From: Promethearchaeia archaeon
GTDB taxonomy: Archaea; Asgardarchaeota; Lokiarchaeia; Sigyniarchaeales; SOKP01
Assembly: GCA_029856235.1 (NCBI GenBank)
Contig: JAHQWP010000040.1
Span: 1-49,892, forward strand
DNA: 49,892 nt
Reading direction: 5' to 3'
The position numbers and the translations under genes were made by a program. How positions within the stretch are numbered: the first letter of the stretch is position 1; each line of letters begins with the position of its first letter. Below the pieces are notes generated by a model. The model did no database searches, had not been told where the DNA came from, and saw only the letters and a list, made by a program, of their open reading frames with translations. Shown piece after piece: positions 1-49,892 of this stretch.

Positions 1-1921
1 TAGGAAGCAGGTTTATTCTGTGAACTCCTCCTCTAGTGTTTGGACGTCCGTCAATGGCACTATATACAATCTCGAAAATTTGTTGGGTAATAGAGTCTGC
101 GTAATCTTTATCATTCCCGTATTTAGGCGTTTTTGAAACCAATTTTTGTCTTAATTCCTCAAAATTCTCGAAGTCATTTTTAATTGCTTTGAGCATCTGC
201 GCCATGGTAGTAATATTATTGTCATAAATATTGTATTTTAATGAGGCCAAGCAATCAGTTATACTTCCCATGCCCACTATCTGAATGTAGGACGTATTGT
301 ATTTTGCTCCACCGTCATTATAATCTTTTCCATTTTCGATGCAATCGTCAATAATGATTGATAAAAACGGAGAAGGATTTTGAGCCCAAATCCGCTCTAT
401 TATTAAATTACCTTTTATTTTAATATCAATAAAATGCTTTATTTGTTTTGAGTACGCTGTTAATAACTCCTCAAAGCTGGTAAAAGTAGTAGGGTCTCCC
501 GTTCTTATCCCTACTTGTTTATCTGTTAAAGGATCGTATCCGTTATGTAAAGTAACTTCTAAAATTTTCACAAGATTAAAATAACCCGTTAAAATGTATG
601 CTTCTTTACCAAAAGCTCCTGTTTCAACGCACCCACTCGCACCCCCATTTCGAGCATCTACTAACGATTTTCCTTGACGCGTAAGTTCTTGGACGATGAT
701 ATCTGCATTAAAGACCGATGGTTGACCAAAACCCGTTTTTATTATTTTAAGTGCTCTTTTAATGAATTCATCTGGTGTTTTTTCACTTATTTGAATGTTA
801 CTACTAGGTTGCAGTATTCTCATCTCTTCAATTACATCAAGAAGTATATAAGATAGTTCATTTACTCCGTTAGAACCGTCTTCTTTTAATCCTCCAAGAT
901 TGATGTTGCAAAAATCTGTGTAAGTGCCACTTTCTTCTGCAGTTACACCAACTTTTGGAGGTGCTGGTTGACTGTTAAACTTTATCCAGAACGCTTGGAG
1001 TAGTTCGACCGCACTTTCTTTAGTTAAAATACCTTCAGAAATGTCTTTCATGTAGAAAGGGTATAGATGCTGATCAAGGCGTCCGGGATTAAAGGCATCC
1101 CAAGTATTATATTCCATAATAACTCCTAAATGAATAAACCAGTAATGCTGTAACGCCTCCCAAAATGTCCTTGGAGCGTTAGCTGGAACATGAGAGCAAA
1201 TTTCGGCTATTTTTTCAAATTCAATTTTTCTAATTGGGTTAGTTTCTTTTTCAGCTAACCTTAAAGCCTTTTCAGAATGTCTTTCAGCATAGGCAATTAA
1301 ACTATCAGCAGCAATATCCATGGCTTTTAATTGTTCTCTCTTAGCAAAAGCGTCAGGATCGTTGAAAAAATCCAGATTTTCAATAGATTTTTGTATTTGT
1401 TTTTTAAAGTCTAAAAAACCCATTTTCCAGATATTTTTACCCGCTACTGTGTGTCCAGGAGCACGTTGTTCCATGAACTCGGTAAATATTCCCGCTGAAT
1501 ATGCATCTATCCATTCTTGATCGACTTGGGAAAAGATTTTTTCTCGAATTGTTTTTCCTTTCCAAAAAGGAATGACAACATCCTTAGATTGTTGCCACAC
1601 ATCGTTGTGTACTTTGAACGAGATTTTCTCTCGAGAATCTAAAATTTTTAAATCATTTAAGGAATGACAACATACCTCGGGATAAGAGGGAGTAGCTTTT
1701 GGTTCTGGACCTCGTTCTCCAACTATTAGTTCATCTTCATTAAAACAAATCTCTTTATTTTTGAGTAGATACTCGAAAGCTTTAGCCCTAGCAACAGTTG
1801 TTGAATATATTTGAGATGCTCCTTTCTTGTAAAACTCTGTTACTAATAAAGCACGCTCCAATGAAAGATACGGTATTGCTGAGCGACTCTGGTTTCGCAA
1901 TTTCTTGATTCGTTCGTTCAT
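1..1921 (-). CDS. hypD: Glycyl radical enzyme, HypD-like (trans-4-hydroxyproline dehydratase family), C-terminus beyond the left edge
   Basis: The minus-strand frame is open from an ATG at 1921 to the window edge (640 residues visible). The start reads MNERIKKLRNQ and the protein has the pyruvate-formate-lyase-type barrel. The thiyl-radical cysteine and its base lie in the motif GASGCVETGAFGKEAY, at C431 and E433; the Clostridioides difficile HypD residues are C434 and E436, so position and context agree. HypD dehydrates trans-4-hydroxy-L-proline to pyrroline-5-carboxylate in anaerobes. About 150 C-terminal residues, including the glycyl-radical loop, lie outside the window. A radical-SAM activase must exist but is not in view. 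Choline, glycerol and isethionate lyases carry CVEP instead of CVETG, which is why I favour HypD. Family assignment is near certain, substrate moderately so. Confidence 0.82.
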   Translation of the reverse strand, partial: MNERIKKLRNQSRSAIPYLSLERALLVTEFYKKGASQIYSTTVARAKAFEYLLKNKEICFNEDELIVGERGPEPKATPSYPEVCCHSLNDLKILDSREKISFKVHNDVWQQSKDVVIPFWKGKTIREKIFSQVDQEWIDAYSAGIFTEFMEQRAPGHTVAGKNIWKMGFLDFKKQIQKSIENLDFFNDPDAFAKREQLKAMDIAADSLIAYAERHSEKALRLAEKETNPIRKIEFEKIAEICSHVPANAPRTFWEALQHYWFIHLGVIMEYNTWDAFNPGRLDQHLYPFYMKDISEGILTKESAVELLQAFWIKFNSQPAPPKVGVTAEESGTYTDFCNINLGGLKEDGSNGVNELSYILLDVIEEMRILQPSSNIQISEKTPDEFIKRALKIIKTGFGQPSVFNADIIVQELTRQGKSLVDARNGGASGCVETGAFGKEAYILTGYFNLVKILEVTLHNGYDPLTDKQVGIRTGDPTTFTSFEELLTAYSKQIKHFIDIKIKGNLIIERIWAQNPSPFLSIIIDDCIENGKDYNDGGAKYNTSYIQIVGMGSITDCLASLKYNIYDNNITTMAQMLKAIKNDFENFEELRQKLVSKTPKYGNDKDYADSITQQIFEIVYSAIDGRPNTRGGVHRINLLP

Positions 1922-2251
1922 TTTAGATGCCTTCAAACAATTTATACTTTATTGATAGCGATGTTTTTACACATATCTGATTAAAAATCTCTAATATAAA
2001 TACTATAAGTATTAGTTTAAAAATTATATTTTTATTAAACTAAAGTTGAAGACTGAAAAACATGCAGAATTCATTAACAAACTCTTTGATATTTTAAGTA
2101 AAGAACCATAGTGTCAAATCGTTATAAGTATAGAAGTATGTAAATGTAAATACCAGTAAAAATAAGAGCTTACCGGTTAAATTCAGTGTAATCTTTATAT
2201 ACAATTAAAACAAATCATGATAAAAATATATATCAAAAAAAAAATAAAAAA
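1922..2251. other. AT-rich divergent intergenic region
   Basis: This stretch separates the glycyl radical enzyme (minus) from a small membrane protein (plus). It holds AT-rich, TATA-like strings, including CTTTATATAC near 2194-2203 and AAATATATATC near 2223-2233. The second lies at leaderless distance from the ATG at 2252. A short open stretch near 2045-2111 resembles coding sequence but has no start and no recognisable relative. Confidence 0.4.
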
Positions 2252-2464
2252 ATGATACGGAAAAATAAAATTATAATTTTACTAATCTTAGGGATTCCAT
2301 GTGGAATTTTTGGATTATATTTTACTGCGTTAATGGTCCATGACACCGATTTACCAGGCGCTATTGTGTGGTTAGGACCTTTAATAGGTTTTTTTGTTCC
2401 TACAGGAATTTATTTGGTGATATTAGTTATAGTCGATGAATTTAGAGATATAATGGGAAAATGA
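2252..2464 (+). CDS. Small two-helix membrane protein, unknown function
   Basis: A 70-residue protein. After a basic start (MIRKNK) there are two hydrophobic segments, roughly residues 7-28 and 37-62, followed by a short charged tail. The short loop between them carries HDTD. No family is recognised. The ATG follows an A-rich run with TATA-like sequence 20-30 bases upstream, which fits a leaderless transcript. The gene converges on the flavoprotein gene at 2476. Size and composition make it plausible but not proven. Confidence 0.55.
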   Translation: MIRKNKIIILLILGIPCGIFGLYFTALMVHDTDLPGAIVWLGPLIGFFVPTGIYLVILVIVDEFRDIMGK

Positions 2465-2475
2465 AAAAAAAGACA

Positions 2476-3060
2476 TTAAGTATTAAGTTTTTGAAGTAAA
2501 TAAGCCATATTTTTACCTAAATTTTGAAACGTAGCTATACCTTCTTCGTCTTCCATAATTCTATCTGGTTCTGAAACATGAGGATTAACTCCTAAATTCC
2601 AGTAACTCGAACCAACAACAAACATCTGGTTAATTAGGAAGAAGTAATTCATACTCGAAAAAACATGAGTTGCTCCTGCTCGTCTAACTGAAACTACAGA
2701 AGCACCGACTTTGTGTTTTAAAAGGTCATTATTCACTTTACTAACAAGACCGGCTCGTTCGATAAGTGCTTTCATTCGAGTTGTAGTGTCAGCAAAGAAA
2801 GTTGGTGAACCCAATATTATTCCATCAGCTTCTAGCATTTTTCCTAAATACTCGTTTAATTTATCGGTTTTGACTGCGCATTCTTTATCTTGGTTCTGGG
2901 CGCATCGATAACAAGAAATGCACCCTTGGATCTTATCCATGCCTATCCAAACGTATTCCGTCTCAATACCAGCACTCTTTAATTCGTCCATCACTATGTT
3001 CAAGCATTTAGCCGTAACACCCTCTTTCCTAGGACTTCCATTAAATACAACGACTTTCAT
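2476..3060 (-). CDS. Iron-sulfur flavoprotein (NADPH-dependent FMN reductase fold)
   Basis: A 194-residue flavodoxin-fold protein. The FMN phosphate loop is GSPRKEG (residues 8-14). A compact cysteine motif C47-x2-C50-x2-C53-x7-C61 follows, as in iron-sulfur flavoproteins (Isf), which carry one [4Fe-4S] cluster next to FMN and pass electrons between ferredoxin and acceptors such as O2 or peroxide in anaerobes. The second flavin-binding stretch, GSPTFFADTTTRMKALIER, is present. The role is inferred from family: electron transfer or oxidative-stress defence in the cytoplasm. The partner is unknown and the neighbouring genes do not suggest one. Confidence 0.85.
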   Translation of the reverse strand: MKVVVFNGSPRKEGVTAKCLNIVMDELKSAGIETEYVWIGMDKIQGCISCYRCAQNQDKECAVKTDKLNEYLGKMLEADGIILGSPTFFADTTTRMKALIERAGLVSKVNNDLLKHKVGASVVSVRRAGATHVFSSMNYFFLINQMFVVGSSYWNLGVNPHVSEPDRIMEDEEGIATFQNLGKNMAYLLQKLNT

Positions 3061-3131
3061 AATATTTAATTTTAATTAATTTAGGATTAAAAAGCTTACT
3101 TCTATAATTCTTAACATACAAAACTTCAGAA

Positions 3132-3893
3132 TTAATCTAATTTACCATAATAAACTTCGGTATCGTATTCAATTCTAATGCTTCCATTCCTCTGGTGTTT
3201 CTTAAATAATACTTCCAATTCTTCTATCATTATTGGGAAAATTGGGTCATCTGATAAAGGAATATAAGATGCAGAAAGAACTCTACCTTTAAAACTAGAA
3301 AAATCTAATTCTTGATAGTTATAAAATGATTCCTTTTGATAAGTGTAAAAGCTATCCACATTTGCTTCTTTTTTCATTACTACTTTATAATCTGTGCCAT
3401 ATTTTAACATAAAATTTTCATAATTACTGTTAAAATCTGAACCCCCTTTACCGCGGTTGTTCCATATTAATACCACATTACCATATGGTTTTAGTACTCT
3501 TTTAAATTCTCTCTTTGTCTCCTCTACATTGAACCAATGAAAAGCTTGTCCTGCAATTATTAGATCTATGCTATTTTCTTCTAATCCTGTAGACTCAGCA
3601 GAACCTTCGAGACTCAAAAATTTAGGATATTTTTTAAGAATTTTTTCAGACGCTTCCCTCATATCTTTATTGGGTTCAACCCCATAAACCCGATTACCAT
3701 GATCCAAGAAGATTTGAGTTAATATACCTGTACCTGAGCCAATATCAGCAATCACAGTATTCTTAGCTAAAATTTCTTTCTTTTCTAAAAAATCAATGAT
3801 TTCAAGAGGATAACTGGGTCGGTATTTAATGTAATTTTCGACTCTGGAGGAGAATCTTTTCTTGGAATCTACTAAAAGTTTCTTTTCGACCAT
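3132..3893 (-). CDS. Class I SAM-dependent methyltransferase
   Basis: A 253-residue protein of the Methyltransf_11/UbiE-like type. Motif I is ADIGSGTG (residues 49-56), followed by an acidic residue ending strand 2 (GVEPN). Motif IV region reads IIAGQAFHWFNVEE, a sequence typical of small-molecule methyltransferases of this group. The start MVEKK is the first ATG of the frame. The methyl acceptor cannot be told from the sequence. It is transcribed in the same direction as the flavoprotein gene, about 70 bases upstream of it, so the two may be cotranscribed. Confidence 0.85.
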   Translation of the reverse strand: MVEKKLLVDSKKRFSSRVENYIKYRPSYPLEIIDFLEKKEILAKNTVIADIGSGTGILTQIFLDHGNRVYGVEPNKDMREASEKILKKYPKFLSLEGSAESTGLEENSIDLIIAGQAFHWFNVEETKREFKRVLKPYGNVVLIWNNRGKGGSDFNSNYENFMLKYGTDYKVVMKKEANVDSFYTYQKESFYNYQELDFSSFKGRVLSASYIPLSDDPIFPIMIEELEVLFKKHQRNGSIRIEYDTEVYYGKLD

Positions 3894-3941
3894 AATATGT
3901 ACTTGAATAAAATGAAAAAGTAAAAAAAATTAACTAATAAT

Positions 3942-5864
3942 TTAGTTAGAATGTTTTAGTTTAATGAACGGAAGTTTTCCCCCCGCTTTTAAAACTGCGA
4001 TCTCTGTTTCGCTTAGAGAATGATCCAATTTGATTTCAGTGCTTTTTGTCAGATTGTTTAACGCTACAGTTCCAGATTCTAATGTTGTAAGGTCAATTTC
4101 AAGTTTGTCTCCTTGCTCAATTTTAGTATAATCATCTTTATTTGCGAAAGTTAGTGGCACGATACCAAAGTTTACAAGGTTAGCTAAATGAATTCGGGCA
4201 AACGATTTCACGATAACTGCTTTGAGTCCTAGGTACTTAGGTGCGATGGCGGCGTGTTCTCTGCTGGAGCCTTGACCGTAGTTATCTCCCCCAACAATAA
4301 ATCCTCCACCTTTTTCTAATGATCTATCTGGAAATGTTGGATCAACGAGGTTAAACACGAATTTACTAATCTCAGGAATGTTCGATCTTAAAGGCAGGAT
4401 TTTAGCACCTGCTGGCATAATATGGTCAGTTGTGATATCGTCTTCAACCTTTAGAAGGACTTCTCCCTCTAATTTATCAGGTAAAGGATTAAATTCGGGT
4501 AAAGGTTTAATATTTGGTCCTCGAACGATTTCAGTAGACTCAGCGCCTTCTTTTGGTGGAATTATCATATTATCGTTGATCATAAACTTATCCGGCATTT
4601 TAATTTCTGGTAATGTCCCAAATTCTCGAGGATCTGTAATTTTTCCATAAATCGCAGATACTGCTGCAGTTTCTGGGCTTACAAGATAAGCCTGAGCGCT
4701 TTTAGTCCCAGATCTTCCAAGAAAATTCCTATTAAATGTTCTTAATGTAACAGCATCGGTTTTTGGTGCAAGTCCCATCCCAATACAAGGACCACAGGCA
4801 TTTTCAAGAATTCGTGCGCCCGCTTCAATCAAATATGCCATTTCCCCAGATGTAATTATATGATCAACCACTTGGCGTGAACCGGGGGAGACTGTTAAGA
4901 CAGAATGTTCGTTGATGGTTTTACCTTTTAAAATATTAGCAGATATTTTCAAGTCTCTCAAAGACGAGTTGGTACAACTCCCAATGCATATTTGATCGAC
5001 TTTCAAACCTTCCACTTCTTTTACCGTTTTAACATTTCCTGGACTGTGTGGTAAAGAAACAAGTGGTACAAGCTCGCCAAGGTTAATTTCAATAGTTTCG
5101 TCGTATAAAGCATCTTCATCTGGTAAGATCTGAACCCATTGATCTCCCCTTTCTTGTGCTTCTAGGAACTCCTTGGTAATTTCATCTGAAGGAAAAATTG
5201 ATGTAGTAGCACCAGTTTCAGTTCCCATGTTAGTTATCGTTCCTCTCTCTGGTACTGAAAGCGATTTTATTCCTGGACCCGTATATTCTAAAACTTTAGA
5301 CCTTGCACCCTTTACTCCAATTCTTCGTAAAACTTCGAGAATTACATCTTTAGCAGAAACGAAATCTGGAAGACTTCCAGTAAGGAAAACGTTTACAATT
5401 TGCGGCATTTTTAATCTAAAAGATTCTCCCGCCATCGCGGCCGCAACATCCAACCCTCCCGCTCCTATGGAAATACTCCCAACACCTCCTCCCGTTGGTG
5501 TATGGCTATCACTTCCTAAAAGAGTTTTACCGGGTCGAGCAAACCGTTCTAAATGTAGTTGATGACAAATACCATTTCCAGGTCGGGAGAAATATATACC
5601 ATATTTCGCAGCAATACTTTGAAGGTAGCGATGATCATCTGGATTTTTAAAATCGCTCTGAAGCGTGTTATGGTCCACGTAGCTCACTGAGAGCTCAGTT
5701 TGTACTCTATCAATCCCGATTGCTTCAAATTGAAGATAAGCCATTGTTCCAGTAGCATCTTGTGTGAGTGTTTGATCGATTTTTATAGCAATGTCAGATC
5801 CTCTTTCTAAAGTACCCTCAATCAGATGTTTTTCTATAATTTTCTCTGTTAATGTCTTTCCCAT
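3942..5864 (-). CDS. Aconitate hydratase, short monomeric form
   Basis: Interconverts citrate and isocitrate in the TCA cycle. I start it at the ATG at 5864 (MGKTLTEKI), because the 30 residues upstream in this frame are basic, AT-driven and unlike the family; this gives 640 residues, near the size of the short aconitases of clostridia and archaea. Visible motifs (numbered from this start): GSDSHTP at 117-123, the [4Fe-4S] ligand C297 in SCTNSS, C357 and C360 in ACGPCIGMG, and the swivelling C-terminal domain with GSSREHAA at about 532-539. A homoaconitase or methylaconitase role is possible, but the single-chain layout favours aconitase. It stands alone, with long AT-rich DNA upstream. Confidence 0.92.
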   Translation of the reverse strand: MGKTLTEKIIEKHLIEGTLERGSDIAIKIDQTLTQDATGTMAYLQFEAIGIDRVQTELSVSYVDHNTLQSDFKNPDDHRYLQSIAAKYGIYFSRPGNGICHQLHLERFARPGKTLLGSDSHTPTGGGVGSISIGAGGLDVAAAMAGESFRLKMPQIVNVFLTGSLPDFVSAKDVILEVLRRIGVKGARSKVLEYTGPGIKSLSVPERGTITNMGTETGATTSIFPSDEITKEFLEAQERGDQWVQILPDEDALYDETIEINLGELVPLVSLPHSPGNVKTVKEVEGLKVDQICIGSCTNSSLRDLKISANILKGKTINEHSVLTVSPGSRQVVDHIITSGEMAYLIEAGARILENACGPCIGMGLAPKTDAVTLRTFNRNFLGRSGTKSAQAYLVSPETAAVSAIYGKITDPREFGTLPEIKMPDKFMINDNMIIPPKEGAESTEIVRGPNIKPLPEFNPLPDKLEGEVLLKVEDDITTDHIMPAGAKILPLRSNIPEISKFVFNLVDPTFPDRSLEKGGGFIVGGDNYGQGSSREHAAIAPKYLGLKAVIVKSFARIHLANLVNFGIVPLTFANKDDYTKIEQGDKLEIDLTTLESGTVALNNLTKSTEIKLDHSLSETEIAVLKAGGKLPFIKLKHSN

Positions 5865-6399
5865 AATTTTTAACCGTTTTTTATCAATTTTCACATAAAT
5901 TGAATGAGTCATTTTAAACTTTAAATCTTTCAATTTAAACTTAAAAATGTGCAAGATTTAGTAAATAAGAACTGTTATTAAACATTTCTCAATCAATTTC
6001 CCATCTTAAACCCCACTATCAAAATCGAATATTATTGAATAGCTAGTATGAAATTAGAAGAAAAAAATTTCTATTTTCTTGATAAGGAATCAATTTATCC
6101 ATACACACATATTAATGTTATTTTTTTTTGTATAAACTATTGGTTTAAAACCAATACTGGAAGAATTACTTGTTGATATATTTGATAAGAAATGTGATTA
6201 AGAGCATTTACTACTTCGACTAAATGTAAAAGCTCCTCATTTTAATCCTATTTCTTATAATATTCAACATGAACATCATCCTAATATAATGTTTAACTTG
6301 CACATTAGGAGTTATTTATAGCGTTATTGTTGGAATAATTAATTTTTTATTCAATAATAATAAATATATTTTGTAGTCATTAGGATTCTTAGTATTTGA
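5865..6399. other. Long AT-rich gap, only degraded coding-like sequence
   Basis: No intact gene is seen. The middle holds the broken frame described at 6136-6321 and an overlapping 42-codon frame at 6048-6176 that has no recognisable features. The promoter of the aconitase gene should lie near the left end and the 3' end of the LVIVD gene lies at the right. Confidence 0.4.
6136..6321 (+). pseudogene. Possible gene fragment with an internal stop
   Basis: One frame reads as coding-like protein on both sides of a TAA at 6199-6201: before it GLKPILEELLVDIFDKKCD, after it a stretch containing HFNPISYNIQHEHHP. The histidine-rich stretch looks constrained. There is no start codon and I do not recognise the family. 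It may be the remnant of a lost gene or simply chance. Confidence 0.25.
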
Positions 6400-8367
6400 T
6401 TAACTAATATAGGCTATAAAATTTTCGCTAATTGGAAAATAGGTTTGAATGTTATAATGATTTAAACAATTTTTATATATTTTATATAAATATCCATTAT
6501 AAGAATATAAAATATAATCCATATATATTTCAAATTGGCTTAATGTTCTCAACCAATCATGAGTAAAAGTGGCTGAATTCAAAATTTGGGGATTAACAGG
6601 ATTCGAAATATCTATAATATTGAGAACAATATCATATGAATTTACCGTAATAACATACAATAAATTCCCCCTTATTTGAAAATTAGAAATGTCATCCCAT
6701 TCCTCTAACATCAAATTTTTAATAACTGTTGGATTTGCTGGTTTGCTAATATTTGCTATCCATATATTGTTATAACTTGAGAAATAAGCATAATCACCTA
6801 TTATCTCAACTTCTCCAATATTTCCTCCAGATATAGAAGTTATTAATCCCGGATTACTTTTGTTCGAGATATCAATAATTGATAATCCTGCTCTTCCACT
6901 AGCAACATATACATAATTTTCTAATACCGTAAGGCCTCGAGCCCATCCGATAGAAGCAACTTTACAATGGGACACAATTTGGGGATGATATAAATCAGAT
7001 ACATTTACAATTGCAAGTCCCCCTCTCTGATTTGCAAGATAAGCATAATCATCAATAACTTCACATTGCCTTACAGGTTCATTAGTATGTAGATATGATA
7101 TTAATTCTGGATTCTCTAAATTTGAAACATTGACTGTATATAATCCTGAAGGATGATATGCTGGGATAAAAACAATCTTATTCTGCACATACGGCGCCCC
7201 TAATGATCCATTCAAATCTAATTTTGAAATTGATATGGGTCTTATTGAATTACTTAAATTTAAGATGTGAAAATTTATCCCACCTGAATATAATAAATCA
7301 TCTACTGTAGTAAATTCATCATAATACTCAGATTGTTTAAATTTATATGAAAAACTCTGATTATAAAACTCTGTTTTATTAATTGATGAAATTCCACTTT
7401 CAATACCGTTATTATAAAGCAAATAAATCTTATTTTCAGAAAAATATATATCTTTTATTGCCATTTTCAAATGAAAAAGAAGAGATGTCCCTGAAGATAT
7501 TACCGGTAATTGTATTAATTCAATCCATTTATTATTGCCTATCACATAAAGGAAATCATCGGAAGCTTTTAAGGATACAATTGCGTTAGCGGGGTAAATC
7601 CCCATAGGGCGGTAAATCCAAAATTGAATCTCTAATATATTTTTATCAATAATTATTATGTAATAATCAAAAGACATTATTATTTGATTTTCGAATAAAG
7701 CAATATTTATAGGAGAAGTCTTGAAATATAGAGTGCTTATCTTAAATAATACATCAAAATCTTCTGTAGTTAGATTAAATTTACCAAAATAGAGTGTCTT
7801 CTCTTCTTCATCATCTATCACCAAAGCAACAAATATCTCATGATTTGAATATGCAAAGGATCTAATCTCCCCTGAAATTGGAATATATTTCGTTATTGTT
7901 GGATTAATAGGATTTGTAATATTAATGTTAACAAAACCAAAATCCTCACAAATTCCGTAAAGACTATTATTTAGTTTACAAATTTCTTTTACAATGTATT
8001 TCAGATGAAGAGATTGATAGATATATGGGCTAGAAACATTATCTATATTAACAATTTTTAAAGTTAAATCACTACATGTTAAATATAAATATCCACTTAT
8101 CAATTCTAAGTCATATATTAGTGAATTTGTGTAAAGAATTTTGAATGATGATATTTCTTCTGATTCATCAACTGAGGTATATCCCAAACCTGATTCTGTA
8201 GAAAAAAATGCAACATTTTCAACGATTAGAATCTTAGGATTAATATTCTCATTTAGAATAGTTCCATTGTTATTTGTCAAAAGATAATAAGTTAACGGAA
8301 TGAAAATTAAACTTAAAATCAAACAACATATCAATAAGAAAAATCCAAGTTTCTCTTTTTTATTCAT
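6400..8367 (-). CDS. Membrane-anchored LVIVD-repeat beta-propeller surface protein
   Basis: A 655-residue protein. A signal anchor lies at about residues 8-30 (LGFFLLICCLILSLIF). The rest is built from repeats of about 45 residues with the form V..DYAYLA....GL.IVNVS....P..I, typical of LVIVD repeats. The clearest run is in the central-to-C-terminal part, with GGLAIVNVSD, AGLSIIDISN and NIWIANISK. Such propellers sit outside the cell and are thought to mediate binding; no ligand can be named. Many N-x-S/T sites suggest N-glycosylation, usual for archaeal surface proteins. No partner gene is adjacent. Confidence 0.8.
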   Translation of the reverse strand: MNKKEKLGFFLLICCLILSLIFIPLTYYLLTNNNGTILNENINPKILIVENVAFFSTESGLGYTSVDESEEISSFKILYTNSLIYDLELISGYLYLTCSDLTLKIVNIDNVSSPYIYQSLHLKYIVKEICKLNNSLYGICEDFGFVNINITNPINPTITKYIPISGEIRSFAYSNHEIFVALVIDDEEEKTLYFGKFNLTTEDFDVLFKISTLYFKTSPINIALFENQIIMSFDYYIIIIDKNILEIQFWIYRPMGIYPANAIVSLKASDDFLYVIGNNKWIELIQLPVISSGTSLLFHLKMAIKDIYFSENKIYLLYNNGIESGISSINKTEFYNQSFSYKFKQSEYYDEFTTVDDLLYSGGINFHILNLSNSIRPISISKLDLNGSLGAPYVQNKIVFIPAYHPSGLYTVNVSNLENPELISYLHTNEPVRQCEVIDDYAYLANQRGGLAIVNVSDLYHPQIVSHCKVASIGWARGLTVLENYVYVASGRAGLSIIDISNKSNPGLITSISGGNIGEVEIIGDYAYFSSYNNIWIANISKPANPTVIKNLMLEEWDDISNFQIRGNLLYVITVNSYDIVLNIIDISNPVNPQILNSATFTHDWLRTLSQFEIYMDYILYSYNGYLYKIYKNCLNHYNIQTYFPISENFIAYIS

Positions 8368-8607
8368 TAAATTTCTTCCTCTCTAAAATTCTAATAGAAA
8401 TTGAGATATTTAAAGATTATTAGAGTAAAATGAATTTGAGCTTTAAATCATTCATTTTAAACTTAAAAATTATTGGATATTTGGAACAAAAGAAGAAAAA
8501 TATGACTATACATGTAGATTTATTAATTTGTAAAACTAAAATTACATTACTAATAAATTACTATACTGATAAATTAAAATTTTAGATACATCGTATTAAT
8601 TCTAAAG

Positions 8608-9093
8608 GTGAAGATAATTACTCAAGTTAAAAATTCAGAAGAACCGGATAGAACTTATAGAGCTGAGCAATTAGTAAAGGAAACAAAAATTCTTAACATT
8701 GTTAGATTAGCTATAATGCTGGTAGACCTATTTGGTTTAGATGAACCATTTCAGAAAATTGGAAAATATGAGGGTGCAGAAATTGAACTGTACTTGAAAG
8801 AATTAGATGGATACATCACATTTACCTTAACTTCTGAAAGAACGAATTTTGAATGCCATGCTCAAAAGGCAAAAGCTCCGTTAGCCCAAATCACTATTAA
8901 TGTTAAAGAAGAAAAGATTTTGCAGGTTTTAAGTAGTATTATTCGTTCAAAAAATAATATATTTGGATTGACTAAGCTTTTAAAATATTTGATTCCTGGA
9001 AAAGCAAGAATTAAAGGTTCTTATGTAGCTGCAATCAAATTGGTGCGTTGCTTAATGATTGGAAAGCACGATGTATATAGTCAGAGCACTTGA
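8608..9093 (+). CDS. SCP2-like (sterol carrier) lipid-binding protein
   Basis: A 161-residue protein whose C-terminal half resembles SCP2 sterol-transfer domains: a beta strand pair around residues 58-70, then ITINVKEEKILQVLSSII, a conserved ARIKG turn and a final helix. SCP2 domains bind acyl-CoA or other hydrophobic ligands. The frame begins with GTG at 8608, but this GTG lies inside the Shine-Dalgarno-like string AAAGGTGA; an ATT at 8617, five bases beyond it, is an alternative start. It is the first gene of a plus-strand run with two 2-hydroxyacyl-CoA dehydratase subunits, 10 bases upstream of the first, so the ligand may be that enzyme's substrate. SCP2 identity is by pattern only. Confidence 0.65.
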   Translation: MKIITQVKNSEEPDRTYRAEQLVKETKILNIVRLAIMLVDLFGLDEPFQKIGKYEGAEIELYLKELDGYITFTLTSERTNFECHAQKAKAPLAQITINVKEEKILQVLSSIIRSKNNIFGLTKLLKYLIPGKARIKGSYVAAIKLVRCLMIGKHDVYSQST

Positions 9094-9103
9094 GGTGTAA
9101 AAA

Positions 9104-10255
9104 ATGAATTTAAAAGATGATCCATTCCTGAATATCTCAAATTCTATAACCAATCCTTATATTGAAGATTGGCAAGCTTTGAATAAAAAAATTATTGGAT
9201 ATTATTGTACTTATATCCCTGAAGAATTATTACACGCCGCGGGAATTTTACCTTATAGAATTCGAGCCACTGGAAATAAAGATACAGAACTAGCAGATAC
9301 ATATATGGTTAGATTTACGTGTTCCTTTGTTAGGGCTACATTAGACTTAGCACTAAAAGGAGCATATAATTTCATGGATGGTTTTCTAATCTGTAATAGT
9401 TGCGACCATAGTAGAAGGATGTTTGAACTGTTCGACTTAAAAGTTTTTAATAAAGAAAATATTGATAAAAAAATTGATAGGTTTTATCTATCAATACCCC
9501 ACATAATAACTGAAGAAGGATTCAATTGGTATTTAAAAGAAATTGAAGAATTACGCGAAGAACTCGAATCAGCATATAATTGTGAAATTTCAGATGAAAA
9601 GTTAAATCACTCAATAGATATTTATATTCAAAATAGAGATTTATTGAGAGATCTTCATAAATTACAAATTCAAGAATTTCCTAAAATTACTGGAACTGAA
9701 GCTTTACAGATTTCTATGGCAAATGCTTCTGTACCTAAAGAAATTGCGAATAAAGAACTAAAGAGGATCTTAAAAGATTTGAAGAAGAAAGAAGAAATGG
9801 ATGTTAGTTCAAAGAAACGAGTTATAGTCGTTGGAAGTGTTGTGGATAATATCGACTTCATTCAGCTCATTGAAAACTCAGGAGCATTTGTCGCATCAGA
9901 TTTTATCTGTTTTGGGACGCGTAATTTTCATGATTCGATGGACTTTGATCATGGTGCAAATCCTCTTAAAAGTCTCACAAAAAGATTATACTACCGAATT
10001 TCGTGCCCAAGAATGATGGATGATCATGAAAATAGATTAAATTTTTTAAAAGCGGAAATCAAACACGCTAATATTGATGGCGTAATCTTACAAAGAATTA
10101 ACAATTGCGATTTACACGGCTGTGACAACATGCTCTTCACTCATGAACTCAAGGAACTTGAAATACCTGTCTTGAATATTGACCGTGAATCGTATCAAGC
10201 AAACAATACTCGATTGCAAACAAGAATTGAAGCTTTTATAGAAATGATTAAATAG
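9104..10255 (+). CDS. 2-hydroxyacyl-CoA dehydratase / benzoyl-CoA reductase family subunit (HgdB/BcrC type)
   Basis: A 383-residue protein of the family that carries a [4Fe-4S] cluster and performs ketyl-radical chemistry on acyl-CoA thioesters. Visible landmarks: YCTYIPEELLHAAGILPYR near the N-terminus, TCSFVRATLDLAL and ICNSCDHSRRMFEL around residues 70-105, and INNCDLHGCD near residue 329, which supply the cluster cysteines. A GAGGTG Shine-Dalgarno overlapping the upstream stop supports the ATG at 9104. It forms a pair with the interrupted subunit downstream (55-base gap). The ATP-dependent activator (HgdC/BcrAD type) expected for this enzyme is not in the window. Substrate unknown. Confidence 0.88.
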   Translation: MNLKDDPFLNISNSITNPYIEDWQALNKKIIGYYCTYIPEELLHAAGILPYRIRATGNKDTELADTYMVRFTCSFVRATLDLALKGAYNFMDGFLICNSCDHSRRMFELFDLKVFNKENIDKKIDRFYLSIPHIITEEGFNWYLKEIEELREELESAYNCEISDEKLNHSIDIYIQNRDLLRDLHKLQIQEFPKITGTEALQISMANASVPKEIANKELKRILKDLKKKEEMDVSSKKRVIVVGSVVDNIDFIQLIENSGAFVASDFICFGTRNFHDSMDFDHGANPLKSLTKRLYYRISCPRMMDDHENRLNFLKAEIKHANIDGVILQRINNCDLHGCDNMLFTHELKELEIPVLNIDRESYQANNTRLQTRIEAFIEMIK

Positions 10256-10310
10256 AAAAAGTATTAAAAAAAATTTGAATTTAGATTTATTCGATAAAGA
10301 TTGGTGAATA

Positions 10311-11108
10311 ATGACTCGAGCACATGAAATGAAGAATAGAATTATCCCTTACCAAATGTTATACGAAGCCATCTCTGGAACGCATAGTCTAGTTGAAAAT
10401 ATTTTACCCGATCATGGAATTCCTTCATTGAGAATGGGATTAAAACACATAAAATCAGTTATAAATGATTTTATATTAAAAGAAAAGGAAGGATTACCGG
10501 TAATAGGACATCATTTTGCATTTCCCACTGAATTCTTATACGCTTTTGATTGTGTACCTGTATGCGTTGAAGCAACATCATATCTACTTTCTGCATTACT
10601 ACCTGATGGTTCAGAACCATATTATGATCTAATAACAAATTGGGGACATCCATTTCATACGTGCTCCTCACAAAAAGGAACAATGGGTATGACCTTAGAT
10701 GATCTATTTCAGTTTGATGCGATAATTACTCCTACTGCCCCTTGCGATAATACTTATGCTTCTTATCCGTTTTTCCGTTATCATAAAAAAATTCCCGTAA
10801 TTACTCCAGACCTACCATTTCTAAAAGAGGATAAGAGCTACCCATATCTTGGAGAACAAATTAAATTAGGTTTAGAAGAATTGGGAAGGGTGATTGGACA
10901 AGAACCAGATTATGACAAGCTAAGAAAAGCTATAGAAATTGAAAATCAAGTTTTTAGCATCCAGATGGAGATATTTGAGTTAAAAAAAGCATTACCTTGT
11001 CCCGTTGAAAACATGTTCAATGCTATGGCTGCCGCTGCTTCTATATACTTATCTGGGCGACCAGAAAAAATTACATTCTATGAAGAAATGCTTAGTGTGG
11101 CAAAATAA
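10311..11108 (+). CDS. 2-hydroxyacyl-CoA dehydratase second subunit, N-terminal part (frame interrupted by TAA)
   Basis: 265 residues covering the first two thirds of a subunit normally about 400-430 long. It starts at ATG 10311 after TGGTGAATA. Cluster-binding landmarks are FAFPTEFLYAFDCVPVCVEA near residue 70-85 and HTCSSQKG near residue 118. The chain ends SVAK at a TAA (11106-11108). The same frame continues without a shift into the conserved remainder of the family (GGEEKIRSIW, then the segment at 11169). The stop therefore truncates the protein before the third cysteine. Possible causes: a real nonsense mutation, a sequencing error, or a genuinely split subunit. Partner of the subunit at 9104. 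Confidence 0.8.
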   Translation: MTRAHEMKNRIIPYQMLYEAISGTHSLVENILPDHGIPSLRMGLKHIKSVINDFILKEKEGLPVIGHHFAFPTEFLYAFDCVPVCVEATSYLLSALLPDGSEPYYDLITNWGHPFHTCSSQKGTMGMTLDDLFQFDAIITPTAPCDNTYASYPFFRYHKKIPVITPDLPFLKEDKSYPYLGEQIKLGLEELGRVIGQEPDYDKLRKAIEIENQVFSIQMEIFELKKALPCPVENMFNAMAAAASIYLSGRPEKITFYEEMLSVAK

Positions 11109-11168
11109 AGATATACACTAAAAGAACATCACGGGGGAGAAGAAAAAATTCGAAGTATATGGCCCTAC

Positions 11169-11600
11169 ATGATCATTTTTTTCGATTTGGCTCTATGCGA
11201 GTGGTTAGATCGTGAACTAGGGATGTCAATTTTATTTGATATATTCAATTATAACTTTGCAGAACCTATTGATACTACTTCAGATTTAGAGACAATGCTT
11301 TATGGCATGGCAATTAAGACCATGGAAGCACCAATGGTAAAGCAATCAGCAGAATTTTATTATTCTTTCATTGATGAGTGTGTTCAATTAGCAAAGGAAT
11401 TCTCTGCGGATTGCTATGTTTTTACATCTCATATAGGATGTAAACAATTTGGAAGCGTACCTCAAATACTTAGGGAAGCTTTACGAGACGAAGTAGGAAT
11501 CCCGATGCTTCTCATTGATTTAGATGTGGGAGACAAACGAATGACTTCTGGAAAAATCATTAAAGATAAGATAAAACTATTTGCTCAAACGCTTTTATGA
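11169..11600 (+). CDS. 2-hydroxyacyl-CoA dehydratase second subunit, C-terminal part
   Basis: 143 residues from ATG 11169, but the homologous frame is open from 11109, directly after the TAA that ends the N-terminal part, and in the same frame. The 20 codons before this ATG encode conserved family sequence (EEKIRSIWPY), so ATG 11169 is probably not a natural start. There is no good Shine-Dalgarno before it; a GGGGGAG string sits 8 bases before an ATT at 11148, though those bases also encode the conserved GGEE. The segment carries the third cluster cysteine in SHIGCKQFG. If translated separately, it would have to assemble with the 10311 product to give a working subunit. Confidence 0.65.
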   Translation: MIIFFDLALCEWLDRELGMSILFDIFNYNFAEPIDTTSDLETMLYGMAIKTMEAPMVKQSAEFYYSFIDECVQLAKEFSADCYVFTSHIGCKQFGSVPQILREALRDEVGIPMLLIDLDVGDKRMTSGKIIKDKIKLFAQTLL

Positions 11601-11621
11601 GATTTAAAGTAAAAAAATTAA

Positions 11622-12293
11622 TTAAGAATCATTAGATTTTATCGTTTTTTTTGCCTTCCTTCTATCCTTCCATTTCCATCCTGTAAAATCCTTTCCTCTC
11701 TTTTTAGAAGATTCTTCCAAAGCAATTAGAATTTTTTTCCTCGATCTCACTTTGAAATCTTTACCTGACTCAAATTCATAGCTATGTTTTGAAGTTTTCC
11801 CTTTAAAAATCAAGCTAAAGTATACAAATCTCGGCCCTAATATAACTCCTTGTCCAGTTGGTACTGCATACATTGATTCTCGTTTTGTGATTACAATAGA
11901 ATCAAATTCAGACCATTTGATTCGAAAAGTAGGCTTATGAGGAACAACTATTTCAATAAAATCTCTATTTATCGTAAATCTCCTAGACTTTGAGAGCCCT
12001 TTCAAGTAACAACTTGCCCACACTATAAACCCTATGGTTAACGGCCAAATTATTACAATTGAAATAGTGCCGTATAGTCCGTATTCAAATATTATCGCAA
12101 CCGTGACTAATATCATAAAAGCAACAAATATGGTAATGCAAATTAAGCTCCCATAAAGATCTTTCTTTAAATTTTCAACAATTTGAAACTCAACTGAATT
12201 ATTTTCCTCAAACTGAAATCTACAATTGATGCAATATTTATTCTTAATAATGTTTAACTTACCACACTTCGGACAACTTTTTTGAGAACTCAT
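11622..12293 (-). CDS. Zinc-ribbon membrane protein, unknown function
   Basis: A 223-residue protein. An N-terminal zinc ribbon uses C7, C10, C21 and C24 (CPKC...CINC). Two transmembrane helices follow at about residues 46-68 and 73-96. The C-terminal half (KPTFRIKWSEFDSIVI and on) looks like a membrane-associated PH-like beta domain, ending in a strongly basic tail. This layout is common in archaeal membrane proteins of unknown role. It converges on the dehydratase cluster and is not part of it. Confidence 0.7.
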   Translation of the reverse strand: MSSQKSCPKCGKLNIIKNKYCINCRFQFEENNSVEFQIVENLKKDLYGSLICITIFVAFMILVTVAIIFEYGLYGTISIVIIWPLTIGFIVWASCYLKGLSKSRRFTINRDFIEIVVPHKPTFRIKWSEFDSIVITKRESMYAVPTGQGVILGPRFVYFSLIFKGKTSKHSYEFESGKDFKVRSRKKILIALEESSKKRGKDFTGWKWKDRRKAKKTIKSNDS

Positions 12294-12493
12294 TTAGCTC
12301 TTAAACCTCTCTTACGCAATTATTTGAATTTCAAAATATAGTAAATAAGTATAAGGATAATTACTTTTTAAGTGTTTAACAAATTTGTATGGTATTTAAA
12401 ACCACGAAAAGTATGTGTATGAAAACCTTTCTTCATCTCAGAGAATTCAATTATATTAATATTTTAAGAAGTTTTTTGTAATTTATACCAAAT

Positions 12494-12500
12494 AAAGAGG
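12494..12500 (+). promoter_or_regulatory. Shine-Dalgarno site deciding the beta-glucuronidase start
   Basis: AAAGAGG ends 7 bases before the ATG at 12508. A TTG at 12502 in the same frame is too close to it to be used, so the ATG is chosen. Confidence 0.6.
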
Positions 12501-12507
12501 ATTGTTA

Positions 12508-14220
12508 ATGCTTTATCCACAAAGAAATAAGTTTCGTCATTATATCGATTTATCCGGATTTTGGGATTTTCGATTTGATCCCGATGATAAAGGAGTTGGT
12601 GAAAATTGGAGATCGGGCTTTAATAATAGTTGTCCAATCGCTGTACCTGCCAGTTGGAACGATCAATTTGCTGACGACCGCGATTTTCTCGGTCCTGCAT
12701 GGTATCAAATCAAATTTAAGAAACCTTGGGACGGGGAAAATAGGAAAACTCTGATTAGGTTTGGTTCAGTTAATTATCTTTCGGATGTGTGGTTGAATGG
12801 AGAGTTGATTGGAAGACATGAGGGGGGACATTTACCATTTGAGTTTGATATATCTAATAAGATAGTATCAGAAGATAATCTTCTAGTGGTTAGAGTAGAT
12901 GGGAGATTATCAAATCTTCATGTACCCCCCAGTGGGCGTCCAATGAACAATCCTCCAACTAACTTTGACTTTTATCCTTTTTGCGGGATTCACAGACCAG
13001 TATTACTCTACGTTATTCCTAACGAAGGGATAAGAGATATAACTGTTATAACATCCATAGAAGATACTACGGGATTTTTAGATGTTTCAATTGAAACTCC
13101 TAACTTAAGTAAGGCATCTTTAAGTCTTTCGTTAAAAGGTTACGGAACAGAATTAATGAATACCTCTAATATCGAGGAAAATGTTCAAAAAGTAACTTTG
13201 GAAGTAAAAAACGCGAAGTTTTGGAATCCCGAATCACCTAATTTGTACGATCTCACAATTAACATCGTAAAAGAGGATAGTATAATCGATTATTATTCGC
13301 TTAAAGTAGGAATCCGGACTATTGAAGTAATAGGAGATAAGTTGCTATTAAATGGTGATCCAATATATCTAACGGGATTTGGGCGTCACGAGGATTTCCC
13401 AATTACAGGGAGAGGATATGTTCCTGCAATAATAATAAAAGACTATTCCTTAATGAAGTGGATTGGAGCTAACTCCTTTCGAACTTCACATTATCCATAC
13501 TCAGAACAAATGATGGATTTAGCAGATCGGCTCGGTTTTTTGGTCATTGACGAAATTCCTGCCGTAGGTCTCACATTCAGCAAAGATGTAATTGATAGAC
13601 AACTAGATTTATGCAATCAATATATTGAAGAATTAATAACAAGAGATAAGAACCATCCAAGCGTTATAATGTGGAGTTTGGCAAACGAACCCCACAACAG
13701 CTTGAAATCAGGGGAGTTCTTTAAGGCATTATACGATAAAGCAAGAAATTTAGATAGTACAAGACCTATCACCATTGTAAATATGATGGGTGTAAAGGAG
13801 AAAGCCTTTAAATTTTGTGATGTGTTATGTATCAATCGATATTATGGATGGTATTTGCAGCCAGGAAGCATTGATGAAGCATGCGAAGTTCTTTCAAAAG
13901 AAATGGACAAATTATATGAACAACATCGTAAACCAATTATACTTAGTGAATTTGGGGCAGGTTCAATTCCTGGTTGGCACGCTCAACCTCCTGAAATGTT
14001 TAGCGAAGAATTTCAAGCTGAATTTATAGAAAAATATATTGATGTCTGTCGGAATAAACCTTATGTGATAGGTGAACACGTTTGGAATCTATGCGACTTT
14101 AAAACATCTCAAGGAATAACTCGAATGGGAGGAATGAATTATAAAGGCGTGTTCACTAGAGACAGAAGGCCAAAAATGGCAGCACATTTATTGCGTAAGT
14201 TATGGAAAGGTAAAAATTGA
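12508..14220 (+). CDS. uidA: Beta-glucuronidase, glycoside hydrolase family 2
   Basis: A 570-residue intracellular GH2 enzyme, since no signal peptide is seen. It has the usual order: sugar-binding jelly roll (FWDFRFDP...), immunoglobulin-like domain, then TIM barrel. The acid/base is E394 in ANEPHNS and the nucleophile E481 in LSEFGAG. The NxK motif (N544, K546 in MNYKGVFTRDRRPK), which recognises the carboxylate of glucuronides, is present, so glucuronidase is favoured over galactosidase. Hexuronide uptake could be served by the GPH-type transporter at 32446. Neighbouring genes do not belong to sugar metabolism, which suggests separate acquisition. The closest relatives are bacterial enzymes, in general. 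Confidence 0.9.
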   Translation: MLYPQRNKFRHYIDLSGFWDFRFDPDDKGVGENWRSGFNNSCPIAVPASWNDQFADDRDFLGPAWYQIKFKKPWDGENRKTLIRFGSVNYLSDVWLNGELIGRHEGGHLPFEFDISNKIVSEDNLLVVRVDGRLSNLHVPPSGRPMNNPPTNFDFYPFCGIHRPVLLYVIPNEGIRDITVITSIEDTTGFLDVSIETPNLSKASLSLSLKGYGTELMNTSNIEENVQKVTLEVKNAKFWNPESPNLYDLTINIVKEDSIIDYYSLKVGIRTIEVIGDKLLLNGDPIYLTGFGRHEDFPITGRGYVPAIIIKDYSLMKWIGANSFRTSHYPYSEQMMDLADRLGFLVIDEIPAVGLTFSKDVIDRQLDLCNQYIEELITRDKNHPSVIMWSLANEPHNSLKSGEFFKALYDKARNLDSTRPITIVNMMGVKEKAFKFCDVLCINRYYGWYLQPGSIDEACEVLSKEMDKLYEQHRKPIILSEFGAGSIPGWHAQPPEMFSEEFQAEFIEKYIDVCRNKPYVIGEHVWNLCDFKTSQGITRMGGMNYKGVFTRDRRPKMAAHLLRKLWKGKN

Positions 14221-14244
14221 AATTAAAAATAGAGTGAATGATTA

Positions 14245-14760
14245 ATGAGAAAAGATTTAGAAGGACTATCAAAAGAAAAATTGATGGATTATATTGAAGA
14301 TCTAAGTAAAAATTGGCTTGCAATAGATGGAACGTGGTTCCAAGTTGTAGAAAAGGAATTTGGATTGGAAAAAGCTATTGAACTCGATGTAGCGCAATGG
14401 AAAAGATTTACCGTAATTGAAGCAAAACGAATAATGAAACGATTCAATATTCCTCAGAATGGAGGGATCCCAGCATTAACCAAAGCTCTTAAATTCAGAG
14501 TGTATGCTAATATCAACATACAAGAAATTGTGGAAGTATCTGAAAATAGATGCGTGTTTCGAATGAATAATTGCCGGGTTCAACACGCCCGAAAAACTAG
14601 AAACCTTCCAGATTTCCCTTGCAAACCCGTAGGACTTATAGAATACGGAGACTTTGCTAAGACTATCGATCCAAGAATTAAGACTAGATGCATTTGCTGT
14701 CCACCAGAGGCTCATCCAGAAGATTATTACTGTGCTTGGGAATTTACTATTGAAAAATAA
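14245..14760 (+). CDS. DUF6125 family protein
   Basis: A 171-residue soluble protein. It matches what I recall of DUF6125: an N-terminal LSKNWLAIDGTWFQVVEK segment, the central FTVIEAKRIMKRF, then FRMNNCRVQHARK and a C-terminal cysteine group in RCICCPPEAHPEDYYCAWEF. The conserved cysteines suggest a metal or Fe-S site, but none has been established that I know of. It sits 24 bases downstream of the glucuronidase gene and about 90 bases before the first CCG-type Fe-S protein. The conserved combination with Fe-S reductases and acyl-CoA genes suggests a role with them rather than with sugar metabolism. Function unknown. Confidence 0.7.
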   Translation: MRKDLEGLSKEKLMDYIEDLSKNWLAIDGTWFQVVEKEFGLEKAIELDVAQWKRFTVIEAKRIMKRFNIPQNGGIPALTKALKFRVYANINIQEIVEVSENRCVFRMNNCRVQHARKTRNLPDFPCKPVGLIEYGDFAKTIDPRIKTRCICCPPEAHPEDYYCAWEFTIEK

Positions 14761-14846
14761 TTTCTAGAAAATAAAATTAATAATGGTTGTAGTGTAATTA
14801 AAACTATAAAAAATAATTATTCAAAATAACAAAAAGCTGTATAAAT

Positions 14847-15875
14847 ATGTTTGACAAATCGCATTGTGAAGAATGTAAAACAGTTGCATGTATGATGAAA
14901 TGTCAATGGATAAAGTTTGATAGCATTGACGCAGCTAAGAAGGAAATCATTAAACTGATTAATGAAGATGAAGATTGCAGAATATTAAAAGAATGTATGC
15001 TGTGTTTTTCATGCGATGAGTATTGTCCATACCATTCTCATCCTTTTGATAAAATTAATGAGTTACAGGAAAAATATGGCTCTCAAAACATCTTACCTGA
15101 GGTAGCTCAAAATTCAATCGATATGTATAGTGCAAAGAGAGAATTTGTACCGCGCCCGATTGATCCTAAAAAACCTATTTTAAATAAATGTGCGTTCCCT
15201 AAAACGAATGCCAAAGAAATGAAAGGACCCATGTTTGATGATCTGCAATCAGTTGGTGGTATGCATTACTTTTGTCAATTAGTGTACCAACATGTAGCAA
15301 AACCTTCCATTATCAAAGAAAGGGTACCACAGATTCTTGAAAACTTCATAAAAACTGGTGTTAATAAGGATACCGAAGTTATCTGCTGGCACGACGAATG
15401 TTATGGATTGTACACGTCATATTGTCAAAGAAACAACCTGGATGTGCCTTTTAAACCCATTCATATTTTTGAATATGTGTATAATTATCTAAAGGACCAT
15501 GAATCTGAAATCAAGAAATTAAACTTAAAAGCTGCTTATCAGCGAAACTGTTCCAATCGTTACGTTCCTGAGACTGATAAAATTCTTGATAATATATGCG
15601 AAATTATCGGGGTAGAACGGGTTGCGAGGAAATACGATAGAGAAAACGGTATATGTTGCGCTGCACCCTTTGGAATGAGGGGTCATAAAAATTTGGTGCG
15701 TAAAACCCAAAATGAAAATGTTCAGGACATGCTAGACTATGGTGCTGAAGTTTGTCTTTTCAATTGCCCCGCGTGTAAAGATACATTAGAAAGAAAAGTT
15801 ACTGCTAAGGGACTGAAATCTTATTTTATTAGTGACTTAGCAAGGCTCGCTTTAGGGGAAAAGTTGGAATATTAA
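14847..15875 (+). CDS. HdrB/HdrC-like (Fe-S)-binding protein with CCG domain, copy 1
   Basis: A 342-residue electron-transfer protein. The N-terminus has a cysteine set C7-x2-C10 followed by ACMMKC, then a ferredoxin-like cluster in CMLCFSCDEYCP. The C-terminal half is a heterodisulfide-reductase-type CCG domain with HDECYGL, RNCSNRY, ICCAAPFG and NCPACK. The canonical CCG has become CCA here, whereas the next gene keeps CCGG. It is a tandem paralogue of the gene at 15979. CCG proteins usually bind a noncubane [4Fe-4S] cluster and pass electrons to thiols or flavoproteins. Given the neighbours, it may donate electrons to the dehydratase system, but that is inference. Confidence 0.75.
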   Translation: MFDKSHCEECKTVACMMKCQWIKFDSIDAAKKEIIKLINEDEDCRILKECMLCFSCDEYCPYHSHPFDKINELQEKYGSQNILPEVAQNSIDMYSAKREFVPRPIDPKKPILNKCAFPKTNAKEMKGPMFDDLQSVGGMHYFCQLVYQHVAKPSIIKERVPQILENFIKTGVNKDTEVICWHDECYGLYTSYCQRNNLDVPFKPIHIFEYVYNYLKDHESEIKKLNLKAAYQRNCSNRYVPETDKILDNICEIIGVERVARKYDRENGICCAAPFGMRGHKNLVRKTQNENVQDMLDYGAEVCLFNCPACKDTLERKVTAKGLKSYFISDLARLALGEKLEY

Positions 15876-15881
15876 GTCTAT

Positions 15882-15900
15882 CTTATTTTTTTCTTCTTTT
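15882..15900 (+). terminator. T-rich transcription terminator
   Basis: A pyrimidine run (TTATTTTTTTCTTCTTTT) begins a few bases after the stop of the first CCG protein, the usual archaeal terminator. The paralogue downstream therefore probably has its own promoter. Confidence 0.5.
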
Positions 15901-15966
15901 ATTGTCCCATCATAATTATTAATAATATAGAGAAATTCATATACACAAATCAAATTAAATTATAAA

Positions 15967-15981
15967 AAGGTAAAGAAAATT
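15967..15981 (+). promoter_or_regulatory. Shine-Dalgarno and apparent ATT start codon
   Basis: AAGGT (15967-15971) is followed after 7 bases by ATT (15979-15981), in frame with the paralogue's start: ATT TTC GAC here against ATG TTT GAC at 14847. No ATG, GTG or TTG exists upstream of the conserved cysteines before the frame closes at 15928. Confidence 0.5.
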
Positions 15982-16998
15982 TTCGACGCATCTAATTGTG
16001 AAAAATGTGAAAACATAGATTGTTTGACTCGCTGTCAATGGATGGAATTTACCAATGTTGAAGAAGTGCGAGCAGAAAAAACTAAAATGATTAACGGGGA
16101 AGAATCTCGAGTATTATCTGACTGTGTTACTTGTTTTGCGTGCGACGAATATTGTCCTTATGATTCTCATCCCTTCGATCTAATAACAGAATTACAAGAA
16201 AAATACAATTCGCTAAATATAAACCCCGAAATCTTGGAAAGTACTATAAATAGATTCGCTCCACACGATCAAGTAAGATTAAAAGAAATTGATCCTAGTA
16301 AACCTGTGCTGAATAAGTGTGGACTTGGAAAAATAAATGCTAAACACATGGAAGGACAATTATTCGAAAATCTACAATATGTTAGTGGCCTTGACTTTTT
16401 TTGTAACTTGATGTATCATCATTACGCAAGAGATTCTATCATTAAGGAAAGGGCCCCAATCATATTAAGTAATATCAAGGCTCAAGGTATTAAAGAAATG
16501 ATTTGCTTTCACGACGAGTGCTATGGATTCTACGCTTCTTATTGTCCACGTAACAATATTGATCTTCCACCTAATTTTAAAGCAATCCATATTTACGAAT
16601 ACCTGTACAACTATTTAAAAGAACATGAATCCGACATCAAACCGTTGAATTTAAGAATAGCTTATCAAAGATCCTGCTCAAATCGTTTTATTCCTGAAGT
16701 TGATGAATGGGTTGATAAAATTTGCAATGTAATCGGTGTTGTTAGGGTGCATAGGAAGTACGATCGAGAAAATGCGTTATGCTGTGGTGGAATCTTTGCA
16801 ACTCTTGATAAAAAGGCTTTGGGGCGTAAAACTCAAAACGATAATATAAACGATATGATAGACCATGACGCTGAAGCATGTGTGTATAATTGTTCTATGT
16901 GTAAGGAAAGCTTAGGCTCTAAGGTTGAGCGAAAAGGGTTGAAAAATTATATCCTTAGCGATCTGTGTCGATTAGCACTTGGAGAGTCTTTGGATTAA
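15979..16998 (+). CDS. HdrB/HdrC-like (Fe-S)-binding protein with CCG domain, copy 2
   Basis: A 339-residue paralogue of the 14847 protein over its full length. The first standard start, TTG at 16024, would cut off the conserved N-terminal cysteines (NCEKC..., DCLTRC); the ATT at 15979 aligns exactly with the paralogue's ATG and has a properly spaced AAGGT site, so I extend to it. Motifs: CVTCFACDEYCP (ferredoxin-like), HDECYGF, RSCSNRF, LCCGGIF and NCSMCK. The C-terminal CCG is intact here. Probable role: soluble electron carrier or reductase subunit with noncubane cluster. The two copies may form a heteromer. Start codon is uncertain; the family is not. Confidence 0.75.
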   Translation: MFDASNCEKCENIDCLTRCQWMEFTNVEEVRAEKTKMINGEESRVLSDCVTCFACDEYCPYDSHPFDLITELQEKYNSLNINPEILESTINRFAPHDQVRLKEIDPSKPVLNKCGLGKINAKHMEGQLFENLQYVSGLDFFCNLMYHHYARDSIIKERAPIILSNIKAQGIKEMICFHDECYGFYASYCPRNNIDLPPNFKAIHIYEYLYNYLKEHESDIKPLNLRIAYQRSCSNRFIPEVDEWVDKICNVIGVVRVHRKYDRENALCCGGIFATLDKKALGRKTQNDNINDMIDHDAEACVYNCSMCKESLGSKVERKGLKNYILSDLCRLALGESLD

Positions 16999-17031
16999 AT
17001 TAAACACTAAGATTTTTGCGGTATTCTTAAT

Positions 17032-17052
17032 ACTTTCCTTTTTTCTTTTTAT
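17032..17052 (+). terminator. T-rich transcription terminator
   Basis: A pyrimidine-rich run (ACTTTCCTTTTTTCTTTTTAT) lies about 35 bases after the stop of the second CCG protein. Confidence 0.5.
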
Positions 17053-17152
17053 TGCTTGTAAGTAGAGCGATTTAGAATTCAATCTTATAATTTTTAAGGT
17101 AGCGAATATAACAAAATATATAGAACAAAGAAATAATAAATGAGAAATAATA

Positions 17153-17572
17153 ATGTCAGAACAAGAGTTAAGATCCCAAATTGCGGAAAAGGAAGATGAA
17201 ATTACGAGAGTCGAAGAAGACGCTTCTAAAAAAGAAGCTTCGGCTGAAAAGGAAATCGAAGCCGATTTTGATGATAAAATAGACGATACAAAGTCTAAAC
17301 TCGAGGTAGGAGAAGTAGATTTAAAGGAAGCTACAGAAAAGTCTAAAGAATGGACGAAGAAAATGAATAAGTTAAATGTGGAAGTATCTTCATTAAAGAA
17401 GAAATTAGATAATCTAATTAAGGGAAAAGCTAAAGCTTTAAACAAGAAACTGGATGACATTCTTAAAGAGAAAAGAAATAAAATAAAATCTTATGAAGCA
17501 GATATTAAAGCTTTTAGAAAAAAATTAGAGAAGTTAGAAGCTGAAGCCTTAAAAGAACGCGTCAGCGAATAA
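17153..17572 (+). CDS. Charged coiled-coil protein
   Basis: A 139-residue protein made almost entirely of E, K, D, A and L in heptad spacing, e.g. LRSQIAEKEDEITRVEED and VSSLKKKLDNLIKG. A single long coiled coil is expected, with a short break near residues 60-65. No enzymatic motif and no membrane segment. Function cannot be assigned; a structural or adaptor role is possible. The start ATG follows AATAATA with no clear Shine-Dalgarno. A long open frame on the opposite strand is its shadow. Confidence 0.65.
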   Translation: MSEQELRSQIAEKEDEITRVEEDASKKEASAEKEIEADFDDKIDDTKSKLEVGEVDLKEATEKSKEWTKKMNKLNVEVSSLKKKLDNLIKGKAKALNKKLDDILKEKRNKIKSYEADIKAFRKKLEKLEAEALKERVSE

Positions 17573-17619
17573 TTTTTATTTATATTATTTTTATTATTTT
17601 CATTAGGTTTCATGAGTAA

Positions 17620-18183
17620 ATGAACAAAAATACGATTTTTTTAACTGGTTTTGAGAAGTTTGGTAAATATTCTTCAAATCTCAGTAGTGATATTGTTAGA
17701 AATTTCGACGATAAACTTCACCGGTACTCTATTGAAAAAATCATATTGCCAGTTAGCTGGAAAAGGAGCATTGATTTATATTTAGCATTTTGCAAGTCGA
17801 ATGAATTAAAACCATCCTTAGTCATATTATTAGGGATATATTCAAAAAAAAGAATATCTTTAGAAAAAGTTTCTTTGAATTGGGTTTCTGGTAAAGATAT
17901 GGACGGAAAATATAAATTTGGTTTTATAAATAAAAATAAATCTTTAAAACTCAAAACTATATTAAATATTAAAGAAATTTATAAAGCTCTTAAGTCTAAC
18001 ATAAGGCTATCGGTTTCTTATTTTCCTGGGTTCTATTTATGCAATTTTATGTACTTTTGGGCTTTAGACATTTCAAAAAATGAATACCCCGTGCTTTTTA
18101 TTCATATACCAAAAAATGGCAAGTTAGAGGAATATTCATCCAAAATTAAGAAAATTATTGTAGAAATATTAAAAACACATTAA
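17620..18183 (+). CDS. pcp: Pyroglutamyl peptidase I (peptidase C15)
   Basis: A 187-residue cytosolic cysteine peptidase that removes N-terminal pyroglutamate. The start shows the family's FLTGFEKFG (FLTGFEPFG in most) at residues 7-15. The catalytic triad is visible: E82 in ISLEKVSLNW, C141 in FYLCNFMYF and H162 in LFIHIP. Length is slightly under the usual 200-215. The sequence is K-rich and divergent in the middle. No functional link to neighbours is apparent. Confidence 0.88.
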   Translation: MNKNTIFLTGFEKFGKYSSNLSSDIVRNFDDKLHRYSIEKIILPVSWKRSIDLYLAFCKSNELKPSLVILLGIYSKKRISLEKVSLNWVSGKDMDGKYKFGFINKNKSLKLKTILNIKEIYKALKSNIRLSVSYFPGFYLCNFMYFWALDISKNEYPVLFIHIPKNGKLEEYSSKIKKIIVEILKTH

Positions 18184-18204
18184 AATATTAGGAATTCGAT
18201 TGAT

Positions 18205-18354
18205 CTAACGATTAAGCGGTAGTTTCTGACCTTTTTCGTTTAGCAAATCCTTGGAAAAGCCAGAATCAGATTGAATTTTTATTTCGTCATATAACCAGCT
18301 CAGTAAACGCATTTTTGCATTGTATATTTCAGTAATTTCTTCAAATATTTCCAT
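18205..18354 (-). CDS. Possible small protein, 49 residues
   Basis: An open frame from ATG 18354 to TAG 18205: MEIFEEITEIYNAKMRLLSW and on. It reads as an amphipathic helix with natural amino-acid use. No Shine-Dalgarno, no clear TATA box and no recognised family. Just upstream (18425-18545) another minus-strand stretch is coding-like (KLAKYNLRHITIPEFEDLEE) but lacks a start, so this may be part of a decayed gene. Confidence 0.35.
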   Translation of the reverse strand: MEIFEEITEIYNAKMRLLSWLYDEIKIQSDSGFSKDLLNEKGQKLPLNR

Positions 18355-18656
18355 AGAGTATATCAATATATTTATGGTAGTATTGATATCAAGAAACTTG
18401 AATTCGGATATTTAATAATCTAGTATCCAGATATCATTACCGCTCAGCTTCTTCTAAATCCTCAAATTCGGGGATTGTAATATGTCGTAGATTGTATTTA
18501 GCGAGTTTTTTGTCTCTAATTCTTGAAGTTTCGATTTTAATTTTTCGATCATTATATCATCTTAATACAGTAGATTTGCTAAAAATTTTATTATAGAACC
18601 TTAATTGACATTAAAATAAAGAATAGATTATTGAGTTAATTTTCTCTTAGAAGACA

Positions 18657-18666
18657 TTTATATAAT
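18657..18666 (+). promoter_or_regulatory. TATA box for the small gene at 18687
   Basis: TTTATATAAT starts 30 bases before the ATG at 18687, the spacing expected of a leaderless archaeal transcript. Confidence 0.5.
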
Positions 18667-18686
18667 TTATTCTATTTTAGAAGAAT

Positions 18687-18839
18687 ATGAGTCGTAAATA
18701 TGAACATAGAATAGAATATCTTAAGGAAAATAAAGAAGATAAGAACCATGAACATCATCAAACCAAAAAAAAAGCAATAGTAGAAATAGAACACCTAAGG
18801 AACTTAAGAAGGCATATAGCGACTTCCAGAAAAAATTAG
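18687..18839 (+). CDS. Possible small basic protein, 50 residues
   Basis: An open frame beginning MSRKYEHRIEYLKEN and ending in TSRKN, rich in K, E, H and R, probably helical. The TATA box at 18657 supports transcription with a leaderless start. No family recognised. A lysine-rich AT-biased stretch of this size can arise by chance. Confidence 0.4.
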   Translation: MSRKYEHRIEYLKENKEDKNHEHHQTKKKAIVEIEHLRNLRRHIATSRKN

Positions 18840-19036
18840 AGAAGAGTAAAAAAATTTGGTAATGCCGAACTCTCATATTTTAGAAAAGTTAGACATAAAA
18901 TAGTAATAATAGCATTTATCTATTAAAAATAAAGGGTAGGGGTTTTGATGGACTCGATTTAAGGGATATTAAAAATATCAAAAATTTTAGATTTAATTAG
19001 AATAAAATAAAAATCATATTATTGTAGAAAAACGCT

Positions 19037-19945
19037 ATGCCGAAGAAGATCAAGGTCCCAGAACCAGAAGAAAACCTTAAAATAATAGATGCTCATTGTC
19101 ATCTGCCGTTTCCTCGACCTAAAAAAAACGATAGGTTACCTTCCGATGAGCAACAATATCGGGATTTTTTGAACAATGGGGGTGTGTATTTAGTCACCAG
19201 CTCGATCGATAATAGTACTCTCGATTTAATTTTAAAATTCGTTAAAAATAAAGAAAAGATTGGATTTACATGCGGTTGGGCACCACAAACTGTCACTTAT
19301 ACCCCCGAAGCTCAATACGATCGAGAATGGAAAAAATGGGTCGAATTCATTGAAAAAAATCAAGACCAATATTTAGCAATTGGAGAAGTTGGTTTGGACT
19401 TTCACCACGCTAAAACTCTCGAAAAAAGAGAAAAACAAGTTTCAGAACTAAAGAAAATATTCGAGTTAACAAAGAACTTCAATAAACCCTATGTTCTGCA
19501 CGTTAGAAATGCTGCTGAACACGAGTTTGATCGAGACAATCCAAAACATCGTTATAATAAGAAGGATGGAGCAACGAAAGAAGTTCTTAATCTAGTCAAT
19601 GAATTTAATATAAATCCCAAAAAAATTATGTGGCATTGTTTTTCTGGTCCAGATGAGTATGGAATAACTTTACCTAAACAAGGATACACATTATCTGTTC
19701 CAAGCTCTGCTTATGGAATTAACAAATGGCGAAGAGTTACTAAGCAATCGCCTTTAACTGCTTTGGTTACGGAAACTGATAGTTATTACCAACACCCATA
19801 TCTAAGAGGGCCAGTAAATGTCCCTTTAAATGTGAAATACTCAATAGCAGCAATAGCTTATTCACACAATACCTCTCAACAGGAAGTGAGTCGAATAACC
19901 GTTCAGAATGCTATAGATCTTTTCAATTTAAACGAAGAAATATGA
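19037..19945 (+). CDS. tatD: TatD-family metal-dependent hydrolase
   Basis: A 302-residue TIM-barrel amidohydrolase of the TatD type (3'-5' exonuclease/DNase or related hydrolase). Metal ligands are visible in order: H20 and H22 in DAHCHLPF, E in GEVGLDFHHAK, H in VLHVRNA, H in WHCFSG, and D in ETDSYYQHP. The insert between LHVRNA and WHCFSG, rich in charged residues, is longer than in bacterial TatD, as in archaeal relatives. Length is slightly above the usual 260. No operon partner is apparent. Confidence 0.88.
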   Translation: MPKKIKVPEPEENLKIIDAHCHLPFPRPKKNDRLPSDEQQYRDFLNNGGVYLVTSSIDNSTLDLILKFVKNKEKIGFTCGWAPQTVTYTPEAQYDREWKKWVEFIEKNQDQYLAIGEVGLDFHHAKTLEKREKQVSELKKIFELTKNFNKPYVLHVRNAAEHEFDRDNPKHRYNKKDGATKEVLNLVNEFNINPKKIMWHCFSGPDEYGITLPKQGYTLSVPSSAYGINKWRRVTKQSPLTALVTETDSYYQHPYLRGPVNVPLNVKYSIAAIAYSHNTSQQEVSRITVQNAIDLFNLNEEI

Positions 19946-20188
19946 ATTTTGGAGAAAGTTTATCCCTCCGATAAATTAGAATTTTGGGATGGAAATCTCT
20001 CTTTTTTTGAGAAATTTAGTAAGATGGTTGCTCTTTACTTCAAGATGAGTAGTTTATAGATTGCATATACTTTAAAATTTTTAACATTGTAGATACTCAT
20101 AAAAATCAGTCTAAATTTCATTTAAATACAATCCAAAATCATTCATTCTTAAGCAATTTAAAAAATAAAAAAATAATTTGTGAAATAA

Positions 20189-21274
20189 ATGAGAAATTAT
20201 AATAAAGCTTTACTTATTGTTGCGATTCTCATAGTTGGTGGTGGTGTAGGATTCTTTGTTTATGGTTTTGTAACGATGGGGATTATCAAGGATTCGTTCA
20301 ATTTTTCATACGAACCAGTTTCACCAGATGCTATAGAAGATTTAACTATTAATGTAGACATCGGAGAGATTATTTTTCAGTATAACACAACTCCTTTTGC
20401 TTCTTATGCCCAAATTGATGTTTCTATCGAGATTTCGGGTATGTTTGTAGAGGGAAAAACATACCAGAATTTCTTTAACCCGAGTATAGAATGGTGGGAT
20501 AATTCAACTGCTACTTTTAGTCTCCTAACATTACCGGACATTTGGTTTGACCCTTCTCACTGGTTCAAAACCTATAATATAACTGTAATCGTAACTTTAA
20601 GAACAGATTTAGTATTCGACATCACAGCTTTAGCATCAACCGGATCCATTGAAATGGAGGTACCAGAGGATGTCATATTAGATGGATTATCATTAACTTC
20701 GAGCACGGGATCAGTCAAATTAAAAACATTAGGAGATAACACATTCACAGGGAGCTTAAGACTCGAAACTAGTACGGGAAGCATAGAATCTTATGTATCT
20801 AAAACGAATTTTTCCAGTGGATTTCAAGCGTTAACAAGCACGGGCTCCTTGACATTAAATTTTACCAATTGCATCATGGGTAATGATTTAATAGGGACAG
20901 TTTCCACCGGTGGTGTGAACTTTAAGAGTTATAATATGCTATATTCAAAAGACATTGATTTCAACCTTGATACATCTACAGGTAGCATAGATGTAGAATT
21001 ATACCAATATATTTCTATGGGCGCGAATGTAACTGGAACTTGGGAAACTTCCACAGGAAGTGTTGATGTAATTTACAGAGACTCTTTAGTTGATACCGGT
21101 TTTAGATTTGTAAGCTCAACTGGTACAGGCTCAATCAATTACGTAGGTAACGGAACAATATCCGGATTGGGAAGCATTTGTTCCTCGACAAATTACGCTT
21201 CTGCGACTTATAGGTATGTCTTTTCATTAGACACATCAACTGGTAGTATAACTGCTGACGCTTTAAGTGCTTAA
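20189..21274 (+). CDS. Membrane-anchored surface protein with TSTGSI repeats (DUF4097-like)
   Basis: A 361-residue protein. An N-terminal signal anchor (residues 8-30) is followed by a beta-rich domain and then about nine repeats around the core STGSI or STGSV, spaced 20-25 residues, consistent with a right-handed beta-helix or DUF4097-type adhesin fold. Several N-x-S/T sites suggest glycosylation. The segment SYEPVSPDAIEDLTINVDIGEI closely matches the same region in the proteins at 39287 and 41829, so the window has three family members; only this one retains the STGS repeats. Probably exposed on the cell exterior. Function unknown. Confidence 0.72.
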   Translation: MRNYNKALLIVAILIVGGGVGFFVYGFVTMGIIKDSFNFSYEPVSPDAIEDLTINVDIGEIIFQYNTTPFASYAQIDVSIEISGMFVEGKTYQNFFNPSIEWWDNSTATFSLLTLPDIWFDPSHWFKTYNITVIVTLRTDLVFDITALASTGSIEMEVPEDVILDGLSLTSSTGSVKLKTLGDNTFTGSLRLETSTGSIESYVSKTNFSSGFQALTSTGSLTLNFTNCIMGNDLIGTVSTGGVNFKSYNMLYSKDIDFNLDTSTGSIDVELYQYISMGANVTGTWETSTGSVDVIYRDSLVDTGFRFVSSTGTGSINYVGNGTISGLGSICSSTNYASATYRYVFSLDTSTGSITADALSA

Positions 21275-21300
21275 ATGATATTTTTTCTAATTAATCAAAA

Positions 21301-21322
21301 TTTTTTTAATTCTTTTTTTTTA
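21301..21322 (+). terminator. T-rich terminator after the surface protein gene
   Basis: A long T run (TTTTTTTAATTCTTTTTTTT) begins 27 bases after the stop codon. Confidence 0.5.
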
Positions 21323-21389
21323 ATAAGCGAAGAGAAACATACTTTCAAACCATAATCATAACTTTTTAATTAGTGGCTCTATCATCCTA

Positions 21390-21399
21390 TTTATATAAA
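21390..21399 (+). promoter_or_regulatory. TATA box for the ferredoxin gene
   Basis: TTTATATAAA lies with its last base 28 bases before the ATG at 21427, fitting a leaderless start. Confidence 0.6.
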
Positions 21400-21426
21400 A
21401 ATTAAGATAGGAACAGAAAAAGAAAA

Positions 21427-21645
21427 ATGGTAAATATAAAAAGATGGGAAGAGGACGATAAGTGGGTAGAGGTTGACTTAGATCGGTGTGTAGGAGCGGC
21501 GAGATGTATCAGTAATTGTCCTGCTGAGGTCTATAGTCTTGTAAACGGCAATGTCGCTGCTGAAGATATTATTGAGTGCATCCAATGCTTAGCATGTCAA
21601 GACGCATGTCCAAATAAAGCGATCGTTAACCATTTTGCTTGGTAA
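21427..21645 (+). CDS. Small ferredoxin with one incomplete cluster motif
   Basis: A 72-residue soluble electron carrier. The second motif is complete: C51-x2-C54-x2-C57-x3-C61-P, a [4Fe-4S] site. The first reads CVGAARCISNCP: C21, C27 and C31 are present but the second cysteine is Ala24. Ferredoxins of this kind commonly bind a [3Fe-4S] cluster there (7Fe ferredoxins), as in many archaea where the position is Asp or Ala. It has its own promoter and lies alone, about 900 bases from the Fe-S redox series at 22551-32326, for which it could be the soluble donor. Partner assignment is inference. Confidence 0.88.
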   Translation: MVNIKRWEEDDKWVEVDLDRCVGAARCISNCPAEVYSLVNGNVAAEDIIECIQCLACQDACPNKAIVNHFAW

Positions 21646-21717
21646 ATAATCACTATTTATTGAAAATCTCAACAAACTATAGAATCTGCAAATTGAGATA
21701 ATAGATAAAATAGAGAA

Positions 21718-21726
21718 ATATATAAA
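21718..21726 (+). promoter_or_regulatory. TATA box for the DUF998 membrane protein gene
   Basis: ATATATAAA ends 25 bases before the ATG at 21751, again at leaderless spacing. Confidence 0.55.
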
Positions 21727-21750
21727 GGAACAAAAAAAAAACAATCATAC

Positions 21751-22413
21751 ATGAAAAATGGGAAAAAATACCTTGTGGTATCACTGGTCGGAATGCTAAT
21801 ACCTATTTTGTATATTAGCTTGATCATCATTTTGGGAGCTCTCCAACCGGGTTATAATCATATGACGATGATGTTGAGTATTTTGGGCGGAGTTGGGGGA
21901 ATCAGAGGAGATATATTCAATATCGGTGTTGGAACAACGGGTGGTTTAATCATCCTTTTTGCAATTGGACTTAATCGCGCGGTTAATCAAAGCAAAGCGA
22001 GATTAAAAGGAGTTTTCCTATTCATTCTTGGAGGACTTGGATTAATAGGAGCTGCTATTATGAATTGTAACCATGGTTGCACGATCGATATTAGCCAGGA
22101 TCCCATCAGAGCCCTCCATGGAATATTTGCATTCATTGCAGGAATCTCATTAACATTTGCACCACTTAAATTCTACTTTCACTTCAAACAAGATCCTCAA
22201 TGGGAAAAATTAGCAACATTTACGTTGATTACCGTTATCCTCTCAATCATTTCTAGTATACTGTTTTACATTATGTTTTTTACTAACACCCTCCCTAGCA
22301 TCCTAGGACTGATTCAAAGGCTTGATTTCCTGTTTGTATTGATTTGGATTGGTGTGATTTCAATAAAAATTAATTTTTTATTCGTTAGATTCAAGCCACC
22401 ATTCACCAGTTAA
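21751..22413 (+). CDS. DUF998-type membrane protein
   Basis: A 220-residue integral membrane protein with six or seven hydrophobic helices. It starts MKNGKKYLVVSLVGMLIPIL and shows the DUF998 layout: an early loop with LGALQPGYNHMTMMLSILGG and a middle loop NCNHGCTIDISQDPIRALHG that faces outside, followed by helices with HGIFAFIAGIS. Family members have no settled function. A related domain is fused to a BON domain in the protein at 37640. Confidence 0.75.
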   Translation: MKNGKKYLVVSLVGMLIPILYISLIIILGALQPGYNHMTMMLSILGGVGGIRGDIFNIGVGTTGGLIILFAIGLNRAVNQSKARLKGVFLFILGGLGLIGAAIMNCNHGCTIDISQDPIRALHGIFAFIAGISLTFAPLKFYFHFKQDPQWEKLATFTLITVILSIISSILFYIMFFTNTLPSILGLIQRLDFLFVLIWIGVISIKINFLFVRFKPPFTS

Positions 22414-22550
22414 CCTATCCATATATCCTTCTTTATATTGAGGGTTTTTACTCAACGAAAATTTTTCAAAAGTTTTAAATAATGTTATTATTATTTTATC
22501 TTAAGGGTTATCTTTACAGTTCTATTTCAAAATACATCAATTTTGGAAAA

Positions 22551-23921
22551 TTATTTTGTTTTCATTACATCCATTAATAGACAGAAAATTTTAGCGTATA
22601 CTTTTCTTACAAGAGAAATATTAAAAAGCAATCTTATCAACCTTAGGACTCGATACTTTTTTGGCCAAAAGGTATTCAAATTCTTATCATAGGTTATTTT
22701 TTTAATGAAAAAGTTGTTCTGAAAAATTGAAATTAATAATTGATAAGTAATTATCGTAATGATATCCCAAGCTCGCTTTTTATGATATCTGGGGTAATCC
22801 AATTGTTCTCCATTCGCCATTCTAACGATTTCGATAATGTGATAAAGATCAATTTTGGAACTCATTAATTCCTTTGTTGCCCACATAAGATATAAACAAC
22901 CCCCACAGTAAGTTACTAAAGCTTGTGCGCCTGTATCTTCGGCTTCCTTATACTTTTTTATCCCTTCAGAGATAATATCGAAGGGAATAGACATATTTTT
23001 AACCCATGAAGCTCCTGCCCCAAATCCACAACATAAAGAATCTTTTCTAATATGCTCCATCTCAATTAAATCGCAACCACATTTTTTAAGAATTGCTCTA
23101 CGAACGTCCCAATAAGCCTCTCCACCTGCCTTAGAATAACAGTTATCGTGAACCGTCACTGAGATATTCAATTTATTACTAATTTTTATTTTATTATTTT
23201 CTATTTGCTTTAACATCCATTCATTAAAATTAATAAATTTCTGCTTGTGAGTTACTCCCATTTCAACCGGATGGACCTCTGAAAAAATGAAGTGAACTGC
23301 ATCTAAAGTATGAGTTACTGTTTGTACGCCCCAATTTTGAAAATCACTATCACATCTTTTCGCAATTTTTTGAACTGTATCTAAATACCCTCCCTGGTAT
23401 AAATATGCTCCACCTTCCCACTGATCCAAGCGAGATATAGGCGTATATGATTCTAATAACTTACTTCCCCCTATTACAAAGGGAAATAAATGTGTATAAT
23501 TCCCTATAAGTAGGATATTCTCATTAGGACTGGGTTTATGAGTTACCCATTTATTCACCCATTTTTTTTCTTGATTTGATAAAAATATATTTAATAACTG
23601 CCAGATATTGGGTTCTTCTGTTGGACACACAAACCGATAAAGCGGTGGTGCCCCCCTTATCTTATACAAGTCATTCCATCGTTCCAGTATTAACTGATAT
23701 GGATTTGCTTGTTGAGGACAATACAAGTTGCAAGAAAAACAAGAGTTACATTTTGAGAGGATATACTTAGATTCCTTTCCCTCAATTAATCTTTCCATCT
23801 CTTTTTTAGACTCTTCAATAGGTAGAAGTAATACGGGGCATTGATGGAAGCACTCACCACATAAATTACACGCATCTTTATTAAAAGCTGAAATTCTCTT
23901 ATTTACTAGCAATATCACCAC
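22551..23921 (-). CDS. HdrD-like Fe-S protein with a cysteine-less first CCG domain
   Basis: A 456-residue paralogue of the protein encoded just upstream (23915). Two ferredoxin-like motifs are intact (CNLCGECFHQCP, CNSCFSCNLYCP). The second CCG domain is intact (HDNCYSKAGG, LCCGFGAG, TYCGGCL). In the first CCG domain, every cysteine position of the paralogue is substituted: PGCN is IGNY, YCCGETLFR is WEGGAYLYQ, VLCTAG is VTHTLD. A basic, hydrophobic C-terminal tail of about 65 residues has no counterpart. It overlaps the upstream gene by 7 bases (GTG start); a TTG at 23912 is an alternative start. The two proteins probably form a heterodimer with one functional cluster site missing in this subunit. 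Confidence 0.82.
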   Translation of the reverse strand: MVILLVNKRISAFNKDACNLCGECFHQCPVLLLPIEESKKEMERLIEGKESKYILSKCNSCFSCNLYCPQQANPYQLILERWNDLYKIRGAPPLYRFVCPTEEPNIWQLLNIFLSNQEKKWVNKWVTHKPSPNENILLIGNYTHLFPFVIGGSKLLESYTPISRLDQWEGGAYLYQGGYLDTVQKIAKRCDSDFQNWGVQTVTHTLDAVHFIFSEVHPVEMGVTHKQKFINFNEWMLKQIENNKIKISNKLNISVTVHDNCYSKAGGEAYWDVRRAILKKCGCDLIEMEHIRKDSLCCGFGAGASWVKNMSIPFDIISEGIKKYKEAEDTGAQALVTYCGGCLYLMWATKELMSSKIDLYHIIEIVRMANGEQLDYPRYHKKRAWDIITIITYQLLISIFQNNFFIKKITYDKNLNTFWPKKYRVLRLIRLLFNISLVRKVYAKIFCLLMDVMKTK

Positions 23922-25186
23922 GCTTCCCCATATAATGGCGGATCTTCAGGAATATCAGCCAACGTGAATGTTTTTTTAGAAGGTATCTTTGGTACTTGTT
24001 TTTTCATTGTCCCCCAGAAAAAGTGCTTTGCTCGTTTTTTCTTTGCTTTATTGTTCAGACTAGGAGTCTCCCCCATTGCCATCTGTAAAAGTTCAATTAT
24101 ATGATATACCTTTAATCTTTTGAAATAAAGTTTCTTATTTGCAGTAAAGGTTGCTAAACATCCCGCACAATAAACGCACACCGCATCAGCCTTAGTTTTT
24201 TTAAACGCTTTGAAATTTCGCAAAGCAGACGCTCGAATTTTGAATGGTTGATAAGCAGAATCAACAGAAAAACCTGCCCCTATACCACAGCATCGCATAT
24301 TTTCTCTGCATGCTTCGGACTCAACGATTTCAATTCCTATTTTTTCCAGGATTTTACGAGGCAAATCCATATAATCATCACCGAACATTTTTGAGTAACA
24401 AGAATCTTGAATAGAAACGGTCATGTTGAGTTGATGCGTAATTTTAATCTCGCCATTCTCAATTTTCTCCCATATAAATTCAATATACGACTTTATCTCA
24501 TCAAATTTATAAGTTAAACCATAGTGAGGGAGTACGTTTTTAAAAACAGCTGTTCCTGCTGTACAGAGTACTAATAATTTTTTAGGATTTAACGTATTAA
24601 ACCATTGATCTAATCGTTTAGTGACTTGGAATAATTCCTCTCTATAACCTGTCCGGAATAAAGTTTCACCGCAGCAATATTCCAATCTTCCTCTAATATC
24701 TAGATCGTTAAAGAAGCTTGCTTGAGTTAATTCTGCAAAAGTTATTATATTACATCCCGGATATGTAAGAGTATCTCCCTCTAATGGTTTTAGAGATGCC
24801 CATTGTTTAACCAAATCCTTTGTTTGCCTAGGCAAATGCTCCATAACATAAGAACGGAAGTTTGGATAGTGGGGATATAATGTCATATAATATTTTCCCC
24901 TTTGTTTTAAACCGTCTCTCTTATATTGCTCATTCCACCTTTGTAGAATTAGGCTAGCAGGATATGCATTTTCAGGGCAGTAAAAATTACAGGAAAAGCA
25001 ACTCTGGCATTCATTAAGGACTCTTTGAGTGTTTTCTCCATTTATTAATCGTTTCATCTCATTGACTGAGTCTTCAATGGAAAGCCCCATAATCGGGCAT
25101 TTATGAAAACATTCTCCACAAATCGTGCATGCTTCTTTATTAAAAGAAGAAAAAAAACTAATATCGATAGGCTGTAATTTTGTCAT
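23915..25186 (-). CDS. HdrD-like Fe-S protein with two CCG domains
   Basis: A 423-residue soluble redox protein. Two N-terminal [4Fe-4S] motifs are seen: C20-x2-C23-x2-C26-x3-C30 and CQSCFSCNFYCP. Two CCG domains follow, with PGCN, YCCGETLFR and LCTAG, then QDSCYS, RCCGIGAG and YCAGC. This is the layout of HdrD, GlpC and LutA-type subunits, which carry electrons from a flavoprotein to a thiol or quinone-like acceptor. The ATG overlaps the upstream stop (ATGA), so it is translationally coupled to the gene at 25183. Acceptor unknown. Confidence 0.85.
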   Translation of the reverse strand: MTKLQPIDISFFSSFNKEACTICGECFHKCPIMGLSIEDSVNEMKRLINGENTQRVLNECQSCFSCNFYCPENAYPASLILQRWNEQYKRDGLKQRGKYYMTLYPHYPNFRSYVMEHLPRQTKDLVKQWASLKPLEGDTLTYPGCNIITFAELTQASFFNDLDIRGRLEYCCGETLFRTGYREELFQVTKRLDQWFNTLNPKKLLVLCTAGTAVFKNVLPHYGLTYKFDEIKSYIEFIWEKIENGEIKITHQLNMTVSIQDSCYSKMFGDDYMDLPRKILEKIGIEIVESEACRENMRCCGIGAGFSVDSAYQPFKIRASALRNFKAFKKTKADAVCVYCAGCLATFTANKKLYFKRLKVYHIIELLQMAMGETPSLNNKAKKKRAKHFFWGTMKKQVPKIPSKKTFTLADIPEDPPLYGEAW

Positions 25187-26361
25187 TCTTTGACCTCTAT
25201 TTCAATTTCATCTAAGATTTCCATTAAATCCAGCACTTCGAAGTCAAAATTATATTTTAAGTTAGCATCGCTTAAATTCGTTCTGCAGAATGGACAAGTC
25301 GAAGAAATTATAGAAGCCCCCGTGTCTTTTGCTTCTTCAAGGCGTTCTTTGGATATTTCAACAGCCCAATCGGGATAAGCGATTTTAACTCCCCCTCCTG
25401 CTCCGCAACACCAAGCAAAATTTCGATTTCTCTTCATTTCTACTAATTTTAGCCCGGGAATTTGTTTATATACTTCTCTAGGAAGTTCATAGATGCCCAT
25501 ATGTCTACCGAGATGACAAGGATCGTGATATGTAACTGTTTTATTATATTCTGATTTGAATTTTATTGCTTTCTTATCTAATAACTCTTTAACCAGTTCA
25601 AGCGAATGAAACACTTCGAAATCTATATCCTTTCCAAATCGTTTAAAATCTTTACTAAGAGTTTTATAACACCCTGCACACGAGGTGATAACCTTACTAG
25701 CTCCCGCATTTTTTATCTTTGAAATATTATAATTCATATAATCATCAATAATACTAAGCTGACCTGTTCTTATCATAGGACTTGTACAACAATGTTCATC
25801 TACCAACGTGAAATCAATCCCTACTTTCTTCAAAAATCGAAGTGTTGAGTCCCTTAAATTCTTTTGTCGATAATTAGATGTACATCCAATAAAGTAAACC
25901 CATTCTGCTTTTTCTGGCAATTCAAACATTTTTTTTAGTTGTTCATTATCGGAGTTAGCTTCTCCATATGGATTACAACTCTCCTCACATCGAGCGACGA
26001 GCAATTCTTGATTCTCTGCAGGGCCTATATTCCTAACCGCTAATTCTCTTAATGCTTCTATCATTTCAACAATAAAATCCGCGTGAGGTGCCTGACAAGC
26101 GTCCATACAAGCTCCACAGGTGGTACAAGCAAATATGGGATCCTTCAATTCATCTGTCCATTCAAGTTCGCCACTAACTACACCCCTGATAATTCTTATA
26201 CGACCAGAAGCCCAATATGATTCGAATAAAAACTTCTCTCCTGAAGGACAGATTTTTTCAAAATTTTTATATCCATATTTACAGGTACTACACTTGATGC
26301 AGCGATCAAATGCCATTTCTAAAACATCTTTTCCAATTAAATTATCATCAATTTCAACCAT
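25183..26361 (-). CDS. HdrD/GlcF-like Fe-S oxidoreductase subunit
   Basis: A 392-residue protein. I start at ATG 26361 because AAGGTAAGG lies 6 bases before it, though an ATG at 26379 would add six residues. Motifs: CIKCSTCKYGY...CPSG near the N-terminus, CTTCGACMDAC as a second cluster, then two complete CCG domains (IGCTSNYR, HCCTSPM, SCAGC; DPCHLGRHM, WCCGAGGGV, CPFC). It is the first of three overlapping Fe-S genes and lies downstream of the flavoprotein pair at 26525 and 27632, as GlcF-type subunits accompany GlcD-type flavoproteins. It is the likely electron acceptor of the FAD protein at 27632. Confidence 0.86.
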   Translation of the reverse strand: MVEIDDNLIGKDVLEMAFDRCIKCSTCKYGYKNFEKICPSGEKFLFESYWASGRIRIIRGVVSGELEWTDELKDPIFACTTCGACMDACQAPHADFIVEMIEALRELAVRNIGPAENQELLVARCEESCNPYGEANSDNEQLKKMFELPEKAEWVYFIGCTSNYRQKNLRDSTLRFLKKVGIDFTLVDEHCCTSPMIRTGQLSIIDDYMNYNISKIKNAGASKVITSCAGCYKTLSKDFKRFGKDIDFEVFHSLELVKELLDKKAIKFKSEYNKTVTYHDPCHLGRHMGIYELPREVYKQIPGLKLVEMKRNRNFAWCCGAGGGVKIAYPDWAVEISKERLEEAKDTGASIISSTCPFCRTNLSDANLKYNFDFEVLDLMEILDEIEIEVKE

Positions 26362-26524
26362 TGTGTGCCTTACCTTCATGGATTAAATATTTTGAATCAT
26401 AAAATGCTTATTTTTGTCAACAAACTTTTCCTTTCAAATTTAATTTGTTCGTTCAAAACAAATCTATCTTTCGTTTTATTAAAAAAAAATTTAAAAGTTG
26501 GTTATGGTAAATTTACTTACAATT

Positions 26525-27556
26525 TTATTTCAGAAGCGAACCATTATTTCTGATAACGGTTTCAGCTTTCTTTATTATCCTTTCAATGATATCGTCAACA
26601 TCATCTATGCTATCAATAATTCCTATCGATTGACCTAGTAAAACAGCACCAGTTTCAATATCTCCGTTATATACCCTGTCATATGAACCCATGTCTTTTG
26701 CTCTTTGCTCAGGAGAAATTGAATTTTCATAGGCGATCATCTCTTCTTTACTACTAGGCGCTGGATGGGATAAAGCGTATTCGTTTTTATATAGGCGAAT
26801 CGGACCAAATGTTCCAGTATAAAGTCCAGTATCTTGTGGTGTTCCAGGAGGAATTAACGCCTTGTATTTTTCGTGAAATTCACTCTGTTTCGATGCTATA
26901 AATCTCGATCCCATTGCTATTGCTCCAGCTCCTAACGAAAGAGCCGCAGCTAAGGACTCTCCTGTAGCGAAACCTCCGCAAGCAATTTTTGGTAAATCAG
27001 GAAATCTCTCGTTCATTTGCTGAAGCAAAACAAGAGTGCTAACTCTTTCGTATGATTGATGCCCTCCACCTTCAGTACCTGTGACCACTATCCCATCTAC
27101 GTTTGCAGCTACACATTTTTCAGCCAACCAAACAGCAGGAGCAACGTGAAAGTGCTTAACATCTGAGTTCTCTCTTAATTCCTGAAAGCTTTTAGATCCT
27201 GCAAGGATTTTTGAAGAACCCGCTGAAGTTAACCAATATTTACACTGATCTCGCATTTTCTCGTTAGCCATGACTATTTTTGGTAATGATCTTACCATTT
27301 GTCTGACTCCTGGATTATTCCGAGAAGTAAGGATGTTAAGACCAAATGTTTTATCAGTATGTTCGATCATATGTTCTAAGCTTGCCTTATGTTCTTCAAC
27401 GGGATTTGTGCCTGCTATGTTAACGTTTGATAACACTCCTAAGCCACCAGCCTCACTGACGGCAAGAGCTAAATCACGGGTAAAAAAGGGACCCATAGGT
27501 GCGCTAAATATAGGATGCTTTATCCCAAACATTTTAGTTATATTTGTTTCTATCAT
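26525..27556 (-). CDS. Nitronate monooxygenase-like FMN protein (NMO/FabK family)
   Basis: A 343-residue TIM-barrel flavoprotein of the 2-nitropropane dioxygenase type. Seen: GIKHPIFSAPMG at the N-terminus, GTEGGGHQSYE with the family's active-site histidine, and the phosphate-binding KIACGGFATGESLAAAL...GAGAIAMGSRF. In anaerobes such proteins may be enoyl-thioester reductases (FabK) rather than monooxygenases, since O2 is absent. A clear Shine-Dalgarno, AAAGGTGAT, lies 8 bases before the ATG. Context between a GlcD-type flavoprotein and HdrD-like proteins favours a reductase on an acyl thioester; that is inference. Confidence 0.82.
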   Translation of the reverse strand: MIETNITKMFGIKHPIFSAPMGPFFTRDLALAVSEAGGLGVLSNVNIAGTNPVEEHKASLEHMIEHTDKTFGLNILTSRNNPGVRQMVRSLPKIVMANEKMRDQCKYWLTSAGSSKILAGSKSFQELRENSDVKHFHVAPAVWLAEKCVAANVDGIVVTGTEGGGHQSYERVSTLVLLQQMNERFPDLPKIACGGFATGESLAAALSLGAGAIAMGSRFIASKQSEFHEKYKALIPPGTPQDTGLYTGTFGPIRLYKNEYALSHPAPSSKEEMIAYENSISPEQRAKDMGSYDRVYNGDIETGAVLLGQSIGIIDSIDDVDDIIERIIKKAETVIRNNGSLLK

Positions 27557-27631
27557 TTAATATATCACCTTTAGTTTGATAAATTAACAGAATTTTTAAA
27601 AGTACTTTTTTATCTTTCTCACTTAAAATTT

Positions 27632-29107
27632 CTATGTGTTCCATCTTCCGGGATTAAATATATTATTTGGATCGATACACTTTTTCACTTTTTCAAACAA
27701 GTGTAACCACCCAGGATTTATAATTTCACGCATCTTATCCGTCATCCAAATTGGCGTTTTATACGGAATACACCCTTCTGCGATACAAAATTCGGCTATT
27801 TCGTTGAGAAGACTATGGATTTTATCCTCGTCTTTGAATTTATTATATCGAAGTATCGGCCGAAAAATGCCGTAGTGAGCGTACTTCATTATTTTCATGT
27901 AGATAAATGGAGGGACGTCGTATTTCAAAAACAAATCGTTCACCTTCGGAATTAGTTTTTCGAGTTTATGCGTCGGAGCGTAAGATCCAAACCATGTAAG
28001 GCCCGAATATTCCACTAATGACAGAATTACTGCGGGCAAATCCAAGTGGCATCTAACTCTTAAACTAAATAACTTGCTAAACTCGTCAATATCTACGAGA
28101 AGAACTTTGATCCCTTGATTTTTCAAATTTTCTATGGTTTGCTTAAGATACTCCACCTTAGCTCTGAATAAACTTTCCGTTTTACCAGATATAGAAAAGA
28201 GTGCAGCAAAATCGGGTTCACCAGGAATCCTTTTCGGTTCTGGAAGTTCGATCGTCATTTTCACTACTTCAATGCTCACCGCTGATATGTCGTCTACAAC
28301 TTCTGTCCTTCCAACTTCTCTCATAACCGGTCCAATATCGGGCAAACCAAATACTACTCCAAGATAAGTCTTCTTATGAGGAGGATTCGGCCATAACTGA
28401 ACTGCACATTTAGTAACTAATCCTGTCATTCCTTGCCAGTTAATAAATAAACCCATCAAATCTGGCATTGGATATCTACTCCACCAACTGTCCTTATCCG
28501 CTTCTTCTTTCCCATAAAAGCAAGAACCAATCCGGGCGAGTTCTCCATCAGCAGTAATAACTTCTAATCCATTAATAGAATCACCCATTGATCCAAGTTT
28601 ACACGAGAGGTTGTTCATACCGCTCAAGATTACGTTTCCAACCACTCCCGCGTAAGGTGGAGCGAATGGATAACTATATCTAAGATGCGGATAGTTTTCG
28701 TCAAGATATTTTTTTAATTCTCCAAAGGTAACTCCCGGTTCTAGGAGAGCGTACATCATGTTCTCGTTGACGTGAAGAATTTTATTCATTTTTTTCCCAA
28801 AATCAACCACAATACCTCCATGTTCTGGGATCGTGAGACCACCAACATTATTCCCGGATATGTAAGGGACAATTGGTAGTAAGTTCTGGTTGCAAAATTT
28901 CACTAATTCTATTAACTGCGTCGAATTTTCAGGAATTACCACAAAGTCAGGCATGTGAGGCTCGCATTCGGTCATATCGTAAGAGTAGGGATATAAGTCT
29001 ACCGACTTATCTGTTACGTTCATGCTTCCAAATATCCCCTTTAATTTCTTATACACGTCCTCCTTACTTATTTTCTTATACAAATTTCTTTCCTTAGTTT
29101 CAGTCAT
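27632..29107 (-). CDS. FAD-binding oxidoreductase (GlcD / D-2-hydroxyacid dehydrogenase type)
   Basis: A 491-residue protein of the vanillyl-alcohol-oxidase fold. The FAD-binding PCMH domain begins near residue 55 (VVIPENSTQLIELVKF) with GNNVGGLTIPEHGG as the pyrophosphate loop. The C-terminal substrate domain ends in NNIFNPGRW, the usual signature of GlcD-like dehydrogenases. The substrate would be a 2-hydroxy acid or similar; the pocket cannot be read by eye. It starts at ATG 29107 after GGTGAG. Electrons would pass to the GlcF-like protein at 25183, which shares the transcription direction. Soluble, no signal peptide. Confidence 0.86.
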   Translation of the reverse strand: MTETKERNLYKKISKEDVYKKLKGIFGSMNVTDKSVDLYPYSYDMTECEPHMPDFVVIPENSTQLIELVKFCNQNLLPIVPYISGNNVGGLTIPEHGGIVVDFGKKMNKILHVNENMMYALLEPGVTFGELKKYLDENYPHLRYSYPFAPPYAGVVGNVILSGMNNLSCKLGSMGDSINGLEVITADGELARIGSCFYGKEEADKDSWWSRYPMPDLMGLFINWQGMTGLVTKCAVQLWPNPPHKKTYLGVVFGLPDIGPVMREVGRTEVVDDISAVSIEVVKMTIELPEPKRIPGEPDFAALFSISGKTESLFRAKVEYLKQTIENLKNQGIKVLLVDIDEFSKLFSLRVRCHLDLPAVILSLVEYSGLTWFGSYAPTHKLEKLIPKVNDLFLKYDVPPFIYMKIMKYAHYGIFRPILRYNKFKDEDKIHSLLNEIAEFCIAEGCIPYKTPIWMTDKMREIINPGWLHLFEKVKKCIDPNNIFNPGRWNT

Positions 29108-29125
29108 ACGATTTTTCTCACCACA

Positions 29126-29548
29126 TTACTTAGTCTCCTTATTTAATTCGTAATAATTATTGTTAGGGTCTGCCGCGACCATTTGCATACTGTTTAGAAA
29201 AATTTTTATAAATTTTAAAAGAATCCCAACTTTAAACAACCCTTTTATTCTTATTTTGCGTTTTATAACGGCTTTAATAGGCCCTAGTCTTCCGTAAGCT
29301 AAATCTAAAAGCGTATAAATGTTCATTTTTACCTTCAGATCTACCTTTTTATCAATATCACTTACTTTAAACCTAATTTCATCGCGTTCAAATATAATTT
29401 CAATTGGATAGAAATCTTCAATAACAATCAGTATTTTCTTGTTCCAATTTATAACAAGTTTCTGAAATTCGGCCTCGTTCTTCCTGTAGCTTAAAATGGT
29501 GCTTAAGGAAATTGAGAGCAAATCCTCCCCTTTCTGTATAGAAATCAT
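29126..29548 (-). CDS. SCP2-like lipid-binding protein
   Basis: A 140-residue protein similar in layout to the protein at 8608: two beta strands near residues 45-70 (IEIIFERDEIRFKVSDID), then VKMNIYTLLDLAYGRLGPI, the RKIRIKG turn and a last helix. This is the SCP2 pattern. SCP2 domains hold fatty acyl-CoAs, isoprenoids or sterols in a tunnel. The gene lies between the Fe-S fusion protein (36 bases) and the GlcD-like flavoprotein (18 bases), so the operon should handle a hydrophobic substrate. Fold assignment is by pattern and would need a profile search. Confidence 0.65.
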   Translation of the reverse strand: MISIQKGEDLLSISLSTILSYRKNEAEFQKLVINWNKKILIVIEDFYPIEIIFERDEIRFKVSDIDKKVDLKVKMNIYTLLDLAYGRLGPIKAVIKRKIRIKGLFKVGILLKFIKIFLNSMQMVAADPNNNYYELNKETK

Positions 29549-29583
29549 TATAATTACCTAAAATTTTTTTTTCTATTATAAAA

Positions 29584-30756
29584 TCAGCTTACTTCGACGT
29601 TAGCTTCTAAATCTTTAATCAGTTTATCAACGTAACTAAGATCTGTAATGGTTATAGTTATGGCTTCGTTAGGACAAGTGGTTTCACATCTGCCACAGCC
29701 TAAGCAGTTGTCTTGGTTCACTACAGCCTTGTTATCAATCATTTCCATACCATTGAAGACACAAACCTCTAGACATTCTTCACAACCAACACAAAGGTCT
29801 TCGTCAACTTTCACAGTGATACCATCCATTCTTTTAAACATCGTAGTAAGGCCTTTTGAGGCATTTTGTATGATAGTACCATCTATACAACAACACGGAC
29901 AGCAAAAACACATTGATAAGAAATGTCCTGTATCTGGAACTCCAAATCCCTCAGCTTCATCCATGGCTCTTCCAAGTAATGGAATTAAACCGTCCTCAAT
30001 ACAAAGTCTAACATGTTCTAAGGCTTCCTCCTTCGAAATAACTTTACTCCTGAAATGGGGTGAAGGAAAATTTAATGTATCATTACCCATGTGCATACAT
30101 CCTAGATTACGATTGTGATCTTTACATTCATGATATGTTCTACAAGGACAGTCGTTCATCTTGACAATATTACTCGCTTTATCAATAAAATGCTTAAAAA
30201 CCTTGAGAGGAATGATTTGACTATCATATGTCCCAAGAGCTTTATTGATTGGTATAAAGGCTCCAAAATCATTTTCCGATACTCGCTGTGTAACAATTTT
30301 TCTAAAGACAGGTATTTTTGATAAGATAAAAGGATGGTATTCTTTTTCTTTGTTAAATCGGGCTGTCACGAACGGTTTATTTATCCGAGCATTTTTTTTA
30401 CCCGTTTCTTTTTCAATCTCTTTCCATCCGATTGTTTGATTGATTTTAAAATTACCACCATACGCCGGGCCGTAATCAAATTCAAAGATTTCTCCTTTTA
30501 AGAATGTAATTGCTATCTCGCTATCTCTAATAACTAACGATATATCGGGCTTTTCTAATTTCTCTCCAAATTTATAGGAGACTTTATCTTGTTCAAAGAT
30601 CTGATAACCCAGAATCCCACAAATCTTCCATTGAACTGTAAATGTTCCAGTAGTTTTGATGTCCTCTTGATAAATTGCGTCTTTTGGAGCGTTTTCCTCT
30701 GTGTCTTTTAACATTTTTTTAAACAATGATTCAATTTCAACTTTCTTCTCTACCAT
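29584..30756 (-). CDS. SCP2-like / 4Fe-4S dicluster fusion protein
   Basis: A 390-residue protein. The N-terminal 95 residues (WKICGILGYQIFEQ, then KPDISLVIRDSEIAITFLKGE) resemble an SCP2 lipid-binding domain. After a linker comes a cysteine group C203-x-C205, C211, C220, then an unusual cluster CFCCPCCC at 283-290, then two ferredoxin motifs: C322/C325/C328/C332 and C351/C354/C357/C361. The ATG at 30756 has AAGGTG 6 bases upstream. The combination suggests a redox carrier docked to a lipid-like or acyl substrate. It is the native counterpart of the GC-rich paralogue at 31070. Confidence 0.78.
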   Translation of the reverse strand: MVEKKVEIESLFKKMLKDTEENAPKDAIYQEDIKTTGTFTVQWKICGILGYQIFEQDKVSYKFGEKLEKPDISLVIRDSEIAITFLKGEIFEFDYGPAYGGNFKINQTIGWKEIEKETGKKNARINKPFVTARFNKEKEYHPFILSKIPVFRKIVTQRVSENDFGAFIPINKALGTYDSQIIPLKVFKHFIDKASNIVKMNDCPCRTYHECKDHNRNLGCMHMGNDTLNFPSPHFRSKVISKEEALEHVRLCIEDGLIPLLGRAMDEAEGFGVPDTGHFLSMCFCCPCCCIDGTIIQNASKGLTTMFKRMDGITVKVDEDLCVGCEECLEVCVFNGMEMIDNKAVVNQDNCLGCGRCETTCPNEAITITITDLSYVDKLIKDLEANVEVS

Positions 30757-31069
30757 TATAACACCTTAATTATTCCTAAGTAAAATTAATAAATAATATT
30801 GTATGAAGTATTAAAAATTTATTTCTAAAGCATATATCCTATTTTTATTTAATTATTGATAAATCGCAAAATCTAGTCGAGGTTTATTTGTCCTTCTGAC
30901 TTTGAATAAAGCCATCTAATTCGCTTATCATATTTTTAAATAGAATTTCTAATTCTTTCATGGCTACCCCTTCATTATCTATTTCTCATAATTCCTTTTT
31001 AAAAAAAAAAATTTTCACTTCTCGGAGTCCCGCGATGAGACATGAACCCGCCGACAACCGGGCTTCCCC
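30757..31069. other. Gap between the two SCP2/ferredoxin genes, with a minus-strand mini-frame
   Basis: AT-rich in most of its length, turning GC-rich from about 31017. A 25-residue frame lies on the minus strand from ATG 30961 to TAA 30884. Its start, MKELEILFKNMISELDG, resembles the first residues of both neighbouring proteins (VEIESLFKKMLKD and VESFFKKMSKE). It may be a leftover of a third gene copy. Confidence 0.4.
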
Positions 31070-32275
31070 CTAGCTGACGTCGACGTAGGACTCTATGCGA
31101 GCAATCATCCTATCCACACCATCATCCTCGATGGTGATGGTTATCGCTCCAGTAGGGCACGCCCTCTCGCACCTTCCGCAGCCTCTGCAGCGATCCTCAC
31201 CTTCTCGGTCGATCACTGCAACCTGGTCTATTACCTCCATACCACCGTATATGCATACCTCAAGACATGCCTCGCATCCATTACAGAGAGCCTCATCGAC
31301 CGTGACGGACACTCCCTCCATCTTCTGATGCCACATTCTCAGATATCTGGGCGAGTCCTTGCCAGATCCCTCGACACAGCAACAGGGACAACAGAAGCAG
31401 ATATGCATCAGATCACCTTGTTCAGGCAGAGCCCCGTAGATGATCGTATCGGATTTGACTCTTCCCAAAGAGGGCAACAGGCCGGCCGCAACCGCACGTC
31501 GCGAACGTTCCATTGCTTCTTCCTTGGTGCCAATGCTCCCAAAGGTCTTCATCCGCAGGACCCCCTTGCCCAGGGCCATGCATCCGAGGGATTGGTCATA
31601 ATTCTTGCAATTGGCGAGCGCTCGACAGGGGCACACGGAGAAGAGATAGACATCACTCGCCTTGTTGATGAAATACTCGAGAATTGCGAGAGGTATGGGC
31701 TGGTTCTCGTACGTTCCCAAGGACTGATTGATCGGGATACGAACATCGTTGGAGTTCTCGGGGTCTGCGGTCCGCTCCATGATCGGTCGAAACACGGGTA
31801 TTCTCAGCAGGCGGGCAGTCAAGCTTTTATGCCTGGTGGGTGCATTCTCTTCGGCGGACTGGCTGGTAGGGGCATTACCGGGAGCGAAGCCGGTGACTTT
31901 TCCAATTTTCTTTTGCACCAGAGATCCATCGGGATTCTTCACGCCGATCAAGAATTTTGTCCTTACAAAGGCTGGCCAATGCTCGATTTCGTTATTGAGG
32001 AACTTGTAAGCCAAATCGAGATCAGTACACCCCAGTACAAGAGTCGGGTCTTCAGCCTCTTCGTCGATCCTGTACGAGTACTCCGTCTCGTCGAATACTT
32101 GATATCCCCTGATGGAACCGAACTCCCATTGCACTACTTCGTGGAAGTCCTCCATATCCTCTATATAGAACTCATATTGCACTGCATATTTAGCGGCATC
32201 CTCGAGCATCTTCACGAACAGCTCTCTAACTTTGGCCTCCTTTTCTCGTATGGCTACTTCGCCGTTTTGGTCTGT
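31017..32275. other. GC-rich island, probably acquired by lateral transfer
   Basis: Base composition jumps sharply: a counted line inside (31561-31620) has 35 G+C of 60, against 18 of 60 in a flanking line (30541-30600) and 17 of 60 at 32281-32340. The left boundary is near 31017, about 50 bases past the stop codon; the right boundary lies inside the gene near codon 17. No repeats or integrase mark the ends. Confidence 0.75.
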
Positions 32276-32326
32276 TTCTTTCGACATCTTTTTGAAAAAT
32301 GATTCAACTTCTTCTTTATTACCCAA
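31070..32326 (-). CDS. SCP2-like / 4Fe-4S fusion protein, GC-rich chimeric paralogue
   Basis: A 418-residue paralogue of the protein at 29584, with the same order: SCP2-like N-terminal domain (WEFGSIRGYQVFDE, LVLGCTDLDLAYKFLNNE), CPCRALANC...LGC group, CFCCPCCC, and two [4Fe-4S] motifs (CNGCEACLEVC, CRGCGRCERAC). Start TTG 32326 follows AAGGTGAT. The first 17 or so codons are AT-rich like the chromosome (MGNKEEVESFFKKMSKE), while the rest is GC-rich. The protein then repeats the same N-terminal motif (KVRELFVKMLED) where the native paralogue begins. So a foreign gene appears fused in frame to a native 5' end. A 50-residue linker with many S, T and P has no counterpart in the native copy. Confidence 0.8.
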   Translation of the reverse strand: MGNKEEVESFFKKMSKETDQNGEVAIREKEAKVRELFVKMLEDAAKYAVQYEFYIEDMEDFHEVVQWEFGSIRGYQVFDETEYSYRIDEEAEDPTLVLGCTDLDLAYKFLNNEIEHWPAFVRTKFLIGVKNPDGSLVQKKIGKVTGFAPGNAPTSQSAEENAPTRHKSLTARLLRIPVFRPIMERTADPENSNDVRIPINQSLGTYENQPIPLAILEYFINKASDVYLFSVCPCRALANCKNYDQSLGCMALGKGVLRMKTFGSIGTKEEAMERSRRAVAAGLLPSLGRVKSDTIIYGALPEQGDLMHICFCCPCCCVEGSGKDSPRYLRMWHQKMEGVSVTVDEALCNGCEACLEVCIYGGMEVIDQVAVIDREGEDRCRGCGRCERACPTGAITITIEDDGVDRMIARIESYVDVS

Positions 32327-32445
32327 AATATCACCTTGTTAATTCGTTTATAGATATTGTTATTTTATCTCTTATAATTCAATTAACTTTATTAAAAATA
32401 TTAAAATTTGAATTTATGTATCTTAAAAAAAAAAGGTTTAAATTG

Positions 32446-33900
32446 TTAGAATCCGAGATCTTTCATCTTAGCTTTATTACTTAATAACCTTTCTTGAGTT
32501 ATAGGGAAGAATTTCCAAAAAATCAGAACTCCTATGAGTAAAACCACACCTGGAATGACACCTTGGATAAGGCGGATACCTATAAGTACTAAATTTATAT
32601 CACCACCAGCAGCTGTAACTGCTGATAACATGTCCGCATAAGTCTTATTGCCTGCTATAAAACCCGTTCTATCGTGAACGTACGCAATAATAAACTCGTC
32701 AATAGATGCAACAAGCCGAAGAAGCAATGCAGAAATCCCGAAGAGAACTCCTTTTTGATTTTTCCCCATCTTAACAATAACATCCTCAGTCACACTCGGA
32801 CCGACTATAGTGTATACGTATGAGTTTAAACCTCCCTGGGCGAGACCGAGAATGAATGCCATGATTATTAAATCAATAAGGCCCTGAAAAAACGTCAGTG
32901 GAAATAACGCAGCACATGATATGAGACCAGCAACCACGAACGCTTTCTTATTATTGTTTATTTTCCTGATATACCTGAGCCAAATAGGAATAGATATCAA
33001 AGTACCCACGAGATTTAAACCTAAAATAATAAGAAACATATCGCCACCAACCTTTAAGACAAAAGTTGTTACATATAACATGTTTGTTACAACAAGGGAT
33101 ATATATATTCCATTACATATTCCAAATAAAAACCATACCATGTAACTTTTCGTTTTTATAGCTTCTATAAGGGCTTTAAAAAAATTCATTCGCTTCACAG
33201 AATCGGGTGAATAATGCCTATCAATCATTAATTTATCTTCACGGTTACCAGGAAGAGACAAAATACCGAAAAGAAGAGCTATTACGGCGATTATCACTCC
33301 CATCATGCTATAACTGGCTCTTGGATCGCTAGGAATCATATCAGTAAAAAGAGGAGGTAATAACATCCCAAGGATAATAGCTAAGATGTCGAAAGGTGCA
33401 TAATATCTTGTGAATCTTCGACGCTCGTACTCCGTCCGAAATTTTTCTATTTGAACTGCCTTGTAATTAAGATTCACAAGCGTGCCAAAGGTGTCAAGTA
33501 AAACCAATGAAATTAATAACCACCCAAAAGCAGCCCCAGGATTCGTAGAACCATCGATGGTATTTGGGACTGAAAAGAGAAGAAAGACAGAAAAGACCCA
33601 AGGGATGATGCCTACGACGATCCATGGAAATCGTCTTCCCCATTTTCTCGTGAATCTCATATTTCGATCGATTAAAAAACCGAAAATAGGATCATTAATT
33701 GCATTATACAACAGAAAGATAAACATGGCGATAGCGACTAATGTTGCATTTAATCCAACAACAGCTTCATAATAGAAAAGCGTAAACCCTTGAACAGCAC
33801 CTATTAATGTAGAGCAAAGTAGCCCGAAAGCGTTGGAAAGAAAAGTCCATCTTGAATGTCTTGTTCCAACAGCTTCTGTAAATTCTATAGTTTCATTCAT
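32446..33900 (-). CDS. GPH-type sugar transporter (MFS_2; hexuronide/glycoside cation symporter)
   Basis: A 484-residue membrane protein with about 12 helices. The N-terminal signature YNAINDPIFGFLIDRNMRF...WGRRFPWI is typical of the glycoside-pentoside-hexuronide family (GusB, MelB). Cation-coupled uptake of sugars across the plasma membrane is the known role of the family. Its likely substrate could be a glucuronide, given the beta-glucuronidase 18 kb away at 12508, but no sugar gene is adjacent. Divergently transcribed from the CdhC-like gene at 34108. Confidence 0.85.
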   Translation of the reverse strand: MNETIEFTEAVGTRHSRWTFLSNAFGLLCSTLIGAVQGFTLFYYEAVVGLNATLVAIAMFIFLLYNAINDPIFGFLIDRNMRFTRKWGRRFPWIVVGIIPWVFSVFLLFSVPNTIDGSTNPGAAFGWLLISLVLLDTFGTLVNLNYKAVQIEKFRTEYERRRFTRYYAPFDILAIILGMLLPPLFTDMIPSDPRASYSMMGVIIAVIALLFGILSLPGNREDKLMIDRHYSPDSVKRMNFFKALIEAIKTKSYMVWFLFGICNGIYISLVVTNMLYVTTFVLKVGGDMFLIILGLNLVGTLISIPIWLRYIRKINNNKKAFVVAGLISCAALFPLTFFQGLIDLIIMAFILGLAQGGLNSYVYTIVGPSVTEDVIVKMGKNQKGVLFGISALLLRLVASIDEFIIAYVHDRTGFIAGNKTYADMLSAVTAAGGDINLVLIGIRLIQGVIPGVVLLIGVLIFWKFFPITQERLLSNKAKMKDLGF

Positions 33901-34107
33901 AATTGAATAACTCGATATTGTTTTTTTGTATTAAAATTACAATTTCATAATCTAAATGATATTAAAACACTATTGTTTCTTATTATATATAAATATTTCA
34001 TGACAGAGGTAATACAAATCTTAAAAAACGGTTAAAACCTAAATAAAGATTAATAGCCGTTTATTATAATTATATACTAGACTGTACTTGATAAGGTAAC
34101 CAATTTA

Positions 34108-34869
34108 ATGGAAAATAAAACTAATATTGAGAAGATAAGAGATTTCTTAGAACAAGAGCAGAATAGTGGAAAACCCTTATTTATCTATCGGTCACAATTC
34201 AACCAGAACGATTCATCTTATAATTTCAAAATTGAAATGGGATTGAGTCAATATAAAGGAATAATACTTGAAGAGGAGACCGGTTTAGAACTTGGTGGAA
34301 TAAATAGAAAATCATTTTCAATAATAATTCCCTTAAAAAATACTAACCTGCTAGATCATGGAAAGATATCGTTATTAGGAAGAGAGATTGTAGAAATTTC
34401 GGAGCCAAATATAGATTTTGGATTAATCGTTCTAATTGGAATCAACGATATAGCTGAAAAAAGTAAAGAAGAATTAAAACACTTGAATATTATATCAAAC
34501 GGAATCGATGGGTTTTCAATTCGAACTATTCCTCGTAGATTTTGGTGTAGAATAAGTAAGTCCGCTCTCCAGAAAGGATTTTCGTTCGAGTTCTTAGGAA
34601 ATGCCATAATTCATTTGTATAAACGAAAATTCAAAGAATTAATCAATTCAATAGAAGTTATTTTTATCAACTCTTACCCAAGTTCCATTGAACAAGTTGT
34701 TACGCTAACTTCAGGAATCTTATTTAAAGAAAAGGAGAAATGGAAAAAAAAGATTGAAGAGTGGAGAAAGAGAATTGATTGTGACTACGATTGGGGGTGT
34801 GAAATCTGCCCGTATCAAGAAGAATGTTATAATGTCAAACAAGTGTTAGTTTCTCGAGAAGAGATTTAA
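34108..34869 (+). CDS. Truncated CdhC/AcsB-like protein (acetyl-CoA synthase beta N-terminal domains only)
   Basis: A 253-residue protein that matches the N-terminal part of archaeal acetyl-CoA synthase beta: EEETGLELGG (residues 55-64), a strand-rich segment with KISLLGREIVEI, RRFWCRISKSALQKGF (143-158), then a helix. It stops where the A-cluster region starts, ending with C225, C231, C234 and C240 (WGCEICPYQEEC). The later conserved cysteines, including the nickel-binding CGC motif, are absent. Thus it cannot be a complete acetyl-CoA synthase. The gene is followed after 31 bases by a CooC-type ATPase. It could be a cluster or nickel scaffold, or a regulator. Homology is by recall of CdhC, not by search. 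Confidence 0.7.
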   Translation: MENKTNIEKIRDFLEQEQNSGKPLFIYRSQFNQNDSSYNFKIEMGLSQYKGIILEEETGLELGGINRKSFSIIIPLKNTNLLDHGKISLLGREIVEISEPNIDFGLIVLIGINDIAEKSKEELKHLNIISNGIDGFSIRTIPRRFWCRISKSALQKGFSFEFLGNAIIHLYKRKFKELINSIEVIFINSYPSSIEQVVTLTSGILFKEKEKWKKKIEEWRKRIDCDYDWGCEICPYQEECYNVKQVLVSREEI

Positions 34870-34900
34870 ATTAAAAAAAATATTTAGATGGAATCCTATA

Positions 34901-35674
34901 ATGGAGTTGAAAAAAACACCGCTTATAGTTGCTATTGCTGGAAAAGGAGGAGTTGGTAAGACAATTATAACCACACTTATCGCGAAGGCTATTTCAACAT
35001 CTTACAAGCTTAAACTTTTATTGATAGATGCTGATCCGACTCATCCCCATCTAAGTAAAATGGTTAAATTAGTACCAGAAAAGAGTCTTGAAAAAATAAG
35101 AGCCGATTTAATCGAAAATACAATTAGTAAGAAAGAGGATCTTCAATCTATTGCTGAAGATATAGATTTTAAGGTTTATAATGCTATAAAAGAAAGTAAA
35201 GAATTTAGCTTGTTTTCAATTGGTCAACCTGAAGGTCCGGGTTGTTTCTGTCCTTCAAATGCTTTACTTCGTAAGGTTATAGAATCGATTTCTAGCGATT
35301 TTGATGTCGTTTTGATAGATTGTGAAGCGGGTCTTGAACAAATTAATCGAATGGTAATTAAATCAGTCGATATACTCCTAATTGTCACCGATATTTCTTT
35401 AAGGAGTGTAGAAACGGCAAAATCAATAAGCGAGAGCGCAAAGAAGTTTACTAATTATAAAAGGATAGGGATAATTATCAATAGAGTGAGAGGTGAAATA
35501 CCTGGTATTCTTGACAAACTTAAAGAATACGAATTGTCGGTGCTCATGTTAATACCTGAAGATGATCTTCTAACCAAATTTGATCTAGAAGGTAAACCAA
35601 TTATTGATATTTCAGAAGCATCGGTAAGCTTTCAAAAAATAAAGCAAAACATAGATAGCATTTTAGAACTCTAG
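34901..35674 (+). CDS. cooC: CooC-type nickel-insertion ATPase
   Basis: A 257-residue P-loop ATPase of the MinD/NifH-like superfamily. Walker A is GKGGVGKT at 14-21 and the switch region LLIDADPTHPHL follows at 40-51. The CooC signature C-x-C is present as C115-F-C117 in PGCFCPSN, which binds Ni or Zn at the dimer interface in known CooC proteins. It matures carbon monoxide dehydrogenase or acetyl-CoA synthase. The upstream partner is the truncated CdhC-like gene (31 bases), so maturation of a Ni-Fe-S centre is the best reading. No CODH gene is in the window. Confidence 0.85.
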   Translation: MELKKTPLIVAIAGKGGVGKTIITTLIAKAISTSYKLKLLLIDADPTHPHLSKMVKLVPEKSLEKIRADLIENTISKKEDLQSIAEDIDFKVYNAIKESKEFSLFSIGQPEGPGCFCPSNALLRKVIESISSDFDVVLIDCEAGLEQINRMVIKSVDILLIVTDISLRSVETAKSISESAKKFTNYKRIGIIINRVRGEIPGILDKLKEYELSVLMLIPEDDLLTKFDLEGKPIIDISEASVSFQKIKQNIDSILEL

Positions 35675-35697
35675 CAGTTTCTTAACGGAGCTGTAAA

Positions 35698-36732
35698 TTA
35701 TAAATTAATTAAACAATATTCAACAAATTTTAATGGTTCTACGGCGCAACCGCTTGAATCAAGCCCTCCTAATTGATCGAGTAAAGCTTCGTCAATTTCA
35801 TTATCTTTTAGCCATAGATCCTTTAATATCATCAGGGATTCTAACCCTCTAATTATTTTAATTTGATTGTTTCCTAAATCTAGCGTTTCTAAATTTTGAA
35901 GCGTTTCGAGTCCTTTAATTGAGGAAATCTTGTTTCCAGAAAGAAATAACTTATTCAATTTAGTCAATGAGTATAAACCGCTAATTTCATTGATGGCATT
36001 ATCTTTTAAATTTAAAACTTGTAGGTTCGTTAATTTTTTTAGATTAGATATTTTTTCAATATTGTTTGCGGTAATCCATAACGCCTCCAATTGAGAAAGA
36101 CATTCTACTCCTTGGATTTCTCGTATTTTGTTATCGTTGAGATAAATCTCATTGACATTCTCCAGATGTTCAAGGCCCTGAATTTCAGATATTTGGTTTC
36201 CAGCTAAGTTCAAGACTTTTAGATTTTTTAAGTTATCCAATCCTTGGATATTTGTGAGTTGATTTCCTGCTAACCATAATACTTCTAAATTGTGCAAAGC
36301 ATCAAAACCTTCTATTTTAGTAATTATATTCCAAGACAAATCTAACTTTTGAAGCGAACTTAGAGAATTCAGGCCTTCTAACTTAAGAATTTGGTTTCCT
36401 CTTAAGTATAATTCTTTTAGTTCAGTCAGTTCGTCAAGTCCTCTTATTTCTGAAATTTGGTTAGATGCGAGGTGCAATATTTTCAAATTGGAGAGAGATT
36501 CCAGTCCAGAAATAGCAGAGAGATTATTACTCCCGCAATTTAAGACTTCAAGATTCTTAAGCCGCTCTAATCCTTTTAATTCAGTTATATTGTTTGAACT
36601 AAGTTCTAAATGATTTATCTTAAGTTTATCTAAACCTTTAATTTCAGAAATATCGGTGATTTCTAACAAACCTAGGTCCAAAAAACCGGATTCAGCTTCG
36701 TATTTTTCGCCCTTGTATTCAACAGATGGCAT
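35698..36732 (-). CDS. Leucine-rich repeat protein (SDS22-like)
   Basis: A 344-residue protein consisting of about thirteen 22-residue LRRs of the form L..L..L.L..N.I..I.GLE.L. Examples are LEVLNCGSNNLSAISGLES and LKVLNLAGNQISEIQGLEH. The consensus is the SDS22/internalin type. There is no signal peptide or membrane helix, so it is probably cytosolic and a protein-binding scaffold. The start ATG 36732 (MPSVEYKG) is preferred over a GTG at 36741. LRR proteins are frequent in Asgard archaea. Partner unknown. Confidence 0.85.
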   Translation of the reverse strand: MPSVEYKGEKYEAESGFLDLGLLEITDISEIKGLDKLKINHLELSSNNITELKGLERLKNLEVLNCGSNNLSAISGLESLSNLKILHLASNQISEIRGLDELTELKELYLRGNQILKLEGLNSLSSLQKLDLSWNIITKIEGFDALHNLEVLWLAGNQLTNIQGLDNLKNLKVLNLAGNQISEIQGLEHLENVNEIYLNDNKIREIQGVECLSQLEALWITANNIEKISNLKKLTNLQVLNLKDNAINEISGLYSLTKLNKLFLSGNKISSIKGLETLQNLETLDLGNNQIKIIRGLESLMILKDLWLKDNEIDEALLDQLGGLDSSGCAVEPLKFVEYCLINL

Positions 36733-36913
36733 ACAGATCACTTGAAATAAAAATTCAGATATAATTTAATTAGGTAGCTTTGAGAATTATTATAACTGCT
36801 TTAAAATATATAGTTTTACATTATACTCCTATTATTTTTCAATATTACTCAACATCGAAATCTACCTATATCTTATAAATTCAACTTTTAAAGTTAACCA
36901 AGTGCTTTTATAC

Positions 36914-37033
36914 ATGATTAGTATGATATTTTGTTTAAATTGCAGATCTAAAATAGATGGCATGAATGAAGGTTTCTATTATTGTAACGTGTGTAAAAAG
37001 TATACGCGCTTTTTCACCCTACGATTCAAATGA
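36914..37033 (+). CDS. Small zinc-ribbon protein, 39 residues
   Basis: The frame begins MISMIFCLNCRSKIDG and contains CLNC...YYCNVCKKY, two C-x2-C knuckles that would form one zinc ribbon. A TATA-like CTTATAAAT lies about 35 bases upstream. After the stop, another frame continues with RCNVCQNELPFKE (to 37080), so a frameshift in an older, longer protein with a third C-x2-C is possible. Function unknown. Confidence 0.5.
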   Translation: MISMIFCLNCRSKIDGMNEGFYYCNVCKKYTRFFTLRFK

Positions 37034-37111
37034 TAAACGCTGTAACGTATGTCAAAATGAATTACCCTTTAAAGAATGAGACCCACATAAAAAAATTAGA
37101 TGTGTGTTGAC

Positions 37112-37128
37112 AACCTTCGCCTAAGGTT
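37112..37128 (+). terminator. Hairpin, possible terminator
   Basis: A perfect inverted repeat AACCTT-CGCCT-AAGGTT (6-5-6) is followed by AAAGGG and a T-rich stretch (TTTTCTATTTTTAAATT). It follows the small zinc-ribbon gene and may end its transcript. Confidence 0.4.
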
Positions 37129-37260
37129 AAAGGGTAAAATTTTCTATTTTTAAATTATTTAGTTTAGTTAATTTACGATTATATTTCGTATAGATAAGAG
37201 CTAAAGGAGTTCTATTTTATAAGAAGAACCTTTTAAATGTTAGTTCAAGATTAGAATAAT

Positions 37261-37413
37261 ATGAGTGCTGTAATGTGTAAAGAATGTGGGTATTCGTTTA
37301 CTGATAAAGAACCTGGCAAATATTTTTGTCCAAATTGCTCCAAAGAGATGAAATTTATGAAATTTGAGGCTTTTTGTGGTGCGAAACCAGGGGAACTTTA
37401 TGAGAAAGATTAA
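37261..37413 (+). CDS. Small zinc-ribbon protein, 50 residues
   Basis: The frame begins MSAVMCKECGYSFTDKEPG and contains C-x2-C (CKEC) and C-x2-C (CPNC) as a zinc ribbon, then a tail with FEAFCGAKPGE. A TTTTAAAT box about 25 bases upstream suits a leaderless start. Such rubredoxin-like ribbons are common in archaea as small nucleic-acid or protein-binding units. It is too short for certainty, but the zinc pattern and promoter agree. Confidence 0.6.
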   Translation: MSAVMCKECGYSFTDKEPGKYFCPNCSKEMKFMKFEAFCGAKPGELYEKD

Positions 37414-37639
37414 TAGAATAAGATAAAAAAAGATAATCTAAGATTTTCTAATTTCTGTCATTTTTTTTTTGATTTTAATAATTTTGTTAAGAATTGGTAT
37501 TCTCCTAGCTCTATTTAAATATTTTCATAGCTTTGACAGATTTCTTAATCGAATGTTAAGATTTGAGTTAAACTAGCCAAAAACCTTTTATTTCTCAAAT
37601 TATAGAGGTTTATTAGCAAATATCACCTTTAATAAAAGT

Positions 37640-38506
37640 ATGAAAATGGAAAATTCAGATGAAGAAATCCAAGATAATATAGAAGCTAAAATTTCAAAAG
37701 AAAAATCTTTAGGTTTAACAAATATCAAAACATCAGTAATCAATGGAATTGTAATCATTGAAGGGAGCATTATATCTTTTTGGCAGAGAGCTAGAATCGA
37801 AACTATAACAAGAGCGGTTAAAGGCGTAAAAGGTATTGTCAACAAACTTAAAATTAATCCTAAATCAGAGATTATTAGGGATCTTATGAGTAAAGATCTG
37901 TCAAACGAACGGTTACGACATATTGTTGATGCTCATCTATCTAAGATCGAATGCTTCTTTGGACTTATTGGAGTTTCGTTTGCAATCGTGTTCGTTATAT
38001 TTGCGGCACTTGTTACGCCTGGTTATAATCCTTTAGAGGATACTGTAAGTTCATTGGGGAGAGGAATCGCCAAGACTCTTTTCAGCATTGCTTTTGTGTT
38101 AAGTGGAAGTTTAACCATTCCCTTCATTCTCTATCTTGAGAAAACATTGATTGGTATAAACGAATTTGTACGAAGAATTGCCACAGCGATAGCGGTTATT
38201 AGCTCCGTATGCGTTGCTTTAGTTGGAATCCTACCAGATCATGATAACCCAGACGCATTTATGCGGTTTCACGGAACTGTTACTTTAAGCGGTTTTCTTG
38301 GATCTATTGCAACCATATGCCTTTATACCTTCTTGATGATGAAGAGCAACGAGTATAAGTTGTATCACATAATAATAGGCTACGCAACTGGTTTTGAGTT
38401 AATTCTATTAGCAATTACTCTATTTAATCCTTTGGTAGAATGGATATTAGTAGTAAATATAATGCTATGGATACTAATAACATCAATAAGATTAATACTC
38501 AGCTAA
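37640..38506 (+). CDS. BON domain fused to DUF998 membrane domain
   Basis: A 288-residue protein. Residues 7-75 form a BON domain: IQDNIEAKISKEKSLGL, VINGIVIIEGSI, then VKGVKGIVNKLKI. After a linker, six transmembrane helices of the DUF998 type begin near residue 110, with TPGYNPLEDTVSSLGRG in the first outer loop and LPDHDNPDAFMRFHG in a later one. BON domains usually lie in the periplasm or bind phospholipids; here it precedes the helices, so it faces the cytoplasm unless the topology is unusual. Function unknown. Confidence 0.78.
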   Translation: MKMENSDEEIQDNIEAKISKEKSLGLTNIKTSVINGIVIIEGSIISFWQRARIETITRAVKGVKGIVNKLKINPKSEIIRDLMSKDLSNERLRHIVDAHLSKIECFFGLIGVSFAIVFVIFAALVTPGYNPLEDTVSSLGRGIAKTLFSIAFVLSGSLTIPFILYLEKTLIGINEFVRRIATAIAVISSVCVALVGILPDHDNPDAFMRFHGTVTLSGFLGSIATICLYTFLMMKSNEYKLYHIIIGYATGFELILLAITLFNPLVEWILVVNIMLWILITSIRLILS

Positions 38507-38558
38507 AGTAAATCTCTATTCATTAATAATTTAAGTAAATCCTTCTTTATTCAACCTT

Positions 38559-39266
38559 ATGACAGATGCGTTATACATGAGTGATTCTTACTTAAAGAAA
38601 TGGGACGCTAAAATTCTTTCTGTGAAAGACGACAAATTCATCATCCTTGATAAAACAGCCTTCTACCCTAAGGGTGGAGGTCAACCCTGGGACGAGGGTT
38701 ATTTAATTAGAGACGGTGAAAAGTTTAAGGTTATCTATGTAGGTAAATTTTCGGGAGAAATCAGTCACGAAGTAGAAAAGTCCGGACTTAAAGAAGGAGA
38801 CTCAGTGTCGTGCGAAATCGATTGGGACCGGCGTTATACATATATGCGATACCATACTGCTTGCCATCTCCTCTCAAATATATTGTATCGCAGAGCTAAC
38901 GCTAAAATTACAGGAAATCAAATAGAAATGGATAAATCTAGAATGGACTTCTCCATGGAGGATTATTCTCCTGAAAAGCTACGAGCGTATGTAGAGGAAT
39001 CTAACGAAATAATCAAGCAAAACCTTCCAATCACTATTGATACAATGTCTAGAGCAGCAGTATTAGAAGAACCTGAACTTGCACGATTAGCAGTTGGGTT
39101 ACCTAAAGGCTTACAAGAATTTCGAATCGTAAAGATTGGTGATATCGATAAACAAGTAGATGGTGGAACACATGTTAAAAGTCTTAGCGAAATAGGGGAA
39201 ATAGAGATAATTAAAACGGTAAACAAAGGGAAAAACAATAGGAGACTGTATTTTATTCTTAAATAA
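38559..39266 (+). CDS. alaX: AlaX-type alanyl-tRNA editing protein
   Basis: A 235-residue free-standing editing domain (AlaX-M size) that deacylates Ser- or Gly-tRNA(Ala). The N-terminal domain reads TAFYPKGGGQPWDEG. The zinc and catalytic motif HxxxH is H99-TAC-H103. The second zinc half, normally CxxxH in CGGTHV, reads DGGTHV here, with D201 in place of cysteine and H205 kept. The C-terminal GEIEIIKTVNKGKNNRRL is typical. A leaderless start is likely, as ATG 38559 has no Shine-Dalgarno. Confidence 0.9.
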   Translation: MTDALYMSDSYLKKWDAKILSVKDDKFIILDKTAFYPKGGGQPWDEGYLIRDGEKFKVIYVGKFSGEISHEVEKSGLKEGDSVSCEIDWDRRYTYMRYHTACHLLSNILYRRANAKITGNQIEMDKSRMDFSMEDYSPEKLRAYVEESNEIIKQNLPITIDTMSRAAVLEEPELARLAVGLPKGLQEFRIVKIGDIDKQVDGGTHVKSLSEIGEIEIIKTVNKGKNNRRLYFILK

Positions 39267-39286
39267 ATTAGATCTTTCTTAATTTT

Positions 39287-39547
39287 TCATCTGATTATTA
39301 TAGACAATATTGGATATACATTATAGTAGACATATTTTATATCAATATTTCCCACATCAGCAATAATATATAATTGTTCAATAGGAGATGGTGAGCTTGG
39401 CTCAAAATCATATGAAAAATTTTCTTCAATACATCTGTACGATGAGAATATGAGTGAAATTGAGGAGATTGGGATAATAATGACAAGGCTGAAACCGATG
39501 ATTATCATTAAAATAATGCCTATAACTCCTTTTTTTGCCATCTTCAA
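39287..39547 (-). pseudogene. Truncated copy of the surface protein family (DUF4097-like)
   Basis: 86 residues: a signal anchor (residues 7-32) and the start of the extracellular domain with FEPSSPSPIEQLYIIADVG, which matches the proteins at 20189 and 41829. The chain stops after YPILSIIIR, where full-length relatives continue for another 250 or more residues. The stop is followed directly by the alaX 3' end, so the rest of the gene is deleted. Its promoter region is related to that of the gene at 41829. Confidence 0.6.
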
Positions 39548-39663
39548 ACATATTAGATGTGATATTTTGATTCTATAATTATTTAGATAAGAGAGGCATT
39601 CATATAATATTTGCTGTAAAGACAGGGAAAGTTATTTAATTGATCATACTTTCATTCAGATTC

Positions 39664-39701
39664 GGAACACCCATGGAAGTTCCACAATGAAAACTATAAA
39701 T
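39664..39701 (+). promoter_or_regulatory. Operator GGAAC-N10-GTTCC plus TATA box, copy 1
   Basis: An inverted repeat GGAAC-N10-GTTCC (39664-39683) is followed after 10 bases by the TATA box CTATAAAT (39694-39701). The same half-sites, spacing and TATA box occur at 42989-43026. The operator covers the BRE side of the TATA box, suited to a repressor or activator of plus-strand transcription. Confidence 0.65.
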
Positions 39702-39910
39702 GGAATCGATTCTTCATTTTTAATTGATTTTCCATAGGTTTATCACTTGAGAAAGTAAAAAAGAAGTGAAAGGAATAGAATATGAGTTTTTGAGCAAATT
39801 GTAGAAAATGTCATATACAAGGAGAGAATTTTTCATAGAGGGTGAAATCTTTTATCCGTATATAGAATTGGAGGAAAACCGGCTTAGAAGTTGCCTAACG
39901 GAATAAAATC

Positions 39911-39945
39911 TCCTTTTCTCTATATTCTTTTTTATTTTCTCTTTC
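39911..39945 (+). terminator. T-rich terminator-like run
   Basis: Pyrimidine-rich run containing TATATTCTTTTTTATTTTC, similar in layout to the run at 43791. It lies 100 bases before the next gene, so it may end a short transcript from the promoter at 39694. Confidence 0.4.
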
Positions 39946-40046
39946 TAAGAAATATTTACCAAATTACACAAATGTTAAATAGAAATTCGATCTAATTTGA
40001 TCATTATTCTAATATTTTTAACAATTTAGAAGTAAGTGAATCCAAA

Positions 40047-41819
40047 ATGAGTTCTGAACACAAAACTCCAAAGAAGAAAGACTCTTCTATAAAAAAGAAG
40101 TCTCTCAGTATTAAAAGAATAAAGCGTCCTTTGGTTGCAAGTAGTCTCGCAGCCATAGCTACTGTAGCGGGAATCCTAGGAGGGATTTACATCCTTAATA
40201 TTGAACAGGAGGAAGGTGATACTCTTATCATAGGTATGAGTGTAGGAATTAATTCTTTAGATCCACTCTATAATCCCGATAATATGCATTTCAGAGATAA
40301 TAGGAGGGTATGGAGTCAAATTATTGAGGGTTTATTTGAGCATAATCAATCGAGAGAAGATACTCCAATAATTCCGTGCTTAGCAAAAGACCTTGGAAAT
40401 TGGAGTTCAGACGGATTGAACTTTACAATCCCGCTAAAGGAAGGGGTGAAGTTCCACGATGGAACTCCTTTTAACGCTGCAGCTGTGAAATGGAACATTG
40501 AGAGAATATATAGATTTGTTGATATTAAACCTGGGGGTGATAGATGGGTTTGGACATATATGTACTTTTTACAGGATGGAAGTGGAAGACCAATCGTTAA
40601 TGAAACGATTGTTATTGACGAGTATACAGTAAGGTTTGTTTTAAACTCTCCGTATGCTCCTTTTAGAGCTTTATTAGCTACAGCTTCTATTTTATCTCCT
40701 TCTTCTACGCCTGAAAATGATTATGTTGATAAGTTCAATGACAAATTGATTGGGACAGGTCCTTTCAAATTAGAGTCATACCATATGGACCCTATTGATG
40801 AAATCTGCAGAAATATGACTGTAACGGCAAACAGGGATTATTGGGGCGGACAACCTAAGATAGAGAAAGTACATTTCCAAGTGTTTAGAGACTCTGATAG
40901 ATTGGAAAAAATATTGTCTGGAGATATACACTATACGCCAGCTGGGCTTTGGTCCGCCGATCCGGATCTTATCGAAGCATGTAAGAATAAGACATCTGTT
41001 GATGTAGTCGCGCTAAATGGTCTTGGTGTTTATTCTATATGTATGAATTACGATTTATTTCCACTAGAAATGCGAAAGGCCATGTCGTATGCTTTCAATT
41101 ACTCTGATTATATCACAACATTATATGGTGATTTAGCTTTCCGAGCAAAATCTCCACTACCTAAAGGTACGCTTTATTCTAATTGGGATCTTAATGTGGC
41201 AAATACAAATTTATCAGTTGCACGGCAAACATTAATAAATGCAACTTGGCCGGGCACAAGTACTTTAACAGCTAACGATAATGTAAGCACCGGTAATGAA
41301 TGGGAAAAACTTGTGGATGATGGCACACCACTTGCGACATATAACTTTTCAATGATTTCTGGCAGTAGCTTCCATGAAAGTCAATCAATATTACTAACTA
41401 AATACTTCAAGCAAATTGGGATTAAACTCAACCAAAATAATTTAACGCCTTCAGAACATGAGGAAAAACTTCTTGGTGGTGGAATGGAATTTTATGCACT
41501 TGGCTGGGGTCTTGCTTTCAATGATCCTATTGAGATGCTTAACCCATTATTTTCTGAAAATAGTCCTTTTAACAATTACAATTTTTCTGATACCCAAGTT
41601 GAAGATTGGCTTAATCAAGGTATAGTAGAATTCAACGAGACCGCAAGAAAACAAATTTATTCCAATATTCAGAAAAGACTAGTAGAAAAATTGTATCCTA
41701 TGATTTGGACACATTCAGTTCCATTCTGGGAAATATGGTCTTCAGACATAAAAGGAATCGCGGTAGAAGGAGCACCCTTCAAATTTATCTTAAAATACGC
41801 ATCTCTTGAAGAAAGTTAA
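40047..41819 (+). CDS. ABC transporter substrate-binding protein, family 5 (oligopeptide-type)
   Basis: A 590-residue extracellular solute-binding protein. A basic N-terminus (1-28) and one helix (29-50) anchor it in the membrane, in place of the bacterial lipobox. The SBP_bac_5 fold shows in GINSLDPLYNPDN, IIEGLFEHN, then FTIPLKEGVKFHDGTPFNAAAVKWNIER and KLIGTGPFKLESY. Ligands are usually peptides, nickel chelates or sugars. No permease or ATPase genes are nearby, so its partners are elsewhere. It lies 346 bases downstream of operator copy 1, with a T-rich run between. Confidence 0.87.
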   Translation: MSSEHKTPKKKDSSIKKKSLSIKRIKRPLVASSLAAIATVAGILGGIYILNIEQEEGDTLIIGMSVGINSLDPLYNPDNMHFRDNRRVWSQIIEGLFEHNQSREDTPIIPCLAKDLGNWSSDGLNFTIPLKEGVKFHDGTPFNAAAVKWNIERIYRFVDIKPGGDRWVWTYMYFLQDGSGRPIVNETIVIDEYTVRFVLNSPYAPFRALLATASILSPSSTPENDYVDKFNDKLIGTGPFKLESYHMDPIDEICRNMTVTANRDYWGGQPKIEKVHFQVFRDSDRLEKILSGDIHYTPAGLWSADPDLIEACKNKTSVDVVALNGLGVYSICMNYDLFPLEMRKAMSYAFNYSDYITTLYGDLAFRAKSPLPKGTLYSNWDLNVANTNLSVARQTLINATWPGTSTLTANDNVSTGNEWEKLVDDGTPLATYNFSMISGSSFHESQSILLTKYFKQIGIKLNQNNLTPSEHEEKLLGGGMEFYALGWGLAFNDPIEMLNPLFSENSPFNNYNFSDTQVEDWLNQGIVEFNETARKQIYSNIQKRLVEKLYPMIWTHSVPFWEIWSSDIKGIAVEGAPFKFILKYASLEES

Positions 41820-41828
41820 TTTCGTCAA

Positions 41829-42833
41829 TTAATTAACGCTGGAAAGAAACCAAAAATATGGTCTCCATCGATCTAACTTTCGATAAAGGGAAATGTTAAA
41901 GTTATTTTGAGCGGGAAAATCATAAGAAGTAAGTTTGTAAAAGACTATTGGGGGAGAATCTATAGAATCATTATCAAATCCAATCGCATAGCACTGAGCT
42001 GGTACCCAATCATTCCAATTATTTAGAGTAACCATTGAACCAACATTGGAGGAGGAATCATCATAGTAAATCTGGCTTACTACATTTGATGTTTCTAATT
42101 CTCCAATAGCAGTCACATTCGCTCCCATTTCTCCTGACTGTTCGATATCAAACTCGATTAGACCTTCGCTATTCTTAATATACCAGAAACTATTTTTAGT
42201 TAGTTGGATGTCACGGGTTCTTAATTCAATATTAGATTGGTTCCCAACTCCAGTTATATTTCCCTCGATAATGCAATTTTGTAAATCAAATAAAATATCA
42301 CCATCTAAAATATTAACGTACAAGTTATCGATTCGAACATTAAAGGGAACTTTAATATCAACATTTCCATGATCAACTCTAGTAGAAATGTTAAAAATTA
42401 TATCTTTTCTTAGAGAAACTATAACTGAGATGTTCTTTATAAGAGGTTGTACTTCAGATTCAATTATGCTTGGTAAAAATCTCATTGAAAAATCTATAGG
42501 TGAACTTGATAGATCACTTTCAGTGATATTAAAATAATCTAAATAACTTTTCCCTACCAATCCGGGGCCAGCCATCTCAATATCCACATCTATCCTTATA
42601 AAATAATCAATAGGCGGATCGATGTAATCTATAACAACATTTCCAAAATCGATGTTAAGAATTAAAGTCTCAACTTCTGAAGGAGCATCCGGCACATACT
42701 CATATGAAGCATTCGCACTAATTGCGTCGTATGATGAAAAATTAACCGAGAGAACAGCGATTGGAAGCGCGATAATAAACCCGAAACCAATAATGCTCGT
42801 TAGTGTAAAGATTATTAGTTTTACCTTAAGCAT
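41829..42833 (-). CDS. Membrane-anchored surface protein (DUF4097-like), repeats degenerate
   Basis: A 334-residue relative of the protein at 20189: signal anchor at about residues 5-30, then EYVPDAPSEVETLILNIDFG and an extracellular beta-rich domain with IIFNISTRVDHGNVDIKVP. The STGS core of the relative is replaced by varied sequence, so the beta-helix repeats are no longer obvious. The C-terminal 70 residues have no counterpart in the relative and are rich in aromatic residues. Convergent with the substrate-binding protein gene, 10 bases apart. Surface role inferred. Confidence 0.7.
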   Translation of the reverse strand: MLKVKLIIFTLTSIIGFGFIIALPIAVLSVNFSSYDAISANASYEYVPDAPSEVETLILNIDFGNVVIDYIDPPIDYFIRIDVDIEMAGPGLVGKSYLDYFNITESDLSSSPIDFSMRFLPSIIESEVQPLIKNISVIVSLRKDIIFNISTRVDHGNVDIKVPFNVRIDNLYVNILDGDILFDLQNCIIEGNITGVGNQSNIELRTRDIQLTKNSFWYIKNSEGLIEFDIEQSGEMGANVTAIGELETSNVVSQIYYDDSSSNVGSMVTLNNWNDWVPAQCYAIGFDNDSIDSPPIVFYKLTSYDFPAQNNFNISLYRKLDRWRPYFWFLSSVN

Positions 42834-42988
42834 AGTTACTAATACTCAAATTTTTTCTTGAACCTCTTAGTAATTCGATAAGAGTTGTTTGTATTTAAAT
42901 TAATCACCTACAAACTTGCGGAGTAAATAACTTCGGGAACAAATTCTAACATTAGAAATGACTTTAGCTCTTTATTCCATTACAATTC

Positions 42989-43026
42989 GGAACTCCCACG
43001 AATGTTCCACTCTCAAAACTATAAAT
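42989..43026 (+). promoter_or_regulatory. Operator GGAAC-N10-GTTCC plus TATA box, copy 2
   Basis: GGAAC-N10-GTTCC (42989-43008), then 10 bases, then CTATAAAT (43019-43026), identical in layout to copy 1 at 39664. The TATA box points to the secreted protein gene at 43106. Confidence 0.68.
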
Positions 43027-43050
43027 GAAACCGATACATCTCTATTTATA

Positions 43051-43069
43051 GGTTATCTTTAGGATAACC
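43051..43069 (+). promoter_or_regulatory. Perfect inverted repeat in the leader of the 43106 gene
   Basis: GGTTATC-TTTAG-GATAACC (7-5-7) begins 25 bases after the TATA box, so it lies at or just after the transcription start. It may be a second operator or an RNA hairpin in the 5' leader. Confidence 0.5.
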
Positions 43070-43105
43070 AGCAAAATCTATTTGAAAATATAGAGTTAAA
43101 ATAAA

Positions 43106-43675
43106 ATGACCAAATCTAAAACAAAATTTAAATTACTCACATTGGTAATTCTGGGGATTTCAATTTTTGGTGTAATACCGACGATGACACAAGCAAAACC
43201 CAATATACTTGGCTTTCCGGGTTACATGCAACATGGCCCAACCGTCTCGATTGCACCCTATTCTTGGTTTTTTCCATTTCCGCCACCTACTTTCTATAAT
43301 CCCGACTTAGCTGGAAATCCATCTTATTTTATTGCACACATGGATTGGCATGAAGATTGGGCCGACTTTTGGCCACGACCACCTTATAAAGTAAAACTCT
43401 TCATAGATAATGAAGCTATTAATATGTATCGATTTCATTATTATGCAAGAGAAGAGATTATTCCATTCATGATGGTTGGTTCACACAACTGGATTTTCAC
43501 TACTGACTTTGATGCGGATTATTTTGAAGAAGGGGAATCTTACGAAGTAAGGGTAGAATATTGGGTTCAAAAGCCATATCCGGGAGATGAGAACAATAAC
43601 TGGAGAATCTTTAAGCCTGGCGGTTTCGAATGGAGTTTTACCTATACATTAATAATTGCAGAGGAACCAAGTTAG
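43106..43675 (+). CDS. Secreted protein of unknown function
   Basis: A 189-residue protein with a classical signal peptide: basic start MTKSKTKFK, hydrophobic core, cleavage likely after MTQA at residue 30. The mature part is rich in proline, tryptophan and phenylalanine (WFFPFPPPTF, HEDWADFWPRPPYK). The remainder has strands typical of an immunoglobulin-like beta sandwich (KVKLFIDNEAI, ESYEVRVEYWV). Two conserved-looking histidine/tryptophan patches could bind a ligand. No family recognised. Expression is probably controlled by operator copy 2. Confidence 0.65.
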   Translation: MTKSKTKFKLLTLVILGISIFGVIPTMTQAKPNILGFPGYMQHGPTVSIAPYSWFFPFPPPTFYNPDLAGNPSYFIAHMDWHEDWADFWPRPPYKVKLFIDNEAINMYRFHYYAREEIIPFMMVGSHNWIFTTDFDADYFEEGESYEVRVEYWVQKPYPGDENNNWRIFKPGGFEWSFTYTLIIAEEPS

Positions 43676-43985
43676 AGAAAGATTTTCTATTCCAAAAAAT
43701 TAAAACCAAAACATAGGATAGGAAGAAAAAGTTTAGATAAATTGGCTTCTCGAAAAACCACACCTTAACCATAAATCCTCCTATTCTATATATCTTTTTT
43801 TTCTTTTTATAATTTTGTCTAAAATTCTAGTATCCTTTTAGTAAAAACCTAAGTATAGCTATGAGTTAAGAGGAGTAAATTGGTATAACGTGCATTTTTG
43901 TAAAGCCTTTTAAATTCAGTTTGCATACTATTCTTACTAGTTAGATGTATTTTATTGATAAAACTAAAGTAAAGGTGAATAAATC
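43676..43985. other. Intergenic region with terminator
   Basis: No gene seen. A T-rich run near 43791-43810 would end the secreted-protein transcript. The AAAGGTGA at 43973-43980 serves the next gene. Confidence 0.5.
43791..43810 (+). terminator. T-rich terminator
   Basis: TATCTTTTTTTTCTTTTTAT follows the secreted protein gene at a distance of about 115 bases. Confidence 0.45.
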
Positions 43986-44384
43986 TTGGCAGAAGTATCA
44001 AAAGAAATGAAAATCGTGTTAATTATTAACGTGATCGTAGGATTGATTTACGGTATATTGCACGTATTTTTTCCCGAAGGCGTTCATTCTCTTGACGATG
44101 CCCCTTTTTTTGACCCTCACTTTTGGCGTCTTTTTGGAGGAGCGCTCATTGCTATTGGAATCGCAATTTTGCTTGGAATACTTCATGGAGAATGGGATAA
44201 TATCAAAATTATTATCCAATTTGTAATTATATTTCTTATTATAGTAGCTCTTGTCAATTTTACATCTGGTATATATATAACTCGCTCGACAATTAATGAG
44301 ATTTTTCATTTATTTGACAACATCGTTGTTATACTACTATTACTCCTCGATATCTTATTCTATCTGAGAGAAGAAAAGAAATAA
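43986..44384 (+). CDS. Small four-helix membrane protein, tandem copy 1
   Basis: A 132-residue protein. Helices lie at about residues 8-28, 48-66, 74-95 and 106-126. A conserved loop DDAPFFDPHFWRLFGGALIA follows the first helix. The start is TTG 43986, with AAAGGTGA 5-13 bases upstream; the sister copy at 44635 has ATG in the same place, which supports TTG. The DPHFWRLFG motif resembles small membrane proteins of unknown function (DoxX- or DUF-like). Role unknown. Confidence 0.7.
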   Translation: MAEVSKEMKIVLIINVIVGLIYGILHVFFPEGVHSLDDAPFFDPHFWRLFGGALIAIGIAILLGILHGEWDNIKIIIQFVIIFLIIVALVNFTSGIYITRSTINEIFHLFDNIVVILLLLLDILFYLREEKK

Positions 44385-44403
44385 ATACAAAATATTTTTT
44401 TAG

Positions 44404-44496
44404 TTATATTAGTAATCGAATAGTAAATGTATCGTCACATCCATCGTCTTCTTCTCCTTCTTCTAGTTCTAGACTTATTGATTTTTTAATACAAAC
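44404..44496 (-). pseudogene. Remnant tail of a hexapeptide-repeat gene
   Basis: Reading minus from 44496 to the TAA at 44404 gives a chain ending EEGEEDDGCDDTFTIRLLI. The intact protein at 45064 ends EEGEEDDTYDDSFTI. The upstream frame is closed at 44497, so only the tail survives. Confidence 0.65.
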
Positions 44497-44634
44497 TCAA
44501 ACTTATCCAAAAATACTCTTATTATTTTTTTCTTTGATTTACATTTTTGTAAAAACTTATATAGACATCTCGCATAGTATTCTTAATGTTTATTCGTAAT
44601 TTTTCTATAAAACTACAATAAAGGTTTATAAAGC

Positions 44635-45033
44635 ATGGCAGAAATATCAAAAGAAATGAAAATTGTCTTAATTATTAACTTGTTCGTCGCATTTATCTAT
44701 GGAATAATGTATGTCTTTCTTCCCGAGGGTGTTTATTCTCTTAACGATGCCCCTTATTTTGATCCTCACTTTTGGCGTCTTTTTGGTGGAGCTTTAATAG
44801 CTATAGGAATCGCAATCTTGCTTGGAATGCTTAATCGAGAATGGGACAATATCAAAATACTATTCCAATTTGCAATTGCACTACTTATTATATTAGCCCT
44901 TGTCAATCTAACCTCTAATATATACGTAACTCGCTCGGCAACTAATCTGATCTTTCATTGGTTAGACACCATAGTAATTATAGCATTATGTGTCTTCAAT
45001 ACCTTTTTCTATCTAAGAGAAGAAAAGAAGTAG
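44635..45033 (+). CDS. Small four-helix membrane protein, tandem copy 2
   Basis: A 132-residue protein closely similar to copy 1 (same length, same DPHFWRLFGGALIAIGIAIL). The ATG start is preceded by AAAGGTTTATAAAGC, as copy 1 by AAAGGTGAATAAATC. The differences are scattered conservative substitutions, with no frame damage, so both copies look functional. It converges on the LbH protein gene at 45064 with a 30-base gap, an arrangement mirrored by copy 1 and the remnant. Confidence 0.7.
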   Translation: MAEISKEMKIVLIINLFVAFIYGIMYVFLPEGVYSLNDAPYFDPHFWRLFGGALIAIGIAILLGMLNREWDNIKILFQFAIALLIILALVNLTSNIYVTRSATNLIFHWLDTIVIIALCVFNTFFYLREEKK

Positions 45034-45063
45034 TTTTCAAAATAATAATTTTTTTTTTTTAAT

Positions 45064-46023
45064 TTAAATGGTAAAAGAGTCGTCGTATGTATCGTCCTCT
45101 TCTCCTTCTTCTGCCTTAAGCCCATACAAATATTGCTCCTGCGCTTTTGTCTTTTTTTTTCTTATTTTTCGATCTTTGAACTTTGGTTTCTCATCTACAC
45201 GCTTCAGGTACATTTCTTCGTACTTTTCTCTCAAAACCTCCACATCTTCAACTTGGCCAAGTTTATCTCGCAACCCATCTTCAAAGAAATAATTTCTCTT
45301 TAATATTTTTGCCGGAACTCCAACATATATAAAACCCTCATCTAGCATTTGATTTACGATGGTAACCGAATTACTGGCTAATACGCTTCTCCTTTTGATG
45401 TGAGTGCCCGGCATAACAATTGCGTGAGAACCGATTCTAACGTCGTCTTCAATCACAGTTTTCCTTATTATCAAAAGATTACCAATTATCACTGAAGATT
45501 GAACAATCGATCCTTTACCCACAACTACATTTTTACCGAAATCTATGAATTCTGTATCCACCCAGCCTTCGAATAGAGAGTTGGATAATCTAGTTTTAAC
45601 GCCAAATACTTTGAAAACGAAGTTATTCATAAAAGGAAAGGGAAATCTGTGACTGAGCCAAAATGGCCATTTTTTTATAACATTCCTAATACACCAATAA
45701 CGATAGTCTTTATCGCTTCGATGTCGTAAAAATGTACCGGTTCTGGGTTTGTGAATTCCATTGACTAATAAATGGAATAGTTTAGCAATAAATGTTGCAC
45801 TAAACACAAGCGTGACGTACATAGGAATAATTAACAACGGTAGGAAGGCGTAGAAGTGTATAGGTTTCGCGTAATTCCACATTAAATGCCAATACACCCA
45901 AAATTCTAGTAATAGGGGAATAAAACTGAACCAGATGATTATATAGTAAAATATTAAGTACCACTTCTTAATTAGGATAGTTGGTATAAGAGGACCTATA
46001 CGCATTGAATTAGGAACTGACAT
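45064..46023 (-). CDS. Membrane protein with left-handed beta-helix (hexapeptide-repeat) domain, one module
   Basis: A 319-residue protein: two transmembrane helices (about residues 23-45 and 55-85), then DKDYRYWCIRNVIKKW and a left-handed beta-helix of hexapeptide repeats (IDFGKNVVVGKGSIVQSSVIIG to RSVLASNSVTIV), then a charged tail ending EEGEEDDTYDDSFTI. The layout resembles the terminal domain of some NRPS-like proteins (Pls/PosA type), where similar modules are of unknown function, and hexapeptide acyltransferases. It overlaps the upstream gene by 14 bases. Substrate unknown. Confidence 0.72.
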   Translation of the reverse strand: MSVPNSMRIGPLIPTILIKKWYLIFYYIIIWFSFIPLLLEFWVYWHLMWNYAKPIHFYAFLPLLIIPMYVTLVFSATFIAKLFHLLVNGIHKPRTGTFLRHRSDKDYRYWCIRNVIKKWPFWLSHRFPFPFMNNFVFKVFGVKTRLSNSLFEGWVDTEFIDFGKNVVVGKGSIVQSSVIIGNLLIIRKTVIEDDVRIGSHAIVMPGTHIKRRSVLASNSVTIVNQMLDEGFIYVGVPAKILKRNYFFEDGLRDKLGQVEDVEVLREKYEEMYLKRVDEKPKFKDRKIRKKKTKAQEQYLYGLKAEEGEEDDTYDDSFTI

Positions 46024-47926
46024 CTTTTCCCTCCGTTTCTTCTGTTTTTACTAATTTTTTCTTATCCTCGTCAATATTAACGACAGTAGTCTCTTTGAAC
46101 TGTTTCGCATCATCAACGCTGCGTTTGGTTATAATATCCCTTCTTATAGCGGCGTATTTATTTTCTTTTAACTTAATACCCGGTATTCCAAAGTATATCC
46201 AATTTGGTTCGAGAACTTGATTATAAGTAGTTGTACTCAGAGCGCCGATCATGGTATCGTGCCTTATTATGGTACCGGGGGCAATTGCTGATAACCCACC
46301 AACTAAAACGTAATCTTCGAAAATGATTCTTTTAATTATCAAGTATTTACCTACCACCATTGAAGACATTATAGTGGCACCTTGTCCAACTAGTATGTTA
46401 CGACCAAAATCTACAAATTCGGCATCACACCACGAATCATGCAAATGACTTGAAAAATCCATGCGTATACCGAACCATCTAAATGCTATCGCATCTAACC
46501 AAGGTAACGGCGAGTTTCTGAGAAAATAGAGCGCAATCTTTTTTATTTCTGTTCTCATCATCCAAAACTCGTAGTCTTTATCACCTAGCTCGGCTAAAAA
46601 TACTCCTTCGCGGGGTTTGTGCAATAAATTGATTAGAATTAACATTAGTTTGCTAAAAAACAGCACTCCAAAAATGAACATGTATATCAAACAGAAAAGA
46701 ATAAGTGGGAGAAATAAAATAGTAGAGAGGTTAACATATCGGGTATATTCATACCAAAACATTGCTACTATTAACCCACTTAACCAAAAGATAGGTATAT
46801 AAACAGCTAGAAACTTCATATTGACCCTGCTAATCGCGCTACTCGTTGTAAAATCAATAACCAAGTCTTCTTTAGTTAAAGTGCTGATGTCAATAACTTC
46901 ATTTTTCTTTTGGTTTGTAGTCTCGATTTCTCTGTCTTCCTCTTCGTCTTTCTTAACATCCTCTTCGATTATCTCAACTATCGGCTTCTTGGTTTTTGAC
47001 TTTTTCTCTTTTTTCTTGGTAATGTACTTTTCTATATTCTCGTTTCTCTCTAAATCTTCGGGACTTAAGCCTAAATATTCCCCTAACTTTTTTTTAAAAA
47101 TTTTCCGAGCAGGAAGTCCAAAGTAATACCCGAAATTTTTTCCTCCCGGTTTCCCTACTATAACGTGTTTTTGAGAAGAAGCCAACGGTAATAAAGAACT
47201 GTTCTCGTGAACAACAGAACCACAGCCTACTGCGCTCATAGCTGCAAAGGTAACATTATCTTCTACCTTAACTTCAAAATAGGAGATATTGCCAAAGATA
47301 CCATCAACAACATGTGATGCGAGACTCGAAGCAACTCCGATATAACAGTTTTTACCAACATCTATAAATTTATCATTTACTAATGACTCTTCGATGGTAG
47401 TACCTTTTCCAATTTTGCTCGTTCCGGCAAAATTATAAAACCAGTTCGAGAGCCAAGGAAAGATTCCTTTTGTAAAAGTATTTTTGCCATATTTTAAAAT
47501 GAATGATCGTATATGATAATAGTCTGCTGCCTTGGATTTAATGTTTCTTGGGATGATTCCATCTTTGGTTGGCGAAATCTTTTCAGTTATAGCCCAAATG
47601 ATCTTTGTAGCAAAGCCAATGGACAATAAATGAACTAAATAACAAATAACTATAATTACAGGCATTAAAATTAAAGAAAGTAATGGAGATACCTCTGTAA
47701 AAATAGCTATAAAACTGGTTGCTCCTAAAAAATATACTCTAAAGACCATCATGAAATACGCCATGAAGATAAAACTAGGTCCGATCCAAGATAGATAGTA
47801 AATAATAAAAAATAGAACCATGTATAAAGTGTATTGCATTCTAACTTCTTCTATAAATGGTTCCTCTTCGGAATCTTCGGAATCTTCAGAATTATCTGAC
47901 TCCTCTACTATTTCCTCTGCCGACAT
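46010..47926 (-). CDS. Membrane protein with two left-handed beta-helix modules
   Basis: A 638-residue protein made of two repeats of the module found in the 45064 protein. Module 1: acidic N-terminus, helices at about 35-110, beta-helix at about 175-270. Then a charged linker (KKEKKSKTKK). Module 2: helices at about 360-430, DKDYEFWMMRTEIKK, then beta-helix with VDFGRNILVGQGATIMSSMVVG. The two overlapping genes thus encode three modules. They are probably bound to the membrane and may transfer acyl groups or act as scaffolds. No catalytic histidine can be fixed by eye. Operon with 45064. Confidence 0.74.
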   Translation of the reverse strand: MSAEEIVEESDNSEDSEDSEEEPFIEEVRMQYTLYMVLFFIIYYLSWIGPSFIFMAYFMMVFRVYFLGATSFIAIFTEVSPLLSLILMPVIIVICYLVHLLSIGFATKIIWAITEKISPTKDGIIPRNIKSKAADYYHIRSFILKYGKNTFTKGIFPWLSNWFYNFAGTSKIGKGTTIEESLVNDKFIDVGKNCYIGVASSLASHVVDGIFGNISYFEVKVEDNVTFAAMSAVGCGSVVHENSSLLPLASSQKHVIVGKPGGKNFGYYFGLPARKIFKKKLGEYLGLSPEDLERNENIEKYITKKKEKKSKTKKPIVEIIEEDVKKDEEEDREIETTNQKKNEVIDISTLTKEDLVIDFTTSSAISRVNMKFLAVYIPIFWLSGLIVAMFWYEYTRYVNLSTILFLPLILFCLIYMFIFGVLFFSKLMLILINLLHKPREGVFLAELGDKDYEFWMMRTEIKKIALYFLRNSPLPWLDAIAFRWFGIRMDFSSHLHDSWCDAEFVDFGRNILVGQGATIMSSMVVGKYLIIKRIIFEDYVLVGGLSAIAPGTIIRHDTMIGALSTTTYNQVLEPNWIYFGIPGIKLKENKYAAIRRDIITKRSVDDAKQFKETTVVNIDEDKKKLVKTEETEGKDVSS

Positions 47927-48049
47927 TGTTAATCGAGTAAAAATTTTTGGGTGATTAAAATATAATTAAGTTAAAAGATTACTTTTATAGTATAAAAAAT
48001 TTGTTTTTTCTTTTTATATTCAAATCGCGGTAGAAAGGTTTAATTAATT

Positions 48050-48445
48050 ATGAAGAACAAATGCGTAGATTGCGGTAATTGTTGTCGTGAAACAGAGATG
48101 ATTCTATCTGCTCGGGATATTGAACGTATTGAAAATAGTGATTCCAAGAACGTGACGATAGCCAACTTTGTTAAAAAAACTAAGGACGGATTGTATCAAT
48201 TAAAAAATATTGATGGATATTGCGTTTTCTTTGACGCTACAACTAACTTGTGCAAGATTTATACAGTAAGACCACAAGGATGTCGTTTTTATCCTCTAAT
48301 ATACGATTCTGACAAAAAAATATGTGTGTTAGACCAAGATTGTCCGAGACCAGAATTATTTTATCCAAATAAACAATCTCACATGAAAACATGTAAAAAG
48401 ATCGTTAGATTTTTAGAAAAACAGGTATTGTTTACTAAATTATGA
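48050..48445 (+). CDS. YkgJ-type zinc/iron-chelating cysteine protein
   Basis: A 131-residue protein of the YkgJ/UPF0153 family. The N-terminal C5-x2-C8-x2-C11-C12 motif is KCVDCGNCCRE. Further cysteines C58, C68 and C78 occur in GYCVFF, LCKIY and QGCRFYP, the usual pattern. The family binds a metal (Zn or Fe-S), with function unknown in most organisms. The 3' end overlaps the convergent alcohol dehydrogenase gene by 11 bases. Confidence 0.85.
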   Translation: MKNKCVDCGNCCRETEMILSARDIERIENSDSKNVTIANFVKKTKDGLYQLKNIDGYCVFFDATTNLCKIYTVRPQGCRFYPLIYDSDKKICVLDQDCPRPELFYPNKQSHMKTCKKIVRFLEKQVLFTKL

Positions 48446-49439
48446 TAACTGCTTTTATAAAATCTGGATTTTCGTACGCAGCAAATGCGTCTCTTATATT
48501 TTCTAAGTCATACATTTTGGAAATTAAATTTTTAACTTTAATATCTCCAGAGCTTAACCCCTCAATTGCTTTATCAAATGGACCACATCTACTACTGTAA
48601 ACGGTGATTTCTCGAACTACTATATCAGTAAGATTGATTGGAGCTCTTATTCCATGAGTACTTTTAATGTGGATTTTTCCTCGTGTTTTACACGAAGCGA
48701 CGATATCTATAAGAGCTTCTGGATTGCCTGTAGTATCTACAACAATATCTGCTCCAAGATTATCAGTTGAACCTTTGATTTCATCAGTTATATTTTCTAC
48801 CTCAAAACGGTTAATTAGTTGCTTTGCACCATACATTTCAGCAATAGAAAGCTTTTTATCTGAACCGTCAACTGCTATTACATCCAATCCTTTAACTAAG
48901 GCGACTTGGGTTAGTAATAAACCTAATTTTCCAAGCCCATAGATTGCGATAACTTTGTCGTCATCTGCTAATGGCATCATTTCAAATGTTTGATACGCCG
49001 CTGCTAAAGGTTCTATGAATGTTGCTTCCTTGTAAGAAATCTTTTTCGGTAATTCGTGAAGCATATATGGCTCAACAACTATGTATTCAGCAAAGGAGCC
49101 ATTAATATCTATACCTAAGGCTTTACGCGACAGGCATTGGGAAAAAATCTTTCGTTCACAGAAATAACAGCTGAAATCGATGTTGCTATTAATTTCGGAT
49201 GTGACATGTTTTCCTTCCCAGTTTGAGTCAATTTTTTTACCGACTTCTATAACTTCACCTGCAAACTCGTGTCCTAAAATGATCGGAGTTGGCGTTGGTA
49301 AATCCCCTGTTACTATAGCTATATCGGTTCCACATATTCCTGACGCTTTTATTTGAATTAAAACTTGAGAATCTCCAAGTCTTGGTATCGGTACTTCCTT
49401 AATGGAGATTTCTTGCCCGTCGAATACAGCCGCTTTCAT
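48435..49439 (-). CDS. Zinc-dependent alcohol dehydrogenase (MDR family)
   Basis: A 334-residue oxidoreductase of the medium-chain dehydrogenase group. Catalytic zinc ligands are in GICGTD and GHEFAGEVIEVGKKI. The NAD(P) motif is GLGKLG within the Rossmann domain (AIYGLGKLGLLLTQVAL). The structural-zinc lobe shows three cysteines, SCYFCERKIFSQC, while the first of the usual four is D (NIDFSC). The DGSDKKL stretch suits NAD. Substrate cannot be given; threonine, sorbitol or other secondary alcohols are possible. The neighbouring nitrilase-type gene may be in the same operon (38-base gap). Confidence 0.85.
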   Translation of the reverse strand: MKAAVFDGQEISIKEVPIPRLGDSQVLIQIKASGICGTDIAIVTGDLPTPTPIILGHEFAGEVIEVGKKIDSNWEGKHVTSEINSNIDFSCYFCERKIFSQCLSRKALGIDINGSFAEYIVVEPYMLHELPKKISYKEATFIEPLAAAYQTFEMMPLADDDKVIAIYGLGKLGLLLTQVALVKGLDVIAVDGSDKKLSIAEMYGAKQLINRFEVENITDEIKGSTDNLGADIVVDTTGNPEALIDIVASCKTRGKIHIKSTHGIRAPINLTDIVVREITVYSSRCGPFDKAIEGLSSGDIKVKNLISKMYDLENIRDAFAAYENPDFIKAVIII

Positions 49440-49477
49440 ATTTTGATCAATTTTTTTGTTAATTAGAACTATATATT

Positions 49478-49892
49478 TTACTCAAGAGAATAAAACTCAG
49501 TTCTTCTATCCTCAAAGATATTATTACGCTTGTTAAGGTTTTTATCTCTCGCTTGATTTACATCAATTTCAACAAAATCGACATAAGGTTTATCCTCAGG
49601 CCCAGATGATAATACATCTCCATCGCTAGAAGTTATTTGACTTCTCCCAGTAAAGTGAAAATTGTCATCACCTCTTTTTTCATCACCAATTCGATTGGCT
49701 GTTATGGCATAAACTGAATTTTCCAAACAACGGATAGTCATCGCTTTTTGACAAAAAGCCATGATTAAATTAGCGGGATGAGCTATAATGTCAGCACCTA
49801 AAAGAGCAAGAGACCGAGCAGTCTCTGGAAATATCCAATCGAAACAAATCATGATTCCTACTTTTGCTTCTTTAACTTTATACGTTTTTAAA
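49478..49892 (-). CDS. Carbon-nitrogen hydrolase (nitrilase superfamily), N-terminus beyond the right edge
   Basis: The frame is open to the window edge; the ATG at 49852 lies inside the conserved segment, as KVKEAKVGIMICFDWIFPE shows, so I extend it. The catalytic cysteine is in MICFDW; catalytic Glu and Lys lie outside the window. The fold continues with GADIIAHPANL and ENSVYAITANRIG, typical of amidase/nitrilase subgroups that cleave amides or ureides. The C-terminal 40 residues are acidic and lysine-rich. Its substrate is unknown. Confidence 0.82.
   Translation of the reverse strand, partial: LKTYKVKEAKVGIMICFDWIFPETARSLALLGADIIAHPANLIMAFCQKAMTIRCLENSVYAITANRIGDEKRGDDNFHFTGRSQITSSDGDVLSSGPEDKPYVDFVEIDVNQARDKNLNKRNNIFEDRRTEFYSLE

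Follow-up and report, generated by a model that had tools for sequence, protein, structure and literature searches.

The window analysed here is the whole 49,892-nt stretch of contig JAHQWP010000040.1 (GCA_029856235.1, positions 1 to 49,892, forward strand), in which eight closely spaced genes lie on the minus strand; an ORF check bore out the coordinates and the strand given in the preliminary description (Table 1). The two HdrD-related genes (22551-23921 and 23915-25186) share 7 bp and the second shares 4 bp with the TfrB/HdrD-like gene (25183-26379), while the gaps beyond 26379 are, in coordinate order, 145, 75, 18, 35 and 313 bp. An MFS_2 gene follows on the same strand, 119 bp beyond the FusB gene. 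All three proteins previously grouped as HdrD-like are Fe-S proteins with CCG domains, but the two-CCG layout of HdrD was found only in the product of 25183-26379; the best models for the other two reached at most 66 bits, far below the cut-offs of those models.

Table 1. Genes and protein domains of the locus (positions in the window).
Feature	Position	Strand	Evidence
HdrD-related Fe-S protein, one CCG + N-terminal dicluster	22551..23921	-	Pfam
HdrD-related Fe-S protein, one CCG + N-terminal dicluster	23915..25186	-	Pfam
TfrB/HdrD-like Fe-S protein, two CCG domains + Fer4_8	25183..26379	-	PF02754 118 bits; TfrB 219 bits, below cut-off 385
NMO/FabK-like FMN protein	26525..27556	-	PF03060 130 bits; FabK equivalog 156 bits, below cut-off 453
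GlcD-like FAD-linked oxidase, FAD_binding_4 + FAD-oxidase_C	27632..29107	-	Pfam
Stand-alone SCP2 protein, 140 aa	29126..29548	-	PF02036 31.7 bits, cut-off 21.3
FusA, 390 aa: SCP2-like domain + six-cysteine IsrA-type module + two [4Fe-4S] motifs	29584..30756	-	
FusA residues 313-370: two [4Fe-4S] ferredoxin motifs, Cys322/325/328/332 + 351/354/357/361	29647..29820	-	Fer4 matches, invariant columns
FusA residues 137-312: module homologous to IsrA-like N-terminal domain	29821..30348	-	HHalign, cysteine counts
FusA residues 1-135: SCP2-like domain, core ~12-93 then long hairpin	30352..30756	-	HHalign, decoys, Foldseek AF1534
FusB, 418 aa, architecture as FusA, ~40% identical to FusA; start called at TTG, true start may be downstream	31070..32326	-	
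MFS_2 (GPH-type) transporter	32446..33900	-	PF13347 167 bits
Short acetyl-CoA-synthase-like protein: ACS middle-domain relative + invariant CX5CX2CX5C	34108..34869	+	PF03598 48.7 bits
CooC-like ATPase with CXC motif	34901..35674	+	best PDB match CooC 3kje, E 4.5e-17

The SCP2-like N-terminus that had been proposed for both fusions is missed by Pfam alone (PF02036), which returned no match of any kind even at E <= 10, and is borne out by profile and structure comparison. A profile of 26 fusion N-domains, aligned by HHalign with one of 11 stand-alone SCP2 proteins, gave a probability of 86.8 and E 4.3e-6, while five decoys stayed at E 0.09-0.49. In Foldseek, the AlphaFold model of the N-domain (pLDDT 90.7) retrieved the SCP2-like protein AF1534 of Archaeoglobus (3bn8/3cnu) with probability 1.00, E 6e-4 to 1.4e-3 and 24% identity, the TM-score by target being modest at 0.44-0.47. 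AF1534 also supplied the top two matches of the N-domain profile among PDB sequences, both weak (E 0.011 and 0.043), and is the best SCP2-type match in fold and in sequence profile. The likeness is partial, covering approximately residues 12-93: AF1534 is a stand-alone protein, whereas in the fusions a long hairpin takes the place of the domain's C-terminal part. Together, profile and predicted fold establish the fusion N-domain as SCP2-like; six fusions are tandem-SCP2 versions.

A search of 58 genomes, the window's own (G000) included, divides the cluster into two separable modules, the fusions and SCP2-GlcD-TfrB. GlcD orthologues at >= 53% identity are present in 33/58 genomes and fusions, which are rarer, in 7/58; 28 of the 33 orthologue genomes are without a fusion and five have both. 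Two further fusion genomes, G003 (83% complete) and G021 (89%), have no GlcD at that threshold. The surroundings of the fusions yielded no GlcD-like gene in five of their seven genomes, contig ends restricting the view in G003 and G021. The preliminary description had envisaged one system, in effect one operon and one pathway in which fusions, SCP2, GlcD, NMO and HdrD-type proteins act on a single acyl substrate, and had held that absence of the gene set from related genomes would count against it. Neighbourhood comparison largely bears out that objection, since the set occurs together in just 2/58 genomes (G000 and G002), with G003 and G021 left partly open by their contig ends. The single pathway, to which the common strand, the 35-bp gap between FusA and SCP2 and the adjacency kept in G002 lend some support, is very unlikely in view of these counts. 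What does stand is the fusion of SCP2-like domains to Fe-S modules and the conserved unit of SCP2, GlcD and TfrB/HdrD-like genes. This unit is widespread beside CooC-like and short ACS-like genes, and in four genomes the fusions and transporter lie next to these partners. An MFS_2 relative at >= 56% identity lies near the fusions in five of the six other fusion genomes among the 58; G008 has only a 28% relative, approximately 9 kb from its fusions.

The CPCR, CFCCPCCC and 2x[4Fe-4S] make-up described for the fusion C-terminus is correct, and alignment of 29 fusions reveals ten invariant cysteines in addition to the eight that make up the two ferredoxin motifs. The module upstream of these motifs matches the N-terminal domain of IsrA-like proteins (HHalign probability 98.9, E 2.7e-17; reversed decoy E 0.24), the IsrA side of the comparison being IsrA-like relatives of similar length, one of which has its CXC motifs at 180 and 254, rather than IsrA itself. 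Cys203, 205, 220, 283, 285 and 290 (FusA) are conserved in both families; these six, the proposed cluster V counterparts, are present in all 20 IsrA-like rows, and among the module rows five occur in 64/64 and C205 in 63/64. The two cysteine domains are also alike in cysteine number and spacing (CXC pairs 74-80 residues apart) and in the [4Fe-4S] motif that follows, and in some genomes of each HypA stands beside the gene.

IsrA is a putative isoprene reductase of the isr operon of Acetobacterium wieringae and is induced by isoprene; in the portion of the published account drawn on here, its reductase role is a proposal resting on the induction data, its Cys6 site (CXC at 180 and 254) is put forward as a possible Ni/Fe-S site, and a predicted substrate tunnel ends at that site (PMC10134865). 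In that portion (PMC10134865), IsrA is described with a GltD-like FAD/NAD(P)H part and without mention of SCP2, the opposite of the fusions, which carry SCP2 but lack a flavin domain. By Pfam, they end after the two [4Fe-4S] motifs with no GltD-like FAD/NAD(P)H domain, so a separate electron donor would be needed; the IsrA-like protein L284 carries PF07992 and PF14691. Because it contains a homologue of the proposed IsrA active-site domain, the C-terminal half of the fusions may be catalytic, and not the mere electron carrier first suggested. Nor is the arrangement wholly without precedent, as had been stated, since its catalytic-type module has a described, if biochemically unproven, relative (PMC10134865). 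A carrier whose SCP2-like half docks to a membrane, an acyl carrier or a lipid-modifying enzyme, with catalysis elsewhere, for example in the GlcD- or NMO-like flavoproteins, would fit the two ordinary [4Fe-4S] motifs and the flavoproteins adjoining FusA in G000 and G002. It would also fit a 350-aa isr-operon protein that aligns with IsrA residues 1-270 and is called a 4Fe-4S ferredoxin, with no HypA association in the part of the account used (PMC10134865). Such a carrier is nonetheless unlikely: it leaves aside the six extra cysteines common to IsrA-like proteins and the five fusion genomes with no GlcD-like neighbour found, and 14 fusions in one stretch exceed the need of a single carrier.

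HypA is a nickel chaperone, and HypA genes lie within 151 bp of a module gene in 11 fetched genomes, three of them Lokiarchaeal (G008, G019 and G021). Of 15 HypA rows in the fetched loci, 14 have a module gene at a distance of 8-151 bp (11 different genes once three duplicates are removed) and the fifteenth, in L108, has one approximately 1.3 kb away. In the three Lokiarchaeal genomes the module-adjacent HypA is a second copy, another being encoded elsewhere, and 0/13 'elsewhere' HypA genes have a module gene within flanks of up to 1.5 kb. Most of the HypA loci were retrieved by way of module genes, and four of the HypA neighbours of such genes also seeded the HypA profile, which leaves only the tightness of spacing and the Lokiarchaeal genome-wide check to carry weight. 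HypA adjoins a module gene in 3/9 fusion genomes, and in 6/9 none stands beside a fusion. Outside IsrA the six-cysteine domain is found in many anaerobes; in several bacterial phyla the module has HypA adjoining and mostly HypB too, and most of the fetched IsrA-like genes adjoin both. Likewise, HypA is reported <=5 genes away in 73% of 988 IsrA homologues (PMC10134865). These neighbours make it improbable that the six-cysteine site is a plain, nickel-free Fe-S cluster of some other reductase, such as a reductive dehydroxylase or double-cubane-like catalyst, even though HypA has no match in the window's own genome (98.8% complete) and the IsrA authors, in the text available, liken their site to the P-cluster and double-cubane sites (PMC10134865).

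The fusions have expanded in G008, with 16 copies (14 in one island), and in G019, with nine. In or beside the G008 island, which also encodes much besides, are GH31, GH2, glucuronoyl-esterase-like, alpha/beta-hydrolase, acyl-CoA dehydrogenase-like and AMP-binding genes. Identity is 0.32 for the N-domain against 0.48 for the module, the N-domain being lower in 66/66 G008 pairs and 15/15 G019 pairs, although faster N-domain divergence could result from mere relaxed constraint. Sixteen versions in one genome suggest an enzyme family for hydrophobic molecules. Little probability is given to the fusions being sensors, with the metal module responding either to redox state or to a small molecule, and SCP2 to lipid, as winged-helix-like paralogues might on DNA. 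At least six same-genome paralogues do have, by eye, a winged-helix-like N-terminus before the same module. One IsrA-like protein that has a weak, below-cut-off N-terminal match to the winged-helix-type family PF25212 nevertheless carries a complete flavin/NAD(P)H portion, so that this layout need not mean regulation, and Pfam gives no DNA-binding match in the fusions.

The fusions are best read as reductases whose putative substrates are hydrophobic and probably unsaturated and whose metal is likewise putative. They would form a Lokiarchaeal family of substrate-dedicated oxidoreductases in which SCP2 presents a hydrophobic molecule to a six-cysteine reducing site, with the GlcD module separate, a tentative reading given a probability of roughly 0.45. 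The N-domain would bind the molecule and hand it to the six-cysteine domain, whose putative Ni- or Fe-containing sulfur cluster would reduce it, a C=C bond being the likeliest target by analogy with the proposal for IsrA. Electrons would be fed into this site by the two C-terminal [4Fe-4S] clusters, the motifs for which are present. Fusion copies would multiply, their SCP2 halves diverging fast to suit different substrates, which neighbouring glycosidases and esterases may release and the neighbouring transporter import. In the SCP2-GlcD-TfrB module, the likely role of free SCP2 is to serve the GlcD flavoprotein, from which electrons would pass to TfrB. A bolder version is rather unlikely: a new Asgard class of Ni-Fe-S reductases whose built-in SCP2 hands large, unsaturated hydrophobic molecules to an IsrA-type site, whether terpenoids, sterol-like compounds, aglycones or isoprenoids of the cell itself, the up to 16 copies per genome forming a substrate-diversified set, like those of reductive dehalogenases, and the compounds serving as electron sinks.

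An orphan Asgard gene family is hereby tied to a described candidate for the anaerobic hydrogenation of unactivated dienes, and, with a substrate-binding domain in plain view, lends itself to a direct search for ligands. Lokiarchaea are relatives of the ancestors of complex cells; if the proposal is true, terpenoid- or sterol-like compounds could serve some of them as electron acceptors, and small soluble proteins would allow a new kind of nickel site to be tested.

In the UbiT system, an SCP2 lipid-binding protein and [4Fe-4S] proteins act on a hydrophobic isoprenoid without oxygen, UbiU/V being peptidase-U32-type proteins. The source, as far as drawn on, assigns UbiT/UbiU/UbiV to oxygen-independent ubiquinone hydroxylation (PMC6747719). 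None of the 20 window proteins scanned matched a U32-type partner, and the stand-alone SCP2 protein reached 18 bits against the UbiT equivalog cut-off of 46.9. The window shares with GlcD/GlcF and TfrB/HdrD-type dehydrogenases an FAD-linked oxidase beside a CCG-domain Fe-S protein, but its unit falls below the equivalog cut-offs and has extra SCP2, CooC-like and short ACS-like genes.

The short ACS-like protein (34108-34869) matches ACS chains in the PDB at E 2.7e-6 and was rejected as CdhC (46 bits, cut-off 356). CGC is the nickel-site motif of the acetyl-CoA synthase A-cluster; the window sequence has no CGC and so falls short of a full A-cluster, and its family retains C225, C231, C234 and C240 in 18/18 sequences, and only these. 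The neighbouring product of 34901-35674 is a P-loop ATPase whose best NCBIfam match is archaeal MinD (73 bits, cut-off 202), with no CooC model among the matches listed. In the PDB, CooC 3kje (E 4.5e-17) ranks ahead of MinD (1.1e-11), in keeping with a CooC-like assignment, and CXC is present in 11/11 CooC-like sequences.

Across 29 fusions, i.e. proteins with the architecture of FusA and FusB (an SCP2-like N-domain, a six-cysteine module and two [4Fe-4S] motifs), ten cysteines are invariant beyond the eight [4Fe-4S] ligands. The module is related to IsrA (VUZ27132.1), a putative isoprene reductase that is induced by isoprene in Acetobacterium wieringae and encoded together with two HypA proteins and one HypB (PMC10134865). 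The available text of that report gives the first ~270 residues of IsrA as having no recognised domain, proposes that six cysteines, among them those of CXC motifs at 180 and 254, hold a fifth cluster, possibly with nickel, and places 73% of 988 IsrA homologues within five genes of HypA (PMC10134865). Among 391 genomes drawn from one larger bacterial class, IsrA-like proteins of 853-989 aa were found as 39 ORFs in 32 genomes (a 33rd gave only a 341-aa match); in the 20 regions fetched, HypA lies no more than ~1.1 kb from the IsrA-like gene in 14 and HypB is nearby in 16. One of these proteins has its CXC motifs at exactly 180 and 254, and its flavin/NAD(P)H part is confirmed by Pfam (PF07992, PF14691).

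With the ferredoxin motifs removed beforehand, FusA-type residues 137-312 aligned to the N-terminal domain of the IsrA-like proteins with an HHalign probability of 98.9 and an E-value of 2.7e-17, compared with 0.24 for the reversed profile. Six cysteines are common to both: C203, C205, C220, C283, C285 and C290 of FusA correspond to C180, C182, C201, C254, C256 and C261 of the IsrA-like protein with CXC at 180 and 254. In the module alignment of 64 chosen rows, five of them are present in every row and C205 in 63, and all six are found in 20/20 IsrA-like rows. The cysteine number and CXC positions match the six-cysteine site that was described for IsrA, whose relatives stood in for it in the alignment. 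A PDB profile search with the module alignment returned ferredoxin-type matches only, among the 60 of 252 matches listed. The preliminary description had taken the fusion C-terminus for an Fe-S carrier; the ten extra invariant cysteines and the IsrA-like homology speak against a plain ferredoxin, and it is rather unlikely that the fusion as a whole is an electron carrier.

Neighbouring genes for HypA, described in the accessible literature as a nickel delivery protein, provided the clue to module function, and the same search led to the report on IsrA. In the fetched loci, 14 of 15 HypA rows have a module gene 8-151 bp away, such genes being defined by a 'CCC' and an E-value of at most 1e-15 against the module alignment; the fifteenth, at locus L108, is ~1.3 kb from a module match that this definition left out. 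Without duplicates the 14 rows represent 11 genes, each in a different genome; eight of these genomes are bacterial and three (G008, G019 and G021) Lokiarchaeal. Since module genes had been the starting point for fetching most of these loci, and four module neighbours had gone into the HypA profile as seeds, a genome-wide check was made: in 14 Lokiarchaeal genomes, 16 genes exceeded the Pfam cut-off, three beside modules and 13 elsewhere, the latter with no module gene within flanks of up to 1.5 kb. No HypA match was found genome-wide in G000, the genome of the window. Stand-alone bacterial modules lie directly beside HypA at eight loci (L106, L113, L120, L125, L126, L131, L139 and L142), with HypB also present at seven, and their holders include Anaerolineae, Bacteroidales and Eggerthella. 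In contrast, according to the available text, the ferredoxin that the isr operon encodes separately has no HypA association (PMC10134865).

The fusions are tentatively interpreted as reductases with a hydrophobic substrate, most likely acting on a C=C bond (probability about 0.45). The SCP2 domain would hold the substrate, the six cysteines may bind a catalytic cluster that perhaps contains nickel, and the two [4Fe-4S] clusters would bring electrons, supplied by ferredoxin or by flavoproteins such as the neighbouring ones, for what would be a reduction, most probably of that double bond. Counting against the reductase reading are the lack of detectable HypA in G000 and of a flavin domain in the fusion chain: IsrA-like proteins contain a flavin/NAD(P)H part, whereas the fusions have the SCP2-like N-domain instead. 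Furthermore, IsrA is a proposed enzyme, biochemically unproven in the available text (PMC10134865).

The N-termini of FusA and FusB, previously described as SCP2-like, match nothing in Pfam, even at E <= 10, and likewise nothing in NCBIfam, so profile and fold were used to test the claim, and both support it. A profile of 26 fusion N-domains aligned to one of 11 stand-alone SCP2 proteins encoded in G000 and related genomes with an HHalign probability of 86.8 and an E-value of 4.3e-6, and control profiles (reversed SCP2, IsrA-like, HypB, HypA and short-ACS) gave E-values of 0.09 to 0.49. Against PDB sequences the top pair was the SCP2-like protein AF1534, a weak match (E 0.011 and 0.043). Foldseek, run with an AlphaFold model computed for FusA from 64 rows (pLDDT 90.7, pTM 0.85), recovered AF1534 (3bn8, 3cnu) with a probability of 1.00, 24% identity across 84-86 columns and a TM-score by target of 0.44-0.47, followed by UbiJ-SCP2 and alkylsulfatases, which have an SCP2-like C-terminal domain. 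The match extends over the first part of the fold, and a long hairpin (residues 102-134) replaces its usual end. Foldseek gave no relative over the full length of the FusA chain, and its first rows were mostly long, poor alignments via the ferredoxin motifs (TM-score by query 0.15-0.18, rmsd 24-29). Six relatives from G008 and G019 (538-562 aa) carry two SCP2-like domains in tandem. Stand-alone SCP2 relatives occur in other Lokiarchaeia, none directly beside a module in the contexts examined, i.e. no separate-gene counterpart of the fusion was seen. Small tandem SCP2-like gene pairs, kin to the fusion N-domain, adjoin a TetR-like gene (by eye) and an MFS transporter at loci L193 and L195, in genomes with no detected fusions.

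When bacterial and archaeal genomes were searched with the fusion alignment, 163 relatives came up, of which the best 80, representing 74 loci, were kept. Among these, full-length fusions are confined to Lokiarchaeia/Lokiarchaeota records, and the named records closest to FusA are MAGs of that group (92% identical). Numerous anaerobic bacteria (Desulfobacterota, Actinomycetota, Anaerolineae, Spirochaetes, Eggerthella and others) encode the C-terminal half without SCP2, mostly as proteins of 265-350 aa. L082, a record under the label Candidatus Hodarchaeum mangrovi, begins inside the module, with the N-terminal part cut off; by eye it is nearly identical to a Lokiarchaeal fusion, and the label is possibly a binning error. 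More than one origin of the fusion was considered, and a single origin was not rejected (p-AU 0.69, quick tree).

G008 encodes 16 fusions, 14 of them within one 52-kb stretch, plus at least five short modules, and G019 encodes nine fusions. Mean identity between paralogues is 0.32 for the N-domain, 0.48 for the module and 0.53-0.55 for the ferredoxin part; for the single-SCP2 fusions in the fusion alignment (12/16 of G008, 6/9 of G019), N-domain identity is below module identity in 66/66 and 15/15 pairs, respectively. Twenty non-fusion genes of the G008 stretch and its flanks were scanned, of which three had no match and 17 had matches, including GH31 and GH2 glycosidases, a glucuronoyl-esterase-like protein, alpha/beta-hydrolases, a beta-lactamase-like esterase, L-fucose-isomerase-like, Gfo/Idh/MocA, acyl-CoA dehydrogenase-like and AMP-binding proteins, aldehyde ferredoxin oxidoreductase, and LarA-like and MeaB-like proteins. 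The plant- or polymer-type hydrolases suggest substrates released from glycosides or esters, in an island that holds many other genes. In G000, the N-terminus in front of the six-cysteine module is a different one in at least six paralogues and looks, by eye, like a winged helix. Another domain swap is seen in Desulfatibacillum alkenivorans (L094), where the module is joined to a seeming NAD-dependent epimerase/dehydratase (by eye). The genomes of L105 and L094 (G238 and G241) have 21 and 18 module-family matches, so bacteria expand the family too; these counts probably include winged-helix-type members.

Among the results listed for the literature searched, mostly outside subscription journals, there was no description of the fusion. 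The earlier statement that no such system had been described is not supported for its module, which has a described, unproven relative in IsrA (PMC10134865, available text); what is new here is the domain architecture, the lineage and the strong expansion.

All eight genes of the run that the preliminary description had reported were recovered in place on the minus strand of the window, which is contig C40 of G000 (3.75 Mb, contamination 8.26%). The three proteins called HdrD-like all have a CCG domain by Pfam and NCBIfam, but only the TfrB/HdrD-like protein has two. None of the listed matches of these proteins reached an NCBIfam equivalog cut-off.

Positions of the genes discussed, in the window and at other loci
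Sequence	Position	Strand	Feature	Remark
Window	8608-9093		161-aa protein	no family; start of stretch 8608-11600
Window	9104-10255		2-hydroxyglutaryl-CoA dehydratase D-type	
Window	10311-11108, 11169-11600		second D-type protein	two ORFs
Window	12502-14220		GH2 glycosidase	
Window	14245-14760		DUF6125 protein	
Window	14847-16998	+	two HdrD-related Fe-S proteins	
Window	25183-26379	-	TfrB/HdrD-like	
Window	27632-29107	-	GlcD-like FAD protein	broad label, Pfam and NCBIfam
Window			NMO/FabK-like protein	broad label, Pfam and NCBIfam
Window	29126-29548	-	SCP2	Pfam and NCBIfam support
Window	29584-30756	-	FusA	
Window	31070-32326	-	FusB	
Window	32446-33900	-	MFS_2 transporter	continues the eight-gene run
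Window	34108-34869	+	short ACS-like, 253 aa	
Window	34901-35674	+	CooC-like ATPase	
L082	1-534		partial module	
L094	8894-10729		module joined to another domain	
L193	8061-8863		SCP2-like gene pair	
L195	8205-9007		SCP2-like gene pair	

The gene cluster is two gene modules, not one system. The proposal of one system or operon shared across related genomes fails in most: full-length fusions occur in 7 of 58 genomes, G000 included, the GlcD-like gene (at least 53% identity) in 33, and both together only in G000 and G002. In the contexts examined, the constant company of GlcD is SCP2 before and TfrB after it; a further SCP2-GlcD pair is often present, and most of these contexts have the 253-aa protein and the ATPase across the divide. 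The former is akin to the central section of acetyl-CoA synthase (PF03598, 48.7 bits; PDB ACS chains, E 2.7e-6), has no CGC and ends in CX5CX2CX5C in 18/18; the closest PDB match of the latter is CooC (E 4.5e-17), and its CXC motif is kept in 11/11. Within the order, other families included, and with GlcD best matches taken down to 53% identity, the short ACS-like gene lies no more than 12 kb from the GlcD orthologue in 24 of the 28 genomes with both; in the other four, the two are on different contigs (three) or 23 kb apart (one). Fusions adjoin the short-ACS/CooC pair in G000, G002, G003 (a 13-kb contig with only part of the short-ACS gene) and G021 (with a contig end ~1.1 kb away), and in G008, G019 and G029 the fusions and GlcD are on separate contigs.

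The short ACS-like and CooC-like genes of the window diverge from the SCP2-GlcD-TfrB genes and are conserved beside them across the order; together they may form a separate, undescribed system related to nickel. Elsewhere in the window, the 161-aa protein was considered as another SCP2, which single-sequence HHalign did not support (E 0.08 and 0.53); its stretch also encodes two 2-hydroxyglutaryl-CoA dehydratase D-type proteins, the second divided between two ORFs. Two more HdrD-related Fe-S proteins are encoded on the plus strand, downstream of a GH2 glycosidase and a DUF6125 protein.
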